A stretch of DNA of 64,000 nucleotides. It comes from Abyssibius alkaniclasticus (lineage in GTDB: Bacteria > Pseudomonadota > Alphaproteobacteria > Rhodobacterales > Rhodobacteraceae). The DNA lies in the NCBI RefSeq assembly GCF_020447305.1, contig NZ_CP095732.1:1830501-1894500 (forward strand). Direction: 5' to 3'. Both the position numbers and the translations under genes were made by a program. Below, one piece after another: positions 1 to 64,000 of this stretch (the stretch's first letter is position 1; each line of letters opens with the position of its first letter). The notes beneath the pieces are model-generated. The model saw nothing but the letters and a program-made list of their open reading frames with translations. It made no database searches and was not told where the DNA came from.

Positions 1-513
1 ATCGATCAGCCGAAACACGATCAGCGCGGGGCGCCGGATGTGCGGTTTGTGTCGCGCGAAGTTGAAAATCTTGGCATCGCCAATGATGATGTGGCGCTGT
101 CGCACGTGGCGCGGATTTCGCAAAACAACGAGACGGCCTACACCCTGTTTGCCAGCCCCTGGATAAAGGCCGCAACATCACCGGCCAGTGCCGAAGCCCT
201 GCGCGCCCTGCACCCGATGCGCTGGAGCAGAACCATGTTTTCCGAACGGGTGAACCCCTGGATGGGGCTTGTCAAAGCTACGGCGGAAGCGCTGCGCCAG
301 TCACGCGCGCCACTGCCCGAGGATCACCCCGCACTCATGTCCGAGCGCGCGCTGCTGGCGCATATGGGCGAGGGTTTGGCGGCGTGGCGAAAGGGGCGCG
401 ACGCCTGGCTTGCCCATGTCTTTGGCGCGCTGTTTGGCGCTGAGCCATTGGGCGAAACATCGACCCCGGCTTCCAAAAACGCCGGGGCAGATTTGAAGGA
501 GCGCACAAAATGA
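1..513 (+). CDS. DUF3141 family protein, C-terminal part (5' end outside window)
   Basis: The reading frame is open from base 1, so this is the 3' end of a longer gene. The visible 170 residues match, from memory, the C-terminal half of DUF3141 proteins, which are annotated as 3-hydroxyalkanoate synthetase-like alpha/beta hydrolases. The recognisable stretches are VRFVSREVENLG, a VARISQNNE-type segment, SPWIKA, and a 'LHPMRW...FSERVNPWM' segment. The catalytic part lies upstream and cannot be judged. The stop overlaps the next start by ATGA, implying translational coupling. In related alphaproteobacteria DUF3141 often sits beside phosphate acetyltransferase, acetate kinase, fabI and CBS-domain genes. 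The fabI and CBS genes do follow here, so the kinase and transferase may lie just outside the window; that is inference. Confidence 0.7.
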   Translation: MDQPKHDQRGAPDVRFVSREVENLGIANDDVALSHVARISQNNETAYTLFASPWIKAATSPASAEALRALHPMRWSRTMFSERVNPWMGLVKATAEALRQSRAPLPEDHPALMSERALLAHMGEGLAAWRKGRDAWLAHVFGALFGAEPLGETSTPASKNAGADLKERTK

Positions 514-743
514 CATGGCTTGCTGAAAACTGGCTGTTGCTGCTTTTGATCGGCGGTATGGTTGCAATGCATATGTTTGGGCACGGGCATGGCGGGCACA
601 AGCATGGGCCGACCGATGCGCAGCACGCGGCGCACGACCACACAGCCGACACCCAAATTGAGCCAAAGCCCGCGCCCGGAACCGAGACCGGGAACGGGAC
701 CGAGCCCGAGCCCGAGACCAAGACGGCGGCCAAAGATGCCTGA
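510..743 (+). CDS. small His-rich single-span membrane protein
   Basis: This 77-residue protein has one hydrophobic helix at about residues 8-22 (NWLLLLLIGGMVAM). A histidine cluster follows (HMFGHGHGGHKH, then two further His in HAAHDH), and the tail is acidic and Pro/Glu/Thr-rich with low complexity. It resembles the short DUF2933-type proteins found in heavy-metal gene clusters, but the match is to general character rather than to a firm motif. The histidines could bind Cu, Zn or Ni, which fits the metal-handling genes downstream. Its start overlaps the DUF3141 stop by ATGA and its 3' end overlaps fabI by 8 bases, so the three genes look co-translated. Confidence 0.6.
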   Translation: MTWLAENWLLLLLIGGMVAMHMFGHGHGGHKHGPTDAQHAAHDHTADTQIEPKPAPGTETGNGTEPEPETKTAAKDA

Positions 744-1581
744 TTTTCCTGAATGCTGCGATCCGGCGGAATTGCTGGATCTGTCGGGCCGCAAGGGTCT
801 GGTCACGGGCATCGCCAATGATCGGAGTCTGGCCTGGCTTGCGGCCCTGCATTTCCGGCAGGCCGGGGCAGACCTGGCGATCACCTATCGCGATGCGCGC
901 ACCCAGCCCTATGTGGCGCCCCTGGCTGCGCGGCTTGAAGCGCCGATCGTCATGCCCTGTGATGTTGGCGCGCCCGATGCGCTTGAAGCGGTGTTTGATG
1001 CCATTGCCGCGCGCTGGGGCAAGCTCGATTTCATTCTTCATGCCGTGGGTAGCGTGCCGCCCGCCGACCTTCATGGCCGCCTGACCGAGTGTTCGGCCGA
1101 GGGCTTTGCCGAGGCGATGATGGTTTCGGTATATTCGCTGATCCGCATGGCGCGTTTGGCCGAACCATTGATGCAGGCTGGCGGCAGCCTGATCACCCTC
1201 AGCTACCTTGGGGGCGAGCGTGTGGTGGAAAATTACAACGTGATGGGGCCGGTCAAGGCGGCGCTGGAAGCCAGTGTGCGCTATCTGGCGCATGAACTCG
1301 GGCCGGCGAATATCCGCGTCAACGCCATTTCGGCGGGGCCGGTGCAAACCCGTGCGGCTTCGGGCCTGAGCGGATTTTCCGGCTTGCTGGCCGCCACCGC
1401 CCGTAGCGCCCCCTTGCGGCGCAATATCGAGGCTGATGAGGTGGGTCGCGCCGCCTTGCTGTTTGCCAGCAACTATACCAGCGGCATCACGGGTGAGGTG
1501 CTGCATGTGGATGCGGGCGTTCACATTGAAGGCCCGGTTCATGCCGATGCGCCGCGCCCTTCGCCAGAGGCTGTGCGCTGA
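736..1581 (+). CDS. fabI: enoyl-[acyl-carrier-protein] reductase FabI-type (SDR)
   Basis: This 281-residue short-chain dehydrogenase matches FabI throughout. The nucleotide-binding loop is GIANDRSLAW near residue 25, followed by a CDV motif. The LSYLGGERVVENYNVMG segment carries both FabI tyrosines, and the catalytic lysine lies in PVKAALEAS (Tyr-x6-Lys). NAISAGPVQT and a terminal GEVLHVDAGVH follow. FabI reduces trans-2-enoyl-ACP with NAD(P)H in the last step of the fatty-acid elongation cycle. A longer frame exists upstream, but the ATG at 736 fits the family N-terminus and overlaps the preceding gene by only 8 bases. Its place in a DUF3141/CBS/metal cluster suggests an accessory paralogue of a housekeeping fabI elsewhere; this is inferred from context. 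Confidence 0.88.
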   Translation: MPDFPECCDPAELLDLSGRKGLVTGIANDRSLAWLAALHFRQAGADLAITYRDARTQPYVAPLAARLEAPIVMPCDVGAPDALEAVFDAIAARWGKLDFILHAVGSVPPADLHGRLTECSAEGFAEAMMVSVYSLIRMARLAEPLMQAGGSLITLSYLGGERVVENYNVMGPVKAALEASVRYLAHELGPANIRVNAISAGPVQTRAASGLSGFSGLLAATARSAPLRRNIEADEVGRAALLFASNYTSGITGEVLHVDAGVHIEGPVHADAPRPSPEAVR

Positions 1582-1635
1582 ACCGTGCCCAGCCATATTC
1601 GGCAATCCGAGGCTTGTGCAAAAGGAGATGATTTC

Positions 1636-2331
1636 ATGCAAGCGATCGACATCATGACCACGACTGTCATTACAATCCCGCAAGATGCCAAAATCGTGCA
1701 AGCTGTGCGCCTGATGCTTGAGCATCACATCAGCGCGCTGCCGGTTGTCGATGCCGATGGCGGCCTGACAGGGCTGATCAGCGAAGGCGATCTGATGCGC
1801 CGCATCCGCGCGCCAGAAGCGCCACGCCGGTCCTGGTGGCTGGAACTGCTGGATGGGCCGGGCAATGCCGCACATGATTTCGTGATGCTCAACAGCCAGC
1901 GCGTCACCGATGTGATGAGCCGCGAAATTGTGTCGGTTGAAGAAGATACGCCGGTTGGCACAATCGCGCGCCTGCTGGACAAGCACCGCATCAAGCGGGT
2001 GCCGGTGCTGCGCGACGGGCGCGTTGTGGGCATCGTCAGCCGCGCCAACCTGCTTCAGGCGCTGGCATCGGTTCCCGATCAGGCATTGCAAACGCCGCCG
2101 GCAGATGATCGGGCCTTGCGCACGCGCGTTGACGCGGCGTTGAAAGAGGTTCCCGAGGTGGCGGTCAATCTGATCACCTACACGGTCAAGGACGGGCATG
2201 TCGTGCTATGGGGCGTTGCCGACAGCGATACCCAGGAAAAGGCCATACGCGTTGCCGTGGAAAATGTGCCCGGTGTGCGCAGCACGGATGTGCAGATGGG
2301 CCGCCTGCCAGCCTGGTCTTACGGTATCTGA
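1636..2331 (+). CDS. CBS-pair protein with C-terminal BON-like domain
   Basis: This 231-residue protein has two CBS motifs. The first is at about residues 1-60 (AIDIMTTTVITIPQDA, then HHISALPVVDADGGLTGLIS). The second is at about 90-145 (VTDVMSREIVSVEEDT, then KRVPVLRDGRVVGIVSR). The last 70 residues (RVDAALKEV, then VKDGHVVLWGVADS and ENVPGVRSTDVQM) look like a BON domain, a common C-terminal partner of CBS pairs. CBS pairs usually sense adenine nucleotides, and BON domains are linked to membranes or phospholipid. The ATG at 1636 is chosen over an upstream GTG because AAAGGAG lies about 10 bases before it and CBS proteins begin exactly here. Confidence 0.85.
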   Translation: MQAIDIMTTTVITIPQDAKIVQAVRLMLEHHISALPVVDADGGLTGLISEGDLMRRIRAPEAPRRSWWLELLDGPGNAAHDFVMLNSQRVTDVMSREIVSVEEDTPVGTIARLLDKHRIKRVPVLRDGRVVGIVSRANLLQALASVPDQALQTPPADDRALRTRVDAALKEVPEVAVNLITYTVKDGHVVLWGVADSDTQEKAIRVAVENVPGVRSTDVQMGRLPAWSYGI

Positions 2332-2340
2332 GGCGCGGGA

Positions 2341-2805
2341 TCACGCAACGTCTGGTGGTGCAAGGCGATGCAGATACCACAGCACCAGCGCCGGAATGAC
2401 CAGCCATTGCAGAATGGGGGAAAGTCCCGTGCCAAGCACGGGCAAAAGCAGCATATCGGGCGCATAGGCCCAGCGGTTGAGAATTTCCACGCTTACAAAT
2501 TCGAACACGACCGTTATCAGCAGCCCGGTTGCAAAATATACCACCACAGGGCGAATGCCCGGCTTTGCAACCCAGCGCCGGCTACGCCCTGCAACCGATG
2601 CCGCCCAAAAGGCTGCAAGCGCGATGCCAAGGTCGCCCAGAGTGGCCTGAAGGCAGATCAGGATTCCGGCGATATGGCCCTTGTCATTAAGGTTCGAAAA
2701 CAGCGGCGCCTGAAGCAGCTCCCAGGCAAAATGACCGACAAAGGACAGGATCAGCAGATCGGCTTCCACGGGGATGCGCGGCCGGTTTGGCATGGGTGCG
2801 GACAA
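2341..2805 (-). CDS. multi-span membrane protein of unknown function
   Basis: This 154-residue protein has about four hydrophobic spans: LLILSFVGHFAWELL, GILICLQATLGDLGIALAAF, VVYFATGLLITVVFEFVSV and ILQWLVIPALVLWYL. Polar and charged residues sit at helix ends (FAWELLQAP, FEFVSVEI), including two glutamates next to aromatic residues. No domain is recognised. It starts at TTG (2805) because GAGGAG lies six bases upstream, whereas the next ATG (2793) is too far from that site. It is convergent with the CBS gene and divergent from the small Cys-rich gene, so it is a single-gene unit inside the metal island. Confidence 0.6.
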   Translation of the reverse strand: MSAPMPNRPRIPVEADLLILSFVGHFAWELLQAPLFSNLNDKGHIAGILICLQATLGDLGIALAAFWAASVAGRSRRWVAKPGIRPVVVYFATGLLITVVFEFVSVEILNRWAYAPDMLLLPVLGTGLSPILQWLVIPALVLWYLHRLAPPDVA

Positions 2806-2952
2806 TTCGGTCTCCTCGAAGCGGTGGCGCCGTCAGGGATTGGTGGCGCATCTGCCGGGCGGGTTTCTTCAATTCAGGAAAACCGCGTTCTTCCTGTAAT
2901 ATATTTCACCGTGCGGCGTCTACAGAATGAACACAAACCAAAGGAGGTTCAG

Positions 2953-3117
2953 ATGGGCAACCCGTTAAATCATCAGAACAAGGACAGCGATGCCGCAACA
3001 GGATGCTGCGGCGGCGCAGGGCATGGCAAGCCCGCTGCCGAGAAGGCCGCACCGCCCGTGGCTGAAAAGCAGCCGGAACAGGCGGCCAGCTCGGGCTGCC
3101 GTTGCGGCTCCAACTGA
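2953..3117 (+). CDS. 54-residue Cys-rich small protein, putative metal binder
   Basis: The ATG at 2953 is preceded by AAGGAGG with ideal spacing, and the frame encodes 54 residues. There is a CCGGAGHG motif near residue 19 and a C-terminal CRCGSN, giving four cysteines and two histidines. The middle is Ala/Pro/Lys/Glu-rich and looks disordered. There is no signal peptide, so it should be cytoplasmic. No named family is recognised. The clustered Cys and His at both ends and the neighbouring copA, cytochromes and Met-rich protein suggest soft-metal binding or buffering. The excellent ribosome-binding site is the main argument that the gene is real. Confidence 0.6.
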   Translation: MGNPLNHQNKDSDAATGCCGGAGHGKPAAEKAAPPVAEKQPEQAASSGCRCGSN

Positions 3118-3190
3118 TATTTGCTGCGGCGCGGCCTGCATAACGCCGCGCCGCATTGGACGAAGACAGAACTTCAAAAGGAAAATGGCA

Positions 3191-3775
3191 ATGAAAACGC
3201 TAAAAATGCTCGCAACTTCGGCCACGCTGTTGCTGGGCGCAACTGGTGTAGCTTTTGCGCAAAATGATCATGGTCACGCTGCGCAGCAATCTGGCGGGGC
3301 GATGGGGCCAGCCGATGGCACATCTGGCCCGATGGGTGGTGCGCAGGCTGAAATGATGCAAAAGATGATGAGCATGATGATGGGTATGCATGGCCGCATG
3401 ATGGGCGGCGGCATGTCGGGCATGGCAGGCATGGGCGGCATGGATGGCACCATGATGCAGATGATGATGGGGTCTGGCGCGATGGGGATGGCCTCGGCCG
3501 AGGATGCGGCCGCCGCGATGCAGGCACGGCTGACAGAGTTTGATGCCGACGGCAATGGCAGCCTGTCGCTGGACGAATTCGAAACCCTTCACAGCGCCAT
3601 GATCCGCGAGATGATGGTTGATCGGTTCCAATATCTTGACGCCGACGGTGACGGCGCGGTCACACCGACTGAAATGACGGCCCCCGCCATGCGGATGCCG
3701 ATGGGTGCCGATACCGGCGATATGCCGATGGGTGGCGATATGGGCGATATGCCGATGGATGGTGCCAGCAACTGA
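3191..3775 (+). CDS. exported Met-rich EF-hand protein
   Basis: This 194-residue protein begins with a signal peptide (MKTLKMLATSATLLLGATGVAFA, cleavage after AFA). Residues about 45-105 are very rich in Met and Gly (MMQKMMSMMMGMHGRMMGGG and similar), the kind of composition that binds Cu(I) or Ag(I) in periplasmic proteins. Two EF-hand loops follow: DADGNGSLSLDEF and DADGDGAVTPTEM, each with the usual Asp/Asn and Glu ligands, though the second ends in Glu-Met. The tail repeats Met-Pro-Met-Gly units. The ATG at 3191 is chosen over 3185 because AAAAGGA is about 9 bases upstream and the signal peptide starts cleanly. It may be a periplasmic metal buffer; the function is inferred from composition. 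Confidence 0.8.
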   Translation: MKTLKMLATSATLLLGATGVAFAQNDHGHAAQQSGGAMGPADGTSGPMGGAQAEMMQKMMSMMMGMHGRMMGGGMSGMAGMGGMDGTMMQMMMGSGAMGMASAEDAAAAMQARLTEFDADGNGSLSLDEFETLHSAMIREMMVDRFQYLDADGDGAVTPTEMTAPAMRMPMGADTGDMPMGGDMGDMPMDGASN

Positions 3776-3866
3776 AGAAAACCGGCGCCGGGCCAGCCTG
3801 CTTGCCCGGCGCGCGTCACAGCAAAGCATGTCGTCTGATCAGCGTGGCCTTCGAAAGGAGCAAGCC

Positions 3867-4232
3867 ATGATGCCCATTTTATATTTTTCGGCAATTGCCG
3901 CACTTCTGTTTCTGGCCTTGCGCATGACATGCGGTGCCTGCGTCATGGGCACGGATGCAAAAGCAAAGGGCGCGCGCCTGCCCGTCATTCCCTTGGGTTG
4001 GGCGCTTAGCCTGTTTCTGGCGCTCACCTATCTGGTCTGCGTTGCCTTCGATCTGATCTTCCCGGGCTATGCGATGTATGAATCCTGGTCGGGCCTGCTG
4101 CCCGGCTTCGTCTGGCTGACCCCGCTGGGCTTTGCCATCGGCCTGGTCGAAAGCTTTCTTTACGGCTGGTATGCCGCGCTGATCTTCGGTGGCCTGTTCA
4201 ACGCCTTTGCACATACAAAAGGCAGCCCGTGA
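3867..4232 (+). CDS. DUF5676 family membrane protein
   Basis: This 121-residue membrane protein has an N-terminal helix carrying a Cys pair (MTCGACVMGTD). The DUF5676 signature follows: LGWALSLFLALTYLVCVAFD, LIFPGYAMYESW, LLPGFVWL and GLVESFLYGWYAALIF. Three to four spans are predicted. DUF5676 proteins are typically found beside copper/silver efflux and P-type ATPase genes, but their biochemical role is unknown. The ATG at 3867 has AAAGGAG eight bases upstream. The extra N-terminal helix with the CxxC-like pair is longer than the core domain needs and could be a metal-contact site (inference). Confidence 0.82.
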   Translation: MMPILYFSAIAALLFLALRMTCGACVMGTDAKAKGARLPVIPLGWALSLFLALTYLVCVAFDLIFPGYAMYESWSGLLPGFVWLTPLGFAIGLVESFLYGWYAALIFGGLFNAFAHTKGSP

Positions 4233-4340
4233 TCACCGCCGGGCGCCGCCAGTTTGGCGGAAAATCTGTGCGATATGCTCGGGCCTTTGGCGCGCGCCTG
4301 GTCGCGTCTGATTAGCAATTCTAGGACAGGAGCCGAATTC

Positions 4341-4775
4341 ATGATAACCAGCAAAAGCTTGCTTGTCATTGCCGCGGCGGGCGTTGTGGCCCTAGGCGCT
4401 TATTTCGCGCTTCGCCCCGCATCGCAACAGCAGGCCAACGCCACTGCGCAACCAGGTGCCTTTGTCGTGCCCGCTCTTTCGGCCGAGGCACAGGAGGGAG
4501 AACGCTATTACAATGCTGTTTGTGCAGCCTGTCATGGACAGAACGGGCAGGGCACGGCGCAGGGGCCGGCGCTTGTCAACGACATCTATAATCCCGGCCA
4601 TCACGGCGACGAGGCCTTTCAACGCGCCGCAAGGAACGGGGTGCAGGCACATCACTGGCGATTTGGAAACATGCCGCCGCAACAGGTTACTGGCGCCGAA
4701 GTCGCCCGGATCGTTGCTTATATCCGCGAACTTCAACAGGCAAACGGTATCGTAACGCGCCCTCATAACATGTAG
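4341..4775 (+). CDS. membrane-anchored c-type cytochrome, mono-haem
   Basis: This 144-residue protein has an uncleaved-looking N-terminal anchor ([18 protein letters not shown]) and then a periplasmic cytochrome c fold. The haem-attachment motif is CAACH at about residue 56. A candidate distal Met ligand is in [11 protein letters not shown] near residue 115, followed by the usual last helix ([17 protein letters not shown]). It would carry one electron in the periplasm. It is eight bases upstream of copA and is probably co-transcribed with it, a frequent arrangement in copper clusters. AGGACAGGAG precedes the ATG. Confidence 0.88.
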
Positions 4776-4783
4776 GACTACAG

Positions 4784-7147
4784 ATGAATAATTCTTCCTC
4801 CAACCCCGCTGAAAGCCCAACGGTCTATACCTGCCCGATGCATCCCGAGGTGCAGCAGGCCGGGCCGGGGAATTGCCCGAAATGCGGTATGCACCTTGTT
4901 CCCGCCGATCAGGCGGGTGAGCATGGCGAACACGGGCATGGCCATGATCATGCTGCGCACGCGCATTCAGCCACCGCGCGCGGTGAAAAGGGCGGGCGGT
5001 ATGACACCGTGCCAGCCAGCCATCGGGGTGCTGTTTACACCTGCCCGATGCACCCCGAGGTGCGGCAGCCAAAGCCGGGATCATGCCCGATCTGCGGCAT
5101 GGGGCTGGAGCTGGCGACCGCCGCGATGGCCGAAGACGGGCCGAATCCGGAACTGGTGGATTTTACCCGCCGCTTCTGGGTGGGCACGGTGCTGACCATT
5201 CCGCTGCTGGTTCTGACAATGGCCCCCTATCTGGGGTTTTCCGGCGTGCGCGAGATATTCGGTGAGCGCGCAACGCTGTGGATAGAGCTTGTGCTTGGCA
5301 CACCCGTGGTTTTCTGGAGCGGTTGGCCCTTCATGGTGCGTGGCTGGAACTCGTTCCGCACGATGAACCTGAACATGTTCTCGCTGATCAGCATGGGCGT
5401 TATGGCGGCCTGGCTGTTCAGCATCGTTGCGGTTCTGGCACCGGAAATCTTCCCCGACGGTTTTCGTGATGCCGAAGGCCATGTCGGCGTTTATTTCGAG
5501 GCCGCAGCGGTGATCGTGACCCTTGTCTTGCTGGGGCAGGTGATGGAACTGCGCGCCCGCGAAGGCACGGGAAAGGCCATTCGCGCGCTGCTCGATATGG
5601 CGGCCAAGACCGCGCGCATTATCCGTGACGATGGCAGCGAAGAAGAAATTCCGCTGGAAGACGTGCAGGTTGGCGACCGTCTGCGCGTGCGCCCCGGTGA
5701 CAAGGTGCCGGTCGATGGCGCGGTGCTTGAGGGCCGCTCATCGGTGGATGAAAGCATGATTTCGGGCGAACCGGTGCCGGTTGAAAAAACCGAAGGCGAT
5801 GCGCTGACCGGGGCCACGATCAACGGCACCGGCAGCCTGGTGATGGAGGCAACACGGGTTGGGGCCGACACGATGCTGTCGCAAATCGTCGAGATGGTAT
5901 CGAACGCGCAGCGCAGCCGCGCGCCTATCCAGAAATATGCGGACAAGGTTGCCGGATTCTTTGTGCCAGTGGTGATTTTAATCGCGATACTGTCATTCAT
6001 CGCCTGGGCGATCTGGGGGCCGGACCCGGCGCTGAGCTATGCGCTGATTGCGGCGGTCGCGGTGCTGATTATCGCCTGTCCCTGTGCGCTGGGGCTGGCC
6101 ACGCCCATGTCGATCATGACCGCAACGGGCCGTGGTGCGCAGGCCGGGGTGCTGATCAAGAATGCCGAGGCGCTGGAGCGGTTCGAGAAGGTCGACACGC
6201 TGATCGTGGACAAGACCGGCACGCTGACCGAAGGCAAGCCCCGGCTGGTTGCCGTTCTGCCCGAACCCGGCCATGACGAGGCCGAGGTGCTGCGCCTGGC
6301 AGCCTCGCTGGAGCGCGGCTCGGAACATCCGCTGGCCGAGGCCATTGTGCGTGGCGCCGAGGAGCGCGGCGTTGACATGGTGAATGCCAGCGATTTTGAG
6401 GCTGTAACCGGCAAGGGCGTTACCGGCATGGTCGATGGCCGCACGGTTGCACTGGGGAACCTTGCGCTGATCAGGGACATGGGGCTTGACGGCGGCGCGC
6501 TGACCGAAAAGGCCAATGCGCGGCGCGATGAGGGTGAAACCGTGATGTTTGTCGTGCTGGAAGGCAAGATTGCCGGGCTGGTCAGCGTCGCTGACCCGGT
6601 CAAGCAAACAACGCCTGCCGCGCTGAAAGCACTGCACGCGCTGGGCTTTCGGATCATCATGGCCACCGGTGATAACGAGCGCACGGCCAAGGCGATTGGT
6701 GCGCGCCTGGGCATTGACGAGATCCGCGCCGATGTTCTGCCCGAAGACAAGGCCCGGATCATCCGCGAGCTGCAAGAGGCGGGCCGCAAGGTTGCTATGG
6801 CGGGCGACGGGGTGAATGACGCGCCCGCGCTGGCCCAGGCCGATGTCGGCATCGCAATGGGCACCGGCGCCGATGTCGCCATCGAAAGTGCGGGCATTAC
6901 ACTGATCAAGGGCAATCTTGACGGGATCGTGCGCGCCCGGCGCCTGTCGCGTGCCACCATGCGCAATATCCGCCAGAACCTGTTTTTCGCGCTGATCTAC
7001 AACGCCTCTGGCGTGCCGGTGGCCGCAGGCCTTCTGTATCCGTTCTTTGGTATCCTGATCAGCCCAATGTTTGCGGCCTTTGCGATGAGCGCCTCATCCA
7101 TTTCGGTGGTCATGAACGCATTGCGGTTGAGAGGAACCAAAATATGA
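4784..7147 (+). CDS. copA: Cu(+)-type P1B ATPase with two N-terminal heavy-metal-binding domains
   Basis: This 787-residue inner-membrane ATPase exports a soft metal, probably Cu(I). Residues 15-40 and 85-115 are two heavy-metal-binding domains of the TCPMHPEV...CPxCGM type rather than classical GMTCxxC ferredoxin-like domains. A His-rich linker ([15 protein letters not shown]) joins them. The catalytic core is complete: SGEP in the actuator domain, CPC in [11 protein letters not shown] near residue 430 (transport site), the phosphorylated Asp in DKTGTLTEG near 476, SEHPLAEA, and [10 protein letters not shown]. Eight spans are expected. The stop overlaps the next start by ATGA. The two N-terminal domains are of the same type as those in the complex I-like fusion protein at 17.6-19.4 kb. 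Confidence 0.93.
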
Positions 7148-7749
7148 AACGACATCTTGCGCGGCTTGCGCTTGCAGCCTTTGGCTTTGGCCTTGTCGCG
7201 AATGCAGCAATGGCGCATGAATTCACAACCGCGCTTTATGTGACGGGCGAAAACCGCGCCCAGCGGCTTGCCGAGGCGGTCAATGGTTTCCTGTTGGCCG
7301 CGGACGAGCGTGACGGGCATCCGGCGGAAACCTCGGATGGCCATCTTGGCGGTGTCGATGTGCAGATTCTGCCACTGCCCGAGGCGATGGCCGCGTCGGT
7401 CACCGGGCTGAACGGCACAGCGCAGATTCCGCCCGATGTAATGGTCATTCTGGGCGATGCGCCCGTTCCCGCGGCCGTGCTGGCCGAACTTGGTTTTGAG
7501 GGCAGTGTGGTGCCATCGGGCGCGCTGCCTGACAGCTGGGCCGCCGATGACAGTGCCGGCAGTTTTGCGCAACGCTACCGCAGCGCCTATGGCGCCGAAC
7601 CGAGCGTGGCAGCGGCACAGGGCTACAATGCGGCGCGGCGTCTGGATATCGCCATCCGGCCACTTGGCGGCGTTTCGCCCCGCGCGGCGCTGGACACGGC
7701 TCTGGCCGAAACCGAGGGCGGTGTTAACTGGAATCGGGGAACGCAGTAA
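7144..7749 (+). CDS. short periplasmic-binding-protein-like exported protein
   Basis: This 201-residue protein has a signal peptide ending ANAAMA and a mature start [11 protein letters not shown]. The rest resembles a shortened type-1 periplasmic binding fold as in branched-chain amino-acid receptors. Pieces such as [18 protein letters not shown], a PDVMVILG strand and a C-terminal [27 protein letters not shown] correspond to the end of that fold. Full receptors are about 350-400 residues, so roughly half is missing, yet the frame is intact and coupled to copA by ATGA. It may be a specialised periplasmic sensor or chaperone. The family assignment is by eye and moderate. Confidence 0.55.
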
Positions 7750-7853
7750 ATATGATGCCGGATTGACCGCGCTTTCGGGGCCGGGCGCGGGCATTGTTCA
7801 CCAAAAGCAGAACTGGCGCCCAAACAAAACGCAATCACGACAAGGAGGATTCG

Positions 7854-8336
7854 ATGAAACGATCTGTGCAAACCCTGACAGCGGCTTTTGCAATGCTGGG
7901 CGTTTTGCCCGCAAGCGCGGAAAATCATGGCCAGAACACGCAATCACTTCTGTCCAGCGGGCTTGTGATTCCGCAAATGGATGCAGCCGAGGGGCGCAAG
8001 CTCTTTGCCTCGACGGGCTGCGTTGTCTGCCACTCGATCAACGGTGTCGGCGGCGAGGATGCGCCCATGCTGGATGCCGAATTCATGGACCTGCCCATGA
8101 ACCCGTTCGACTTTGCCGCCCGCATGTGGCGCGGTGCCGAAACGATGGTGGAGTTGCAGCGCGATGAATTGGGCGATGTGATCTATCTGGAAGGCGATGA
8201 ACTGGCCGCAATCATCGCCTTCGTGCATGATGCCGAAGAGCAGGCCCGGTTTTCCGAAGCGGATATTCCTGATAATATCAAAGCCATGATGGCCCATATG
8301 GAAGATGCGGGTGACGATGCCGAGGATCATGACTAG
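7854..8336 (+). CDS. periplasmic mono-haem cytochrome c
   Basis: This 160-residue protein has a signal peptide (cleavage after ASA at about residue 22) and one haem-binding CVVCH at about residue 56 in a GRKLFASTGCVVCHSINGVGG context. Candidate Met ligands follow in FMDLPMNPFDFAARM. A terminal helix (DELAAIIAFVHDAEEQARF) is followed by an acidic tail rich in Asp, Glu and His. CAAGGAGG lies about eight bases before the ATG. It is not closely related to the cytochrome at 4341, having no membrane anchor and different spacing. A soluble electron-carrier role in the periplasm is likely, with the partner unknown. Confidence 0.85.
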   Translation: MKRSVQTLTAAFAMLGVLPASAENHGQNTQSLLSSGLVIPQMDAAEGRKLFASTGCVVCHSINGVGGEDAPMLDAEFMDLPMNPFDFAARMWRGAETMVELQRDELGDVIYLEGDELAAIIAFVHDAEEQARFSEADIPDNIKAMMAHMEDAGDDAEDHD

Positions 8337-8422
8337 GCCGGCATTCAGCCGGGGCTGCACTTTGCTGCGTCGTTGTGCCAAAACCTGAACACGACAAGAC
8401 AAGATAAGGAAGGTGGGGCAGG

Positions 8423-9739
8423 ATGCAGCATAACCACAAGGATGAGACCTATCGCAAAGGCTCGATCAGCCTGGGCAGTGCTGTTGCAATGGGCACGGGG
8501 GTCATGATCGGGGCGGGGATATTCGCACTGACCGGCCAAATCGCCCAATTGGCCGGACCCTTGTTTCCGCTGGCCTTCATTCTTGGCGCCATCGTCACCA
8601 GTTTCAGCGCCTATAGCTATATCAAAATGTCCAATGCCTGGCCCTCGGCCGGGGGCATCGCGATGATCTTGCAAAAATGCTATGGCCCCGGGGCGATTGC
8701 CGCGGGTGCGGCACTTTTGATGGCGCTGAGCATGGTCATTGCCGAAAGCCTGGTGGCGCGCACATTCGCCACCTATGTGCTGCGGCCCTTTGACATTACC
8801 AGCGGGCCGCTCGTGCCCGTTCTGGCAGTGGCGGTGATCCTGTTCGCCTTTCTTGTCAACATCGCCGGCAACCGCTCGGTCGGGCTGTTTTCGCTGATCA
8901 TGGCCGCAATCAAGATCGGTGGAATCGCGCTGTTTGGCATTGCGGCGCTTTGGTCCAGCGGCTTTCAGTTTGCCGCAGCATCACAGGCGGGCAATTCCTT
9001 TGGCGTTGTTGGCTTCGTTGCCTCGGTTGCGCTGGCGATTCTTGCCTTCAAGGGCTTTACGACCATTACCAATAGTGGCGGCGAAATTACCGACCCGCAT
9101 CGCAATGTGGGCCGCACGATCATCATCTCCATCGCAATTTGCGTTGTGGTTTACCTGCTTGTGGCCTTTGGCGTGGGGGCAAGCCTGACGATTGACGAGA
9201 TCATCGCCGCGCGTGACTATGCGCTGGCCGAGGCGGCAGCCCCCGCGCTTGGGCAGGTCGGGTTTTTCCTGACCGTGCTGCTGGCGGCGGTGGCCACGGC
9301 CTCGGGCGTGCTGGCCAGTGTGTTTGCCGTCTCACGCATGTTGACGATGCTGACCGACATGAAGATGATCCCGCATAGTCATTTTGGCATGTCCGGAAAT
9401 ATCCGGCGCCATATGCTTGTCTATACGGTGGTCATCGCTTCGGCGCTGGCAGTGTTCTTCGATCTTGGGCGGATCGCCTCGCTGGGCGCGTTTTTCTACC
9501 TGGTCATGGATATGACCGTGCATTGGGGCGTTTTGCGCTATCGCCGCGCCGAAATCGGCGCCTCGGGGGCGGTATTGCTCGCGGCGCTTGTGCTGGATGC
9601 GGTGGTGCTGGCCGCCTTCACGGCCATGAAACTGCAAAGTGATCCCGCAATTGTTATCTATGCCCTGGTTGCAATTGCCGTGGTTTTTGGATTTGAACGT
9701 GTTTATCTGCGCGGCTGGATGGACCAACCCGCGCAATAG
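8423..9739 (+). CDS. APC superfamily amino-acid permease
   Basis: This 438-residue protein is predicted to have 12 spans. The APC hallmark is in helix 1, where SLGSAVAMGTGVMIGAGIFA contains the unwound GxGIFA-type substrate loop. A KGFTTITNSGGEI segment in the middle corresponds to the conserved Phe/Glu-rich region of helix 6-loop 7. Secondary import of amino acids or polyamines is the family role, and the substrate cannot be deduced. The ATG at 8423 has AAGGAAGG and GGGGCAGG upstream. The mixed neighbourhood of cytochromes and a haem membrane protein offers no clue to the substrate. Confidence 0.85.
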   Translation: MQHNHKDETYRKGSISLGSAVAMGTGVMIGAGIFALTGQIAQLAGPLFPLAFILGAIVTSFSAYSYIKMSNAWPSAGGIAMILQKCYGPGAIAAGAALLMALSMVIAESLVARTFATYVLRPFDITSGPLVPVLAVAVILFAFLVNIAGNRSVGLFSLIMAAIKIGGIALFGIAALWSSGFQFAAASQAGNSFGVVGFVASVALAILAFKGFTTITNSGGEITDPHRNVGRTIIISIAICVVVYLLVAFGVGASLTIDEIIAARDYALAEAAAPALGQVGFFLTVLLAAVATASGVLASVFAVSRMLTMLTDMKMIPHSHFGMSGNIRRHMLVYTVVIASALAVFFDLGRIASLGAFFYLVMDMTVHWGVLRYRRAEIGASGAVLLAALVLDAVVLAAFTAMKLQSDPAIVIYALVAIAVVFGFERVYLRGWMDQPAQ

Positions 9740-9770
9740 CGTTGGAATTCAACCCGGGGGAGCGCAGGCC

Positions 9771-10478
9771 TTGAAAACCACTTCGCAACAATGGACTTGG
9801 TGGAAGCGTCACCTCGTCGTCATCGTCCTGTCTGGTCTTGGCACGGGGCTGTTGCTTTACAGCCGCGCCGAATGGTCGTCCATGCACCGATGGAACCGGG
9901 CCATTGGCGATATGTCGCTGGTTCTTGTCGCGCTGGCAATGGCGATCGGGCCGATGTCGCGGCTTTGGCGCGCAGCGTCGCGCTATCTGCCCTATCGCCG
10001 TGAACTGGGCATTTATGCGATTGTGCTGGCGCTGGTTCATGCCACCATCATCCTGTTCGGCTGGGTCACGCTTGATCTGATGCGCCTGTTCGGCTTTGAA
10101 TTCCACCCGCAGCTGCAACAATATGTCATGGTCAATCACGGCTTCGCATTGGCCAATCTCATCGGCATCGTGGCGCTGCTTTACGGTATCGTTCTGGCCG
10201 TCACCTCGAATGATTTCAGCCAGCGTTGGCTGGGCAGCAGCGTTTGGAAATATGTTCAGCAGGGCACCTATATTCTGTGGTGGCTTTCCGTGTTGCACAC
10301 GGCCTATTTCCTGTTTTTCCACTTTCTCGACTACCACCGCGCAACGCCAGAACCGAACTGGGCGCGCTGGCCATTCGTGGCGCTGGTTTTGGCCGTGGTG
10401 CTGTTGCAGATTGCGGCTTCAACCGTGACATGGCGCAAGTCGATCCAGCCACGGGGCGGGCGGGCGCGGGCGAGCTGA
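9771..10478 (+). CDS. ferric-reductase-like / MsrQ-type haem membrane protein
   Basis: This protein of about 235 residues has six hydrophobic spans of the ferric-reductase transmembrane type. Histidines sit within spans where haem b ligands are expected (LALVHATIILFGW and WLSVLHTAYFLFF). A HRWNRAIGDMSLVLVALAMA segment also matches the family. It should pass electrons across or within the inner membrane. No ATG lies at the right place. A TTG at 9771 preceded by GGGGGAGCG is the best start and gives a typical short cytoplasmic N-terminus. It differs from MsrQ in not being next to msrP, so the partner is unknown. Confidence 0.75.
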   Translation: MKTTSQQWTWWKRHLVVIVLSGLGTGLLLYSRAEWSSMHRWNRAIGDMSLVLVALAMAIGPMSRLWRAASRYLPYRRELGIYAIVLALVHATIILFGWVTLDLMRLFGFEFHPQLQQYVMVNHGFALANLIGIVALLYGIVLAVTSNDFSQRWLGSSVWKYVQQGTYILWWLSVLHTAYFLFFHFLDYHRATPEPNWARWPFVALVLAVVLLQIAASTVTWRKSIQPRGGRARAS

Positions 10479-10490
10479 TACAAGCCCGTT

Positions 10491-10511
10491 GCTTGCCGGT
10501 TCCGGGCAAGC
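10491..10511. terminator. stem-loop between convergent genes
   Basis: GCTTGCC (10491-10497) and GGCAAGC (10505-10511) form a perfect 7-bp stem with a 7-base loop. It lies in the 40-base gap between two genes whose 3' ends face each other, so it probably ends transcription in both directions. There is no long T-run, so termination strength is uncertain. Confidence 0.5.
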
Positions 10512-10518
10512 GTTGCGC

Positions 10519-11028
10519 TTATGCGCCGCCATCATCGGGCCGCGTTTGCCCCTTTGGTGGCTGGCGCGACATGTCATGCGGCGGCCCGTCCGGGTTTGCG
10601 CAGGGTTGCCAGACCCAGAGCCGGTTCATCGTCGCATACAAAAATGATGCGGACCAGGCGATGAGCAACAGCCCGATCAGCGCCTCGACCCCGGTCAGAA
10701 AGCGCAAATGCCCGATGGGAAAAATATCGCCGATGCCAAGCGACGTGTAGGTGATGGCCGAAAAATAGTAATAATCGAGCAGCGTCACAATCGGCTCGCC
10801 GGCGAAAGAGCCCAGGCCAAGCCCGCGTTCCGCCACAACAAAGGCAAGTGCGAAAACCCCGATTTCCAGCATATGGGTGACAAAAAGCAAGCTCATTATG
10901 GCAAGGATGCGCGTCGATGCCCGCATTGACAGTCTGGCCATGCCATTGCTGCACCAGCGCAGCATTGCAAGATGCATGACCGCTGTTGCAAGAAATGCCA
11001 GCGCCGAAAGCGTAATGGAAAGCAGCAC
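10519..11028 (-). CDS. two-span ion channel (K+ channel pore family)
   Basis: This 169-residue protein has N-terminal hydrophobic helices, then a pore module: DYYYFSAITYTSLGIGDIFP followed by a last helix (GVEALIGLLLIAWSASFLY). TYTSLGIGDIFP aligns with the K+ selectivity filter TxTTxGYGDxxP, with Tyr replaced by Ile (GIGD) and Thr-Thr by Thr-Ser. No cytosolic RCK/TrkA domain is attached; the C-terminus is a short polar tail. It could be a tetrameric K+ or unselective cation channel. It is in the same direction as the nuo-like operon downstream of nuoN, 124 bases away, so linkage is possible but not shown. Confidence 0.78.
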   Translation of the reverse strand: MLLSITLSALAFLATAVMHLAMLRWCSNGMARLSMRASTRILAIMSLLFVTHMLEIGVFALAFVVAERGLGLGSFAGEPIVTLLDYYYFSAITYTSLGIGDIFPIGHLRFLTGVEALIGLLLIAWSASFLYATMNRLWVWQPCANPDGPPHDMSRQPPKGQTRPDDGGA

Positions 11029-11152
11029 CTTGGTTTCCTTTCGTCATGTGAGCGGCCACACGGGGGCAATCTTGCATTTCCAGTCTTGAAAATACCCTAT
11101 GCCATGACTCATCGAAAAGGTGCAAATTTTGGGGCAATGCACCGGCCCGCGT

Positions 11153-12508
11153 TCAGGGAAGCAGAAAACCCGCAAGCGCGCCAAGGCCAAGTGTTGCCGC
11201 CGCCGTCAGGGCAAGAACCGCTGCCAAGGAAAGCCCGACCGGGCCAGCGGCGGCGCTGTCCGCGCTGCGATACATCGGCACCACCATGCGCAGGTAAACC
11301 CCAAGTGCAAGAACCGAGTTCAGAATGCCGATGACCGCAAGCCACAGATACCCCGCCTCGATTGCCGCCATGAACAGATAGAGCTTGCCGACAAAGCCGA
11401 AAAGCGGCGGAATGCCGGTGAGCGACAGTAGGAACACCACCATCGCCCCCCCAAGCCAGGGGCGCGTTCGCCCAAACCCCTGCAAGCTTTCAAGCGACCG
11501 GCCGGCGACCATGACAATTGCAAAGGCCCCCAGATTCATTGCCACATAGGCCGCCGCAAAAACCAAAATTGCAGGCGTTGCGACCAGGCTGACGCCCAGC
11601 GCCACAACGCCCATCAGGATATACCCCGATTGCGCCACCGAGGAATAGGCGATCAGCCGCACGAGATTGGTTTGCACCAGCGCCGCCAGATAGCCATAGG
11701 TCATTGTTACCGCCGAGATCAGCGCCAGCGCAAGCGGCCAGCCCCCCTCGCGCGGGAGGTCGCGCAGCACCTGGGCAAAGGCAAAAAATGCCGCCGCCTT
11801 GGTAATGACCGAAAGATAGGCCGCAACCGAGACGGGCGCGCCGTCATAGGCATCGGGCGCCCAGAAGTGGAACGGCACCAGCGACGCCTTGTAGCCAAGC
11901 CCCACGATCACCGCGATCAGCCCGGCAATGGATAACAGCGTCTGGCCGCTAAGCTGGCCAAGTTCCGAAAACAGGGTCGAGCCGGAGCCGCCAAACCAGA
12001 AGGTCAGCCCGTAGATCATGACCGATCCGGTAACCGCGCCAAAAACCAGGTATTTCATCCCGGCTTCGGTGGCGGCATCGTCGCGCGGATAGGCGACCAG
12101 CGCGAAAGAGCCAAGCCCGGTCAGCACCACGCCGATGACGAGGACCATCATATCGCCCGCCCCCGACAGCATCAGCGCGCCCAGCGTAACCAGCACGATC
12201 AGCGAATAGACGCTGCCTTCGCGGTCGCGCCCGGCAATTTCGGCCCGCGCCATAAGCAGTGCAAGTGCTGTGCCCGGCAGCAAGATCAGCTTGGCCCATC
12301 CGGCGATGGTGTCAATCCGGTAGGTGCCGCCGAACACGGTTGTATCAGCCTTCAGCACCGCGAATGTCAGCATGGTAGACGCGGCCAGCGCCAGAATGCC
12401 GATGGCAAGCACCAGCCGCGATGCGCGCGCCATTTCCGCCACGATCATCAGCATGGCGGCGGCTGCCAGCAGCAGTTCGGGCGCAAGAAGGGACAGATCG
12501 TTCAACAT
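11153..12508 (-). CDS. nuoN: NuoN-like antiporter subunit of the complex I-like operon
   Basis: This 451-residue protein has about 13-14 spans and is the last gene of the operon. It retains the central lysine region (GYKASLVPFHFWAPDAYDGAP) and the broken-helix lysine (VITKAAAFFAF). The usual glutamate of helix 5 (the Glu in ELLSL-type motifs) is missing: the sequence there is VLTGLGSFALVAYPRDDAA, with LKYFVLGA-type MKYLVFGAV following. NuoN normally forms one of three antiporter-like proton channels. Loss of the helix-5 Glu suggests altered or uncoupled pumping in this subunit. Its ATG shares the A of the nuoM TGA. Confidence 0.88.
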   Translation of the reverse strand: MLNDLSLLAPELLLAAAAMLMIVAEMARASRLVLAIGILALAASTMLTFAVLKADTTVFGGTYRIDTIAGWAKLILLPGTALALLMARAEIAGRDREGSVYSLIVLVTLGALMLSGAGDMMVLVIGVVLTGLGSFALVAYPRDDAATEAGMKYLVFGAVTGSVMIYGLTFWFGGSGSTLFSELGQLSGQTLLSIAGLIAVIVGLGYKASLVPFHFWAPDAYDGAPVSVAAYLSVITKAAAFFAFAQVLRDLPREGGWPLALALISAVTMTYGYLAALVQTNLVRLIAYSSVAQSGYILMGVVALGVSLVATPAILVFAAAYVAMNLGAFAIVMVAGRSLESLQGFGRTRPWLGGAMVVFLLSLTGIPPLFGFVGKLYLFMAAIEAGYLWLAVIGILNSVLALGVYLRMVVPMYRSADSAAAGPVGLSLAAVLALTAAATLGLGALAGFLLP

Positions 12509-13968
12509 CAGATGCCAAGGCCCGTCATGGTGGTGTGGATAAGGCCAATCAGCCAGCCGGGGGCAACGCCAACCAGAACCGTCAGCACCAGCAGCGGCAC
12601 AATCACCAGTTTTTCGCGGCGGTCCAGATCGGGCAGATCGGCCCATTTCGGGTTGGCCTCGCCCAGAAACACCGCCGCGATGGCGCGCAGATACAGCGCC
12701 GCTGTCACCACGATTGCCAATATTGCGATAATCGCCCAGGGTGCTGCGTTGAGCGTGGCCAGAAACACCTGAAATTCTGCCGGGAAATGCGCCAGCCCCG
12801 GCAGGCCGAGCGAGGCAAAGGCCGACAGGATGAAGGCCCATCCAAGCCAGGGCAGGCGGGTGAGAAGCCCGCCAAAATCAGCCATGTTGCGGCTATGGGC
12901 GCGGTCTTGCACCATGCCGACAAGGAAGAACAGCGCGCCTGTGACCAGCCCGTGGCTGACCATTTGCAATGTGGCCCCGTCAAGCGCGATGGTGCGCATA
13001 CGCGGGTCACTCGCCAGCGCCGCCACAGCGACACCCATCACGACATAGCCCATATGGTTGACCGAGGTATAGGCGATCATCTTTTTCAGATCGGTCTGCG
13101 CAAGTGCTGCAAAGGCGCCATAAAGCGCGCTGACCACCCCAAAGGCCAGGATGACCTGACCGGCTTGCGCGAATGCTTCGGGCGTCATCTGAAAGGCAAA
13201 GCGCACCAGCCCGTAGGTGCCGAATTTCAGCATCACCCCCGCCAGAATTACGCTGCCCGCCGTGGGCGCCTGCACATGCGCGGCCGGAAGCCATGTATGC
13301 ACCGGGAAGGCCGGAATCTTGACGGCAAAGGTAAACAGCATGGCGATCAGCGCCAGCATGGCGGCAAGGCCGGTCAGCGGCGGTGCGTCAATCCAGACCC
13401 GCATGTCAAAGCTGCCCGAGCCAAGATAAAGCCCGATAATGGCCAGCAGCAGGGGAAGCGACCCCAGCAGCGTATAGATAAAGAACATCAGCGCCGCCTT
13501 CTGGCGCTCCTCGTAGCCCCAACCGGCGATCATGAAATACATGCCCACCAGCGAGACCTCGAAGAAGACGTAAAACAGCAGACCGTCAAGCGCCATGAAC
13601 GTGCCAAGTGCTGCGGTTTCCAGCATCAGCATCAGCACCACAAAGCTTGGCGCGCGGTCGCTGATGCGCGCCGAATAGATGGCCGAAAGCAGGAACAGCA
13701 GCGCGGTCAGCAGCACCAGCGGCAGGCTCAGCCCGTCCAGGCCTAGCCGATAGGCCGCGCCGATGGCGGGGATCCAGGTGAATTCCTCGATTTGCGCAAA
13801 CCCGTCTGGCACGATGCCGCGCGCCCAGATCGCCAGCGTGATCAGGAACACCGCCCCGGTGGCTGCGATGGAGATCTGATGCGCGATGCGCGCGGTCTGT
13901 TTTGGCAGGGCCATAAGGGCAAGTCCTGCAAGGATCGGCAGGAATGTGGCGATGGTCAAAAGCGGCAT
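12508..13968 (-). CDS. nuoM: NuoM-like antiporter subunit
   Basis: This 486-residue protein has about 14 spans. The functional residues are conserved: the helix-5 Glu (LFYVFFEVSLVGMYFMI), the helix-7 Lys and following loop (VKIPAFPVHTWLPAAHVQAPT, including His-Thr-Trp-Leu-Pro), the helix-8 Lys (AGVMLKFGTYGLVRF) and later YTSVNHMGYVVMG. It therefore looks like an active proton-translocating subunit, the most canonical in the operon. It starts 11 bases after the nuoL stop, and its stop overlaps the nuoN start (TGATG). Confidence 0.92.
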   Translation of the reverse strand: MPLLTIATFLPILAGLALMALPKQTARIAHQISIAATGAVFLITLAIWARGIVPDGFAQIEEFTWIPAIGAAYRLGLDGLSLPLVLLTALLFLLSAIYSARISDRAPSFVVLMLMLETAALGTFMALDGLLFYVFFEVSLVGMYFMIAGWGYEERQKAALMFFIYTLLGSLPLLLAIIGLYLGSGSFDMRVWIDAPPLTGLAAMLALIAMLFTFAVKIPAFPVHTWLPAAHVQAPTAGSVILAGVMLKFGTYGLVRFAFQMTPEAFAQAGQVILAFGVVSALYGAFAALAQTDLKKMIAYTSVNHMGYVVMGVAVAALASDPRMRTIALDGATLQMVSHGLVTGALFFLVGMVQDRAHSRNMADFGGLLTRLPWLGWAFILSAFASLGLPGLAHFPAEFQVFLATLNAAPWAIIAILAIVVTAALYLRAIAAVFLGEANPKWADLPDLDRREKLVIVPLLVLTVLVGVAPGWLIGLIHTTMTGLGI

Positions 13969-13979
13969 GAGCGTGAGCC

Positions 13980-15878
13980 TTAAAGATAAAATGGGGCGGC
14001 AAGCAGCACGGCAACGACAAGGGCGATTCCTGCGAAGGTCATTGCCATTTCCCGGTGGATGAGGCCGCTTTGCAGGCGGCGCGCGCGGGCACCCAGCGCG
14101 ATGGTGCGGTCCACCAGCCCGAAAATCGCGCCGTCGATCGTGTCGCGGTCGGTGCGGCGGGTCGCCTGGCCGATTTTCAGATTGAACCGGCCGATCGCAC
14201 GCACGGCTGCGAGCAGACGGGTTTCAGCATTCTGAACACGTGATGCAAGGGCGCGCGCCCCGCCAGCAACAGCACCAAACGCGACAGCGCGAATGATCCA
14301 CTGGTCAAGTCGGTCGCAAGCGCGCGCCAGCGCCAGCGCGGGGCGGGCGAGCAGCATGTCCATGCCGCCCGCAACCGCAAAGCCGTTGCGCGCCGGGGCC
14401 AGCAGCGGGCCGAGCAGCCGGGCAGGCGGCAGCAGCCAGCCAAGCGCAAGCCCGCCAATTCCGGCGGCCAGCCCCATTGCGGGGATGACCCATGAAGGCT
14501 TGGGCAATTCCGCGCCCAGCATTGCCTCCAGCGGTTTGAAGCCGAAACCGAGCGTGGCCGCAAGCGCAACCAGAATGCCCATGCCCAGGGCCATCAGCGG
14601 CACCGCGCCTTGGCGCCTGCCGGATTCGCCCGACCACAACACCCGCAGCGCGCGGGCCAAATAGGCGCCGGTCAGCACCGAGCCCAGCAGCGCCAGCGGC
14701 AGCAGCCAGGGCGCGAAGGGGCTGTCCAGCGCGGCGGCAAGGATGGCATCCTTTGAAGTATAGGCCGCCATCGGTGGCAGGCCCGCCAGCGCCAGCGCGG
14801 CCAGCGCGAAGCCTGCAAATATGCCGACCCGGGCGCGCCCCGCCCCGGCCAGCGCGTCAAGGTCGGTGCTGTCGCGGTCATGCTGAAAGACGCCCGCACC
14901 AAGAAACAACGAGGATTTGATTGCCGCATGGGCGATCAGGTGCAGCAGCGCGGCCATTGGCACGCCCGCCCCCAGCGCCACCAGCATCAGCCCGTATTGG
15001 CTGGCGGTAGATGCGGCAAGCAGGCGCTTGAGGTCGCGCGCGGCCAGCGCCATCAGCCCGGCCACAACGGCGGTGAGCCCGCCGACAAACCCCACGGCCA
15101 GCAGCGCGCCAACCGGCAGCATCGGGGCAGCGCGGATCAGCAGGATCGCGCCCGCCGCAACCAGCGTTGCCGAATGCAGCAGCGCCGAAACCGGCGTCGG
15201 CCCAGCCATTGCGCGCATAAGCCAGTCTTGCATGGGCACCTGCGCCGATTTTCCCATAGCCGCAAACAGCAGCAAAAGCCCGGCAACAAGCGCCGGGGCG
15301 CCGGTGGTGCCAAGGGTGGCGGAAATCTCGGATGTGCCTGCCACACCGATCAGCAGGAAGGCCGCGATATAAAGCCCCAGATCGGCACTGCGCGTGTAGA
15401 GAAACGCCCGCATGGCGGCCGTGGGCACGCCTGCGCGCCCATGCCAAAAGCCGATCAGCAGGTAAGAGGCGAAACCGATCATCTCCCATGCCGCCAGAAG
15501 TGTGATCCAGTCACCCGACAGCACCAAAAGCTCCATCGCGGCGATGAACAGCAGCATCGTGCCGAAAAAACGGGTCTTTTCAGGGTCATGCGCCATGTAG
15601 CCCAGCGCATAGGTCAGAACCAGAGCCGCGACCGTGGCAACCATCAGCGCCAGTGTCGCGGTCAGCGGGCTGGCCAGCAGCCGGATCGGCAATTCAGGCA
15701 GAAAGGGCAGGGTGGCGGAAATTTCCCCACCGCCTGTGGCGCCTGCAAACAGCCCAAGCGCACCGGCAAGCCCAAGCCATGCGCCCGCCAGCGCCACTGC
15801 GCCCGGCGCGCGCCGAAGCGCGAAAACCGCAAGCGCAGCAATAAGCGGCGCCAGAAGCGTGAGCGCCAGCCAGATCAT
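13980..15878 (-). CDS. nuoL: NuoL-like antiporter subunit
   Basis: This 632-residue protein has the antiporter fold and a C-terminal extension with a lateral amphipathic region (LARACDRLDQWIIRAVAFGAVAG) and a last anchor (GIALVVAVLLAAPFYL), as in true NuoL. The key Glu (LLAAWEMIGFASYLLIGFWHG) and Lys (MGKSAQVPMQDWL) are present, and AGPTPVSALLHSATLVAAG follows. Canonical HTWLPDAM is changed to QDWLMRAM, losing the conserved His and Asp. The ATG at 15878 overlaps the nuoK stop by ATGA and gives the typical short N-terminus. It is the distal pump module of the complex I-like machine. Confidence 0.9.
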   Translation of the reverse strand: MIWLALTLLAPLIAALAVFALRRAPGAVALAGAWLGLAGALGLFAGATGGGEISATLPFLPELPIRLLASPLTATLALMVATVAALVLTYALGYMAHDPEKTRFFGTMLLFIAAMELLVLSGDWITLLAAWEMIGFASYLLIGFWHGRAGVPTAAMRAFLYTRSADLGLYIAAFLLIGVAGTSEISATLGTTGAPALVAGLLLLFAAMGKSAQVPMQDWLMRAMAGPTPVSALLHSATLVAAGAILLIRAAPMLPVGALLAVGFVGGLTAVVAGLMALAARDLKRLLAASTASQYGLMLVALGAGVPMAALLHLIAHAAIKSSLFLGAGVFQHDRDSTDLDALAGAGRARVGIFAGFALAALALAGLPPMAAYTSKDAILAAALDSPFAPWLLPLALLGSVLTGAYLARALRVLWSGESGRRQGAVPLMALGMGILVALAATLGFGFKPLEAMLGAELPKPSWVIPAMGLAAGIGGLALGWLLPPARLLGPLLAPARNGFAVAGGMDMLLARPALALARACDRLDQWIIRAVAFGAVAGGARALASRVQNAETRLLAAVRAIGRFNLKIGQATRRTDRDTIDGAIFGLVDRTIALGARARRLQSGLIHREMAMTFAGIALVVAVLLAAPFYL

Positions 15879-16186
15879 CCTTTCAACTCCCGCGCTTCTT
15901 CCATCTCGACCGAGCCGCGCGAACGGAACCGGGCAATGGCAATGCCAAAGCCAACCGCCATTTCCACCGCCATCACCGCCATGACGATCAGCACGAACAT
16001 CTTGGCAGCCGTCACTTCGGGGTGCAGGTAGCGCCAGAAGGCGACCAAGTTCAACAACGCGGCGGCCAGCACCAGCTCTACCCCCATGATGATCATCACC
16101 AGGTTGGTCTGGCTCAGCGCGCCGTAAAGCCCGATTGCAAAAAGCACCGCGCCAACGCTGAGCGCGATCATCAGTTCGGGTATCAT
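15875..16186 (-). CDS. nuoK: NuoK-like subunit
   Basis: This 103-residue protein has three spans. Both glutamates that form the proton path in NuoK are present: MIIMGVELVLAAALLNLVAF (first Glu) and VMAVMAVEMAVGFGIAIARF (second Glu). The N-terminal GLYGALSQTNLVMI matches the GxYGLLxRRN region, with polar substitutions. The C-terminus is charged (RSRGSVEMEEARELKG) and the length equals that of canonical NuoK. It overlaps nuoJ and nuoL by ATGA on both sides, implying tight stoichiometric translation. Confidence 0.92.
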   Translation of the reverse strand: MIPELMIALSVGAVLFAIGLYGALSQTNLVMIIMGVELVLAAALLNLVAFWRYLHPEVTAAKMFVLIVMAVMAVEMAVGFGIAIARFRSRGSVEMEEARELKG

Positions 16187-16701
16187 GGCCTGTCCTTTTC
16201 CTGCGGCGCAATCGCCACCATTGTTGCGGCGATCATCGCGGTCAAAATCATCAGCGCGGCGCTTTCAAAGACGAACATCGAGCGGCCCAGAATTTCGCGG
16301 CCAAGTGCGCGCGCCTGCTCATCGGCACCCGGCACCTCGGGCACCGGCCCTTGCCAGCCGGCGGTCCAGATTACGGCCAGCGCCGCCACCAGGCCAATGC
16401 CCCCGGCCCAGAGCGACAGGCGTTTCTGGTGGGTCATGTCCATCTTGCCCATGCCGCCCGGGTCCATCATGAACATCACCATGAAAATCGCCATGACGCT
16501 CATTTCGGTGGCCATCATCATGATTTGCAGAACACCCAGGAATTCGGCCTGCATGACCAGAAACATCGCGCCAATGGCGGTTTGGCTGAACAGCAGCGCA
16601 ATGGCCGACCGCACCATCGAATGCGTGCGGAACACAACAATGCCGAACCAGATTGCGGCAATGCCAAAAAAGGCAAGGAAAAAGGCGGTGGCAAAGCTCA
16701 T
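16183..16701 (-). CDS. nuoJ: NuoJ-like subunit
   Basis: This 172-residue membrane protein begins MSFATAFFLAFFGIAAIWFG, as NuoJ does. The third helix region QAEFLGVLQIMMMATEMSVMAIFMVMFMM corresponds to the canonical EFLALIQILVYAGAVxVLFLFVVMML. Here the conserved Tyr-x-Gly-Ala pi-bulge sequence, which rotates in complex I turnover, is replaced by Met-Ala-Thr-Glu-Met, and the helix is strikingly Met-rich. The start at 16701 overlaps the nuoH stop by ATGA. The Met enrichment fits the metal theme but may be chance. Confidence 0.87.
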   Translation of the reverse strand: MSFATAFFLAFFGIAAIWFGIVVFRTHSMVRSAIALLFSQTAIGAMFLVMQAEFLGVLQIMMMATEMSVMAIFMVMFMMDPGGMGKMDMTHQKRLSLWAGGIGLVAALAVIWTAGWQGPVPEVPGADEQARALGREILGRSMFVFESAALMILTAMIAATMVAIAPQEKDRP

Positions 16702-17597
16702 AGCGGCACCACAAGGGCGATGACGCCCACCAGAAAGATATTGGCCAGCGCCAGCGAAATGCCGAGCTTCCAGCTGACGGCCAGGTAGCGCGCCTCGCGC
16801 AAGCGCGGTAAATGCCGGCCCCCCAGCAGCAATGCCGCAATCACGGCCAGCGTCTTGAGCGCGCTCCAGGCCCAGCCCGGCAGCCACGGCCCCAGCCAAC
16901 CGCCAAGGTAGAAGGTAACGGTGGCACCGGCCAGCGCCACAATGATCACCAGCCGCGCCAGCCGGAACACGGCCAGCCGCGCGCCGGTGTATTCGGCCGT
17001 GACCCCGCTGGCCAGATCGCCGCCGCCGGTGGGCAGGTCGACCGGTGGCAGCCAGGCCACGCCCATTGCGGCAACCACGAACAGCACAAAGCCGATGGGC
17101 TGATAGGCAATGTTCCAAAGCCCCGCCTGCGACAGCACGATCTGGGTGGTGGACAGCGATTCCGCCCGCATCGCCACCGCCGTGATCGGCATGACGATCA
17201 GCATGGCATAGGCAATGAACTGGCCCAGAAAGCGCCAGCCCGAGATCATCCCGTAAGCCCCGTTCGGCCCCCATCCGGCCATGATCAGCGCCACCAGAAC
17301 ATAGGCCAGCGCGGCGTTCAAAAACAGCGCGCCGATGGCCAGGTCGGTAATGATCAGCCCCGGCGCCAGCGGGATGACCGCCACCGCCAGCAGCCCGGCG
17401 ATCAGCAAAAGCACCGGTCCGGCCTCGTAATACAGCCGGTCGGGCGTGCGCGGCATGATCTGTTCGCGCCCCAGCAGTGCCAGCGCCGAAATGGCGGGCC
17501 GTGTCAGGCTGAGGCGGCCGTGGACCGCCCAACCCTCCAGCACGGCAACCGCGTAGCAGCCGAGCGCGAGCGCGAACAGGATGATGAATATGGTCAT
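16698..17597 (-). CDS. nuoH: NuoH-like subunit with altered quinone chamber
   Basis: This 299-residue protein has about eight spans and is slightly shorter than canonical NuoH (about 325-345). It is recognised by the PPVDLPTGGGDLASGVTAEY segment and the FYLGGWLGPW segment near the C-terminus. In respiratory NuoH this region reads AETNRxPFDLPEGExELVAGfxtEYSG. Here the Ala-Glu and the EGExE acids are Gly-Val and TGGGD, so most of the acidic residues that line the quinone chamber and link it to the proton channels are missing. Only the AEY glutamate is kept. The N-terminal amphipathic RVGPNR-type loop is also absent. A membrane-arm anchor role is likely and quinone reduction is unlikely. Confidence 0.85.
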   Translation of the reverse strand: MTIFIILFALALGCYAVAVLEGWAVHGRLSLTRPAISALALLGREQIMPRTPDRLYYEAGPVLLLIAGLLAVAVIPLAPGLIITDLAIGALFLNAALAYVLVALIMAGWGPNGAYGMISGWRFLGQFIAYAMLIVMPITAVAMRAESLSTTQIVLSQAGLWNIAYQPIGFVLFVVAAMGVAWLPPVDLPTGGGDLASGVTAEYTGARLAVFRLARLVIIVALAGATVTFYLGGWLGPWLPGWAWSALKTLAVIAALLLGGRHLPRLREARYLAVSWKLGISLALANIFLVGVIALVVPL

Positions 17598-19432
17598 GCG
17601 ACTGCCCCCCAGGGATCGAGGTCGAGCGAGCCGATGGCGACAAGCGCCTCGGCCAGTTCCAGTTGCGCGCTCATCGGCCCGACAAGCCCGGCAAGCGCGG
17701 CAAAGGGTGTTGTCAGATGCATTGTTTCAACCAATCCGCCCTTGAGGTTCAGGTGCAGCGTGGCAGGGCCGCGCGGGGTTTCAACCGTCGCCATACCATG
17801 CCCTGATATGGGCAGAGGAACGGGTGGGGCGGGCAGGGCAATGGCCCCGGCGCGCGCGATCAGATCGAGGCTTTGGTCTATCTCGGCCAGCCGCTGCACC
17901 AAACGCGCCCAGGCATCACCCCCCGTCTGGCTTAGCGGCTGAAAGTCGAGCGCGGCATAGGCTTTGTCATGTGTCCGGGCGTCTGGCGCATCGCCGGCGG
18001 CGCGCGCCACGGGCCCGCCAGGCTTGCTGGCGGCTTTGGGCTCGATCCGCCCGATATTGGCCAGCCGGTCGCGTAAAAGCGGTGTGCGGCTCACGCGTTT
18101 GGCAAGGGCGCGGATGGCCGGCGCGCGCCGTGCAACCGCGTCTTTGTCGGCTACGCGCAATCCGGCAAGCTGCGCGCCTACGCGGCGTTCGAGCCACATC
18201 AGCCCGGATTGCCGCGCCAGCCCGGCAATCCAGCCCAGATGGCTGGCCAAGCGTTCGCGTTCTAGCGCGGCAGCACGGGCGGAGGCACCTTCGGGGGATA
18301 GGCCCGCCGCCGCCTCCAGCGCCCGGCAGGCCAGTTCACGCAAGGCCAAAGGGGCAAGCGGCGAGAGCGCAGCGAGCCTGTCGGGCAAATCGGCGGCTGG
18401 AAAACCCGATGCCAAAGCCGAAGCCGCAAGACTTTTGACCTCGGCGCGGGCCACGCTGTCGCCGTCAAGCGTAAGCATCAGCCCCAAGCCAGCCGGAAGC
18501 CCCGGGAAAAACGGGCCAAATGGCACCTCGATCCACTCCATGACCAACCCGTCCGGACTGGCGGGCTTCCCTTCGGTCAGGGCAACCATCGACATGAAAT
18601 GTGGCTCAATTCCGGGGATGTCGGGCGCGGGGCCGTGGCCCTCATGGCCATCATGTGCGCCATCGGCTTTGGGAGCGGAATGACCGGCATGGCCCGCACC
18701 CTCACCCTGCCGCACGAGATTCATGCCGCATTTCGGGCAGGAGCCGGGGGTGGAGGAGGTAACCTCGGGGTGCATGGGGCAGGTATAGGGTGCCGGTTCT
18801 TCCGCGGCGCGGACAATCGCATCAGACGACACCATCTTTTCGGCTTGTGCCGGGCGCGCGGTTGATTTTTCATGGCCTTCATGGCCAGTCATTCCCGAAC
18901 CCGACACTTCGCGTTCGACCAGAAACATTCCGCATTTGGGGCATTTTCCGGGTGAGTCCGAAACCACTTCGGGGTGCATCGGGCAGGTATATTCGATCCG
19001 CGTTGACAGGGCCGGAGCGGTAAAATCTGTCACATGCGGCGCAAAGGCACCCGAAACGAAGGCGCGGCGAATATCGGCGAGCGCCGAGGTCAGGCTGCCT
19101 TGGCTTAGCGCGCCGGTCGCATCGGCTTCGGGCAGCGGGGCGATATTGCCGGCATCCAGCGCCAGAATGGCGCGGGGCCGTGGCATTTGCGCCCAGACAA
19201 CGCAGGCGGCATCGCGCAGCGCGGGGGGCATCGGCCCGACGATCAGAAGCAGATTGGCATGGCGCGGCGTGTCGGCGCGGTGCAGCCCGGCGGCGACCAG
19301 ATCCAGCCCGAAGGCCTGTGCCACATCAGCGCCCGGCACAACGAAGGCGCACAGGTCATGCGCCATTGCGCGCGCAACCAGAGCGCGAAGGCCCGTCATC
19401 GCCCCCTGGCCAGCCCCTGAAAGCATGTTCAT
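17594..19432 (-). CDS. NuoB-like / double heavy-metal-binding / NuoD-like fusion protein, redox ligands lost
   Basis: This 612-residue cytoplasmic protein sits where nuoB and nuoD should be. Residues 15-125 follow the NuoB fold: DTPRHANLLLIVGPMPPALR and QMPRPRAILALDAG align with TPRQSDVMIVAGT and QMPEPRWVISMGSC. The tandem Cys and later Cys that ligate cluster N2 are gone, leaving only C28 and C77. Residues 148-172 and 216-240 are two heavy-metal-binding domains (TCPMHPEV then CPKCGM: C150/C164/C167 and C218/C232/C235), with His/Gly-rich linkers. Residues 295-612 follow NuoD/[NiFe]-hydrogenase large subunits (VPFGPFFP, LTLDGDSVARAEV, RERLASHLGWIAGLA, GDAWARLVQRLAEID, IGSLDLDPWGA), but the quinone-site His motif and the terminal Cys motif are absent. 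ATGA overlaps bind it to nuoA and nuoH. The role is inferred: a metal-responsive peripheral arm. Confidence 0.85.
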   Translation of the reverse strand: MNMLSGAGQGAMTGLRALVARAMAHDLCAFVVPGADVAQAFGLDLVAAGLHRADTPRHANLLLIVGPMPPALRDAACVVWAQMPRPRAILALDAGNIAPLPEADATGALSQGSLTSALADIRRAFVSGAFAPHVTDFTAPALSTRIEYTCPMHPEVVSDSPGKCPKCGMFLVEREVSGSGMTGHEGHEKSTARPAQAEKMVSSDAIVRAAEEPAPYTCPMHPEVTSSTPGSCPKCGMNLVRQGEGAGHAGHSAPKADGAHDGHEGHGPAPDIPGIEPHFMSMVALTEGKPASPDGLVMEWIEVPFGPFFPGLPAGLGLMLTLDGDSVARAEVKSLAASALASGFPAADLPDRLAALSPLAPLALRELACRALEAAAGLSPEGASARAAALERERLASHLGWIAGLARQSGLMWLERRVGAQLAGLRVADKDAVARRAPAIRALAKRVSRTPLLRDRLANIGRIEPKAASKPGGPVARAAGDAPDARTHDKAYAALDFQPLSQTGGDAWARLVQRLAEIDQSLDLIARAGAIALPAPPVPLPISGHGMATVETPRGPATLHLNLKGGLVETMHLTTPFAALAGLVGPMSAQLELAEALVAIGSLDLDPWGAVA

Positions 19433-19791
19433 TGCCGCCTCAACGCGCCCTGGGACCAGCCATAGAGCAGCCCAAGGAACAAAACGGCAAGGAAAACGCC
19501 CATGTCGAGCAGGGCCACCAGACCCTCTTCGCGATAAACGACCGCCCAAGGATACATGAAGGCCATTTCCATATCGAAGGCAAGAAACAGCAGCGCATAG
19601 CCATAATATTTGGCGTGGTAGCGCACCCAGACCGGGTCGCGCGACAATGTGCCAGCGGTCGCGGGCACGTCTTTGGCCGGTTCGGCGCGACCCCGCCCGA
19701 TAACCCTGGCCAGCGCATAAAGGCTGATGACAAATCCCAAAGTGCCAAGGGTCAGTCCGAACAGAATGGCGTATTGGGCAAGTTCACTCAT
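19429..19791 (-). CDS. nuoA: NuoA-like subunit, first gene of the complex I-like operon
   Basis: This 120-residue protein has three spans. The KYYGYALLFLAFDMEMAFMY and PWAVVYREEG segments match the NuoA core, with the conserved Phe-Asp-x-Glu. The long loop that normally carries the quinone-site cysteine (YECGFDP) instead reads GTLSRDPVWVRYHAKYYG and has no Cys, consistent with the loss of quinone residues in NuoH. The start at 19791 (MSELAQYAILFGLTLG) gives the normal N-terminus; a longer frame upstream is ignored. The stop overlaps the fusion gene by ATGA. Confidence 0.88.
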   Translation of the reverse strand: MSELAQYAILFGLTLGTLGFVISLYALARVIGRGRAEPAKDVPATAGTLSRDPVWVRYHAKYYGYALLFLAFDMEMAFMYPWAVVYREEGLVALLDMGVFLAVLFLGLLYGWSQGALRRQ

Positions 19792-20121
19792 GGTTGTAAG
19801 CGCCTGGCTAAACGAATTTCGGGTGAGCGTAACAGCGGCAATTTGGCGTGGCAACGGGGCTCCCGCGCTGGAACCTTGCGATTATTTGCGGAATCCGGCG
19901 ATTTACGCAGGATTACGCGCGGGCAACGCAGCAGGGCTGCGAACCCGCTGTCTGGGTGCTGTTTGATTGACACTGGCAGCCAGCCACACAGGGCCCGGCA
20001 GCCATATTCTGCGAATAGCGCAATGTGACCCTGAAAGCCGCGACTTCTGGAAGGAGAGTATTTGTGCCCGCCATTAGCTATGCGGTGCCTCTGATCCGGT
20101 GAATTACCTTACTTTCAGGCC
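19792..20121. other. 330-base intergenic region, probable divergent control region
   Basis: This is the gap between the divergent nuoA and haem-domain genes and must contain the operon promoter. Imperfect repeats around GCGATT and GCGGAAT/GCAGGATT lie at about 19885-19915, and TTGATTGACA at about 19963-19972 contains an isolated TTGAT half-site of FNR type without a good partner. GGAAGGAG at 20049-20056 is a strong Shine-Dalgarno-like sequence followed by TTG/GTG codons that lead to quick stops. No convincing CueR/MerR palindrome or RNA gene was found. Confidence 0.4.
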
Positions 20122-21486
20122 TTGCCAACGCGGGGCAATTCGGGGCTGCTGGTGGCAGCCTGGGTTACGCATGGGACGGGGATTTTCAAAGTCGACCCTG
20201 AACGCAACATCGTCATTCCCGACGCGTTGGAAAGCACCCTTCAGGTGAAGGTAGCCTTTGATGGCGAAACGATCTGGTTTCGTTACCGCTGGCCGGTCGA
20301 ACGGCCCAGCCTGTTCAATGACGTGCTGGTCTATCAGGATGGGGAATGGATTGCGCGCGGCGGTGAAGCACTTGGCCCCAATCCCGATTTCCTGACCGAG
20401 GACCGGGTCGCGATGATGATCGACGACGGCTCGGTGCCGCTGTTCTCGCGCTATGGCGGCTATATAACCATTGGCGACGGGCTGACCACATTTACCGGCA
20501 CGCCGGAGACCGAAGAGGAACGGACCAAATATCTGCCCGATACGCGGACCGATCCAAACGATTTTGATACAATCCGGCCTGAAAGCGATTTGCAGATGCT
20601 GCGCGCGGCGGGCCAGTTCATTGACCTGTGGCAATGGCGGTCGAGCCGGTCCAACCCGATCGGGCTGGGCGATGACGGGTTTGTTGCCGAAGAACGCGGC
20701 GGCGATGCGGGCGATGGCCCCTACATCACCAATTTCGACTATGCCGCTGGCCAGCCCATGTTCATGTTCAACCCCGATGTGGCGGGCTACCGCGCATTGG
20801 CGATTGACGATGTGACCTCGGCTGCTGTCGGCTTTAACGACACCTATTATCTGAGCGCCGAAACCGCTGTGCCCTTCGACCCCGACTATGCCTGGCAGAA
20901 TGGCGATACGATTCCACGCCGTTTCCTGCAACCGGAAACAGGGTCACGCGCAGATGTGGTGCAGCCCGCCTCGGCGCGCTGGCGCAATGGGTTCTGGGAT
21001 GTGACCTTGCAGCGCAGCATGGATACCGGCAACCCGCTGGATGACAAGATTTTCCGCGATCGCCGCAGCTATGACCTGGCCTTCGCGGTGTTTCGCAACG
21101 CCTCGACGATGCGCTGGCACTCTATCTCGCTGCCCGTGTCGCTGGGGCTGGGCACGACTGCACAAATTCAGGCACGACGCTCCGAGCCGGGCCAGCCCGA
21201 CTGGACAGGCCCCTGGACCGAGATCGAGGTTTACTATCCCGGTCAGATAACCTGGGGGCGGCTTGTCGACCTGCGCCAGCACCCCGGTGCAGACCGGATC
21301 GCGGCGCGCGTGCCGGTGGCCTATCGTCATAGCGAACGCCAGCTTGCGCTTTACGGGATCGAGATGGAGTTTGCCGAAGAGATTCGCAGCCAATGGCTCT
21401 GGACCCTTGCGATGAGCCTGTCATTGATCGTGGCCTTTGGCGTGGCAATGGTGCTGCTGTTCCGTCGTCCAGAGGGCAAGGCATGA
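20122..21486 (+). CDS. ethylbenzene-dehydrogenase-type haem-binding protein (5' end damaged or unusual)
   Basis: This frame of about 454 residues matches the EB_dh/cytochrome c-552-like haem-binding domain: TLQVKVAFDGETIWFRYRW, a long acidic middle, WRNGFWDVTLQRSM, then DLAFAVFRNASTMRWHSISL. A C-terminal membrane anchor follows (WTLAMSLSLIVAFGVAMVLLF) with a positive end. Such proteins are periplasmic and need a signal peptide. None is encoded in frame: the frame opens after TGA 20092-20094 and has no ATG, only TTG at 20122. A strong ribosome-binding site at 20049-20056 leads into other frames, one of which contains a signal-like LLSGLANA. A frameshift near 20130-20160 or decay is likely. Confidence 0.6.
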   Translation: MPTRGNSGLLVAAWVTHGTGIFKVDPERNIVIPDALESTLQVKVAFDGETIWFRYRWPVERPSLFNDVLVYQDGEWIARGGEALGPNPDFLTEDRVAMMIDDGSVPLFSRYGGYITIGDGLTTFTGTPETEEERTKYLPDTRTDPNDFDTIRPESDLQMLRAAGQFIDLWQWRSSRSNPIGLGDDGFVAEERGGDAGDGPYITNFDYAAGQPMFMFNPDVAGYRALAIDDVTSAAVGFNDTYYLSAETAVPFDPDYAWQNGDTIPRRFLQPETGSRADVVQPASARWRNGFWDVTLQRSMDTGNPLDDKIFRDRRSYDLAFAVFRNASTMRWHSISLPVSLGLGTTAQIQARRSEPGQPDWTGPWTEIEVYYPGQITWGRLVDLRQHPGADRIAARVPVAYRHSERQLALYGIEMEFAEEIRSQWLWTLAMSLSLIVAFGVAMVLLFRRPEGKA

Positions 21487-21569
21487 GCGCGCAATTGCAA
21501 TATCATCAAAACCCAAGAGAATACGGGGAACCGAACATGAAACCTGCACGTCAATATTGACCGGCCATT

Positions 21570-22232
21570 TTGTCCCGTCTTGCCGTAACCGCAATGCCTG
21601 TTCTTGTGGCAGGGGCTGCACTGGCGCATGGCGGGGGTGGCGGTGTTGAAATGGAGCTTGAGGGCACGCCTTCGTTTTCAATCCCGCCTGTCTATCACAT
21701 TCTTGTCGTTCACTTCCCGATCGCGCTCTGGCTCACGGCGGCGCTGTTCATTTTCTTCCGGGTCTTTTCGAATTCCGACCTTGCGGTGCGCTTGCAGAAA
21801 TCGGTCTGGCCGCTGATCTTGCTGGGCTCGCTCGCCGGGGTCGTCGCCTATGGGCTGGGCCAGTCGATCTACCTCTGGTCAGCGCTTACCCAATCGCCTT
21901 TGGGCCGTAACCACATCATGCTGGCGACCTGGACGCTCAGCTACTGGACCGTGCTTGGCGTGCTTGGTTACCGCTATCGGCGGCACCTGTTTGAAGGCGC
22001 GCAGCGTTGGGTGTCATTCATCCTGACACTGATTGGCGCTGCGGTCGTAACCATCACCGGCACGCTGGGCGGGGCGCTCAATGGCACACCATCGCTTGTT
22101 ACCAAAACGCTTGGCGATCTGGGATGGGAAGTCTACATGACATTCTATCTGCCAACCTGGATGCTCTGGGCCTTCGGGCTAGGGGCGGTGGTCATCGTCG
22201 CGCGCGGCGTTTTGGGGCGGCGGCGTGCCTGA
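21570..22232 (+). CDS. DUF2231-type haem-like membrane protein, signal peptide interrupted by TGA
   Basis: From TTG 21570 this is 220 residues. It has a signal peptide tail (PVLVAGAALAHGG), then four or five spans with the DUF2231 pattern PPVYHILVVHFPIALWLTA, GRNHIMLATWTLSYWTVLG and GTLGGALNG; the His residues could ligate haem b. The natural start is the ATG at 21537, preceded by GGGGAA. It would encode MKPARQY, then TGA (21558-21560), then PAILSRLAVTAMP in the same frame. A single TGG-to-TGA change would explain this. Production now would need re-initiation at TTG 21570 or ATG 21594. It is likely a partner of the preceding haem-domain protein. Confidence 0.65.
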   Translation: MSRLAVTAMPVLVAGAALAHGGGGGVEMELEGTPSFSIPPVYHILVVHFPIALWLTAALFIFFRVFSNSDLAVRLQKSVWPLILLGSLAGVVAYGLGQSIYLWSALTQSPLGRNHIMLATWTLSYWTVLGVLGYRYRRHLFEGAQRWVSFILTLIGAAVVTITGTLGGALNGTPSLVTKTLGDLGWEVYMTFYLPTWMLWAFGLGAVVIVARGVLGRRRA

Positions 22233-22454
22233 TGGCGGCGGCGAGCCGGTGCTGCGCAGTGTCGGGGTGCAGGTGGCGCCGGCACTGCCCGATTATCTGG
22301 TGCGGCATTATCGCTGGGCCTATCTGAGGCCCACCAGCCTGCGCATTTTTGACCGGCCTCTGGTTGTCTCTGCAATCCTGTGGGGCCAATACCGCCGCCT
22401 TTCAAACGCCGCGCTGGCCAAGATTGCGCCCGGCGCAAATGTGCTGCAACTGGC
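22225..22454 (+). pseudogene. RquA-like methyltransferase, 5' fragment
   Basis: The GTG at 22225 overlaps the previous gene by 8 bases. About 75 residues resemble the N-terminus of RquA, the rhodoquinone-forming SAM-dependent enzyme: LPDYLVRHYRWAYLRPTSLR, then FDRPLVVSAILWGQYRRLS and the start of the SAM strand, VLQLAC. At about 22450 the match stops abruptly; the frame continues for some 40 unrelated residues to 22575. The remaining roughly 150 residues of the methyltransferase are absent. The break coincides with a different gene's 3' end beginning in another frame, which points to a deletion. Family recognition is from memory. Confidence 0.6.
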
Positions 22455-22541
22455 CTGCTCGACACCAATGCCGATGGTGCCATCGACGCCGAAGAGCTGG
22501 CAGCGGCCATCGAAAGCGGCGCATTGCCGTCGATGGAATAA
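22452..22541 (+). pseudogene. EF-hand protein, 3' fragment
   Basis: In the frame beginning CTG 22455 the sequence encodes LLDTNADGAIDAEELAAAIE followed by SGALPSME and TAA at 22539-22541. The DTNADGAIDAEE stretch is a textbook EF-hand calcium loop, ending as an intact C-terminus. No start or first half exists: upstream bases belong to the methyltransferase fragment in a different frame. It is therefore the tail of a deleted gene. It is not a copy of the EF-hand gene at 3191, whose loops differ. Confidence 0.6.
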
Positions 22542-22933
22542 CGAAAGGCGGCGGGCGCGATCCGCCGCAGCCTGATCACACGGGTGCGTTGAAGCAGTGC
22601 GTCGGGCCAGCCCCCGTCGCGCCGTGTTGCGATTCAGCGGGGCTGAAACTTGACCAGCAAATTTCGAACATCACGGCTTTGAGCAGGGCACCGTGTTTGA
22701 GCCATCCGGCCGGCAGCACCGTGTGCAGGGGCGGCGGCCGTTATTCTATCTTGTGCGCCGAGGCCCGGGCGTGGGCACGCGCGACAGCGCCCTGCTGGCG
22801 CAGGTCTGTGCCGCCGGGGCCACGACGCACAAGCCGAATGCGACCATTTCTTGCGGCAGCACCAAGGCGAAGCGCAGGCTGCGGCCAGGCGAATCTGCTG
22901 GCGAAACGCGCTGATGCTGTGTAATCGGATGGC
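22542..22933 (+). other. 392-base non-coding or degenerate stretch before dusA
   Basis: No gene with a plausible start and codon pattern was found. One frame (22693-22914, plus strand) encodes about 70 residues with GVGTRDSALLAQVCAAG in it, faintly like the middle of a flavoprotein, but there is no ribosome-binding site and the ends are incoherent. Together with the two gene fragments just upstream, it is best read as further decayed remains. Confidence 0.4.
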
Positions 22934-23932
22934 ATGGCAAGTGATGCACAACATAGCGTGGCCGGGCGCCTGTCCGTTGCCCCGATGATGGACTGGACCG
23001 ACCGGCATTGCCGGTATTTTCACCGCCTGCTTAGCCGCCACGCCTTGCTTTACACCGAAATGGTGACAGCGGCAGCCATTGTGCATGGCGATGCAGCCCG
23101 GTTACTGGCCTATGATGCGGCTGAACACCCGGTGACCCTGCAACTTGGCGGCTCGGAGCCGGATCTTCTGGCGCGGGCCGTGCAAATCGCGGCCCCCTTT
23201 GGCTATGACGGGATTGATCTGAATTGCGGCTGCCCGTCGGACCGTGTGCAATCCGGCGCGTTTGGCGCGGTGCTGATGAAGGATGCCGGGCTGGTGGCCG
23301 AATGCGTGGCGGCGATGATGGCGGCGAGCGACGCGCCGGTATCGGTGAAATGCCGCCTTGGCGTGGATGAGCAGGAACCGCGCGATGTGCTGCCGGCTTT
23401 CATCGAGACCATTGCAAGCGCGGGCGTGCGCCATGTCACCATTCATGCGCGCAAGGCGTGGCTACAGGGGCTGAGCCCCAAGCAGAACCGCGATATTCCG
23501 CCGCTGGATTATAACCTGGCGGCCGAAATGAAGGCGGCATTCCCGCAGCTTCACATCACGCTCAATGGCGGCATTACCAGCCTTGATGCGGCCGAGGCTG
23601 CGCTGGCCGACGGGTTTGATGGCGTGATGATCGGGCGGGCGGCTTACCACGATAGCGGTGCCGTGCTGGGCGATGCCGATGCACGGATTTTCGGCGCGGC
23701 CCCCGGCCCCGGCGCGGTGGGCGCGGTGCGCGCGATGCTGCCCTATATCGAGGACCAGCTTGGCCGGGGGCTGCGGCTGAACGCGATCACCCGCCATATG
23801 CTGGGCGCCTTCGCATCCATTCCCGGCGCACGGCAATGGCGGCGCGTGCTGTCGGAAGGCGCGCACAGGCCCGGCGCGGGGCCGGAACTGGTGGAACGCG
23901 CTTTGGCCGAGGTCATTCAGGCTGCTGCATAA
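22934..23932 (+). CDS. dusA: tRNA-dihydrouridine synthase A
   Basis: This 332-residue flavoenzyme reduces uridines 20/20a in the tRNA D-loop. It begins with the DusA-specific SVAPMMDWTDRHCRYFHRLL and carries the FMN barrel motif with catalytic Cys (DLNCGCPSDRVQSGAFGAVL). VSVKCRLGVDE, HARKAWLQGLSPKQNRDIPP and NGGITS follow, then GVMIGRAAYHD for phosphate binding. Length and motif order are those of the family. It marks the return from the decayed stretch to core genes. Confidence 0.95.
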   Translation: MASDAQHSVAGRLSVAPMMDWTDRHCRYFHRLLSRHALLYTEMVTAAAIVHGDAARLLAYDAAEHPVTLQLGGSEPDLLARAVQIAAPFGYDGIDLNCGCPSDRVQSGAFGAVLMKDAGLVAECVAAMMAASDAPVSVKCRLGVDEQEPRDVLPAFIETIASAGVRHVTIHARKAWLQGLSPKQNRDIPPLDYNLAAEMKAAFPQLHITLNGGITSLDAAEAALADGFDGVMIGRAAYHDSGAVLGDADARIFGAAPGPGAVGAVRAMLPYIEDQLGRGLRLNAITRHMLGAFASIPGARQWRRVLSEGAHRPGAGPELVERALAEVIQAAA

Positions 23933-23987
23933 TCCGCTTGCGCGGCGGCGGGCGCGCTGGTTTTGTGGCGCGCAAACGGGGGCGTGT

Positions 23988-24800
23988 ATGGACTATTTTG
24001 GGCTGCTGGCGCTGATGCTGGCCATTGGCGGCGTCGCAGGCGTTATTGCCGGAATGCTGGGCGTGGGGGGCGGCATTGTTCTGGTGCCGGCCTTTTACTT
24101 TGCCTTCGTGCAACTCGGCTATGGCGGCCCGAAACTGATGCAGATTTGCGTGGCAAGCTCGCTGGCGACGATCACGGTCACCTCGCTCCGCTCGGTTTTG
24201 TCGCACCACAAAAAAGGCGCGGTGGATTGGGATATTCTGCGCCAATGGGCACCCGGCATTGTGGCGGGCGCGCTGGTCGGGGTGCTGGCGGCCGCGGGGC
24301 TGAAATCTTCCAGCCTGATGCTGGTATTTGGCGTGCTTGGGCTGATCGTCGGGCTATACATGGCCTTTGGCAGGTCACACTGGCGGCTGGGCACGGACAT
24401 GCCGAAAGGTATGGCACGGGCCATTGCCAGCCCGGTTCTGGGCTTTCTTTCGGTGCTGATGGGCATTGGCGGCGGCTCTTTCGGGGTGCCGATGATGACA
24501 CTCTATGGCCGCCCCATCCACCGCGCGGTGGCCACGGCGGCGGGGTTTGGCGTGCTGATCGCGGTGCCATCGGTCATCGGTTTCATGCTCAGCGGCTGGG
24601 ATGTGGCCGACAAGCCACCCTTGACCATTGGCTATGTGAATCTTGTGGCCTTTGGGGTGATCGTGTCGATGACCATGCTCACCACGCCGCTGGGTGTGCG
24701 CCTGGCCCATGCCATGAATCCGCGCCCGTTGAAACTGGCCTTTGCGCTGTTCATCGCGCTGATGGCCGCCAATATGCTGCGCAAGGCGCTGGCGGGTTAG
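23988..24800 (+). CDS. TSUP (TauE/SafE) family membrane transporter
   Basis: This 270-residue protein is predicted to have eight spans. Its two symmetric halves each start with a Gly-rich helix pair: AGVIAGMLGVGGGIVLVPAF near the N-terminus and VLMGIGGGSFGVPMMTLYGR in the second half. These are the sulfite/sulfonate exporter family signatures. Such transporters move sulfite, sulfoacetate or other organosulfur anions; the substrate is not deducible here. Its TAG stop overlaps the stop of the opposite-strand DUF1289 gene. Confidence 0.9.
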   Translation: MDYFGLLALMLAIGGVAGVIAGMLGVGGGIVLVPAFYFAFVQLGYGGPKLMQICVASSLATITVTSLRSVLSHHKKGAVDWDILRQWAPGIVAGALVGVLAAAGLKSSSLMLVFGVLGLIVGLYMAFGRSHWRLGTDMPKGMARAIASPVLGFLSVLMGIGGGSFGVPMMTLYGRPIHRAVATAAGFGVLIAVPSVIGFMLSGWDVADKPPLTIGYVNLVAFGVIVSMTMLTTPLGVRLAHAMNPRPLKLAFALFIALMAANMLRKALAG

Positions 24801-25027
24801 CCTTTCAGCCGCGCGGCACGGCCACGGCGCTCGCTGCGCAACATGGGCTCGCGCGCGGGCAGGGCGGCGATGATCTCGCGGCGCGCCTCGGCGCTCAGGC
24901 GCGACCAGCGGGCAATTTCATCGGGCGTGCGAAAACAGCCAATGCAGATGCGCGCCGCCGGATGCACCACGCAGATTTTGACACAGGGGCTTTCAACCTC
25001 GTCACGGGCCCAGATTTCATCGCTCAT
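24797..25027 (-). CDS. DUF1289 small Cys-rich protein
   Basis: This 76-residue protein shows the DUF1289 pattern: [20 protein letters not shown], then [13 protein letters not shown]. The four cysteines (CxxxC and CxxC) probably bind zinc or an Fe-S cluster. The C-terminus is Arg-rich ([10 protein letters not shown]). The function is unknown. Its ATG overlaps the ruvX stop by 4 bases, so it is co-expressed with ruvX and ccmI. Confidence 0.88.
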
Positions 25028-25503
25028 ACGCTTCGCCCCAAATGCGCCAGCCGGTCCAGCGCGCCTTGCAGGATATACCCGGCGGCGACATGGTCGATCA
25101 CCTCGGCGCGACGCTTGCGAGACATATCCGCCTCAAGCAGCGCCCGTTCGGCGGCAACGGTGGACAGGCGCTCATCCCAGAACAGCAGGGGCAGGGGGTG
25201 GATTTTGGCGAAATTGCGCGCGAATGCGCGGGTCGACTGGCAGCGCGGCCCTTCAGAGCCATCCATATTGCGCGGCAGGCCCAGCACCAGCCCGGCAATA
25301 TCGCGCGCCTTCAGCAATGCGGCAAGGGCTTCGGCATCGGCGGTGAACTTGCTGCGCCGGATGGTTGAGAGCGGCGATGCAATGCTGCGGAGGCGATCGG
25401 TAACCGCCACACCGATGGTTTTGGTGCCAAGGTCCAGCCCGGCCAGGGCGCCAAAGCCCGGCAGAGCCGCCGCAAATGCGCCAATATCATCGGTCAGGAT
25501 CAT
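25024..25503 (-). CDS. ruvX: putative pre-16S rRNA nuclease / Holliday junction resolvase-like YqgF
   Basis: This 159-residue RNase H-fold protein carries the family motifs [15 protein letters not shown] (catalytic Asp), [20 protein letters not shown], and [17 protein letters not shown] with a second acid. A terminal helix includes [13 protein letters not shown]. In E. coli YqgF acts in 16S rRNA 5' maturation. It is translationally coupled to ccmI upstream and to the DUF1289 gene downstream by 4-base overlaps. Confidence 0.93.
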
Positions 25504-26678
25504 GGCAGATTGGCGGCTTCGGCACGGATCAGCGCCAGCGCCTCGGGATTGTCGGCGAAATTCACCTCGGCCTCGGCGGCAATGGCGCGGGCGCGGTCAT
25601 ATTCGCCCAGCACGACAAGCGCGCGCACAAGCCGGGCCCATTCATCGGCGCTGCCACCGTCCGAGGCCAGCCGCGCGGCCAGGCCTTCGACCATGCTGCG
25701 CACCTGTGCCTGCTCTTCGGCTGTCAGATCAGATATATCGGCCTGGCCGGGCGCTGTGCTTGCGGCGCCGCGCAAATTGTCGATTTGTGCCTGAATCGCA
25801 GCCACATAGGGCGCATCGGGCGGACTGTCTTGCAACAGCACGGTCCAGATTTGCAGCGCAAGGTCGGGGCGGCCGGTTTGCGCCATTGTCAGCCCGGCAT
25901 AATAGCGGCCGCGCATGTCGCTGCCATCCAGCGACAGGCCTTGGCGCAGCGCGGCTTCCGCTTCGGGCGAGACATAGCCCTGCGTGGCCGAGATCATCAG
26001 TTCGGCCAGCTCGATATAATCGCTTGCGGTGACTGCCGTGCCTTTCAGCGCGATCACGCGTTGCTGCGCGCGCCGTGCATCGGCAAACCGGCCAAGCTGG
26101 GGCAGGAATTGCGCCAACAGGACCTGGCCCTGCAAATCTTCCGGCCGGTCAGCCGTGGCTGCCTCAAGCTGGGCAACAAGTTCTGGCAGGCGCGGGTCGG
26201 GCGAAAACTGGGCCGGGTCGTCCAGCCCGTTGCGTGCCACGGCCTCTTCGGCCACGTCCTGGCTGGGGCGGCTTTCGGCCAGAGCCGCGCGCCGCTCGGC
26301 CAATGGAAAATCGGGGTAGCCGGGCGCGCCGATACGGCCATAGGTATAGAAAATACCCGCAACCGACGCGAGCGACAGCACGGCCACGGCAATCATGTTC
26401 AGTTTGCGCGGCGCGCTGGTGGCCGCCTGGCTTGCGGTAAATTCAGCATCGGCGGCCAGAAGCCTGCGGCCAATTTCTGCGCGGCTGGTGGTGGCATCGG
26501 CCGGGTCCAGCACACCGCGCGCCAATTCGCGGTCGATCTCGGCAAGTTGGTCACGATAGACCTGCATGTCATAGGCGGCACGCGGCGCCGTCTCGCCCTT
26601 GCCGGCCAGTAGGGGGGCCAGTATTGCCACGGCCAGCACAAGCGTTATCAGCGCCAGTAATATCCAGAAAATGTCCAT
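25500..26678 (-). CDS. ccmI: cytochrome c biogenesis protein CcmI
   Basis: This 392-residue protein has the N-terminal hydrophobic segment ([20 protein letters not shown]), a cytoplasmic leucine-zipper-like loop ([17 protein letters not shown], then [13 protein letters not shown]) and a second span ([20 protein letters not shown]). A long periplasmic TPR-like domain follows, as in CcmI, which holds apocytochrome c during haem attachment. The start at 26678 is the normal family start; an upstream TTG-type extension was rejected. It would serve cytochromes such as those at 4341 and 7854. Confidence 0.92.
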
Positions 26679-26859
26679 GCCTTGCCTAACTGTCCTGCTG
26701 TTCGGAATTGGCCATAACCTAGCGGGTCGTGAAAAGCGCGGCAAGCGACCAATCGGCGCAGCCCATATGTCGGATTTGACTGTGGGAATGACGGTCTAAT
26801 AGGCTCGGGGCCATCGCTGCGCGGCTACATATCGCGCAAGTCAGCTGAAGGATTTGCCC

Positions 26860-28107
26860 ATGCGCCGCTATTCCGCTTTTGCCATTGCCCGCGAGGCGAT
26901 GCGTTACCACACCGGATGGGAGCGCGCATGGCCCTCGCCCACACCCAAGGCGGCATACGATGTGGTGATCGTCGGCGCGGGCGGGCATGGGCTGGCCACG
27001 GCCTATTATCTGGCGAAGAACCACGGCATGACCAATATCGCGGTGATCGAGAAGGGCTGGCTGGGCGGTGGCAATACCGGGCGCAACACCACAATCATCC
27101 GCTCGAATTATCTTCAGGATGAAAGTGCGGCGATCTATGAAAAGGCGCGCAGCCTGTATGAGGATCTGAGCCAGGATCTGAACTACAATATCATGTTCAG
27201 CCCGCGCGGCGTGATGATGCTGGCGCAAACCGAGCATGAAAAGCGCGGCTATCTGCGCACGGTCCATGCCAACCGCGCCCAAGGGGTTGCGACCGAGTTC
27301 ATTGGTCCTGCGGAAATCAAACGCCGCCTGCCGATCATCAATATCGACGGGCCACGCTACCCGGTTCTGGGCGCGCTTTGGCAGGCACGTGGCGGCACCG
27401 CGCGGCATGATGCCGTCGCCTGGGGCTATGCGCGCAAATGCGCGGCGATGGGCGTAGACATCATCCAGCAGACCGAGGTGACGGGCGTTGATGTGCAAGC
27501 TGGCAAGGTTACAGGCGTGCAAACCACAAAAGGCGCGATTGCCTGCAAGAAGCTGGCGCTGGTCGTGGCGGGGCATTCATCGGTTCTGGCTGAAATGGCC
27601 GGGTTCCGCCTGCCGATTGAAAGCCTTGCGCTACAGGCGCTGGTATCCGAGCCGATCAAGCCCTGCATGGATGTGGTGGTAATGGCCAATACCGTGCATG
27701 GCTATATGAGCCAGTCGGACAAGGGCGAAATGGTTATCGGCGGCGGCACCGACGGGTTCAACAACTACACCCAGCGCGGCTCTTTCCACCATATCGAGGA
27801 AACGGTGCGCGCTTTGGTTGAGACCTTCCCGATGATCTCACGCCTGAAAATGCTGCGTCAATGGGGCGGGATTGTCGATATGACGGGCGACCGTTCGCCC
27901 ATCATCGGCAAAACGCCTGTCGAGGGGATATTTGTGAATTGCGGCTGGGGCACGGGCGGGTTCAAATCCATCCCCGGTTCGGGCTGGGCGATGGCGGCGA
28001 CCGTGGCCAAGGGCGAGCCAGACGCGCTGGCCGCACCCTTTTCGCTTGATCGTTTCAAGGAGGGTCGTTTCATCGATGAAAGCGTGGCCGCCGGGGTGGC
28101 GCATTGA
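26860..28107 (+). CDS. soxB: sarcosine oxidase beta subunit
   Basis: This 415-residue flavoprotein is part of the heterotetrameric sarcosine oxidase that oxidatively demethylates sarcosine to glycine, formaldehyde or methylene-THF, and H2O2. It shows the FAD Rossmann motif ([20 protein letters not shown]), the [16 protein letters not shown] segment, and the [16 protein letters not shown] region near the covalent FMN site. [18 protein letters not shown] lies near the C-terminus. AAGGA precedes the ATG at 26860. It is the first gene of soxBDAG, but unlike in most genomes soxD starts 530 bases later. Confidence 0.95.
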
Positions 28108-28187
28108 TGGCGCGCAATCTGCTTTCCCAAAAGGAATTGGCCGCACAAACAGCCTGTGCGGCCAACCCGATTTTTGCAGCATCAAAG

Positions 28188-28409
28188 CTAGCTGTGCTTG
28201 ATGCGGCGTTCAACCTTGCGGAATTGGAGGACATAGGCCCGCAGGGCCAACAGCGTCGCTCCGACAAACCCGTAAAAAATTACTCCGTTAAGAATGTTAC
28301 TCGATACGTAACCGGTCATGTCATAGACGGCGGAGCCGATCCACAATTGGCACGCGGTACTAAAATCGCTCCAGAAACCGAGCAGTGTTGTCGCGAAGTC
28401 GCCCAACAT
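28188..28409 (-). CDS. small membrane protein, opposite strand, between soxB and soxD
   Basis: This 73-residue protein has two hydrophobic segments (FATTLLGFWSDFSTA region and LNGVIFYGFVGATLLALRAYVL) and a basic C-terminus (QFRKVERRIKHS). The start ATG at 28409 has AGGGAGAGAG just upstream, a strong ribosome-binding site. No family is recognised. Codon use is less GC-skewed than in neighbours and the flanking 28410-28636 is comparatively AT-rich, which hints at an insertion into the sox operon. It could alternatively be a chance frame, though the ribosome-binding site argues otherwise. Confidence 0.5.
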   Translation of the reverse strand: MLGDFATTLLGFWSDFSTACQLWIGSAVYDMTGYVSSNILNGVIFYGFVGATLLALRAYVLQFRKVERRIKHS

Positions 28410-28636
28410 GTCTCTCTCCCTGTGTTTCTGAAATCACTCACTACAGTGCCTCACAGATTAGCACATTTTGCCTTGATTTTGCCACAATTCAATGCGGTTC
28501 GGCGCAAGATTGTCGATGTATGCAACAGTATTCTTGGTGTGAAATGTAAGCAGTGGCCCGTAACGCGCTGCGAGATCACAAGAAACGTAAATCCTGCGCC
28601 AAGTGCTGGGCACTCACTTTTCAGAGAGAATTCGCC

Positions 28637-28960
28637 ATGTTGATGCTAAATTGTCCAAATTGCGGTGTAACCGCCGAGGAAACAGAGTTTGCTGCTGGCG
28701 GCGAAGCGCATCTGAAGCGGTATGGTCCCGAATCAGCCGATGACAACTTTACCGATTACATGTTTCGCCGAAAAAACCCTAAAGGGGTGCATTTCGAGCG
28801 TTGGCGCCATGCTTTTGGCTGCGGAAAGTGGTTTCATGCGGCGCGTTGCACGGCAAGTTTGCAGGTTTTCGGCACCTATCCGGCGCAAACCACCGAGCCA
28901 CCCGCCGACATCATCAAGGCCATCAAGGCGCAACGCCCCGACTGGAAAGGCTACAAATGA
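28637..28960 (+). CDS. soxD: sarcosine oxidase delta subunit
   Basis: This 107-residue zinc-binding subunit matches SoxD in LNCPNCGVTAEETEFAAGGE, DYMFRRKNPKG, and a FGCGKWFHAARC segment that supplies further Cys/His ligands. TYPAQTTEPPADI follows. It stabilises the heterotetramer. The ATG at 28637 (MLMLNCPNCG) with GAGAG upstream fits the family; a longer frame upstream is not used. Its stop overlaps the soxA start by ATGA. Confidence 0.93.
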   Translation: MLMLNCPNCGVTAEETEFAAGGEAHLKRYGPESADDNFTDYMFRRKNPKGVHFERWRHAFGCGKWFHAARCTASLQVFGTYPAQTTEPPADIIKAIKAQRPDWKGYK

Positions 28961-31900
28961 GTACGCGACTGAAAACCGGCGGCCAGTTGATTGACCGCAG
29001 CGAGAAGCGCGCCTTTACCTTCAACGGCGAACGGTTGTGGGGTTATGCCGGCGATACGCTGGCCAGCGCGCTTTTGGCCAACCGCAAGGTCATGGTCGGG
29101 CGCAGCTTCAAATATCATCGCCCGCGCGGCATTGTGGCGGCGGGGCCGGAAGAGCCGAATGCGCTGATGAATCTGGGCGAGGGCGGGCGGTTTGAGCCCA
29201 ACCAGCGCGCCACGACAACCGAGCTTGTGACCCAGATGACCGTGGCCAGCCAGAACCATTGGCCAAGCCTGAATTTCGACATTGGCGCCATCAACGCCCG
29301 CTTTGCGCGCTTCATGCCGGCGGGGTTCTACTACAAAACCTTCATGTTCCCGCGCTTTGCCTGGAAACATCTGTTCGAGCCGTTCATCCGCCGCGCCGCC
29401 GGCCTTGGCCGTGCGCCGGTAGAGCGCGATGCCGACAGGTATGAGTATTTCTACGCCCATACCGATGTGCTGGTCATCGGTGCGGGTGTGGCAGGTTTGG
29501 CTGCCGCGCGTGTCGCCGCCGAGGCCGGTTTGCGCGTGCTGATACTGGAACAAAACCCCCATGCCGGCGGGAGGGCGCTGGTGGATGGCGCGCCGATCAA
29601 CGGCCAGCCCGCTGCCGCCTGGATTGCCGCAGAAACCAAGGCCCTGGCTGCCATGCCCAATGTCACGCTGCGCCTGCGCACAATGGGGGCGGGCGTGTAT
29701 GACCACGGCTATGTGCTGGGATATGAGCGTGTGGGCGACCATCTGGCCCCAAGTGCCGAACGCCCCCGCCACCGGCTTTGGCGCATTCGTGCGGGCCGGA
29801 TTGTTACGGCCACTGGCGCAATCGAACGCCCGCTCTCCTTTGCGGGCAACGATGTTCCGGGCGTCATGCTGGCCGGGGCCGTGCGCGATTATGCATCGCT
29901 TTATGGCGTAAGCTGCGGTGATCGCACTGTGGTCGTCACCAATAACGACGATGCCTACCGCACGGCGCTGGAAATGCTCGATGTCGGGCTGTCGGTGCCT
30001 GTCGTGCTGGATGCCCGCCCCGAAGGCGGTGGCGCTTTGGCCGATGAAGCCCGCGCGCGCGGCATTCGCGTTGAGAATGGCAAGGCCGTGGCGCGGGTGA
30101 TTGGCGGCAAGCGTGTGCGCGGTGTGGATATTTGCGATCAGGCTGGCGAAGGCGCGGTGCTTGAAACCATAGCCTGTGATTGCGTCGCCATGTCGGGTGG
30201 CTGGTCGCCGGTCGTGCATCTGTGGTCCCATTGCGGCGGCAAGCTCACATGGGACGCGGAAAACGCCATGTTCTCGCCCGATCCAAGCCGCCCGCCTTTG
30301 GGGGCCGATGGCACGGGCATGGTCATCGCCGCCGGGGCTGCCGCCGGGGCGCTGGCGCAAGACCATGCGCTGATGCAGGCGCATGAGGCCGGGCGCCAGG
30401 CGGTTGCCGCGTTGGGGCAAAGCCCCGGCAAGGCGACCGCACCTAGCAGCGATGCGGTTGCAATCAGGCCCATTTTGCCGGTCTGGACCATGCCACAGGG
30501 TGCCGACAAAACCAAAATGGCCAAGGCATTTCTGGATTATCAGAACGATGTGAAAGTCTCCGATGTGCGGCTTGCCGCGCGCGAGGGCTATGAATCGGTC
30601 GAGCATACCAAGCGTTATACCACGCTGGGCATGGCCACCGATCAGGGCAAACTTTCCAATATCAACGGGCTGGCCATTCTGGCCGAACAGCTTGCAGCGC
30701 CCATTCCGGCCGTGGGCACAACCACCTTCCGCCCGCCCTACCACCCCATTTCTATGGGCGCGATTGCCGGCGAGGCTCGGGGTGATCTGTTCAAGCTTCT
30801 GCGTCGCACCCCCATGCATGACTGGCACGATGCCAATGGTGTCGATTGGGAGCCGGTGGCGGATTGGCGCCGCCCCTATACCTATCTGCGCGGCGGCGAG
30901 TCCAAGCAAGATGCCGTGCGCCGCGAAATTCTGAACACGCGCGGCGGGGTGGGGATGCTCGATGCCTCGACCCTTGGCAAAATCGTCGTCAAGGGGCCGG
31001 ATGCGGGCAAGTTTCTCGACCTGATGTATACGAATATGATGTCGAGCCTGAAGGTCGGGCGCTGCCGCTACGGGCTGATGTGCAATGAGAACGGCTTCCT
31101 CATAGATGACGGTGTTGTTGCGCGCATTGGTGAGGATGAGTTCCTGTGCCACACCACCTCGGGCGGGTCGGACCGGATTCACGCGCATATGGAAGAATGG
31201 CTGCAAACCGAATGGTGGGATTTGCAGGCCTACACCATCAACCTGACCGAGCAATTCGCGCAGATCGCCGTGGTTGGCCCCAAGGCGCGCAAGCTGCTGG
31301 AAAAGCTCGGTGGCATGGACGTTTCCGCCGAAACCCTGCCGTTTATGGGTTTTGCCGATGGCGTGCTTGCGGGCATTCCGGTGCGCGCCTATCGCATTTC
31401 GTTTTCGGGCGAGCTTTCTTACGAAATTGCCGTGCCCGCCGGGCGCGGGCTGGAATTGTGGGAAAAGATCCATGCTGCCGGGCAGGAATTTGGCATCATG
31501 CCCTATGGCACCGAGGCTTTGCATGTGATGCGCGCCGAAAAAGGCTTCATCATGATCGGTGATGAAAGCGACGGCACGGTCATTCCGCAAGATCTGGCGC
31601 TGGATTGGGCCGTGTCCAAGAAGAAGGCGGATTTCCTTGGCAAGCGCGGCCAGATGCGCAGCCATATGGTTGACCCGATGCGCAAGCAGCTTGTGGGGCT
31701 GGAAACGCTCGACCCGCAGGTGGTGTTGCCCGATTGCGCCCATGCGATTGAAGGCAAAACCCCCGATGGGCGCGATGCCTTGATCGGCCATGTCACCTCG
31801 ACCTATTATTCGCCCACGCTGGAACGCTCGATTGCGATGGCAATCATCAAGGGCGGGGCCAACCGGATGGGCGAGGTGCTGAACTTCCCCATTGGCGGTG

Positions 31901-31971
31901 GCAAGGTGGTGCAGGCCAAGGTGGTGAACCCGGTATTTCTAGACCCTGAAGGAGCGCGCCAGAATGTTTAG
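28957..31971 (+). CDS. soxA: sarcosine oxidase alpha subunit
   Basis: This 1004-residue subunit has all expected parts. The N-terminal domain (GERLWGYAGDTLASALLANR, then SFKYHRPRGIVAAG) is followed by an NAD-binding Rossmann domain at about residue 170 (DVLVIGAGVAGLAAARVAAE) and a Cys-poor central region. The C-terminal 400 residues form a GcvT-like folate-binding domain (GVGMLDASTLGKIVVKGPDA, RISFSGELSYEIAVP and YGTEALHVMRAEKGF). It channels the methyl group to tetrahydrofolate. Length and architecture are normal. It overlaps soxD by 4 bases and soxG by 8. Confidence 0.96.
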   Translation: MSTRLKTGGQLIDRSEKRAFTFNGERLWGYAGDTLASALLANRKVMVGRSFKYHRPRGIVAAGPEEPNALMNLGEGGRFEPNQRATTTELVTQMTVASQNHWPSLNFDIGAINARFARFMPAGFYYKTFMFPRFAWKHLFEPFIRRAAGLGRAPVERDADRYEYFYAHTDVLVIGAGVAGLAAARVAAEAGLRVLILEQNPHAGGRALVDGAPINGQPAAAWIAAETKALAAMPNVTLRLRTMGAGVYDHGYVLGYERVGDHLAPSAERPRHRLWRIRAGRIVTATGAIERPLSFAGNDVPGVMLAGAVRDYASLYGVSCGDRTVVVTNNDDAYRTALEMLDVGLSVPVVLDARPEGGGALADEARARGIRVENGKAVARVIGGKRVRGVDICDQAGEGAVLETIACDCVAMSGGWSPVVHLWSHCGGKLTWDAENAMFSPDPSRPPLGADGTGMVIAAGAAAGALAQDHALMQAHEAGRQAVAALGQSPGKATAPSSDAVAIRPILPVWTMPQGADKTKMAKAFLDYQNDVKVSDVRLAAREGYESVEHTKRYTTLGMATDQGKLSNINGLAILAEQLAAPIPAVGTTTFRPPYHPISMGAIAGEARGDLFKLLRRTPMHDWHDANGVDWEPVADWRRPYTYLRGGESKQDAVRREILNTRGGVGMLDASTLGKIVVKGPDAGKFLDLMYTNMMSSLKVGRCRYGLMCNENGFLIDDGVVARIGEDEFLCHTTSGGSDRIHAHMEEWLQTEWWDLQAYTINLTEQFAQIAVVGPKARKLLEKLGGMDVSAETLPFMGFADGVLAGIPVRAYRISFSGELSYEIAVPAGRGLELWEKIHAAGQEFGIMPYGTEALHVMRAEKGFIMIGDESDGTVIPQDLALDWAVSKKKADFLGKRGQMRSHMVDPMRKQLVGLETLDPQVVLPDCAHAIEGKTPDGRDALIGHVTSTYYSPTLERSIAMAIIKGGANRMGEVLNFPIGGGKVVQAKVVNPVFLDPEGARQNV

Positions 31972-32533
31972 TGCAATATCCGCCCTGAACGGGGCCAGCT
32001 ATAGCGGTGCGGTCGATGTGGCCGAAACAGGCTTGCGCGGCATGATCTCGCTGCGCGGCGATTTTGCCAGCAAGGATTTTGCGGCGGCAGTCTGGCAAGT
32101 GCTTGGCGCCGCACTGCCTGCACAGCGCAAAACGGTAATGGGCAAGGCGGGCCGCGTGGTCTGGATGTCACCCGACGAGCTGCTTGCCGTGGTGGAGTAT
32201 GGCGCCGCGCCGAAGCTGGCTGCTGATCTGCGCACCGCGCTTGCGGGCCAGCACCATCTGGCCGAGGTCGTATCTGATGCCCGCGCCGTTTTTTCGCTGA
32301 CAGGCGCCGGCTGGCGCGAGGTTCTGGCCAAGGGCGCGCCGGTTGACCTTGCCGCGCAAGCCTTTGGCCCTGATGATATGCGCCGGTCACGCCTTGGGCA
32401 GGTGGCCGTGGCATTCTGGATGGTGGATGATCAAAGCTGCGAACTGGTCTGCTTTCGCTCGGTCGCAGCCTTTGTTTTTGACTGGTTGAAAACCGCAGCC
32501 GCCCCAAAAACCCTGCCCGGCTATTTCCAATAA
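31964..32533 (+). CDS. soxG: sarcosine oxidase gamma subunit
   Basis: This 189-residue protein ends the sox operon and matches SoxG in ETGLRGMISLRGDFASKDF, RVVWMSPDELLAVVEYG, VSDARAVFSLTGAGWREVLAKG and FRSVAAFVFDWLKTAA. It packs with the GcvT-like domain of SoxA. It overlaps the soxA end by 8 bases. A 108-base gap with an inverted repeat separates it from the next operon. Confidence 0.93.
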   Translation: MFSAISALNGASYSGAVDVAETGLRGMISLRGDFASKDFAAAVWQVLGAALPAQRKTVMGKAGRVVWMSPDELLAVVEYGAAPKLAADLRTALAGQHHLAEVVSDARAVFSLTGAGWREVLAKGAPVDLAAQAFGPDDMRRSRLGQVAVAFWMVDDQSCELVCFRSVAAFVFDWLKTAAAPKTLPGYFQ

Positions 32534-32537
32534 ACAC

Positions 32538-32569
32538 CTGATTTGCGTGTTTTAGCTTGAACAAATCAG
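32538..32569. promoter_or_regulatory. perfect 8-bp inverted repeat upstream of amino-acid ABC operon
   Basis: CTGATTTG (32538-32545) and CAAATCAG (32562-32569) are perfect inverted copies with centres 24 bases, about two helical turns, apart. The region is AT-rich relative to the window and lies 73-104 bases before the binding-protein start. This spacing suits an operator for a dimeric regulator of LysR or GntR type, although no regulator gene is adjacent. The arms could also form a weak RNA hairpin after soxG. Confidence 0.45.
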
Positions 32570-32641
32570 ACCAGGCGATAAAGCTAATGGCATAAAGATT
32601 GGTGCATGAGGCACCGACGCACATGTTCAGGGAGAACATAT

Positions 32642-33403
32642 ATGAAACGCATATTTGGCGCGGCCCTTGTGGCAAGCACTTTGGCAAGCACTTTGGCAAC
32701 CGGCGCAATGGCGCAATCGCTCAACATTTGTGTGGAAGGGGCCTATCCGCCGTTTTCCTATACCGAAGCCTCGGGCGAGGTTGCCGGCTTTGACATCGAC
32801 ATCGCCAACGCGCTTTGCAGTGAAATGGGCTATGATTGCACCATGCTGAAAACCGATTGGGACGGCATTATCCCCGCATTGCTGGAAGGCAAATGCGACG
32901 CGATCATCGCATCCATGTCGATTACGCCCGACCGTATGGAGGTGATCGATTTCACCGCCGCCTATTACAATTCGCCAGCCGCCTTCATCGGCGCCGACGG
33001 CATGACAATGGAAGCCATGCAGGCCGGGGTTGTGGGCGTTCAGCGCGGCACGATCCACCAGGACTTTATGGAAGGCGAATTTCCCGATGTTGAACTGCGC
33101 CTTTATGGCACGCAAGACGAGGCCTATCTTGACCTTGTGGCCGGCCGTGTCGATGCGGTGATGGCAGATTCGGTTGCAATGGATGATGGCTTTCTGAAAA
33201 CCGAAGCCGGTGAGGGCTATGGCTTCTTTGGCGAATCCTATTCCATTCCGGAATATCATGGCGACGGTGCCGGCATTGGCGTGCGCAAAGGCGAAGAAGC
33301 CCTGCGCGACGCGTTTTCCGCGGCGATTGCCGCAATCCGTGAATCTGGCGAATATGGCGAGATCAACGACCGCTACTTCGACTTCGACATTTACGGCGGC
33401 TAA
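32642..33403 (+). CDS. periplasmic polar amino-acid-binding protein (ABC transporter)
   Basis: This 253-residue protein has a signal peptide (MKRIFGAALVASTLAST..., cleavage after AMA), then the HisJ/ArgT family fold: LNICVEGAYPPFSYTEASGE, GFDIDIANALCSEMGYDC, DWDGIIPALLEGKCDAIIASM, ITPDRMEVIDFTAAYYNSPA and AYLDLVAGRVDAVMADS. Ligands are probably basic amino acids or opines. The ATG at 32642 has GGGAGAA upstream. Two exact 12-base tandem copies (32671-32694) duplicate part of the signal peptide. Two permease genes follow and an ATPase gene is absent. Confidence 0.92.
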   Translation: MKRIFGAALVASTLASTLATGAMAQSLNICVEGAYPPFSYTEASGEVAGFDIDIANALCSEMGYDCTMLKTDWDGIIPALLEGKCDAIIASMSITPDRMEVIDFTAAYYNSPAAFIGADGMTMEAMQAGVVGVQRGTIHQDFMEGEFPDVELRLYGTQDEAYLDLVAGRVDAVMADSVAMDDGFLKTEAGEGYGFFGESYSIPEYHGDGAGIGVRKGEEALRDAFSAAIAAIRESGEYGEINDRYFDFDIYGG

Positions 33404-33412
33404 ACAGGAAAT

Positions 33413-33440
33413 GGCTGCGCCCTGAATGCGGGGCGCAGCC
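33413..33440 (+). promoter_or_regulatory. intercistronic 10-bp stem-loop between binding protein and permease
   Basis: GGCTGCGCCC (33413-33422) pairs perfectly with GGGCGCAGCC (33431-33440) around an 8-base loop. It lies just after the binding-protein stop. Such hairpins commonly protect the 3' end of the binding-protein message or partly terminate transcription, so that binding protein exceeds permease. An ATG inside the loop (33426) is therefore rejected as the permease start. Confidence 0.65.
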
Positions 33441-33446
33441 GCCCCT

Positions 33447-34139
33447 ATGGAAAATCTCATATTATACGCGCCATTGCTGGCCCGCGGCACGCTGGTCACG
33501 CTGGAACTTGCCTTGGCCTCGCTGCTATTGGCCACAATTCTGGGCGCGCTTGGCGCGGCGGGCAAAATTGGTGGCGGGCCGGTCGCGCGCAACGTGGTGT
33601 TTGGCTACACAAGCCTTGTGCGCGGCATTCCCGACCTTGTGCTGATCTTGCTGGTGTATTTCGGTGGCCAGCGTCTGTTGGGCGTTCTGGGCGGCTGGTT
33701 CGGCTTTGGCTATATCGACATTTCCAAATTCTGGGCCGGGGTTACGGCCATCGGCTTTTTCTACGGCGCTTACCTGACCGAAACCTTTCGCGGCGCCTAT
33801 ATGACCATTCCGCGCGGCCAGATAGAGGCGGCGCGCGCCCTTGGCCTGCGGCGCTTCGTCATCCTGTGGAAGGTCACGCTGCCGCAACTGGTGCGCTTTG
33901 CCATTGCCGGCTACGCGAATGTCTGGCAGGTGCTGATCAAGTCCACCGCCGTTGTGTCGGTCATCAGCCTGCAAGACCTTGTGGGCCTTGCCAATGACGC
34001 CGGTAAATCGGTGCGCGAGCCCTTCACGTTTTTCGCGGCGGTTTTCGTTATCTATCTGCTCTTCACCTTCGTAAGCCAGAGCATTTTCAACTGGGCCGAG
34101 CGGCGTTACACGATCAAGGGGCGCAATGATGCAGCTTGA
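33447..34139 (+). CDS. amino-acid ABC transporter permease (HisQ-like)
   Basis: This 230-residue protein has five spans and matches HisQ-type permeases: LARGTLVTLELALASLLLA, SLVRGIPDLVLILLVYFGG, then YGAYLTETFRGAYMTIPRGQ. The EAA loop (GQIEAARALGLRRFVILWKV) contacts the ATPase. The start at 33447 gives the normal N-terminus after the intercistronic hairpin. The second permease begins 14 bases before its end. Confidence 0.92.
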   Translation: MENLILYAPLLARGTLVTLELALASLLLATILGALGAAGKIGGGPVARNVVFGYTSLVRGIPDLVLILLVYFGGQRLLGVLGGWFGFGYIDISKFWAGVTAIGFFYGAYLTETFRGAYMTIPRGQIEAARALGLRRFVILWKVTLPQLVRFAIAGYANVWQVLIKSTAVVSVISLQDLVGLANDAGKSVREPFTFFAAVFVIYLLFTFVSQSIFNWAERRYTIKGRNDAA

Positions 34140-34818
34140 CCGGATCGTTGATAACTTCGATATTTTCCTTGAAGGCACCTGGATGACCATGCAGTTGACC
34201 GCGCTGGCACTGTTCTTCGGCTTTTGTATTGCCCTGCCTTGCGGGCTGGCGCGGGCGCGGCGGACAAGGTTCCTGTCACCGCTGATCAACGCCTATGTCT
34301 ACGCCTTTCGCGGCACGCCGCTGCTGGTGCAGCTTTACCTTGTCTATTACGGGCTGGCGCAGTTTGACGTGGTGAAAGACAGCTTTGCCTGGCCGGTATT
34401 GCGCGAAGCCTATTGGTGCGCGCTGATCACCTTTTCGCTGAATTCCGGCGCCTATGCGACCGAGATTATTCGCGGTGCCATAGAAACCACGCCCGAAGGC
34501 GAGATCGAGGCGGCCACCGCGCTGGGGCTGACCAGGTTTCAGGTGGCGCGGCTTGTGCTTATCCCATCGGCTCTGCGCCGTGCGCTGCCGCAATATGGCA
34601 ATGAGGTGGTGTTCATGCTGCATGGCTCGGTCGTGGCAAGCGTGATCACCATTCAGGATATTCTGGGGGCCGGGCGCACGTTGAGCGCGCGTTACTATCT
34701 GGCCTATGAGGGTATTCTCACCGCCGCGGTGCTGTATATGGCGCTGACCCTTGCGCTGGTCATGACCTTTCGTTGGCTCGAGACCAAATATCTGCGGCAT
34801 CTGGCACTGGCGCATTAG
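34126..34818 (+). CDS. amino-acid ABC transporter permease (HisM-like)
   Basis: This 230-residue partner permease has YAFRGTPLLVQLYLVYYGLA, SLNSGAYATEIIRGAIETTP and the EAA loop GEIEAATALGLTRFQVARLV. VASVITIQDILGAGR follows and the C-terminus is charged. It overlaps the first permease by 14 bases, and two adjacent ATGs (34126 and 34129) are possible starts. The expected HisP-type ATPase does not follow; the next gene is an rRNA methyltransferase. The transporter must borrow an ATPase encoded elsewhere. Confidence 0.92.
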   Translation: MMQLDRIVDNFDIFLEGTWMTMQLTALALFFGFCIALPCGLARARRTRFLSPLINAYVYAFRGTPLLVQLYLVYYGLAQFDVVKDSFAWPVLREAYWCALITFSLNSGAYATEIIRGAIETTPEGEIEAATALGLTRFQVARLVLIPSALRRALPQYGNEVVFMLHGSVVASVITIQDILGAGRTLSARYYLAYEGILTAAVLYMALTLALVMTFRWLETKYLRHLALAH

Positions 34819-34842
34819 CCCGCGCCGCGCTATGGGCATGGC

Positions 34843-36045
34843 ATGGACACCACAGCACTAACCCGCCCCGTCATTCGCCTGAAGCCCAAAGGCCCTGCGC
34901 AGCTTGTGCGCTTTGGTGCGCCCTGGGTTTTTACCGACAATCTGGTGATGGACCGCCGGAGCCGCGCCCTTGCCCCCGGCACACTTGTCGAATTGCAGGA
35001 TGATCAGCGCAACCCGCTGGCGCTTTGCGGCTTCAATCCGAACTCGAAAATCGGCATTCGCGTGCTGGGCCGCGATATGGATGCCGAGATCAACCAGGCG
35101 TGGTTTGCCGAGAAGCTTTCCCGTGCGCTGGCGCTGCGCGACGATCTGTTCGATGCGCCCTTCTATCGGCTGATCCATGCCGAAGGCGATGGCTTGCCCG
35201 GCGTGATCATCGACCGCTTTGGCGATGTCGCGGTGATCCAGCCCAATGCCGCCTGGGCCGACCTGCTGCTGGCCGAGCTTGCCGCGGCTTTGGCCGAGGT
35301 CACCGGAGTGGCGCATATCTATGCCAATACATCGGGGCGCGCGCGCAAGCTGGAGGGGTTGGAGGGTGAAAGCCGCTGGCTGCTTGGCAGGCATGACAAG
35401 CCCGTGCCGGTGCCGATGAACGGCGCCACCTATCTGGCCGATATTACCGGCGGGCAGAAAACCGGGCTGTTCTACGACCAGCGCCCGAACCACGCCTTTG
35501 CCGCGCGGCTGGCCAGGGGGCGCAATGTGCTGGATGTGTTCAGCCATGTCGGCGGCTTCGGGCTGGCGGCGCTGGCGGGCGGGGCCAAGTCGGTGCTGGC
35601 CGTCGATGCTTCGGCTGGCGCGCTTGCGCTTGCCGAAGGCGGCGCGGCGGCGTCGGGCCATGCCGAAACATTCGGCACGCGCCGCGGCGATGCGTTCGAG
35701 ATTATGACAAGCCTCGCAGAAGAGGGTGCAAGCTATGGCCTGGTCGTGTGCGACCCGCCCGCCTTTGCCCCCGCCAAACCGGCGCTTGAGGCGGGCTTGC
35801 GCGCCTATGAGCGTGTGGCACGCCTGGGCGCTGGGCTTGTGGCGCCGGGCGGCTATCTGGTGCTATGCTCCTGTTCGCACGCCGCCGATCTGGCAAAATT
35901 CCGCGCCGCCTGTTTGCGCGGGCTTGGCAAGGCCGGGCGCAGCGGGCGCATTCTGCACGAAGGCGCGGCGGGGCCGGATCATCCGGTGCATCCGCATCTG
36001 GCGGAAAGCAGCTATCTGAAGGCTATCTTCCTGGCGCTGGAGTAA
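34843..36045 (+). CDS. RlmI-like class I SAM-dependent rRNA methyltransferase
   Basis: This 400-residue protein has an N-terminal PUA-like domain (PWVFTDNLVMDRRSRALAPG). A central YTH-like linker follows (GDGLPGVIIDRFGDVAVIQP). The C-terminal Rossmann fold has the SAM motif NVLDVFSHVGGFGLAALAGG and the catalytic-region VCDPPAFAPAK, then LVLCSCSHAADL. This is the RlmI/RlmK-like architecture that methylates 23S rRNA cytosine at C5. Substrate specificity is inferred from the family. Its TAA overlaps the PIN gene start by one base. Confidence 0.88.
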   Translation: MDTTALTRPVIRLKPKGPAQLVRFGAPWVFTDNLVMDRRSRALAPGTLVELQDDQRNPLALCGFNPNSKIGIRVLGRDMDAEINQAWFAEKLSRALALRDDLFDAPFYRLIHAEGDGLPGVIIDRFGDVAVIQPNAAWADLLLAELAAALAEVTGVAHIYANTSGRARKLEGLEGESRWLLGRHDKPVPVPMNGATYLADITGGQKTGLFYDQRPNHAFAARLARGRNVLDVFSHVGGFGLAALAGGAKSVLAVDASAGALALAEGGAAASGHAETFGTRRGDAFEIMTSLAEEGASYGLVVCDPPAFAPAKPALEAGLRAYERVARLGAGLVAPGGYLVLCSCSHAADLAKFRAACLRGLGKAGRSGRILHEGAAGPDHPVHPHLAESSYLKAIFLALE

Positions 36046-36575
36046 TGCGCGTATTGCTCGACGCTTGCGTGCTGTTGCCCAGTGTGCTGCGCGAGGTGTT
36101 GATGGGCGCGGCGCATTCAGGGGCTTTCCAGCCACTTTGGTCGGCCCGCATTCTTGGCGAATGGCAACATGCCGCCGCGCGGCTGGGAGCCGAGGCAGAG
36201 GGCATTGCCCGCACCGAAATTGCGCTGCTGCGCGCCCGCTTCCCCGATGCTGAAACGCGCCCCGCCCCGCTGGATGACCTTACCCTGCCCGATGCCGATG
36301 ATCTGCATGTGCTGGGTGCCGCCGTGGCCGGGCAGGCCGACTACCTTGCCACCAAGAACCTGCGCGACTTTCCCACACGCGTGGTGGGCCGACTGGGCAT
36401 TCAGGTGACCGACCCCGATGTGCTGCTGCTAAGCCTGTGTGCCGAAGGCCATGCGATTGCGCGCGTGGTGGCCGAGGTGCAGGCCCGCACCGAGGCGATT
36501 TCGGGCCGTCCCCAGCCGCTGCGCCCGCTGTTGCGCCGCGCGGGCCTGCCGCGATTGGGCAAGCACCTGGCCTAG
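36045..36575 (+). CDS. PIN-domain protein
   Basis: This 176-residue protein has the PIN nuclease pattern: the first acid in MRVLLDACVLLPSVLREVL, then LPDADDLHVLGAAVAGQADY with further acids, and LATKNLRDFP carrying the last Asp. Small-RNA or tRNA cleavage is the usual activity. No antitoxin-like gene is adjacent; it is coupled to a housekeeping methyltransferase, so it is probably not a classical toxin. A C-terminal 50-residue extension is Arg/Pro-rich. Its TAG and the stop of the facing M48 gene share CTAG. Confidence 0.8.
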   Translation: MRVLLDACVLLPSVLREVLMGAAHSGAFQPLWSARILGEWQHAAARLGAEAEGIARTEIALLRARFPDAETRPAPLDDLTLPDADDLHVLGAAVAGQADYLATKNLRDFPTRVVGRLGIQVTDPDVLLLSLCAEGHAIARVVAEVQARTEAISGRPQPLRPLLRRAGLPRLGKHLA

Positions 36576-37240
36576 CCTTGCCTGGCGATCTCGCGAATGG
36601 CGGCGATGCGCTGGTCGGCCTTGGGGTGGCTGAGCAGCCATGCAGGTGCCGCCATGCCACTCTTTTTGCCCAGTTTTTCAAACAGGCTGATTTGCGGGCC
36701 GATGCCAAGCCCGCTGCGCAGCATCAAGGCGGTGGCAAAACTGTCGGCCTCGAACTCGTCCTGGCGGGACAGGCGCGCCGCGATCAGTGAAATCAGGAAA
36801 TTCACCACGTAAATGCCGATATAGGGCAGGAAACGGCCGACAAGCAGCATCAGCGTCGTGCGCAGCGCGTTCTGGGCCGAAAAATCGACCATCCGGCGGC
36901 GGGCATGGCCAAGACCGACATGGCCAAGCTCATGCGCAATGACCGAGGCAAGCTCGGCCGATGTATAGGTGCCGGCCTTCAGCGCATTCATGAAACCGCG
37001 GGTGATGAAAACCCGGCCATCGGGCGCGGCAAGCCCGTTGAGCATTTCAACCTCGTAAACCCGCACGGGCAGCGATTTGAGGCCAAGCTCGCGCTGGAAC
37101 ACGGCGCAATGTGCCAATAGCGCCGGGTCGGTCAGCGCGGTTGATTGCGCGTTGAGCGCATGGCGCAGCCGCCGTGCCGATACGGTATACATGACCAGCC
37201 CCATGACCACGGCCAGCAAAATGGGAAGCAAGCGCAACAT
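36572..37240 (-). CDS. M48-family zinc metalloprotease
   Basis: This 222-residue protease has an N-terminal anchor (LLPILLAVVMGLVMYTV), the zinc motif HELGH within ASVIAHELGHVGLGHARRRM, a hydrophobic pair of helices (IGIYVVNFLISLIAARLS) and the third ligand in QDEFEADSFATALMLRSG. GMAAPAWLLSHPKADQRIAAI at the end is typical. It is a compact membrane-associated quality-control protease of the HtpX/YggG type. It is nine bases from the DedA gene in the same direction. Confidence 0.9.
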   Translation of the reverse strand: MLRLLPILLAVVMGLVMYTVSARRLRHALNAQSTALTDPALLAHCAVFQRELGLKSLPVRVYEVEMLNGLAAPDGRVFITRGFMNALKAGTYTSAELASVIAHELGHVGLGHARRRMVDFSAQNALRTTLMLLVGRFLPYIGIYVVNFLISLIAARLSRQDEFEADSFATALMLRSGLGIGPQISLFEKLGKKSGMAAPAWLLSHPKADQRIAAIREIARQG

Positions 37241-37249
37241 GGCCTTAAT

Positions 37250-37843
37250 CTAGGGTTTATTTTGCGAATTGCGAGTGCCGGCACGCAGGGCGCTGCGTAG
37301 CCATATACCCAGGCCGATTGTCAGCGCCAAAGCGGCCAGGAACCCGCTGGCATTGCCCAGAATGTTATAAATTTCAACAACCTGGCCTGAAAACCAGTAG
37401 CCAAGCCCGGTATAGATCGAGATCCAGATGATTTCGCCCAGAAACGCCGGAATAACGAAGCGCAGCCAGGGCAGGCGCGCGGCTCCGGCCGCGATATTGA
37501 CATAGGGGCCAAGCGGGCTGACCAGCCAGCGGCTGAGAAACACGCCAAGCGCGCCACGCTTGTGAACAAAGGCCGATGCCCGTTCCATTGGCCCCGCCTT
37601 TTTCTGAAGCCAGCCCGCGCCGCGCCGCCCCAGCCAATAGATGATGTTATCGCCGATCAATGCCGCGGCAAGCGTGACAGCCACGACCTCGTAAATATCC
37701 AACTCGCCCCCCGAAGCAAAGCCGCCCGCGCTGAGCAAAAGCAGCGAGGCGGGTGCCGGCAAGGCAAGGCATGACAGCAACGTCGTTGCGAAAATCAGGT
37801 AGAGGCCAAGCAGTGGAACAAGGGAAAGGAACCAATCGCTCAT
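37250..37843 (-). CDS. DedA-family membrane protein
   Basis: This 197-residue protein has about five spans and the DedA/SNARE-associated pattern: PAPASLLLLSAGGFASGG, LIGDNIIYWLGRRGAGWLQKK, then LSRWLVSPLGPYVNIAAGAA with the conserved Arg in a re-entrant segment. FVIPAFLGEIIWISIYTGLGY follows. DedA proteins take part in membrane lipid (undecaprenyl or phospholipid) flipping and membrane potential maintenance. The ATG overlaps the stop of the upstream small gene by four bases. Confidence 0.88.
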   Translation of the reverse strand: MSDWFLSLVPLLGLYLIFATTLLSCLALPAPASLLLLSAGGFASGGELDIYEVVAVTLAAALIGDNIIYWLGRRGAGWLQKKAGPMERASAFVHKRGALGVFLSRWLVSPLGPYVNIAAGAARLPWLRFVIPAFLGEIIWISIYTGLGYWFSGQVVEIYNILGNASGFLAALALTIGLGIWLRSALRAGTRNSQNKP

Positions 37844-38199
37844 CTTGGGGCGCTGCCAAGAAGGCGGGCGGCAATCGCGGCCGCAACAACATCTGCGCGG
37901 ATCACTTCGAGCGATTTGCCCTGACTTTCGGCTATATCGGCCATTGTGCGCCCGCGACCTGCAAAGCCGTCCAACCCAAGCGCCGTTTCGACGACGCGCG
38001 GCGAAACGCGATAGCTGCGCGCCACATAGCCCGGAGTCATCCAGCCTTCGATTTGAACGTCACGATGCGCAGGATCGGCCCAGTAGATGCTTGAGGCCAC
38101 AAAGCGCGTGGCGAAAAAGCAGGTGACCGTCAGCGCCACAAGAAAGGCCAGCACCAGCGCCTTGTGGCTGCGCCAGAGCTGTTTGAAGGTTGCCATCAT
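37840..38199 (-). CDS. conserved small membrane-anchored protein, unknown
   Basis: This 119-residue protein has one N-terminal span (ALVLAFLVALTVTCFFATRFV) and a soluble part: WADPAHRDVQIEGWMTPGYVARSYRVSPRVV, then a helical tail (GRTMADIAESQGKSLEVIRAD). The PGYVARSYRVSPRVVETALG part looks like a winged or homeodomain-like helix-turn-helix, but no family can be named. Tight overlaps with the VWA gene upstream and dedA downstream show it is a real operon member. Confidence 0.7.
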   Translation of the reverse strand: MMATFKQLWRSHKALVLAFLVALTVTCFFATRFVASSIYWADPAHRDVQIEGWMTPGYVARSYRVSPRVVETALGLDGFAGRGRTMADIAESQGKSLEVIRADVVAAAIAARLLGSAPR

Positions 38200-39380
38200 C
38201 GCCCCAGTTCCCTGACGGCGCGGGTCAGCCCGTCAATCGTCATCGGATACATCCTGTCCTCAAAAATCGAGCGGATCATCTGCGTGGATTGCGTATATTG
38301 CCATGCAGGTTCGGGCGTCGGGTTGATCCAGACGGCCTTGGGCCATTGCGCGCGCGCACGGTTGAGCCAGACCTCGCCCGGCTCGGGGTTGTAATGCTCG
38401 TTCGCGCCACCGGGGTATAGAATCTCATAGGGCGACATTGCGGCATCTCCCACAAAAATACATTTGTAATCAGACCCATAGCGGTGCAGCAGGTCATGGG
38501 TTTTGATCTGGTCCTGCCAGCGGCGGGCATTGTCCTTCCACACGCCTTCATACAGGCAGTTGTGAAAATAGTAATGCTCCAGATGTTTGAATTCGGCACG
38601 CGCAGCCGAAAAAAGCTCTTCGACCAGCTTCACATGCGCATCCATCGAGCCGCCATTATCGGTGAACAGCAAAACCTTGATGGCATTGCGCCGTTCGGGG
38701 CGGGTTTTCACGTCGATATAGCCCGCATCGGCGCTGGCGCGGATGGTGCCGGGCAGGTCCAGCTCTTCCTGTGCCCCGTCGCGCGCCCAGTGGCGCAGGC
38801 GTTTGAGCGCGATCTTGATGCTGCGGATGCCAAGCGCGACCTTGTCATCAAGGTCGCGAAAGTCGCGCTTGTCCCACACCTTTACAGCGCGCTGGTGGCG
38901 CGATTTGTCCTGACCGATGCGCACGCCTTCGGGGTTGTAGCCATAGGCGCCAAACGGGCTGGTGCCCGCCGTGCCCACCCATTTGTTGCCGCCCTGATGG
39001 CGGCCTTCCTGTTCTGCAAGCCGCTCGGCCAGGGTTTTCATCAGCGCCTCGAAGCCGCCAAGCGCCTGAACCTTAGCCATTTCTTCGGGCGAGAGCAATT
39101 TTTCGGCCAGCTTTTGCAGCCATTCATCGGGCAGCGGGCGCTTGGCAATGATTTCGGGCAGCGTGTAATCTTCAAAGCCCTGAAAGGTGGTGGCAAAGAC
39201 CTGGTCGAACAGGTCCAGATGCCGCTCGTCCTTCACCAAAGCCGCGCGCGCCAGATAGTAGAATCCGTTCACATCATGAATGACCACTTGCGCCTGTAGC
39301 GCCCCCAGAAGGGTAAGGTATTCGCGCAGGCTGACCGGCAGATGTGCGGCGCGCAGATTGGTGAACAGGTTCAGAAACAT
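38196..39380 (-). CDS. CoxE-like VWA-domain protein
   Basis: This 394-residue protein starts MFLNLFTNLRAAHLPVSLRE, the usual CoxE-type N-terminus, and ends with a von Willebrand A fold. The metal-binding motif is VLLFTDNGGSMDAHVKLVEE (DxNGS instead of DxSxS), with a later YKCIFVGDAAMSPYEI segment. Such proteins work with MoxR-type AAA+ ATPases as metal-insertion or complex-remodelling chaperones. A MoxR ATPase is encoded 2.3 kb upstream on the same strand (41731-42570), separated by five genes. The start shares a base with the stop of a 55-residue gene. Confidence 0.85.
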   Translation of the reverse strand: MFLNLFTNLRAAHLPVSLREYLTLLGALQAQVVIHDVNGFYYLARAALVKDERHLDLFDQVFATTFQGFEDYTLPEIIAKRPLPDEWLQKLAEKLLSPEEMAKVQALGGFEALMKTLAERLAEQEGRHQGGNKWVGTAGTSPFGAYGYNPEGVRIGQDKSRHQRAVKVWDKRDFRDLDDKVALGIRSIKIALKRLRHWARDGAQEELDLPGTIRASADAGYIDVKTRPERRNAIKVLLFTDNGGSMDAHVKLVEELFSAARAEFKHLEHYYFHNCLYEGVWKDNARRWQDQIKTHDLLHRYGSDYKCIFVGDAAMSPYEILYPGGANEHYNPEPGEVWLNRARAQWPKAVWINPTPEPAWQYTQSTQMIRSIFEDRMYPMTIDGLTRAVRELGR

Positions 39381-39547
39381 CAGACAATGAATTTTGCCAA
39401 GATGGCCCCGCCAAGCAGGGCGACAATGCCAAAGCACAGCGCATGGGCGGCGGCATATTGCAAACGGTCCAGCCGCTTGCCGCCGCGCTTGGCGGCGCGC
39501 CACCAGCCAAATGCAAAACCTACGGGCAGAGCGATAACAGACAGCAT
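39380..39547 (-). CDS. 55-residue two-span membrane mini-protein
   Basis: The ATG at 39547 has AAAGGA eight bases upstream, and the stop TGA (39382-39380) overlaps the next ATG as TGATG. The product has a first hydrophobic segment (LSVIALPVGFAFGWW), a basic loop (RAAKRGGKR) and a second segment (AHALCFGIVALLGGAILAKF). No family is recognised. The ribosome-binding site and the stop/start overlap make it a convincing short gene co-translated with the VWA protein. Confidence 0.65.
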   Translation of the reverse strand: MLSVIALPVGFAFGWWRAAKRGGKRLDRLQYAAAHALCFGIVALLGGAILAKFIV

Positions 39548-39559
39548 ATCCAGTTCCTT

Positions 39560-40843
39560 TTAATTGCGCGACGCGACAGGGTTCAGACCGGGCGTCGGGT
39601 CTTGGTCTTCGGCGGTGCCGCCAAATGAATAGATGGCGCGCGCCAGCGAGGCTTGACGGGCGTCTTCGGCTTCGGCCAGCCGGCCAAGGCGAAGATAGGC
39701 CACGGCGCGCACGGCTAAAAGGCCCGACTCCAGCGGCGAATCCGCGCTGCTAACCGCAACCGGCAAGAATTCGGCCACAAGCTCAAGCGAGGCTGCCGGG
39801 TCTTTGGACAAAAGCGCCGCCGCCAGATGATAGCCGGTTTGTGCGCTGCGCAGGTTGCGCGGGCCAAGCTGCGCAAGGCTGAGCCTGTGCGCTTCGCCAA
39901 ACATGGCCAGCGCGGCTTCGGGGGCCGAGGCAAGCTCGAAGCGCCCGGCGATGAGCAGGCTTAGCACAAGCCTGTGGTCGGGCGGGCTGATCTGGCGGCC
40001 CAGCGCCAGTGCCGTGCGCGCAGCCGCCGCACGCGCGCGTTCGGTCTGGCGCGGGTCGAGCGCGGCTTCAAGCGCGCGCTGCCAGCCCTGGGGGGCCACG
40101 CCTTGCACGCTATAGGCAATGTTCTGGCCGGCGCGATTGAGCCGCGCCAAAAGGCCGGGCAGGGCGGCGCTGGCAGCATCGCGGCTCATCCCCACACGCA
40201 GTTCGGGCGAATAGAGAATGCGCAGCATCAGCAAATCGAACCCGGTCAGTTGCAGGTGAATGTTGTCATCGTTGAACACCGAATCCGGCAGCCGATACAG
40301 ATCGTTCACCGGGCCAAGCGCCTGGCCGATTTCCTCGTTCAGACAGGCGCGCACGGCATAGGGCGCTGCATCGTCGGGGATGAAGACCGCCGCACGATCA
40401 AGCGTGGTGAGCCGCGACCAGCGCAGCCGCGGATTGGCGCGGAACTCGGCCCAGCTTTGCACACCGGGGGCCACGAAACAGGCGGCACCGGGCACGGCGC
40501 TGCGCAGTTGCGCGGCCGGCACGTTGATGACGTAAATCTGAGACTCCGCCCCACCGGGGGCGATATCAATATCCGCCCCGCGCCGGATGGCCCCCAGCAC
40601 TCCGGCCAGATCATCGGCATAGCTGGAAAGTGCCGGGTCAAGCGCCACGCGCACCGGGCCTTCATATTTCAGCAAACGCTCCAGCACCTGCCCGGTTTCC
40701 AGCCGGAAGGTCAGGTCCAGAAAATCCTGGGCGAGGTTGGAATTGGCACGTTCTGCGGCGGGTGTCGGGCGCGTTGCCAGCCCCGCTCCCGCACATCCCG
40801 TCAGCGCAAGGGCCAGCGCGATTGCCCCGAGACTAGCGCGCAT
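39560..40843 (-). CDS. DUF2927 lipoprotein
   Basis: This 427-residue lipoprotein has signal peptidase II motif LALTGCAG, with Cys at about residue 17. The DUF2927 pattern follows: LAQDFLDLTFRLETGQVLER, then YEGPVRVALDPALSS, and ACLNEEIGQALGPVNDLYRL, which includes the conserved Cys and acidic residues of a degenerate metalloprotease-like fold. The C-terminal third is TPR-like (ALAMFGEAHRLSLAQLG and following). It is a Rhodobacterales-typical protein of unknown function. It overlaps the GNAT gene upstream by 11 bases. Confidence 0.8.
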   Translation of the reverse strand: MRASLGAIALALALTGCAGAGLATRPTPAAERANSNLAQDFLDLTFRLETGQVLERLLKYEGPVRVALDPALSSYADDLAGVLGAIRRGADIDIAPGGAESQIYVINVPAAQLRSAVPGAACFVAPGVQSWAEFRANPRLRWSRLTTLDRAAVFIPDDAAPYAVRACLNEEIGQALGPVNDLYRLPDSVFNDDNIHLQLTGFDLLMLRILYSPELRVGMSRDAASAALPGLLARLNRAGQNIAYSVQGVAPQGWQRALEAALDPRQTERARAAAARTALALGRQISPPDHRLVLSLLIAGRFELASAPEAALAMFGEAHRLSLAQLGPRNLRSAQTGYHLAAALLSKDPAASLELVAEFLPVAVSSADSPLESGLLAVRAVAYLRLGRLAEAEDARQASLARAIYSFGGTAEDQDPTPGLNPVASRN

Positions 40844-41273
40844 ATTTGATAAACGGGGTTTTGGTGGCGAGCTTGTCATAAAGCCTGCGCGCCGTGGTGT
40901 TGAAATCTTGCGTAAGCCAATAGACCGAGGGCGCGCCCGCCGCATCGGCTTCGGCATAAACGCGTTCGATCATTGCGTGCGCAACGCCTTTGCCACGCAT
41001 GTCGGGCAGGGTGAACAGGTCTTGCAGGTAACATGTGTTCTCAACCTTCCAGCCGTGGCGGTGGAACAGGAAATGCACAAGCCCGACGGGGCGGCCATCC
41101 CACAGGGCCATGCGGCCCTGAAACTCGCCAGCCTCGCCCGAAAGCATTCGTGCAAAGCAGGTGTCATACATCGCCTTTGGCAATATGGTTTCGTAATAGG
41201 CCAGATAGCCCTGCCACAGCGCGCCCCATTCGGCGCGGTCGCTGGCCACCAGCGGGCGTATTTCAAGGCTCAT
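40833..41273 (-). CDS. GNAT acetyltransferase, second of a tandem pair
   Basis: This 146-residue protein has the GNAT order: N-terminal IRPLVASDRAEWGALWQGYL, acetyl-CoA loop in DLFTLPDMRGKGVAHAMI (a variant R-G-K-G-x-A), and SVYWLTQDFNTTARRLYDKL near the end. It is clearly paralogous to the gene directly upstream. Diamine or amino-acid N-acetylation is typical, but the substrate is unknown. The two genes overlap by ATGA. Confidence 0.88.
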   Translation of the reverse strand: MSLEIRPLVASDRAEWGALWQGYLAYYETILPKAMYDTCFARMLSGEAGEFQGRMALWDGRPVGLVHFLFHRHGWKVENTCYLQDLFTLPDMRGKGVAHAMIERVYAEADAAGAPSVYWLTQDFNTTARRLYDKLATKTPFIKYAR

Positions 41274-41734
41274 GTCGCATTCCCCGCGCCCATATCAACC
41301 GTGTATTCGATAAACCCGCTGCGCTTGGCCAGTCTGTCATAAAGCGCGCGGGCTGTCGTGTTACTTTCATGTGTCATCCAGTAAAGCGCATCGGCCCCGG
41401 CAGCTTGCGCGGCGGTTTTGACGGCGGCGATGAGCTTGCCGCCAATGCCACTGCCGCGCTGGGCAGGGCGCACGAAAAGGTCTTGCAAATAGCAGCTATC
41501 GGCCAGGCTCCAGGCATTGCGGTGCAACAGATAATGCGCCAGCCCGACCAATTCGCCACCCTTCTCCGCCACAAGCCCGCGAAACTCGCGCGGATCATCC
41601 GCCATCATCCGTGCGAAGGTTTGCGCATAAACGGCTTTCGGCAGGCGGGTTTCGTAAAAGGCAAGGTAATCGGCCCAAAGCGCGCGCCATGAAGCGTGGT
41701 CGACCTCCTTTAGCGGGCGGATGGCAATGCTCAT
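41270..41734 (-). CDS. GNAT acetyltransferase, first of a tandem pair
   Basis: This 154-residue paralogue of the following gene shares SIAIRPLKEVDHASWRALWA, YETRLPKAVYAQTFARMM, CYLQDLFVRPAQRGSGIGGK (acetyl-CoA binding Q-R-G-x-G-x-G) and WMTHESNTTARALYDRLAKR. This copy keeps the more canonical pyrophosphate loop, so it is probably the ancestral-like copy. The ATG overlaps the moxR stop by four bases. Confidence 0.88.
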   Translation of the reverse strand: MSIAIRPLKEVDHASWRALWADYLAFYETRLPKAVYAQTFARMMADDPREFRGLVAEKGGELVGLAHYLLHRNAWSLADSCYLQDLFVRPAQRGSGIGGKLIAAVKTAAQAAGADALYWMTHESNTTARALYDRLAKRSGFIEYTVDMGAGNAT

Positions 41735-42570
41735 GACCGGCCCCGCGCCATAAAGGCGAGCCGTTCGAACAAATGCACATCCTGCTCGTTTTTCAGCAAG
41801 GCACCATGCAGCTTGGGCAGGGCGTTCTTGCCGTCACGCTGCAAATCTTTCGGGCTCAGGTCTTCGGCCAGAAGCAATTTGAGCCAGTCCAGAACTTCGC
41901 TGGTCGAGGGTTTCTTGCGCAGACCGGGCGTTTCGCGGATCTCGAAAAACTGCTCAAGCGCCGCTTCCAGCAATGCGGGTTTGATGCCGGGGTAATGCAC
42001 CTCGACAATCCGCGCCAGTGTTTCGGCATCGGGAAAGCGGATATAGTGAAAAAAGCAGCGGCGCAGAAAGGCATCCGGCAGGTCTTTTTCATTGTTCGAG
42101 GTGATGATCACAATCGGGCGGTTCACGGCGCGCACGGTCTCGTCGGTCTCGTAAACATGGAATTCCATCTTGTCGAGTTCCTGCAACAGATCGTTGGGAA
42201 ACTCGATATCGGCTTTGTCGATTTCATCAATCAGCAGCACCACGCGCCCTTCGGCGGTGAAAGCCTGCCACAGCTTGCCCTTGCGGATGTAATTGGCCAC
42301 ATCCTGCACGCGCGCCGCGCCAAGCTGGCTGTCGCGCAACCGGCTGACGGCATCATATTCATACAGGCCCTGCTGGGCCTTGGTGGTCGATTTGATGTTC
42401 CATTCCAGCATCGGCAGGCCCAGCCCGGCCGCAATCTGGCGCGCCAGTTCGGTTTTGCCGGTGCCGGGCTCGCCCTTCACCAGAAGCGGGCGCTCCAGCG
42501 CGATTGCGGCATTCACCGCCACCATCAAATCTTCGGTGGCAATATAGTCGCCCGTTCCATCAAACCGCAT
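41731..42570 (-). CDS. MoxR-family AAA+ ATPase
   Basis: This 279-residue ATPase has Walker A LLVKGEPGTGKTELARQIA, Walker B GRVVLLIDEIDKADIEFPND, sensor 1 IVIITSNNEKDLPDAFLRRC, and a helical lid (SEVLDWLKLLLAEDL). It is expected to work as a hexamer with a VWA protein to mature or activate a metalloenzyme; the CoxE-like gene at 38196 is the likely partner. The start MRFDGTGDYIA at 42570, with AGAAAGGGCG upstream, fits the family better than the longer frame. Confidence 0.9.
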   Translation of the reverse strand: MRFDGTGDYIATEDLMVAVNAAIALERPLLVKGEPGTGKTELARQIAAGLGLPMLEWNIKSTTKAQQGLYEYDAVSRLRDSQLGAARVQDVANYIRKGKLWQAFTAEGRVVLLIDEIDKADIEFPNDLLQELDKMEFHVYETDETVRAVNRPIVIITSNNEKDLPDAFLRRCFFHYIRFPDAETLARIVEVHYPGIKPALLEAALEQFFEIRETPGLRKKPSTSEVLDWLKLLLAEDLSPKDLQRDGKNALPKLHGALLKNEQDVHLFERLAFMARGRS

Positions 42571-42750
42571 AAATCGCCCTTTCTGCCGCCGGGTATGCAC
42601 ATTTGCAAAAACTTGCCAAACCCACACGTGACAAGCCTGTCGTTTCCCTATATGGGAGCGCCATAGCATCGGCAAGGTGTGCCAATGTCGCGAAGCGTTA
42701 CCACAAAAAACGCAGCGGCGCATACCGGCCAAGAAGTTGGGAGCCTAACA

Positions 42751-43173
42751 ATGAAAGCGGAATCAATTCTTGAGACCGACTATCGCCCGGCGGAAAATGA
42801 ACCCTTCATGAATGACCGTCAGTTGGAATATTTCCGTTCGAAACTACAGGCGTGGAAGCAGTCGATCATCGACGAAAGCCGCGGAACGATCGAGCATATG
42901 CAGGCAGATGCGCGCAATATTCCCGATGTTGCCGACCGTGCAAGCGAAGAAACCGACCGTGCGCTGGAATTGCGCACCCGCGACCGGCAGCGCAAGCTCG
43001 TCTCGAAAATCGATGCGGCCTTGCGCCGAATCGAAGATGGCAGCTATGGCTATTGCGAAGAAACCGGCGAGCCGATTTCGCTCAAACGTCTCGATGCGCG
43101 CCCGATAGCAACGCTCAGCCTTGAGGCGCAGGAACGCCACGAGCGCAAAGAGCGCGTTCACCGCGACGATTGA
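42751..43173 (+). CDS. dksA: DksA/TraR transcription factor, single-cysteine type
   Basis: This 140-residue RNA polymerase-binding protein begins with MKAESILETDYRPAENEPFM, followed by NDRQLEYFRSKLQAWKQSII. The coiled-coil tip region is ADRASEETDRALELRTRDRQ. In the globular domain the zinc-finger CxxC...CxxC is reduced to a single Cys (YGYCEETGEPISLKRLDARP; the later pair reads LSLEAQE), as known for one-cysteine DksA proteins. It acts with ppGpp at initiation. The start at 42751 has GGGAGC upstream. A strong hairpin follows the gene. Confidence 0.92.
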   Translation: MKAESILETDYRPAENEPFMNDRQLEYFRSKLQAWKQSIIDESRGTIEHMQADARNIPDVADRASEETDRALELRTRDRQRKLVSKIDAALRRIEDGSYGYCEETGEPISLKRLDARPIATLSLEAQERHERKERVHRDD

Positions 43174-43192
43174 GCGCGGACAATACCGGAAG

Positions 43193-43218
43193 AACAAGGG
43201 GCCAAGCGGCCCTTTGTT
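43193..43218 (+). terminator. stem-loop terminator after dksA
   Basis: AACAAGGGGCC (43193-43203) pairs with GGCCCTTTGTT (43208-43218) around loop AAGC: 11 pairs, one of them G-U. It lies 20 bases after the dksA stop. The T-content is within the stem, with no separate U-tract, so it may be an intrinsic terminator or a 3'-end stabiliser. Confidence 0.65.
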
Positions 43219-43254
43219 GCTGCACTGCGGCGCGCAGTATGGCAGCATAATATC

Positions 43255-44463
43255 ATGACCGCCCAAGCAGAACAGACCTATGCGACCAGCCTGGCCGCCA
43301 CATCCATTGCGGTGATTGGCGGCGGTATCGGCGGGGTTGCCGCCGCGCTGGCGCTGGCGCAGCGCGGGGCCAAGGTGCAGCTTTTCGAGCAGGCGCCAGC
43401 ACTTGGCGAGGTTGGGGCCGGGCTGCAAATCAGCCCCAATGGCGTGGCGGTGCTGGCCGCGCTTGGCCTCAAGGACAAGGCGGCCATGGACGCCAGCGCC
43501 CCAAAGGCCGCCGAATTGCGCAATGCAGATGGTGCGCCTGTTGCCACTATTGCGCTTGGCGCAGCCGCCCAGGCGCGCTACGGCCAGCCCTATTGGCAAT
43601 TTCACCGCGCGGACCTTCTGGACGTTCTGGTAAACGCCGCCAGTGCCGCCGGTGTGCATGTGCGCCTTGGGCAGGTGGCGCAAGCGGGTGTTGATGGCGC
43701 GTTGCGCAGCGCCGACACATCACAACAGTTTGATGCGGTGATCGCCGCCGACGGGGTGCATTCGGCGCATCGTGCCACGCATTTTGGCGGCATCGCCCCG
43801 CAATTCCTGCACCATGTCGCCTGGCGCGCAACCATTCCCGCCAATGGCCTGCCACCGGACGCCGTGGCGCCGGTTGCGCGCATCCATATGGGGGCGGGGC
43901 GGCATCTGGTCAGCTATCCGCTGCGCACCGGGCGGGTCATGAACCTTGTGGGCATTGTGGAATGGGCCGAATGGGTGGGCGAAAGCTGGTCGCAGCAGGG
44001 CGATGGCGACGGGTTTCGTGCCGCCTTTGCGCGCTTTGGCGGCCATGTGCCTGCACTGCTGGAGCGTGTAGAAACCTGCTATCGCTGGGGGCTGTTCGGC
44101 CATGCGCCGGTGGCGCAATGGGCCAAGGGGCGGCTGGCTTTGCTGGGCGATGCCTGCCACCCGACTTTGCCCTTCCTGGCCCAGGGGGCGACGCAGGCGC
44201 TGGAAGATGCCTGGGCGCTGGCGGCGTGTTTGGCGCAGGCAAGCACGGTCGAGTCGGGGCTGACCGCCTATCAGGCCGCGCGCAAGGCCCGGGCCGACAG
44301 CATTGTCGCCGCCGCCGCGCAAAGCGGTAAAATATACCATATAAAACAACCGTTTGTGCGGGGCATTGCGCATATGGGGCTGCGCGGCCTGTCCGGGCTG
44401 ACCCCCGCGCTTTTGCAGCGACGGTTCGACTGGATTTACAGCGCCCGCCCTTACGGATTATAG
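43255..44463 (+). CDS. FAD-dependent aromatic monooxygenase (salicylate hydroxylase-like)
   Basis: This 402-residue flavoprotein monooxygenase shows the FAD motif GGGIGGVAAALALAQRGAKV, the DG motif in DAVIAADGVHSAHRATHF, the second FAD motif LALLGDACHPTLPFLAQGAT and the tail AARKARADSIVAAAAQSGKI. Class A hydroxylases of this subgroup act on salicylate or similar phenols, or on 6-hydroxynicotinate-type substrates. The exact substrate is unknown. It is convergent with the sulfotransferase-like gene and their 3' ends overlap by six bases. Confidence 0.85.
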   Translation: MTAQAEQTYATSLAATSIAVIGGGIGGVAAALALAQRGAKVQLFEQAPALGEVGAGLQISPNGVAVLAALGLKDKAAMDASAPKAAELRNADGAPVATIALGAAAQARYGQPYWQFHRADLLDVLVNAASAAGVHVRLGQVAQAGVDGALRSADTSQQFDAVIAADGVHSAHRATHFGGIAPQFLHHVAWRATIPANGLPPDAVAPVARIHMGAGRHLVSYPLRTGRVMNLVGIVEWAEWVGESWSQQGDGDGFRAAFARFGGHVPALLERVETCYRWGLFGHAPVAQWAKGRLALLGDACHPTLPFLAQGATQALEDAWALAACLAQASTVESGLTAYQAARKARADSIVAAAAQSGKIYHIKQPFVRGIAHMGLRGLSGLTPALLQRRFDWIYSARPYGL

Positions 44464-45663
44464 GCCAGTGCCCGCGGCCATGTCTTGCAGGGCCGCTTCA
44501 ATTTCCTTCAGGTTGCGCTGGATGATGTGGCCCGAAGGCCGCATGACAGCCGCCAGATGCATAAGCTGATAGGCGGTTTCGGCGTCGCTCTCCTTCAGTT
44601 TTGTCGCGGCATCACGAAACAGGTCGGCATAATGGCCGGGCAAGATCATCACATCGGGCTGCACAAGCATGGCAATAACCCTGGCAATGGCGGAAATGAA
44701 ATCCGGCTCCAACGGCATAAGCCCTTCGGGGTAGTCTGGCGGCGGGAACAGATCATCATCGCGGCCAAAATAGTCGCGCGCCACCGCCGCGTTCGAAGGG
44801 CGGAAGGCTTCATAAATCTTGGTCTGATCGGCAGGTGGCGGGTATTGGCCCGGGCCTGCAAACTGCGTTTCGCACATATGCACGAGGTGATAGCGCACAT
44901 GGTTCGGCTGGCCATGCGTGGCGGGCACCACCTCGTTGATTGCGCGCAAAAGCAACTGGCCGTGGTGGTTCAGCGACGGGTTGCGCGGCGCATCCTCGCG
45001 CTTGATCTTTTCGACCAGCGCCGTATCGAGCGTTGCGACCATATCGCTCAGCAAATCGCCATCGCGCCATGTGTCGCGGTTGTAAAGCCGCACATCAAGC
45101 GCGTCTTTGCCAAATACCCTTGCCCATGTTTCCAGCATCAGCGCATAGTTGAAAAATGGTAAATCGGGGTTGCAAATGGCAATGGCATCGCCAAAAGCCG
45201 CCGTGCTGCCCGATTTGAGCGTTGTCGAATAGCTGGCCGCGCGCAGCGAAACCTGGTCGCGCAGATAGCATAGCACCGCAATTTCAGAAAAATGCGGCGC
45301 AAACAGGCTTTGCAGCAGTTCCAGTTCCGACAGGCGCGTGGTGTTCGACGAAAAATGCTCGCCCGACATGACAACCGTGTGGATATGCGGCTTCAGCCCG
45401 GCCAGTTCTGCGGCAAACCCGGCAAGAACCTCGTCGCGAAATGCCGCGCGGCTTTGGCCGGGGGCGATATCGTGGCGCAGCAAAAACGCATCTTCGCGGT
45501 CAAAATCAAGGCAGGCCGTGGCCAGTTTGCGGTAATTGCCGGTGCCGTTGCTGGTCATGACATGAATGCCATTGCGTGCCAGCAGGGCGCGGTTTTTGAA
45601 CAGCATCACCTGAATGGCGGTCGAGCCGGTTTTTTGTGTGCCAATATGCAGAAGAAGTTTCAC
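44458..45663 (-). CDS. sulfotransferase-like protein
   Basis: This 401-residue protein starts (GTG 45663) with KLLLHIGTQKTGSTAIQVML, the PAPS 5'-phosphosulfate loop common to bacterial sulfotransferases. The SGEHFSSNTTRLSELELL and LCYLRDQVSLRAASYST segments correspond to the 3'-phosphate-binding Arg/Ser region. The remainder is unrecognised, with a helical C-terminal domain (DAETAYQLMHLAAVMRP). It may sulfate a polysaccharide or lipid; a second sulfotransferase-like gene lies next to capsule genes at 54427. A TTG 27 bases earlier is a less likely start. Confidence 0.75.
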   Translation of the reverse strand: MKLLLHIGTQKTGSTAIQVMLFKNRALLARNGIHVMTSNGTGNYRKLATACLDFDREDAFLLRHDIAPGQSRAAFRDEVLAGFAAELAGLKPHIHTVVMSGEHFSSNTTRLSELELLQSLFAPHFSEIAVLCYLRDQVSLRAASYSTTLKSGSTAAFGDAIAICNPDLPFFNYALMLETWARVFGKDALDVRLYNRDTWRDGDLLSDMVATLDTALVEKIKREDAPRNPSLNHHGQLLLRAINEVVPATHGQPNHVRYHLVHMCETQFAGPGQYPPPADQTKIYEAFRPSNAAVARDYFGRDDDLFPPPDYPEGLMPLEPDFISAIARVIAMLVQPDVMILPGHYADLFRDAATKLKESDAETAYQLMHLAAVMRPSGHIIQRNLKEIEAALQDMAAGTGL

Positions 45664-45722
45664 AGCGAAGCCCCGGGCAAAGTTGCACAATCAGTGCCAC
45701 AGCCGCGCCGGTTGGGCAAGGT

Positions 45723-46211
45723 TCAGGCGCCAAATGCCTCGGGCCGGGCGGCGCGGGCCATATGGTCAAGCACGGCATTCACGAATTTGGCTTCCTTGCC
45801 TTCGGGGAAGAAGGCCTTGGCCACATCGACAAATTCGTTGATGGCCACCTTGATGGGCGTGTCTTGGGTAATGATTTCGGCGCCGGCGGCGCGGAACAGC
45901 GCGCGCAGGGTCGGGTCGATCCGGCCAAGCGGCCAACGGTCGACCAGCGCCTTGTCGGTAAGCTGGTCAATGCGCGCCTGATGGTTGACGGCTTCCAGCG
46001 TAAGCGCGCGAAACAGGTCAACATCGCCCTCGGCCATCGTGTCACCTTCGTAAACCGCACCAAACCGGTGGTTTTCGAACTCTTCGCGCACGGCCTCGGC
46101 GGGCTGGCTGGCCGCTTCCATCTGGAACAGCGCCTGCACCGCATAAAGCCGTGCTGCCGAACGCATCTGGCGCTTGGCGCTTTGCGCAGAACTGGGGGTG
46201 GGTTTACTCAT
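45723..46211 (-). CDS. nusB: transcription antitermination factor NusB
   Basis: This 162-residue helical RNA-binding protein matches NusB in RSAARLYAVQALFQMEAA near the N-terminus, RWPLGRIDPTLRALFRAAGA, TPIKVAINEFVDVAKAFFPEG and AKFVNAVLDHMAR. It joins NusE on boxA for rRNA antitermination. The start at 46211 (MSKPTPSSAQSAKRQMR) overlaps ribH by eight bases; ribH-nusB is a classic order. Confidence 0.94.
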   Translation of the reverse strand: MSKPTPSSAQSAKRQMRSAARLYAVQALFQMEAASQPAEAVREEFENHRFGAVYEGDTMAEGDVDLFRALTLEAVNHQARIDQLTDKALVDRWPLGRIDPTLRALFRAAGAEIITQDTPIKVAINEFVDVAKAFFPEGKEAKFVNAVLDHMARAARPEAFGA

Positions 46212-46743
46212 GAATCTGGTCCGTTGCGGCAATTTGAATATGCTGTGAACTCGGCGCAATACGCCCCAGCCTGGGCTTTGTAAAGCGACGATCAAGCGCG
46301 ATCAGGTGCATGGCGGCCGCCGCGGCCCCGCCGCCCTTGTCCTGGCCCGCAACCTCGGCGCGCACCGCGGCCTGCTCGAAATTCTCGACGGTCAGAATGC
46401 CATTGCCAATGCACAGCCCTTCAAGCCCCAGCAGGCTCAGGGCGCGCGAACTGTCATTGCAGACCGTGTCATAATGCGTGGTTTCGCCGCGAATGATGCA
46501 GCCAAGCGCGACGAACCCGTCAAAACCGGCCGCACTGGCCAGGCGGATGGCGGTTGGAATTTCCAGCGCACCCGGCACTTCCACAAGCGCGTGGGTCGCA
46601 CCGGCCGCCTCGATCCGCCGCTGCGCACCGGCCACAAGCTCGGCGGCGATATCCTTGTAATAGGGGGCGACGACTATCAGCAGCCTGGTCGGGTCCTCGA
46701 ATTTCGGGTCTTCAAGCTGGTGGTGGGAAATGCTGGCGGCCAT
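46204..46743 (-). CDS. ribH: 6,7-dimethyl-8-ribityllumazine synthase
   Basis: This 179-residue protein carries the lumazine synthase signatures RLLIVVAPYYKDIAAELVAG, HALVEVPGALEIPTAIRLA, GFVALGCIIRGETTHYDTVC (with the catalytic His) and CIGNGILTVENFEQA (substrate loop). It condenses the ribityl-pyrimidine with dihydroxybutanone phosphate. A C-terminal extension of about 15 residues is longer than in most homologues. It is three bases after the ribBA stop. Confidence 0.95.
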   Translation of the reverse strand: MAASISHHQLEDPKFEDPTRLLIVVAPYYKDIAAELVAGAQRRIEAAGATHALVEVPGALEIPTAIRLASAAGFDGFVALGCIIRGETTHYDTVCNDSSRALSLLGLEGLCIGNGILTVENFEQAAVRAEVAGQDKGGGAAAAAMHLIALDRRFTKPRLGRIAPSSQHIQIAATDQIHE

Positions 46744-46746
46744 TTT

Positions 46747-47844
46747 CTATGTCCTTGGTTCAAACGCGCGCGTGGCGGTTATGTTCAGCCCGTAACCCTC
46801 GACGCCAATCAGCTTTGGAGCGGGCGAGTTGGTGAGCAAAATCATGTCCTGCACGCCAAGCCCGCCCAGAATTTGCGCACCAACCCCGTATTGGCGCAAA
46901 ATGAGCTGGCTGTCGCCCTCGCTTGGCTTGGCGTGGTTCATGTCCGATAGCAGCACCACAACGCCGCGCCCCTCGGCCACAATCGCCGCCATTGCGCCGT
47001 GCAAGATGCCGGCGCGGGCGGGGTTCAGGCCAAGCAGGTCATCTTCGGGCTGGATGGCATGAACGCGCGCCAGCACCGGTGTGTCGCCCGGAATTTCGCC
47101 CAGACACAGCGCGATATGCTCGTCATTCGTGGTGGTGTCGCGAAAGCGGCGCAAGACCCAATCGCCGCCATAAAGCGAAGAGACGGGGCGGCTTTCCACC
47201 TCGCGCACCAGATTATCGTGCTTGCGACGATAGGCGATGAGGTCGGAAATGGTGCCGATGTTCAGCTTGTGCTTTTGGGCAAAGGCAATCAGGTCGGGCA
47301 GGCGGGCCATTGTCCCGTCATCCTTCATGATCTCGCAAATAACGCCGGCGGGCGTGAGCCCGGCCAGGCGGGCGATGTCGGTTGCCGCCTCGGTATGGCC
47401 CGCGCGCACCAGCACCCCGCCTTCGCGGCTGCGCAAGGGGAATACATGGCCCGGCGTGGCAATGTCTTGCGGGTGGCTTTCGGGGTCGATTGCCACGGCA
47501 ACAGTGCGCGCGCGGTCATGGGCGGAAATGCCGGTCGTTACCCCTTCGCGCGCCTCGATGGACACCGTAAAGGCGGTTTCATGGCGCGACGAGTTCTTGG
47601 CGGCCATGAGCGGAAGGCCAAGCTGGTCGAGCCGCGCGCCGGTCAGCGTGAGGCAGATCAGCCCACGCCCGTGGGTCGCCATGAAGTTGATCGCCTCTGG
47701 CGTGGCCATTTGCGCCGGAATGACAAGGTCGCCCTCATTCTCGCGGTCTTCATGGTCGACCAGAATGAACATCCGCCCGGCGCGGGCATCGGCGATAATC
47801 TCCTCGACACTGGCAATGGCGTTGGAAAATTCGGCTTCAGCCAT
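46747..47844 (-). CDS. ribB: 3,4-dihydroxy-2-butanone-4-phosphate synthase with GTP cyclohydrolase II-like domain
   Basis: In this 365-residue protein the N-terminal 200 residues are an intact RibB: FILVDHEDRENEGDLVIPAQ, FMATHGRGLICLTLTG, TGISAHDRARTVAVAIDPES and RAGHTEAATDIARLAGLTPA. The C-terminal part resembles GTP cyclohydrolase II (GDTPVLARVHAIQPEDDLLG, LRQYGVGAQILGGLGVQDMI). It lacks the three zinc-binding cysteines (no RCDCG motif), so cyclohydrolase activity is not expected. This arrangement is frequent in alphaproteobacteria. Eight bases overlap with the upstream hypothetical gene. Confidence 0.92.
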   Translation of the reverse strand: MAEAEFSNAIASVEEIIADARAGRMFILVDHEDRENEGDLVIPAQMATPEAINFMATHGRGLICLTLTGARLDQLGLPLMAAKNSSRHETAFTVSIEAREGVTTGISAHDRARTVAVAIDPESHPQDIATPGHVFPLRSREGGVLVRAGHTEAATDIARLAGLTPAGVICEIMKDDGTMARLPDLIAFAQKHKLNIGTISDLIAYRRKHDNLVREVESRPVSSLYGGDWVLRRFRDTTTNDEHIALCLGEIPGDTPVLARVHAIQPEDDLLGLNPARAGILHGAMAAIVAEGRGVVVLLSDMNHAKPSEGDSQLILRQYGVGAQILGGLGVQDMILLTNSPAPKLIGVEGYGLNITATRAFEPRT

Positions 47845-48388
47845 TCTGTGTCTCCTGAGAAAAATACCGGCTGGCGGGCAGATAGGCGGCCAGCTTACCC
47901 GCCGTCACCCATTCACGCTCTACCTCGGGGGCGCCAACCAGCACCACGCCGCCCGAAGGGAATTTGCCCAGTGCTTCGCGCAGGCTTTGGCGCATTTCAG
48001 CCCAGGGCGCAAAAGGGGCGGGGGCGCGGGTGATTGTGCTGAACAGCGGGTTTTGCGGCAGGGGCAGGGGCGGGTTGACCGCCAGCAGCCGCCCGCAATC
48101 TTGCAAGGCTTCAAGTTGTTCTGCCGCTTCGGGGGCCAGCACATCCTGGCTGCGTAACAGCCGCAGCGCATTGGTTGAAAACAGGAAGGCCACCACATCC
48201 TGCCCCGATTCCGCGCGGATCGAGGCATAGGTTTTGTAGTTCAAGCCAAGCTCGCGCGCCCGCACCATCTGGCTGCGCACAATCTCGATCGGCACGGTTT
48301 TCAGCAGGCTGCGGCGGGCCTGTTGCCAGCAATGCGTGCGCCAGCTTGTGCCCGGCTCCATTGTCGGGCCGTTATTATGGCCGATCAT
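47837..48388 (-). CDS. conserved protein of the riboflavin operon, unknown
   Basis: This 183-residue protein begins MIGHNNGPTMEPGTSWRTHC, where GHNNGP is a short motif seen in several alphaproteobacterial hypotheticals. It then has a basic helical part (ARRSLLKTVPIEIVRSQMVRARELGLNYKTY) that could bind DNA or RNA, and a C-terminal Rossmann-like stretch (ALGKFPSGGVVLVGAPEVER). The start at 48388 overlaps the ribE stop by ATGA and is preferred to ATG 48394. Its location between ribE and ribBA suggests a link to flavin synthesis or its control. Confidence 0.75.
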   Translation of the reverse strand: MIGHNNGPTMEPGTSWRTHCWQQARRSLLKTVPIEIVRSQMVRARELGLNYKTYASIRAESGQDVVAFLFSTNALRLLRSQDVLAPEAAEQLEALQDCGRLLAVNPPLPLPQNPLFSTITRAPAPFAPWAEMRQSLREALGKFPSGGVVLVGAPEVEREWVTAGKLAAYLPASRYFSQETQNG

Positions 48389-48999
48389 GCGCATTGCGCC
48401 GCCCAATCCTGCAAGCGCGCCACATAGCGCGCCATCGTGTCGATTTCGAGGTTCACCGAATCGCCTGCCGCCACCCCACCCCAGGTGGTAACAGCCTTGG
48501 TATGCGGGATGAGGTTGACACCGAACACCGCGCCGTCAACCTCGTTCACCGTAAGCGAGGTGCCGTTCAGCGCAACCGAGCCTTTGGGGGCGATGAACTT
48601 TGCCAGATCACGCGGCGCTTCAAAGCGGATGCGCGTGCTGTCGCCCTCGTCAGTAACCGAAAGCACCCTGGCCTGCCCGTCGACATGGCCGCTGACGATA
48701 TGGCCGCCAAGCTCGTCGCCCAGGCGCAGGGCGCGTTCAAGGTTCACACCGCGCCCGATATGCCAGAGCGCGCCGATATTGGTTTTGGAAAGCGTTTCGG
48801 CCGAGATATCAACATCGAACCAGCCGCGCCCATCGGCATCGCCCCGGGCCACGACGGTAAGACAGACCCCGTCACAGGCGACAGATGCGCCGATATCCAG
48901 GCTTGCACCCGCATGGGCCGTGGCAATACGCGCGCGCAAATCGCCCGATTGCTCCAGTGCCACAATAGTGCCAATATCGCTGATTATACCGGTGAACAT
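48385..48999 (-). CDS. ribE: riboflavin synthase alpha chain
   Basis: This 204-residue protein with two repeated lumazine-binding barrels starts MFTGIISDIGTIVALEQSGD. It includes DIGASVACDGVCLTVVARGD in repeat 1 and FIAPKGSVALNGTSLTVNEV in repeat 2, with GDELGGHIVSGHVDGQ between. It dismutates two lumazines to riboflavin. It is the first gene of the rib-nusB operon. No FMN riboswitch was found in the 150 bases upstream. Confidence 0.95.
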   Translation of the reverse strand: MFTGIISDIGTIVALEQSGDLRARIATAHAGASLDIGASVACDGVCLTVVARGDADGRGWFDVDISAETLSKTNIGALWHIGRGVNLERALRLGDELGGHIVSGHVDGQARVLSVTDEGDSTRIRFEAPRDLAKFIAPKGSVALNGTSLTVNEVDGAVFGVNLIPHTKAVTTWGGVAAGDSVNLEIDTMARYVARLQDWAAQCA

Positions 49000-49090
49000 G
49001 GCCGCGCCCCTTGCTGCAAATCTGCCTTAACCGCCAGACGCTTCTTGGTAAACAATGCAAGGGCGGGCGACAAGGGCCAGGCACAAGATT

Positions 49091-49115
49091 GGCACTGCCC
49101 CACCGGCGCAGTGCC
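49091..49115. repeat. perfect 8-bp inverted repeat upstream of kpsS
   Basis: GGCACTGC (49091-49098) and GCAGTGCC (49108-49115) flank a 9-base spacer, 35 bases before the kpsS ATG and between the divergent ribE and kpsS genes. It may be an operator or a leader hairpin controlling capsule genes; no T-run follows. Confidence 0.45.
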
Positions 49116-49150
49116 CAGACGTTTAACGAATTCAGGATTTCAGTGCCGCT

Positions 49151-50455
49151 ATGGCCGACCAAGACCGCAAGTTTTTGTTTCTGCAAGGCCCGCACGGCCC
49201 GTTTTTTGGCCAAGTGGCGCAGCGATTGCGCGCAACGGGGGCCGGGGTGGCGCGGATCGGCTTCAACCGGGGCGACCAGCATTTCTGGCCGCGTGGCTTG
49301 CCCTATACCGCCTATGGGCCGCAAATGGGCGATTTTTCGGCCTTTCTGCGCGGCTATATCGCCAGCCACGCGGTCAGCGACCTGGTTCTTTATGGCGACA
49401 GCCGCCCGCACCATGCAGCAGCACGCGCCGTGGCAGGCAGCCTTGGCCTGACGGTGCATTGCTTTGAGGAAGGCTATTTGCGCCCCTATTGGGCGACTTA
49501 CGAGCGGGGGGGCGTGAACGGAAACTCGGCCCTTATGCAGATCGGCCTGCCCGAAATGCGCGCCGCCTTGCGCGTGGCCGGGGCACATGCGCCCGCCGCA
49601 CCCAGCCAATGGGGCGCGCTGTGGCACCACACCTGGTATGGGTTTCGCTACCATCTGAACTTTTTGCGCCCGCCCGGGGCGCATGGTGCGCGCAAGACCC
49701 ATCGCAGCCATTCGGTGCTGTCGGAACTGCGCCTGCATATCCGCCGGCTTCTCTGGCTGCCGCTGGCCGCGCTGCGCCGCCGCATTCAGACCCGCGCGGT
49801 GCTGCGCTCGGGCGCGCCCTTTCATCTGGGTCTGCTGCAACTTGGGCATGATGCCAGCCTGCGCGCCCATTCCGACTATCAGTGTATGCGCGACTTTGTG
49901 CGCGATGTCATGGAAGGCTTTGCCAAAGCGGCGCCCGCCCACCACCAGCTTGTGTTCAAGGCGCATCCGCTGGAGGACGGGCGCGAAGCCTTGCGCCGTT
50001 TCGTGCGCCAGCAGGCCCGCAACATGGGTGTGGCCGGGCGGGTGCATTACATTATGGGCGGCAGAATCGGTGCCATGCTCGATAAGGCGCGCAGCGCGGT
50101 TACGGTCAACTCCACCGCCGCCCAGCAGGCGCTGTGGCGTGGCCTGCCCGTGCTGGCGCTTGGGCGCGCGGTTTATGCCAAACCGGGGCTGGTGGCCGAC
50201 CAGAGCCTGACCGCGTTTTTCGCCAACCCGCAAAAGCCTGACCGTGATGCCTATGCCGATTTTCGCCAGTTCCTGCTTGAAACCTCGCAATTCAGCGGCG
50301 GGTTTTATACAGCAGCAGGCCGTGCGCAGCTTTTGCGTGGCGTCGTTGACAAGATCCTGGCGCCAGCCGATGCCTATGCGCAGATTTTGCCATCTGCGCA
50401 GCACACACCCACACTGAGGGTTGTGTCAGCGCCCCCAAACGGGCAAAAGATGTAG
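49151..50455 (+). CDS. kpsS: capsule polysaccharide export / beta-Kdo transferase KpsS
   Basis: This 434-residue protein starts with the KpsS signature KFLFLQGPHGPFFGQVAQRL and ARIGFNRGDQHFWP. HCFEEGYLRPYWATYERGGV and the glycosyltransferase-like KAHPLEDGREALRRFV follow, with VTVNSTAAQQALWRGLPVLA (Ser-Thr and hydrophobic acceptor region). KpsS adds the first beta-Kdo to the phosphatidylglycerol anchor of group 2 capsules. kpsD/wza-like and kpsC genes follow on the same strand. Confidence 0.9.
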   Translation: MADQDRKFLFLQGPHGPFFGQVAQRLRATGAGVARIGFNRGDQHFWPRGLPYTAYGPQMGDFSAFLRGYIASHAVSDLVLYGDSRPHHAAARAVAGSLGLTVHCFEEGYLRPYWATYERGGVNGNSALMQIGLPEMRAALRVAGAHAPAAPSQWGALWHHTWYGFRYHLNFLRPPGAHGARKTHRSHSVLSELRLHIRRLLWLPLAALRRRIQTRAVLRSGAPFHLGLLQLGHDASLRAHSDYQCMRDFVRDVMEGFAKAAPAHHQLVFKAHPLEDGREALRRFVRQQARNMGVAGRVHYIMGGRIGAMLDKARSAVTVNSTAAQQALWRGLPVLALGRAVYAKPGLVADQSLTAFFANPQKPDRDAYADFRQFLLETSQFSGGFYTAAGRAQLLRGVVDKILAPADAYAQILPSAQHTPTLRVVSAPPNGQKM

Positions 50456-50498
50456 CGGTAGGGCGCTAAATCGCTATACTCACAAAAAAATGGGGCGG

Positions 50499-51638
50499 AT
50501 GGATTTGCAGATGGGTTTTCGGGCTGTGCGGCTGGGGCTGATTCTTGGGCTTGGATTGCTTGTTTCGGCCTGTCAAATGCCGCGATCCGGCCCGAATGCG
50601 GCGGAAATCCTGTCGGGTTCGGTTGAAAACGGCGGCACCATGCATGTGGTGCTGGTGAATGACCGCGTTGCCGATGCGTCTTATGTTGATGATACGCTTG
50701 GCTTTACCCGTGCTTTTCTGAATGCCGGCGTTGCCTCGGTCAGCCGCATCAACCCCGGCGATTTGCTGAATATCACCATTTGGGAAAATATTGAAAACGG
50801 GCTGCTTGTGGCGGCTGGCACCAACTCCATTGTGCTGCCCGCCGTGCAGGTTGACGAGCTTGGCAATATTTTTGTGCCCTATGCCGGCACGATCTCTGCC
50901 TCGGGGCGCACACCGGATGAGCTGCGCGAAGAAATTACCCGTGAACTTGCCCGCCAAACCCCCGACCCGCAAGTCGAAGTGCGGCGCGAGGCCGGCGATG
51001 GGGCAACCGTCAGCGTGGTTGGCCCAGTCGGGCGGCAGGGCGTTTATCCGCTCGAAAACTCCAACCGCCGGCTTACGGGCATGTTGGCGGTGGCCGGTGG
51101 TGCGCAATCCAACCCCGGTGTGACGCAGATAACCGTGCAGCGTGGCGGGCAAACCGGGCGCATCTGGCTGGAAGATCTTTATGCCAATTCCGACAATGAC
51201 ATTCCGCTGCGCGCGGGCGATCGGGTAATTGTTGAAGAAAACGTGCGCTATTTCACGGCACTTGGCGCAGCCAACAAGCAGGCGCAGCTTGTGCTTGGCG
51301 CGCGCGAGCAGACGGTGATTGACGGGTTGGCCGCCATTGGCGGGCTGAACAACAACACCGCCAACCCGCGTGGAATTTTCATTCTGCGCACCGAAACGGC
51401 CGAAATTGCCAACCGCGTTCTGCAACGCAATGATCTGACAACACCGCAGCGCATTGCCTATGTGATTGATCTGACCGTGCCGGAGGGGCTGTTCATTGCA
51501 CAGGAATTCCGGCTGCGCGACCGCGATTCGCTTTTTGCGAGCGAGGCGAATTACGTTGCCTGGGGCCGGTTCCTGGATACCCTATCCAATGGCGTTGGTG
51601 CGATTTCCGATATTGCGACCATCATCGAAATTTTTTAG
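50499..51638 (+). CDS. polysaccharide export lipoprotein (Wza/KpsD-like)
   Basis: This lipoprotein of about 379 residues has a signal with lipobox (LGLLVSAC) and then the polysaccharide-export domain: SRINPGDLLNITIWENIENG, LPAVQVDELGNIFVPYAGTI, GRTPDELREEITRELA. SLBB domains follow (VSVVGPVGRQGVYPLENSNR, RAGDRVIVEENVRYFTALGA). It probably forms the outer-membrane export channel. Three in-frame ATGs (50490, 50499, 50511) are close together. 50499 is chosen for GGGGCGG spacing, but 50511 also gives a good signal peptide. Confidence 0.88.
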   Translation: MDLQMGFRAVRLGLILGLGLLVSACQMPRSGPNAAEILSGSVENGGTMHVVLVNDRVADASYVDDTLGFTRAFLNAGVASVSRINPGDLLNITIWENIENGLLVAAGTNSIVLPAVQVDELGNIFVPYAGTISASGRTPDELREEITRELARQTPDPQVEVRREAGDGATVSVVGPVGRQGVYPLENSNRRLTGMLAVAGGAQSNPGVTQITVQRGGQTGRIWLEDLYANSDNDIPLRAGDRVIVEENVRYFTALGAANKQAQLVLGAREQTVIDGLAAIGGLNNNTANPRGIFILRTETAEIANRVLQRNDLTTPQRIAYVIDLTVPEGLFIAQEFRLRDRDSLFASEANYVAWGRFLDTLSNGVGAISDIATIIEIF

Positions 51639-51656
51639 CTGACCGGCGCATAGCCA

Positions 51657-53669
51657 ATGGAAGATCGCGGTGCAAACGATCGGACAAAGCGGCTGGGGGT
51701 CTATTCCCTTGGGATGCTTTCGCTGGCCAGCACGCGGCGGATATTGCGGCTGGCAGGCTGGCAGTTGCGCTATGCACCGCTGGCCCGTCGGCTCGATGCG
51801 CTGGCGGTTTGGGGCCGCAAACCCAGCGGGCGGCGCGCCCTGGCAAAGGCCGCGCAAAGCGGGCAGCAGCTTGTCACCGTGGAGGACGCGCCGCTGCGTT
51901 CGGTCTTGCCGGGGCGAAAATCGCCACCGCTTGGCCTGACGATCGACCCGGTCGGTGTGCATTTTGACGGGCAGAACCGCTCGACCCTGGAGCATATTCT
52001 GCAAACCGATACGCGGCTGGATGATCCGGCATTGCAGGCGCGCGCGGCAGCGGCAATTGAATTTCTTGCGCGTGCGGGCCTGTCAAAATACAACGCCCAG
52101 CCGCGCGGCGCGCAACCCGTGCCCGAAGCAGGCTATGTGCTGGTGATTGACCAAAGCTTTGAGGATGCCAGCGTGCGCCACGGCAATGCCGATGCCGCGA
52201 CCTTTCAGACCATGCTGGCCGCCGCGCGGCGCGAGCATCCGGGCAAGCGCATCGTGATCCGCAGCCATCCGGCCAGTGGCGCCGGGGCAAGACCCGGCTA
52301 TTTCAGCGCGAAGGATTGCGATGAAACCTGCCAGATATGGCCCCATCCGACCAACCCCTGGGATATGTTGGAAGGTGCCGCTGCGGTTTACTGCGTCACC
52401 TCGCAGATCGGGTTCGAGGCGATCTTGGCAGGCCACCGCCCGCGCGTCTTTGGCCTGCCATTCTATGCCGGTTGGGGGCTAAGCGATGATGCGCAAAGCA
52501 CCGGCCGGCGCAGCCGCAGCCTGAACCGCGACCAGCTTTTCGCCGGTGTGATGATTCTGAACCCTGTCTGGCACGACCCGTTTGCCAATGCGCTTTGCAG
52601 CCTGGAGCGCGCGCTGTGCATTCTCGAGGCGCGGGCGCGGGCGCATTGGGTGCTGCCACAGGGCAGCCCGGCAAGCGGAATGCGCCGTTGGAAGCGCCAT
52701 AGCCTTCGGCGCTTTTTGAACCATCCGCGCTATAGCGAGCCGCCCGAAGCCGGGCTTGCGCGGGCGCAAAAACTGGGCAAACCATTGGCGGTCTGGGCCA
52801 GTCGAACGCCCGAAACCCTGCCAGATGCCGCCCGAAAGGCCGGCGTGCGGCTGGTGCAGGTTGAAGACGGGTTTCTGCGCTCTATCGGTTTGGGGGCGGA
52901 ACTTGTGCCCGCACAATCACTGGTGATGGATGATGTCGGCATTTACTTCAACCCGGCGCACCCCTCAAGGCTGGAGACGCTGATCGCACAGGCGGCAACG
53001 CGCGATTGCGCCCGCGGTGCCGTGCTGCGCGCACAGGTCGTGGCGGCAGGCCTGTCGAAATACAATCTTTCCGGCCCCGTCGATCTGCCGCCGCGCGATG
53101 GGCGGCTGCGCATTCTGGTGCCGGGGCAGGTGGAAGACGATGCCTCGATCCGCATGGGTGCCGTTGATCTGCGCAGCAACGAGGCCCTGCTCAAAGCCGT
53201 GCGGCAGGCCTATCCAACCGCGTTCATCATTTACAAGCCCCACCCCGATGTTGTGGCGGGGCTGCGCATTGGCGCGGTTGCCGATGCCGGTGTCCTGGCC
53301 GATATGGTCATCCACCGGGCCGCACCCGCCGCACTTTTTGCGCAGGTGGACCGCGTGGCGACATTGACCTCGTTGATGGGATTCGAAGCCTTGATGCACG
53401 GCCTGCCCGTCACCTGTTTTGGCCTGCCTTTCTATGCTGGCTGGGGGCTGACAGATGATCGCGCCACACCCCCCGCACGCCGCCGCGCGCGGCCCGATCT
53501 TGACCAGTTGGCGCAGGCGGTGCTGATTGACTATCCGCTTTACCGCGACCCGCTGACCGGCGCGGCTTGCCCACCCGAAGTGCTGGTGGAACGCATGGTC
53601 GCAGGCCAGGGCAAACAGCCCTGGTATCTGCGCAGTCTTGCCCGCCTCCAGCGGGTGCTACGCCTCTAG
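51657..53669 (+). CDS. kpsC: capsule polysaccharide beta-Kdo transferase KpsC
   Basis: This 670-residue protein consists of two homologous halves, as in KpsC. The repeated elements are LVTVEDAPLRSVLPG / LVQVEDGFLRSIGLG, YVLVIDQSFEDASVRHG / RILVPGQVEDDASIRMG, and the pair VFGLPFYAGWGLSDDAQST and CFGLPFYAGWGLTDDRATP. The halves would add successive Kdo residues to the lipid anchor. It follows the export lipoprotein by 18 bases. Its 3' end overlaps the facing xth gene by 12 bases. Confidence 0.92.
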   Translation: MEDRGANDRTKRLGVYSLGMLSLASTRRILRLAGWQLRYAPLARRLDALAVWGRKPSGRRALAKAAQSGQQLVTVEDAPLRSVLPGRKSPPLGLTIDPVGVHFDGQNRSTLEHILQTDTRLDDPALQARAAAAIEFLARAGLSKYNAQPRGAQPVPEAGYVLVIDQSFEDASVRHGNADAATFQTMLAAARREHPGKRIVIRSHPASGAGARPGYFSAKDCDETCQIWPHPTNPWDMLEGAAAVYCVTSQIGFEAILAGHRPRVFGLPFYAGWGLSDDAQSTGRRSRSLNRDQLFAGVMILNPVWHDPFANALCSLERALCILEARARAHWVLPQGSPASGMRRWKRHSLRRFLNHPRYSEPPEAGLARAQKLGKPLAVWASRTPETLPDAARKAGVRLVQVEDGFLRSIGLGAELVPAQSLVMDDVGIYFNPAHPSRLETLIAQAATRDCARGAVLRAQVVAAGLSKYNLSGPVDLPPRDGRLRILVPGQVEDDASIRMGAVDLRSNEALLKAVRQAYPTAFIIYKPHPDVVAGLRIGAVADAGVLADMVIHRAAPAALFAQVDRVATLTSLMGFEALMHGLPVTCFGLPFYAGWGLTDDRATPPARRRARPDLDQLAQAVLIDYPLYRDPLTGAACPPEVLVERMVAGQGKQPWYLRSLARLQRVLRL

Positions 53670-54428
53670 CTCGACCCAGATCGGCACATGATCGCTGGGT
53701 TTGTCGCGCCCGCGCATATGCCTGTCGATCTTGCAATCGCGCAGCCGGTCGGCGGCTTGCGGGCTCAGCAGGAAATGGTCGATGCGGATACCGTCATTCT
53801 TGTTCCAGGCACCTGCCTGAAAATCCCAGAAGGTATAATTCATCGGGGCGGCGTCACGCGCGCGAAACGCATCGGTAAAGCCAAGGTTCAGCACCTCGCG
53901 CCACAGGGCAAGGCTTTCGGGCCGATACAGCGCATCGCCCCACCAGTCATCGGGGCGCTGGGCGTCTTCGGGCTGGGGGATGATGTTGAAATCACCGCAC
54001 ATCAACGCAATCTCCTCGCTGGCCAGCAGCTCGGCGGCACGGGCCTTCATCCGCGCCATCCAGCGCAGTTTATAGGGGAATTTCGGGCTATCGACCGGGT
54101 TGCCATTGGGCAGATACAGCCCGCAGATGCGCACGGTGTTGATGGTGGCTTCGATCCAGCGGGCCTGCTCGTCTTCCGGGTCGCCCGGCAGGCCGCGCAC
54201 CACATCCTCGATCGGGAATTTCGACAGGATCGCCACACCGTTGAAGCTTTTCTGGCCGTGGGTTTCGATATTATAGCCCAGATCCTCGATCGGCTCGCGC
54301 GGAAAATTCTCGTCTATCGATTTGATTTCCTGTAGGCACACAACGTCGGGCGCGGCCTCGGCAAGCCAGTCGAGCAGGGCGGGCAGGCGGGCCTTGATGC
54401 CGTTGATGTTGAACGAGGCGATTTTCAT
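53658..54428 (-). CDS. xthA: exodeoxyribonuclease III
   Basis: This 256-residue AP endonuclease/3'-5' exonuclease has MKIASFNINGIKARLPALLD, VVCLQEIKSIDENFP with the metal-binding Glu, the catalytic YLPNGNPVDSPKF, CGDFNIIPQPEDA (Asp-x-Asn), GFTDAFR and FLLSPQAADRLRD, and the terminal KPSDHVPIWVELEA (Asp-His). It repairs abasic sites. Its start codon lies in the same CATG as the start of the divergent gene at 54427. Confidence 0.95.
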   Translation of the reverse strand: MKIASFNINGIKARLPALLDWLAEAAPDVVCLQEIKSIDENFPREPIEDLGYNIETHGQKSFNGVAILSKFPIEDVVRGLPGDPEDEQARWIEATINTVRICGLYLPNGNPVDSPKFPYKLRWMARMKARAAELLASEEIALMCGDFNIIPQPEDAQRPDDWWGDALYRPESLALWREVLNLGFTDAFRARDAAPMNYTFWDFQAGAWNKNDGIRIDHFLLSPQAADRLRDCKIDRHMRGRDKPSDHVPIWVELEA

Positions 54429-55362
54429 GGGGCAAGCTCCGAAAGGTTACACCAGTCTTAGCGGGCAAAGCGGGGCATGGGCAACGGATAATGCCGATGC
54501 GCCCATCATCCGCGTTCTGGGCGAGCGGCATACCGGCACACGCGCCATGATCGGCATGATCGAGGCTTTGCCGCATTTAAGCGCCAGCTACACAACCCCC
54601 GCCGCGCGCGGCGCGCGCCATGTGCTGAACCTGATGAAAGCCGCCGCCGATGTCGAGGCCAGATCACAGGGCGGCAGCGAGGTGCAATCGGCATTTCGCG
54701 ATGCAAAATCTTTGGCCCGGCCCCGCGCGGCCTGCTGGAAACATGCGTATATGCAATGGGATGACAGCTTTTTCGCGTTGGCGGGTGTGATCATTTCGCA
54801 GCGCAACCCGTATTCATGGGTTCTGGCCATGTTTTCAAGGCCATACCACCATGTCGGGGCGCGTATCAAAGACCTGGATACCTTTATTTCCACCCCGTGG
54901 CTGACCATCCCGCGCGAGCGGATGGCGCTGGCCGTCGCCTCGCCCGTGGCCTTGTGGGTTGAAAAACTTGCCGCGGCGCAGCGTTTTGCAAAACAGGCTG
55001 AAATTCCGGTGACATTTCTGGCCTTCGAGCCGTTTCTGGCCGACCCGGTGGCCAGGCTGGGCGCGGCCCTGTCTGAACTTGGCCAAAGCGCCGAGGGGCT
55101 TGTGGCGCTTGCGCAAAGCACCAAGACCGAAGAGCCGCTTGAAAAGGTTCAGGCGCGCCATGCGGCCGAGCCCTGGCGCAAGTGGCTGACATCGGCGCAG
55201 GTGGCGGCGATCAATGCGCATCTCGATCCGGAGGTGGCAGAAGCAGCGGGCTATGCACTTGAAAACCCGGCAAATTTTCCGGATGTTCTGGCGGACGCCG
55301 ATGCCCGGACCCTGCAAGATTATTTAACCCACAGGCAGGCAAACAAGCCGCATAGGGCCTGA
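54427..55362 (+). CDS. sulfotransferase-like / P-loop protein next to capsule genes
   Basis: This 311-residue protein has a phosphate-binding loop near residue 31 (IIRVLGERHTGTRAMIGMIE) of the sulfotransferase type. Then come VIISQRNPYSWVLAMFSRPY, which fits the 3'-phosphate-binding Arg/Ser element, and a late helical region (EPWRKWLTSAQVAAINAHLD) as in sulfotransferases. The acceptor is unknown; the neighbouring capsule genes suggest sugar sulfation (inference). The ATG at 54427 has GAGGCGAT upstream, inside xth, and shares CATG with the xth start. Confidence 0.72.
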   Translation: MGQAPKGYTSLSGQSGAWATDNADAPIIRVLGERHTGTRAMIGMIEALPHLSASYTTPAARGARHVLNLMKAAADVEARSQGGSEVQSAFRDAKSLARPRAACWKHAYMQWDDSFFALAGVIISQRNPYSWVLAMFSRPYHHVGARIKDLDTFISTPWLTIPRERMALAVASPVALWVEKLAAAQRFAKQAEIPVTFLAFEPFLADPVARLGAALSELGQSAEGLVALAQSTKTEEPLEKVQARHAAEPWRKWLTSAQVAAINAHLDPEVAEAAGYALENPANFPDVLADADARTLQDYLTHRQANKPHRA

Positions 55363-55364
55363 AG

Positions 55365-55700
55365 CTACATGGAAAACGATGTGCCGCAGCCGCAAGACGA
55401 TGTGGCATTCGGGTTGTTCACCACGAAGCGTGCGCCAATCAGCTCGGCCGAAAAATCAATCTCCGCACCCGCCAGAAACGGCATCGATACCGGGTCGATC
55501 AGCACCGAAAGCCCGTCTTTTGCGATGACCGTATCATCATCGGCCGGGGCTTCTTCAAGGTGGATGTCATATTGAAAGCCCGAACAGCCGCCACCATCCA
55601 CCGCCACGCGCAAGCAGGGCAGGCTGGCATCCTTGGCGACAATCGCGCCAAGCCGCGCAAATGCACGGTCCGAGACTTTGGGCGGCAGTATCAGTGACAT
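55365..55700 (-). CDS. erpA: iron-sulfur cluster insertion protein ErpA
   Basis: This 111-residue A-type carrier has the three conserved cysteines in VDGGGCSGFQYDIH and SSCGCGTSFSM, with the FVVNNPNATSSCGCG ending diagnostic of ErpA/IscA proteins. The N-terminus (LILPPKVSDRAFARLGAIVA) is also typical. It delivers Fe-S clusters to apoproteins. It stands alone, divergent from dgt. Confidence 0.93.
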   Translation of the reverse strand: MSLILPPKVSDRAFARLGAIVAKDASLPCLRVAVDGGGCSGFQYDIHLEEAPADDDTVIAKDGLSVLIDPVSMPFLAGAEIDFSAELIGARFVVNNPNATSSCGCGTSFSM

Positions 55701-55781
55701 CTGGCACCTTTGGTGAGTGTTGCTATAACAGTCCTAATGTAGGCGGGCAGCAGACCCGCGACAAGTGCGGAGCGTGGCGAG

Positions 55782-56930
55782 ATGTTGGCGAAATTTGCAA
55801 CGCGGGCTGAAAACAGCCGCGGGCGGTTGTTTGTGGAGGATGAAAGCGCGCATCGCAGCGCTTTTCAGCGCGACCGTGACCGGATCATCCACTCCTCGGC
55901 CTTTCGGCGGCTCAAGCATAAAACCCAGGTGTTTGTAGAGCATGAGGGCGATTACTTCCGCACCCGGCTGACCCATTCGATCGAGGTGGCGCAGGTGGCG
56001 CGCACAATCGCCCGCACCTTGGGGCTGAACGAGGATCTGACCGAAGCCGTGGCGCTGGCGCATGACCTTGGCCACACGCCCTTTGGCCATACCGGCGAGG
56101 ATGCCTTGGCCGAATGCATGGCCCCCTATGGCGGGTTCGACCATAACGCACAGGCCATCAAAATCGTAACCATGCTGGAGCGACATTATGCCGATTTCAA
56201 CGGCCTGAACCTGACATGGGAAGCGCTGGAAGGCATCGCCAAGCATAACGGCCCCGTGCTGGGCGACGTGCCCGCCATGCTGGCCGAATACAGCGCGAAA
56301 CATGATCTGGAGCTTGGCACCTATGCCAGCGCCGAAGCGCAGGTCGCCGCCATTTCCGATGACATTGCCTATAACAACCACGACCTCGATGACGGGCTGC
56401 GCGCCGGCCTGTTTTCTGAAACCCAAATCCGCGAATTGCCGATCATCGGCGCCTGTTATGACAGGGTCGAGGCGCTCTATCCCGACCTTGACCATATCCG
56501 CCGCCGCCACGAGGCGTTGCGCCGCGTGTTTGGCGTGATGGTGGAAGATGTGCTGGCGGAAAGCCGCCGCCTGCTGGCCGAAGCAAACCCGCAATCGGTG
56601 GATGATGTGCGCATGGCGGGCCGCCAGTTGATCGGGTTTTCCGATGGGTTGGCGGCTGATCTGAAACTCATCCGCGCGTTTTTCTTCAAACATATGTATC
56701 GCCACTGGAAGGTGCGGCGGATGCGGCGCAAGGCGGGCATGATCGTGCAGGAGATGTTCGGGATATTCATGGAAGACCCCGGCATGTTGCCCGATGGCTG
56801 GCAGGATTGGGCCCAAAAGGGCGATGCCACCCAGCGCGCCTGGGTCGTGGCCGATTACATTGCCGGCATGACCGACCGTTTCGCCCTGCAGGAATATGAA
56901 AAACTGACCGACCCGATGACCCGCGCCTAA
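55782..56930 (+). CDS. dgt: dGTPase-like HD-domain nucleotide triphosphohydrolase
   Basis: This 382-residue protein has the Dgt N-terminus (SAFQRDRDRIIHSSAFRRLK, then HKTQVFVEHEGDYFRTRLTH). The HD metal site follows: H in LTHSIEVAQVARTI, HD in AVALAHDLGHTPFGHTGEDA, and the distal Asp in AISDDIAYNNHDLDDGLRAG. It hydrolyses dGTP, or broadly dNTPs, to nucleoside and tripolyphosphate. It is located between erpA and argS as in many Rhodobacteraceae. Confidence 0.93.
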   Translation: MLAKFATRAENSRGRLFVEDESAHRSAFQRDRDRIIHSSAFRRLKHKTQVFVEHEGDYFRTRLTHSIEVAQVARTIARTLGLNEDLTEAVALAHDLGHTPFGHTGEDALAECMAPYGGFDHNAQAIKIVTMLERHYADFNGLNLTWEALEGIAKHNGPVLGDVPAMLAEYSAKHDLELGTYASAEAQVAAISDDIAYNNHDLDDGLRAGLFSETQIRELPIIGACYDRVEALYPDLDHIRRRHEALRRVFGVMVEDVLAESRRLLAEANPQSVDDVRMAGRQLIGFSDGLAADLKLIRAFFFKHMYRHWKVRRMRRKAGMIVQEMFGIFMEDPGMLPDGWQDWAQKGDATQRAWVVADYIAGMTDRFALQEYEKLTDPMTRA

Positions 56931-56985
56931 GGGGCTGGTTCATGGCTTTTTGCCGTGTTATGTCGCCTCGAACCTCTAGAAAGCT

Positions 56986-58725
56986 ATGATGATGAATCTG
57001 TTCGCAGACATGAAATTGCTGGTGCTGACCAGTTTGGAGAATTTGGTTGCCGAGGGCACGCTGCCTGCCGGGCTTGATTTTGGCAATGTGTCTGTTGAAC
57101 CCCCGCGCGATGCGGGCCACGGCGATATGGCCACCAATGCCGCAATGGTGCTGGCCAAACCTTCGGGCATGAACCCGCGCGCCATTGCCGAAGCTTTGGC
57201 CGAACAGCTTGTAGCTGATGCCGTTGTCGAGACCGCCGAAGTGGCTGGCCCCGGCTTTTTGAACATGCGGCTGAGCGCCGATTTCTGGCGCGCCGTCGTG
57301 CCCGCAGCACTGGCCACGGGCAACGGTTTTGGCCGTTCCGGGGTTGGGGCAGGGCGCAAGGTGAACGTTGAATATGTCTCGGCCAACCCGACCGGCCCGC
57401 TGCATGTAGGCCATACGCGCGGCGCTGTTACCGGCGATGCATTGGCGCGTTTGCTGGATTTTGCCGGTTACAATGTAACCCGTGAATATTACATCAACGA
57501 TGGTGGCGCGCAGGTCGATGTGCTGGCCCGCTCGGCCTATGAACGCTACCGCGAAGCCTGTGGCCTGTCGCCGGAAATTGCCGAAGGGCTTTACCCCGGC
57601 GACTATCTGGTGCCGGTGGGCGAGGCGCTGAAGGAAAAATACGGCGAAAGCCTGCTCAACCAGCCGGAATCCGTTTGGCTTGAAGATTTGCGCGACTTTG
57701 CGACCGACGCGATGATGAACCTGATCCGCAGCGACCTGAAATCGCTGAACGTGGAAATGGATGTGTTTTTCAGCGAGAAATCGCTTTACGGCACCGGGCG
57801 GATCGAGCAGGCGATTGCCACGCTTGATGCCAAGGGCCTGATCTATGAGGGCACGCTTGAACCCCCCAAGGGCAAAATGCCCGAGGATTGGGAGCCGCGC
57901 ATCCAAACGCTGTTCAAATCGACCGAACATGGCGATGATGTCGACCGCCCGGTGAAAAAATCCGATGGCGCCTGGACCTATTTCGCCCCCGATATTGCCT
58001 ATCACTACGATAAAATCCAGCGCGGCTTTGACGAGCTGATCGATGTGTTCGGCGCCGATCATGGCGGCTATGTGAAGCGCATGAAGGCGGCGGTGTCGGC
58101 ACTTTCGGGCGGCAAGGTGCCGCTCGACATCAAGCTCTGCCAGCTTGTGAAGCTGATGAAGGACGGTGCGCCGTTCAAAATGTCCAAACGCGCCGGTAAC
58201 TTTGTGTTGCTGCGCGATGTGGTCGATCTGGTTGGCCCTGATGTCACCCGTTTTGTGATGCTGACCCGCAAGAACGATGCACCGCTTGAGTTTGATTTCT
58301 CCAAGGCGCTGGAACAATCCAAGGACAACCCCGTATTCTACGTGCAATACGCCCATGCCCGCATTCACTCGGTGCTGGCGCGCGGTGGCAACCCCGCCGA
58401 TGGTGCGCTTGGCGGGGCCGATATGGCCCTGCTCACCCAGCCGGGTGAAATGGCGCTGATCAAGAAACTGGCCGAATGGCCGCGTGTGCTGGAACAGGCC
58501 GCCCAGGCGCATGAGGCGCACCGCGTTGCGTTCTATCTTTATGAACTGGCTTCGGCCTTTCACAGCCTGCAACATCAGGGCAAGCTCGACGCCACCCAGC
58601 GTTTCAACGTTGAAGGCGATGCGCCCCTGACCCTTGCGCGCCTTGCCCTTGTGCGCGCAACGCAGTTTGCATTGCAGGCGGGCCTTGGTATTCTCGGTGT
58701 GACCCCCGTGGAAGAGATGCGCTAA
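56986..58725 (+). CDS. argS: arginyl-tRNA synthetase
   Basis: This 579-residue class Ia synthetase has the N-terminal ADD1 domain, the HIGH-type motif in [20 protein letters not shown], the Rossmann fold with [20 protein letters not shown], and [26 protein letters not shown]-like [17 protein letters not shown] and an anticodon-binding C-terminus ([19 protein letters not shown]) follow. Three ATGs in a row begin the frame and any could be used. The gene has a normal length. Confidence 0.96.
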
Positions 58726-58793
58726 GCATCCGACATTTTGGGGTTGGAGCAGGGCGGCACACAATATAAAGTGTCGCAAGAAGGCGAATAGAT

Positions 58794-59768
58794 ATGCAGG
58801 ACGTTGATTCCGAATCGCGTTCGCGGCGCAATGCGCCCGCGGATGATGGTGAACCCACAGGGTTTGCAGCCAGGGCTGTGCTTTGGTTTGGCGCCGTTTT
58901 GTCCATCGTTCTGGTGGCGGGCGTGGTCTATTGGGCCTATTCACTTGGCCAGCGCGATGCGAGCGAAGTGCCGGTCATACGTGCGCTGGCCGGGTTGCCG
59001 CGCGAACGCCCCGCCGAAGCCGGTGGCACACAGGTGCCCAATCAGGGTCTGGCCGTGAACGAAGTTCTGGGCGGCACCGAATCGGCTGACCCAACGCAAA
59101 TGGCGGCCCTTGCACCCGAGGCCAGCGGCCTTGCCGCCGATGATCAGCCGGTTCTGCCAGATCTGGAATTGCAAGACAGTATCTCGCCCGAGGCCGAAAG
59201 CGGCGAGGTTGTGCCCGAGCCGCCCGGCAGCTTTGCCCCGCCGCTTCCCGCAGCGCCGGGCACAGCCGCCGAAGCCGCGCCTGAACCGCCCGAAAGCACC
59301 GAGGAGATCGACGAGGGCGTCAGTGTCACGCTTGACATTCCGCGCCCGCTGCGCCGTGCGCCCCGTGCCAGCACAAGCGCGGAAGATAGCGTTTTATCCG
59401 CCGCCATTGCCGAGGCATTGGCCCAGGCCAACGGGGCCGCGGCCACGCCGCCCCCCACATCGGTTGAACCCACCGCGCCTGCATCTGCCCCCGGCGATCT
59501 GCGCGAAGTGCCCATCGGCACGCGGATGATCCAGCTTGGCGCGTTTGACAGCGAGGCTGGCGCCGCTGCGCAATGGGACGGGCTTGCCGCAGCACATCCG
59601 CAGCTTTTTGCGACGATGGAGCGGTATATCGAGCGGCGTCAGGCCGGCGGGCGGGTGTTTTACCGGCTGCGCGCGCTAGGCTTTGACGACCTGGAACAGG
59701 CCCGCGCCATGTGTGCCGCTTTGTTGGCGCGCGATGTGCAATGCATTACCGTGACGGCCCGCGAATGA
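58794..59768 (+). CDS. SPOR-domain membrane protein
   Basis: This 324-residue protein has a short cytoplasmic start, one span (AVLWFGAVLSIVLVAGVVYW), a long acidic Pro/Ala/Glu-rich periplasmic linker and a C-terminal SPOR domain (TRMIQLGAFDSEAGAAAQWD, then GGRVFYRLRALGFDDLEQAR and CAALLARDVQCITV). SPOR domains bind denuded peptidoglycan at the division site, so a division or cell-wall role is likely. The stop overlaps nagZ by ATGA, and the argS-SPOR-nagZ-scpA-scpB order is conserved in this group. Confidence 0.88.
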   Translation: MQDVDSESRSRRNAPADDGEPTGFAARAVLWFGAVLSIVLVAGVVYWAYSLGQRDASEVPVIRALAGLPRERPAEAGGTQVPNQGLAVNEVLGGTESADPTQMAALAPEASGLAADDQPVLPDLELQDSISPEAESGEVVPEPPGSFAPPLPAAPGTAAEAAPEPPESTEEIDEGVSVTLDIPRPLRRAPRASTSAEDSVLSAAIAEALAQANGAAATPPPTSVEPTAPASAPGDLREVPIGTRMIQLGAFDSEAGAAAQWDGLAAAHPQLFATMERYIERRQAGGRVFYRLRALGFDDLEQARAMCAALLARDVQCITVTARE

Positions 59769-60781
59769 GCGCACGCGCCGCCATTTTTGCCCCCGCTGGC
59801 ACCCGGCTAAGCGCAGATGAGGCGCGGTTTTTTGCGCAGGCAGAACCCTGGGGGTTCATCCTGTTTGCCCGCAATGTCGATAACCCCGACCAGTTGCGCC
59901 GCCTGACCGGCGATTTGCGCAAATCCGTGGGCCGCGATGCCCCGGTGCTGATCGATCAGGAAGGCGGGCGCGTGGCGCGGATGCGCAGCCCGCATTGGCA
60001 GGAATGGCTGGCCCCGCTCGACCTTGTGGCCGGTTTGCCCGACCCGGCTGCGCAGGCGCGCGCCATCACTTCGCGCTACCGGGTGATTGCAAGCGAGCTG
60101 CGCCGCGTCGGGATCGATGCGAATTGCGCACCCGTGCTGGATATCGCCACTGCGCAGACCCATCCGTTTTTGCGCAACCGTTGCCTGGGGGAGAGCGCCG
60201 TGCAGGTGGTGCGAAACGGGCGCGCGGCGGCTGATGCGCTGCTGGCGGGCGGTGTGTTGCCGATTGTCAAACACGCGCCGGGCCACGGCCGCGCCACGCA
60301 AGACAGCCACAAAGACCTTGCGCGCAGCGATGCCCCGCTTGCCGTTCTGCAGGCAGAAGATTTCGCGCCTTTCGCCGCGCTGGCGGATATGCCGCTGGCC
60401 ATGACCGGGCATATTCTGTTTCCAGCACTCGATGCCGAAAACTGCGCCACATTCTCGCCCGTCATCCTGCGCTATCTGCGCCAGACGCTCGGCTTTGGCG
60501 GGCTGCTCATCTCGGACGATCTGTCGATGGAGGCGCTTCAAGGCGACATCGGCAGCCGGGCGGCCCGCGCGCTTGCCGCGGGTTGCGATATCGTGCTGCA
60601 CTGCAATGGCCGGCTTGACGAAATGGCCATCATTGCCGCCATAGCCCCCGCGCTAGAAGGCGCCGCAGCACAGCGCGCCGCGCGCGCATTGGCGATGCGG
60701 CGCACACCCGAACCTTGCGACCTGCCAGCCATGCTTGCCGAGGCGCATCGCTTTGAACATGAGGTGCCCCATGCCCGATGA
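59765..60781 (+). CDS. nagZ: beta-N-acetylhexosaminidase NagZ (glycoside hydrolase family 3)
   Basis: This 338-residue cytoplasmic enzyme of peptidoglycan recycling matches NagZ in FILFARNVDNPDQLRRLTGD, VLIDQEGGRVARMR, and the catalytic loop VKHAPGHGRATQDSHKDLAR (His/Asp general acid). GGLLISDDLSMEALQGD carries the Asp nucleophile. It removes GlcNAc from 1,6-anhydro-MurNAc peptides. The start at 59765 overlaps the SPOR stop and the end overlaps scpA by 11 bases. Confidence 0.93.
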   Translation: MSARAAIFAPAGTRLSADEARFFAQAEPWGFILFARNVDNPDQLRRLTGDLRKSVGRDAPVLIDQEGGRVARMRSPHWQEWLAPLDLVAGLPDPAAQARAITSRYRVIASELRRVGIDANCAPVLDIATAQTHPFLRNRCLGESAVQVVRNGRAAADALLAGGVLPIVKHAPGHGRATQDSHKDLARSDAPLAVLQAEDFAPFAALADMPLAMTGHILFPALDAENCATFSPVILRYLRQTLGFGGLLISDDLSMEALQGDIGSRAARALAAGCDIVLHCNGRLDEMAIIAAIAPALEGAAAQRAARALAMRRTPEPCDLPAMLAEAHRFEHEVPHAR

Positions 60782-61547
60782 TTTCGCCCCCGACAGCCTT
60801 GATGAACGTATCGCCGCCGAGGCGCTTGTTGTCGATGTCAACGGGTTTGAAGGCCCGCTCGATCTCCTGCTGACGCTTTCGCGCACGCAAAAGGTCGATC
60901 TGCGGCAGGTGTCTATCCTGAAACTGGCCGAGCAATATCTGGCCTTTGTCGAGGAAGCCAAGCGGTTGCGAATTGAACTTGCCGCCGATTATCTGGTCAT
61001 GGCGGCCTGGCTTGCGTTCCTGAAATCGCGCCTGCTGTTGCCGCCCGAGCCGGGCGAGGAGGGGCCAAGCGGCGAGGAACTGGCCGCGCATCTGGCCTTC
61101 CAGCTCGAACGGCTGGAGGCGATGCGCCGCGCCGCTGCCCGGCTTATGGCGCGCGACCAGTTGGGCCGCGATTTCTTTGCGCGTGGCGATACGCAAATGG
61201 TCGAGCGCAAGAAGGTCGTTAAATATACCGCCACCGTGCTGGACCTGATGCAGGCCTATGCGCGCGTTAAAACCCGCGATGATTTTGAGCCGCTGCACCT
61301 GAAACGCAGCGCGGTTTACACGATGGAACAGGCGTTGGAGCGGATGCGCGGGCTGATCGGCCATGCGCTGGATTGGGGCGATCTGCGCCAGTTCCTGCCC
61401 GAAGCCTGGCGGCTGGACCCCAAGAAACGCCGCAGTGCCACCGCCGCCACCTTTGCCGCGGCACTTGAGCTTGCCAAGGACGGCAAGGTCGAACTGCGTC
61501 AGGCGGGCATGTTTGAACCCATCCATTTGCGCCGCAGGGAAGTCTGA
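60771..61547 (+). CDS. scpA: segregation and condensation protein A
   Basis: This 258-residue kleisin has the diagnostic N-terminus NGFEGPLDLLLTLSRTQKVD, then LKLAEQYLAFVEEAKRLRIE, ELAADYLVMAAWLAFLKSRL, LLPPEPGEEGP. The winged-helix C-terminus (VVKYTATVLDLMQAYARVKT, and later DLRQFLPEAWRLDPKKRRS) binds SMC. The start at 60771 (MPDDFAPDSLDERI) fits; upstream ATGs lie inside nagZ. It forms the condensin complex with ScpB and Smc. Confidence 0.93.
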   Translation: MPDDFAPDSLDERIAAEALVVDVNGFEGPLDLLLTLSRTQKVDLRQVSILKLAEQYLAFVEEAKRLRIELAADYLVMAAWLAFLKSRLLLPPEPGEEGPSGEELAAHLAFQLERLEAMRRAAARLMARDQLGRDFFARGDTQMVERKKVVKYTATVLDLMQAYARVKTRDDFEPLHLKRSAVYTMEQALERMRGLIGHALDWGDLRQFLPEAWRLDPKKRRSATAATFAAALELAKDGKVELRQAGMFEPIHLRRREV

Positions 61548-62170
61548 TGGGCGAAGATGTGCAAAGCCTATTCGAGGCCCCGCCGCTGCCGGAACAAGAG
61601 CGCATGGTCGAGGCGATTCTCTTTGCCAGCGCCGCGCCGCTAAGCCTTGCGACGCTCAACACCCGCCTGCCGCATGGCTGTGATGCCGCCGAGGCGATTG
61701 CGCATCTGAAAAAACGCTATGTCGGGCGGGGTGTGCAGCTTGTGCGCGTGAACGATGCCTATGCGTTTCGCACCGCCCCCGACCTTGGTTTTCTGATGAC
61801 CAAGGAACAGATCGAACATCGCAAATTGTCGCGCGCCGCCATCGAGACCCTGGCGATCATCGCCTATCATCAGCCCGTCACCCGTGCGGAAATTGAAGAA
61901 ATTCGCGGGGTTTCGGTATCACGCGGCACGATTGATCTGCTGATCGAGCTTGATTGGGTGAAGATCGGCCGCCGCAAGATGACGCCGGGCCGCCCTGTCA
62001 CCTTCACCGTCACCCAAACTTTCCTTGACCATTTCGGCCTGGAGACCCCGCGCGATTTGCCGGGCGTGAAAGAGCTGCGCGAAAGCGGAATGCTCGACAA
62101 CCGCCCACCCCCCGGCAAGGGCGAGGATGAGGGCGAGGCCGATGCCGATACCGATGATTTTTTCGACTAG
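61547..62170 (+). CDS. scpB: segregation and condensation protein B
   Basis: This 207-residue double winged-helix protein matches ScpB in ERMVEAILFASAAPLSLATL, YAFRTAPDLGFLM, LSRAAIETLAIIAYHQPVTR, EIEEIRGVSVSRGTIDLLIE and RPVTFTVTQTFLDHFGLE. Its ATG shares the last base of the scpA stop (TGATG). An acidic tail (GEDEGEADADTDDFFD) is typical for the group. It is convergent with the dCTP deaminase gene, four bases away. Confidence 0.94.
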   Translation: MGEDVQSLFEAPPLPEQERMVEAILFASAAPLSLATLNTRLPHGCDAAEAIAHLKKRYVGRGVQLVRVNDAYAFRTAPDLGFLMTKEQIEHRKLSRAAIETLAIIAYHQPVTRAEIEEIRGVSVSRGTIDLLIELDWVKIGRRKMTPGRPVTFTVTQTFLDHFGLETPRDLPGVKELRESGMLDNRPPPGKGEDEGEADADTDDFFD

Positions 62171-62173
62171 CCC

Positions 62174-63277
62174 CTAGGTGCTTTTGAAATGCTTGGCCAG
62201 CTTCAGCCCCTGGCCCTGATAGTTGGATTTCAGATCGGCACCATAAAGGATATCGGGCGTTTCGGCCATATTCTCATAAACCAGCCGCCCGACAATCTGC
62301 CCGTGCTCCAGCGCGAAGGGTGCCTCGTGGCAGCGCACTTCCAGCACGCCGCGCGCGCCTTTGCCACCGGCGGCGGCATGGCCGAATCCGGGGTCGAAAA
62401 ACCCCGCATAATGCACCCGGAACTCGCCCACCATCGCCACATAGGGGGCCATTTCGGCGGCATATCGCGGCGGGATATGCACCGCCTCGCGGCTGACGAG
62501 AATGTAGAACGCGCCGGGGTCGAGGATGATGCGGCCCTGTTCGCTATGCACCTCGTCCCAAAACGCGGCCACGGGGTAATGGTTGAGTTTTTCAAGGTCG
62601 ATCAGCCCGGTATGGGGGCGCGCGCGCCAGCCGACATGGCGGGTTTTGGCGGGCGCAAGATCGACCGAAAAGCCAAGCCCCTGGTCGATATGCGCTTCGC
62701 CATCGACCAGCAGGTCGCGCGCATTCAGGTCGCGCAGCGCATCGTCATTCAGCAGCACCTGCCCGTGGCGAAAGCGGATCTGGTTCAACCGCACACCGGG
62801 GCGGGCAAGCACCGAAAACGAGCGCGGCGAGATTTCGGCGTAAAGCGGGCCGGTATAGCCAGCATCGACACGGTCAAATTCGGTGCCATTATCGGCAATC
62901 AGGCGGGTGAACAGGTCAAGCCGCCCGGTGCTTGATTTGGCATTGGCCACGGCGGTCACATCGGTTGGCAGCGCCAGGCGCTCTTGCAATTCCACAACAT
63001 AGACACAGCCCTTTTCCAGCACCGCGCCTTGGCTCAGGTCCAGCGCGTGCATCGAAAAATCGGCCAGCCTGTCGGCCACGCTGTTGCCCGCACCCGGCAG
63101 GAACGAGGCGCGCACCCGCCAGGCCCGCGCCCCAAGCCGCAGGTCTATCGAGGCGGGCTGGATCTGGGCGTCGGGGATGGGGGCACTGGCGGAAATCATG
63201 CCACCCGCGATCATCTTGCGCAGCACCTGGCTGGGCAGCACACCCTTGTTCGGGCACATCTCGGTAATTGTGTTCAT
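62174..63277 (-). CDS. dcd: 2'-deoxycytidine 5'-triphosphate deaminase, two-domain form
   Basis: This 367-residue protein is made of two dUTPase/Dcd-like halves. IQPASIDLRLGARAWRV and AKSSTGRLDLFTRLI with DAGYTGPLYAEISP lie in the first half, and RIILDPGAFYILVSREAVHI, RVHYAGFFDPGFG and VRCHEAPFALEHGQIVGRLV in the second. Single-domain Dcd is about 190 residues; the duplicated form is common in alphaproteobacteria. It makes dUTP for thymidylate synthesis. ATG 63277 is preferred to 63280 for spacing from AGGGGG. Confidence 0.88.
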   Translation of the reverse strand: MNTITEMCPNKGVLPSQVLRKMIAGGMISASAPIPDAQIQPASIDLRLGARAWRVRASFLPGAGNSVADRLADFSMHALDLSQGAVLEKGCVYVVELQERLALPTDVTAVANAKSSTGRLDLFTRLIADNGTEFDRVDAGYTGPLYAEISPRSFSVLARPGVRLNQIRFRHGQVLLNDDALRDLNARDLLVDGEAHIDQGLGFSVDLAPAKTRHVGWRARPHTGLIDLEKLNHYPVAAFWDEVHSEQGRIILDPGAFYILVSREAVHIPPRYAAEMAPYVAMVGEFRVHYAGFFDPGFGHAAAGGKGARGVLEVRCHEAPFALEHGQIVGRLVYENMAETPDILYGADLKSNYQGQGLKLAKHFKST

Positions 63278-63293
63278 CATACCCCCTGATAGC

Positions 63294-63324
63294 AAAAAAC
63301 GCCGACCAATGGTCAGCGTTTTTT
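63294..63324 (-). terminator. intrinsic terminator after tRNA-Pro
   Basis: On the minus strand CGCTGACC, loop ATT and GGTCGGCG form an 8-bp stem (one G-U) flanked by six A and six T, so U6 follows the hairpin. It lies directly after the tRNA 3' end and before the deaminase gene. The stem has one mismatch on the plus strand, so it is oriented for minus-strand transcripts. Confidence 0.82.
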
Positions 63325-63327
63325 AGC

Positions 63328-63404
63328 TGGTCGGGCTAGCAGGATTCGAACCTACGACCTTCCGTCCCCCAGACGGACGCGCTACCAGACTGCGCTATAG
63401 CCCG
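63328..63404 (-). tRNA. tRNA-Pro (anticodon GGG)
   Basis: The 77-base minus-strand cloverleaf has acceptor arms CGGGCTA / TAGCCCG with discriminator A and an encoded CCA. The D-arm is GCGCAGTCTGGTAGCGC. The anticodon stem TCCGT / ACGGA carries loop CTGGGGG, giving anticodon GGG. The T-arm is GTAGG TTCGAAT CCTGC. All stems pair. A terminator follows. Confidence 0.96.
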
Positions 63405-63465
63405 ACGCGGCTGTTATAGTCATCTTCTTGGGCGGGGCAAGGGGCAAAAGCGCGCAAACCGGCGC

Positions 63466-63969
63466 TTAAAGCGAATCAATATCCCGATCGGCGGCAGCGG
63501 CCACGCGGTCGCGCAGGTTTGACAATTGCCGATGGATTTCGCGCAATGAGAGAGCGGGCGCGGTGGCCTTTTCGGCCGGCACCGGCGGGGCCTTTGGGGT
63601 TTTGGCCGGAGCCGGATCGGGGGCCGGTTCGGGGGCCGAAACAGGCGCAGGGGCAGAAGCGGCGGCGGCAGGCGCAGGTTTCGCCGCGGCTTCGGCCTCG
63701 GCTGCGCCAAGCTCGACGACATGGCGAATGCCGCGTTCGCGCAACAGTTTTTGCGCGCCCCGAATGGTCAGCCCGTCGCCATGCAGCAGGCGCTGCAAGC
63801 CGCGCAGCAGGCGCACATCATCGGGGCGATAATAGCGCCGCCCGCCGCCGCGCTTGACCGGACTGATCTGGTGAAACTTGGTTTCCCAAAAGCGCAAAAC
63901 ATGCGCTGGAACGCCTAAATCCTCCGCGACCTCGCTGATTGTGCGGAAAGCATCGGGCGATTTTTCCAT
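63466..63969 (-). CDS. MerR-type DNA-binding regulator
   Basis: This 167-residue protein has an N-terminal MerR winged helix ([60 protein letters not shown]) with no metal-binding cysteines. A long Ala/Pro linker (residues about 95-140) leads to a short helical end ([20 protein letters not shown]). It resembles the heat-shock/MlrA-like MerR proteins found next to ihfA in Rhodobacteraceae. It probably does not respond to metals. It is unrelated to the metal cluster 50 kb away. Confidence 0.85.
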
Positions 63970-63978
63970 TGCCCGGCC

Positions 63979-64000
63979 TTAAGACTTCTTGCCGGAATCA
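63979..64000 (-). CDS. 3' end of an upstream gene (possibly ihfA)
   Basis: Minus-strand codons up to the window edge read ...Asp-Ser-Gly-Lys-Lys-Ser-stop (TAA at 63981-63979), nine bases before the MerR start. A short spacing and polar, basic tail suit the end of a gene in the same operon. ihfA is commonly found here in the group, but seven codons cannot prove it. Confidence 0.3.

Follow-up and report, generated by a model that had tools for sequence, protein, structure and literature searches.

In respiratory complex I, NuoN Glu133 and NuoH Glu157 have been named as the ends of the E-channel, and a pi-bulge helix of NuoJ is described there as moving (PMC8357420). In the account given of the Mrp cation/proton antiporter, Na+ leaves along a path coinciding with the E-channel, and the NuoJ counterpart has a Na+ residue, Glu706, where complex I has Tyr59 (PMC7419157). 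Methionines in the membrane also serve metal transport, as is described for CusA, a Cu(I) exporter driven by the proton-motive force in which Cu(I) travels along such residues (PMC8092243). In the openly licensed literature we found no characterised complex homologous to the operon analysed here, and one partial prior sighting: in Marinobacter atlanticus, nuoADHJKL lie inside a copper-resistance operon and are co-expressed (Eddie et al. 2021, PMC8233155). That operon, compared here by its description, differs from ours in that nuoM and nuoN are reported absent and that neither a B/D fusion nor a methionine helix is described.

The window analysed is a stretch of 64,000 nt from Abyssibius alkaniclasticus (NZ_CP095732.1, positions 1,830,501-1,894,500, forward strand). 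It contains eight genes in the order A-[B/HMBD/HMBD/D]-H-J-K-L-M-N, all on the minus strand between 11153 and 19791 (Table 1). Coordinates and Pfam agree with the first-pass annotation on this layout and on overlaps at six of the seven junctions, which are 4-base ATGA overlaps at A/fusion, fusion/H, H/J, J/K and K/L and a TGATG overlap at M/N; the sole gapped junction is L/M (11 bases). Pfam identifies every membrane subunit together with two HMBDs and a match to NuoD, and also bears out that nuoC, E, F, G and I, hydrogenase and Mrp genes are missing from the operon. The possibility that nuoCEFGI might be encoded elsewhere had been raised, and they are indeed present about 0.8 Mb from the operon, in a canonical complex I with its own subunits.

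Table 1. Features of the operon and its flank; positions are those of the window.
Feature	Positions	Strand	Basis or remark
ORF with Met-rich stretch	2990..3775	+	sequence and flank comparison
ORF with CxxCH haem motif	4254..4775	+	homologues beside five family loci; sequence reading, no Pfam basis
Copper-type P-ATPase (CPC motif)	4784..7147	+	two HMBDs 54% identical to fusion HMBDs
APC permease	8423..9739	+	70-82% identical homologues beside three plasmid copies of operon
NuoN-like antiporter subunit, 451 aa	11153..12508	-	Pfam, residue table
NuoM-like antiporter subunit, 486 aa	12508..13968	-	Pfam/NCBIfam, residue table
NuoL-like antiporter subunit, 632 aa	13980..15878	-	Pfam, residue table
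NuoK-like, 103 aa	15875..16186	-	PF00420
NuoJ-like, 172 aa	16183..16701	-	PF00499
NuoJ methionine helix and loop, residues 61-91	16429..16521	-	family alignments, both subtypes
NuoH-like, 299 aa	16698..17597	-	PF00146
Fused arm protein, 612 aa, NuoB-like/HMBD/HMBD/NuoD-like	17594..19432	-	Pfam, PDB profile matches, AlphaFold2, Foldseek
NuoD-like half, residues 279-612	17597..18598	-	GPFFPGLPAG where GPQHPxxHG expected
HMBD 2, residues ~216-241	18710..18787	-	PF19335; motif at residue 218
HMBD 1 (CPMHP...CPKCGM), residues 148-173	18914..18991	-	PF19335
NuoB-like half, residues ~1-140	19013..19432	-	no conserved Cys; 12-row alignment, PDB profile match
NuoA-like, 120 aa	19429..19791	-	Pfam PF00507

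The fusion is conserved beyond A. alkaniclasticus. A whole-fusion search of 60 relatives returned mainly HMBDs belonging to other proteins, besides weak matches to NuoD or NuoB, with a full-length match only in its own genome, and the D-like half found no second strong match among 385 genomes of the class; relatives of the fusion turned up in a plasmid collection. The operon family is conserved and horizontally spread, moving alone between phyla; it occurs in Alpha- and Gammaproteobacteria, Actinomycetota, Chloroflexota and Bacteroidota and is often plasmid-borne. All eight genes are present in 44 of 56 further loci, in identical order in 44 of 44, and most of the loci without all eight are cut by contig ends, contain assembly gaps or are broken. 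The 44 complete type I fusions counted below exclude 12 of the 56 loci (flanking gene missing, protein split or assembly gaps), and residue tables exclude short or gapped proteins. We also excluded L085 throughout, its record being identical to L052, and L215 and L227 from the counts of a second subtype, type II, owing to fragmentary annotation and ambiguous bases; L023, L024 and L026 were rejected as family members, being weak matches only. The type II fusions, five of them read over their full length, are HMBD-free, and the type II NuoJ tail is His-rich. When the A. alkaniclasticus genes were compared with four relatives, 29 of the 30 gene pairs gave dN/dS values of 0.027-0.167 and the remaining pair no estimate; constraint is strongest on J and K (0.03-0.04). 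Family members are commonly annotated as NADH dehydrogenase.

The membrane subunits A, H, J, K, L, M and N are orthologous to those of complex I by Pfam and NCBIfam. In a tree limited to L, M and N, which leaves out the Mrp and DAB proteins named at first pass and carries a long-branch warning, each of the three groups with the matching complex I subunit. Moreover, the proton residues checked in NuoL and NuoM, and the NuoN lysines, are retained in at least 47 of 48 rows. The operon differs from Mrp in retaining A, H, M, N and a B/D arm and in lacking MrpB, E, F and G genes; its membrane genes are of the NuoA, H, J, K, L, M and N types only, so that the MrpA-G gene set is not present. Nor does any of the eight genes encode a DabA-type protein, as in the DAB carbon-uptake system.

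The first-pass annotation had a metal domain standing in place of NuoB and NuoD. However, to judge from profiles and alignments, NuoB and NuoD persist as one fused, degenerate protein, the two halves flanking the HMBDs rather than having been exchanged for them. PF19335 matches two stretches of this 612-residue protein (97.3 bits), with the CxMHP...CPKCGM domain present. The NuoB half is unrecognised by Pfam; the family profile of the fusion matches NuoB/PSST chains in the PDB at profile positions 43-93, and its PDB matches also include NuoD and a copper ATPase HMBD. An AlphaFold2 model (mean pLDDT 80, linkers disordered) resembles NuoD-type large subunits in Foldseek, and the best fold and profile matches include large subunits of the group 4 [NiFe] hydrogenase kind, from formate hydrogenlyase and from MBH. 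Unlike these, the D-like half has no invariant Cys that could act as a NiFe-centre ligand (12 rows), and L, M and N are complex I orthologues in the tree. The redox and quinone sites have degenerated as well. Among 12 aligned B-like halves there is no conserved Cys for cluster N2; any Cys at all within residues 26-130 is found in 13 of 44 fusions, whereas the CC motif is present in 13 of 13 ordinary NuoB, and the quinone-site motif GPQHPxxHG occurs in none of 44 fusions, compared with 12 of 18 ordinary NuoD.

The metal-binding part of the arm is itself variable: across the 44 complete type I fusions, a single fusion holds from 0 to 5 HMBDs and from 12 to 65 His. Because HMBDs are missing from three of these 44 and from the five type II fusions covered over their full length, the HMBD arm does not define the family; judged by sequence, the domain is accessory. 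We had considered it as the defining feature and dropped it after the type II fusions proved HMBD-free. Of the earlier proposal of a further branch whose metal arm drives, gates or senses ion flow, the separate conserved clade, the metal-binding arm, the metal-gene neighbours and the lack of electron-input genes stand, and the HMBD arm as its mark does not.

A more consistent feature is found among the membrane subunits. The third helix of NuoJ, a methionine helix that has gained a glutamate, is common to type I and type II and missing from the ordinary NuoJ compared. The segment 61-91 carries M61, M62, M63, E66, M67, M70, M74, M76, M78, M79, M87, M89 and H91. All 54 family rows, which are non-independent (several are near-identical plasmid copies, and redundancy was not removed), have Met at positions 29, 61, 62, 63, 67, 70, 74, 78, 79, 87 and 89, and none of 22 ordinary NuoJ does; E66 is likewise found in 54 of 54 rows where ordinary NuoJ has Ala (22/22). 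Met accounts for 11 of the 22 NuoJ residues invariant across both subtypes. M63 occupies the position of an invariant Tyr in ordinary NuoJ, complex I Tyr59, which places a Met at the Na+-binding position of Mrp, where Mrp has a carboxylate. The methionines do not form a single stripe along the helix (nine Met, resultant 0.16, p = 0.68); only M63, M67, M70, M74 and M78 share a face with E66. The structure model of NuoJ is of low confidence (pLDDT 60.8), too weak to show which way the methionines face in a complex; the topology was inferred from a weak positive-inside count. The first-pass annotation left this helix unremarked.

The enrichment extends to neighbouring subunits. New family-fixed Met columns number 22 of 686 in A, H, J and K vs 5 of 1498 in L, M and N, one of these five being a start-codon artefact (p = 1e-7). 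NuoA retains Asp79/Glu81 (E. coli numbers) and has M74, M76, M79 and H59 family-fixed (50/50 rows), with M76, M79 and H59 also in five of five type II; NuoK retains both E-channel Glu and has M31, M69 and M72 family-fixed. Four family-fixed Met are present in type I NuoH (56 rows) and are not retained in type II. Both named ends of the E-channel have changed, NuoH Glu157 being lost in 56 of 56 type I rows and three of five type II, and NuoN Glu133 in 48 of 48 and five of five. We regard the NuoJ methionine helix as a stronger sign of metal coupling than the HMBD arm.

The genomic setting points towards copper. A copper-type P-ATPase, an ORF with a CxxCH motif and the Met-rich ORF noted at first pass are among the neighbours (Table 1). 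Elsewhere in the family, copper or other metal markers stand beside 19 of the 32 loci that supplied no markers themselves and have at least 4 kb of flank, the other 13 having none, vs 1 of 20 stretches of 20 kb taken arbitrarily from host genomes (p = 8e-5). Copper genes predominate among the neighbours, most of which are resistance genes carried by mobile elements (CopA-type ATPases, CusA, CopB and CsoR/CueR-type regulators); cytochromes, cupredoxins and multicopper oxidases also occur, and some islands hold arsenic, CDF and other metal genes. CueR-like and CsoR-like boxes upstream of nuoA show no excess over chance (1/53 and 2/53, four of the 53 upstream stretches having a doubtful start).

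Because the electron sites have been lost, a methionine-rich core and metal arms have been gained and copper genes are often adjacent, the operon may move copper by means of the proton gradient instead of pumping protons with electrons. We would give an even chance to its encoding a complex I derivative without redox function that works as a proton-driven antiporter for a soft metal, most likely Cu(I) and perhaps Ag(I), probably in the direction of export. We infer that the eight products would assemble as a single complex, in which the pseudo-B/D arm might gather metal on the cytoplasmic side, in type I by its HMBDs and His-rich linkers and in type II with the aid of the His-rich NuoJ tail. 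The arm would pass the metal to the Met/His loop and methionine helix of NuoJ, from which it would reach a site at M63/E66, next to the carboxylates that A and K have kept. Proton flow through L, M and N would be coupled to this movement through the J/K/A core, possibly with H, in the manner of an Mrp antiporter, the putative metal site falling at the position of MrpA Glu706 (PMC7419157). A methionine relay for Cu(I) driven by the proton-motive force would be shared with CusA as it has been described (PMC8092243), although CusA is an RND protein unrelated to the operon. The fullest form of this proposal, which we hold tentatively and at slightly less than even, is a Cu(I)/H+ antiporter descended from complex I: the pi-bulge methionine helix of NuoJ would replace the carboxylate E-channel, the pseudo-Q-module would feed metal instead of electrons, and plasmids would have spread the whole across at least five phyla as a copper-resistance machine.

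Alternatively, as was suggested at first pass, soft metal bound on the arm and the NuoJ helix might open or shut proton flow through L, M and N, so that a valve or sensor tunes the gradient under metal stress and the metal itself is not transported. The retained antiporter residues suit such a role, as do metal ligands placed both on the arm and at a pi-bulge helix that is mobile in complex I; however, methionines across J, K, A and type I H would be superfluous for a sensor, and a proton leak would be odd cargo for copper islands, which makes this unlikely, if worth keeping in mind. Cu(I) might instead be delivered to the periplasm or brought into the cell to supply the assembly of cuproproteins (oxidases, cupredoxins, multicopper oxidases) and not for detoxification. 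Cytochromes, cupredoxins and multicopper oxidases nearby fit this supply role, which the preponderance of resistance determinants on mobile elements renders distinctly improbable.

A different use of copper, in which its electrons power proton or ion pumping, has been suggested for the Marinobacter operon from co-expression with copper genes (PMC8233155). Yet the B-like half and A, H, K, J, M and N have no conserved Cys (NuoL has one such column, 38/48), the quinone His motif is in 0 of 44 fusions, type II is without HMBDs and the operon has no electron carrier; the redox reading was dropped for want of conserved Cys and quinone motif, and we give it a very small chance. We put at the same low level an antiporter of the proposed type with other cargo, whether Zn, Cd, Ag, Hg or a monovalent cation: HMBDs and His-rich linkers are not copper-specific and some islands hold arsenic, CDF or other metal genes, but thioether ligands favour Cu(I)/Ag(I) and copper genes are the commonest neighbours. 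That the operon is a spare membrane arm serving the canonical NADH module of the host is scarcely credible, since, even with an ordinary NuoJ also encoded in 21 of 22 host genomes searched (A. alkaniclasticus included), the B/D-like arm is without the features joining Fe-S and quinone chemistry and the operon moves between phyla unaccompanied.

A long-standing question is how complex I connects its quinone site with three proton channels far away from it. In this family evolution has retained the channels, removed the redox chemistry and rebuilt precisely the region that links them. If metal binding drives proton flow, or is driven by it, the coupling step would be open to study without electron transfer. 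Moreover, if the Cu(I)/H+ antiporter reading is true, the family would be a new class of metal transporter, mobile on plasmids together with copper resistance, and a third use of the complex I membrane machine.

The complex I-like operon of the window consists of eight genes (A, fusion, H, J, K, L, M and N, in that order), which overlap at six of their seven junctions (coordinates in the table below). Its membrane subunits are of complex I types according to Pfam and NCBIfam, and most fall below the NCBIfam equivalog cut-offs, with NuoM above that of TIGR01972 and NuoK above one of NuoK's own. The fusion joins NuoB-like and NuoD-like halves. Pfam finds in it two metal-binding domains (HMBDs) and a NuoD match, and a profile built from 34 fusions has its PDB matches in NuoD chains, NuoB chains and an HMBD chain that bears the name copper-translocating P-type ATPase. 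An AlphaFold2 model of the fusion (mean pLDDT 80.1) predicts disordered linkers between two ordered halves; its best Foldseek matches are NuoD-type large subunits of FHL and complex I, and NuoB is not among the best 50.

Coordinates of the operon and of genes considered with it
Feature	Location	Strand
Complex I-like operon, eight genes	window 11153-19791	minus
Divergent ethylbenzene-dehydrogenase-type haem protein and DUF2231 protein, adjoining nuoA	window 20122-22232	
DUF6629 gene beside a family operon (example)	L054:2208-2894	
Second NuoF-type (PF01512) gene, 597-aa frame (L002), about 33 kb past the window	G000:C1:1927579-1928061	

The redox and quinone sites of this arm have been lost. 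The B-like half contains no conserved Cys, and the D-like half has a GPFFPGLPAG-like stretch at the site of the GPQHPxxHG of ordinary NuoD, a motif present in none of 44 fusions versus 12 of 18 ordinary NuoD proteins. In complex I these sites hold cluster N2 and quinone. The family's membrane subunits likewise have no invariant Cys; one NuoL column has Cys in 38 of 48 rows.

The membrane core is rebuilt, and NuoJ in the window contains ...LQIMMMATEMSVMAIFMVMFMMDPGGMGKMDMTHQ. Eleven Met of this subunit are present in 54/54 family rows versus 0/22 ordinary NuoJ. E66, D80 and H91 also occur in all 54 family rows, and 22 NuoJ residues are invariant over both subtypes, 11 of them Met. In type I, which has the long fusion, further Met are fixed in NuoA (M74, M76, M79; 50/50), NuoK (M31, M69, M72; 56/56) and NuoH (M117, M132, M136, M143; 56/56). 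Type II retains NuoA M76 and M79 and NuoK M31 and M72 in all five examples examined, and in these five the fixed NuoH Met are not retained. Newly fixed Met are enriched in A, H, J and K (22 of 686 columns versus 5 of 1498 in L, M and N), and loop charges would orient the Met run to the cytoplasmic side. Between the window and four relatives, J and K have the lowest dN/dS (0.027-0.044), and L, N and the fusion the highest (0.12-0.17); median identity to the window is 81% for J, 86% for K, 67% for L and 50% for the fusion. In the hosts' ordinary complex I, J does not rank with the better conserved subunits (median identity to our organism's own copy: J 60%, H 61%, L 59%, M 67%, N 58%, K 78%).

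The E-channel has been described as running through NuoH Glu157, NuoA Asp79, NuoJ Gly61 (on the pi-bulge), NuoJ Glu55, NuoK Glu36 and Glu72, and NuoN Glu133 (PMC8357420; E. coli numbering). NuoH Glu157 is lost in 56/56 type I copies, and NuoN Glu133 in 48/48 type I and 5/5 type II. NuoK Glu36 is retained, the Glu72 position holds Glu (53/56) or Asp (3/56), and the NuoA Asp79 position holds Asp in type I and either Asp or Glu in type II. Proton residues are conserved in NuoL (E144, D178, K229, H254, H334, H338, K342 and K399; 48/48 rows), NuoM (E144, K234, K265 and E407; 48/48, with Asp at E144 in type II) and NuoN (K217, K247 and K395; 47-48 of 48). The pump subunits therefore look functional, with their link to a quinone site rebuilt.

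The metal-binding domains vary in number. Among 44 complete type I fusions besides that of the window, HMBDs number zero (3 fusions), one (8), two (15), three (12), four (2) or five (4), and His residues range from 12 to 65. The three fusions without HMBDs (two Chloroflexota, one Hymenobacter) have linkers rich in His and Met, and since Hymenobacter and Chloroflexota form the earliest branches inside the family clade of the NuoM tree, this branching suggests that HMBDs are later additions. Type II, known from a Halomonas KO116 plasmid, an Arthrobacter FB24 plasmid and three gammaproteobacterial genomes, has an identical gene order and a fused B/D protein of 366-438 aa with neither HMBD nor long His linker; its NuoJ tail is rich in His (5/5 aligned), and two loci (L214, L216) lie within copper islands. 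Near-identical fusions (L054, L056, L058, L069, L070 and others) differ in HMBD copy number and HEG-repeat run, as slippage-prone repeats would give.

A scan for the NuoD-like half in 84,980 species, one genome each, found 45 loci, an under-count because two short peptides are required, in Alphaproteobacteria, two gammaproteobacterial MAGs, Actinomycetota, Chloroflexota and one Hymenobacter. Twelve plasmids carry the operon: Paracoccus (3), Sulfitobacter (4), Rubrobacter (2), Thioclava, Roseovarius and Nitratireductor. NuoJ profile scores are bimodal, with strong matches at E <=3e-33 and weak, canonical ones at E >=7e-23; the motif occurs in 30 of 31 strong-match loci inspected (the other, L213, has ambiguous bases) and in none of eight weak-match loci. 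Strong matches came from 16/369 genomes of Gammaproteobacteria, the class of genome G434 (13 type I, 3 type II), 31/376 of Actinomycetota and 4/365 of Bacteroidota, counts that include the search-centre genome. The D-like profile, which type II would escape, found 2/400 Chloroflexota genomes at E <1e-60, and the single window D-like half, searched against 385 genomes from the alphaproteobacterial class, found no genome but its own. Genomes were sampled evenly across each group, so that these counts are not species frequencies. An ordinary NuoJ is also present in 21 of 22 host genomes searched (our own and those of 21 of the 45 loci), the exception being a gammaproteobacterial MAG; in our own genome a canonical complex I lies at about 2.65-2.66 Mb, and the second NuoF-type gene is separate from it. 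Two genomes carry two family copies each (G1011, with L225 and L227, and G1392). Copies at L057, L083, L095, L103 and L104 are interrupted or split, some with long intergenic gaps, and the plasmid fusion of L057 is annotated as two proteins.

Of 45 loci whose flanks extend for 4 kb or more, 30 have a copper or metal marker beside them, the markers being drawn from the window and plasmid loci. With the marker-supplying loci excluded, 19/32 had one versus 1/20 arbitrary 20-kb host-genome regions, a contrast to which plasmid bias may add, as the controls come from large contigs, most of them chromosomal. CsoR-type regulators and CPC-type ATPases also adjoin copies in Actinomycetota and Chloroflexota; no excess of CueR/CsoR boxes was found upstream of nuoA. 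P-type ATPases beside alphaproteobacterial copies read CPD for CPC in L058, L070 and L095, and five further loci lack CPC. DUF6629 genes recur at 19 of 57 loci and none of 20 control regions. Homologues of the adjoining haem and DUF2231 proteins (81% and 70% identical) flank the operon only in L102, a Paracoccaceae MAG.

In Marinobacter atlanticus, nuoADHJKL has been reported within a copper operon and co-expressed with copper genes, its energy source being guessed to be copper redox (PMC8233155). Partial Nuo sets occur on plasmids from many species, and the sections describing them do not discuss the family arrangement (PMC12361115). Neither the fused arm nor the Met helix turned up in searches of the open-licence literature. 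In Mrp, the Na+ exit path coincides with the E-channel of complex I, and the position of MrpA Glu706, a residue required for Na+, holds Tyr59 in complex I (PMC7419157); E. coli NuoJ Tyr59 aligns with M63 of the family. CusA combines a Met relay in the membrane with a proton relay (PMC8092243). Because M63 aligns with the Tyr59/MrpA Glu706 position and CusA uses a Met relay, we propose by analogy that the family operon may encode a Cu(I)/H+ antiporter.
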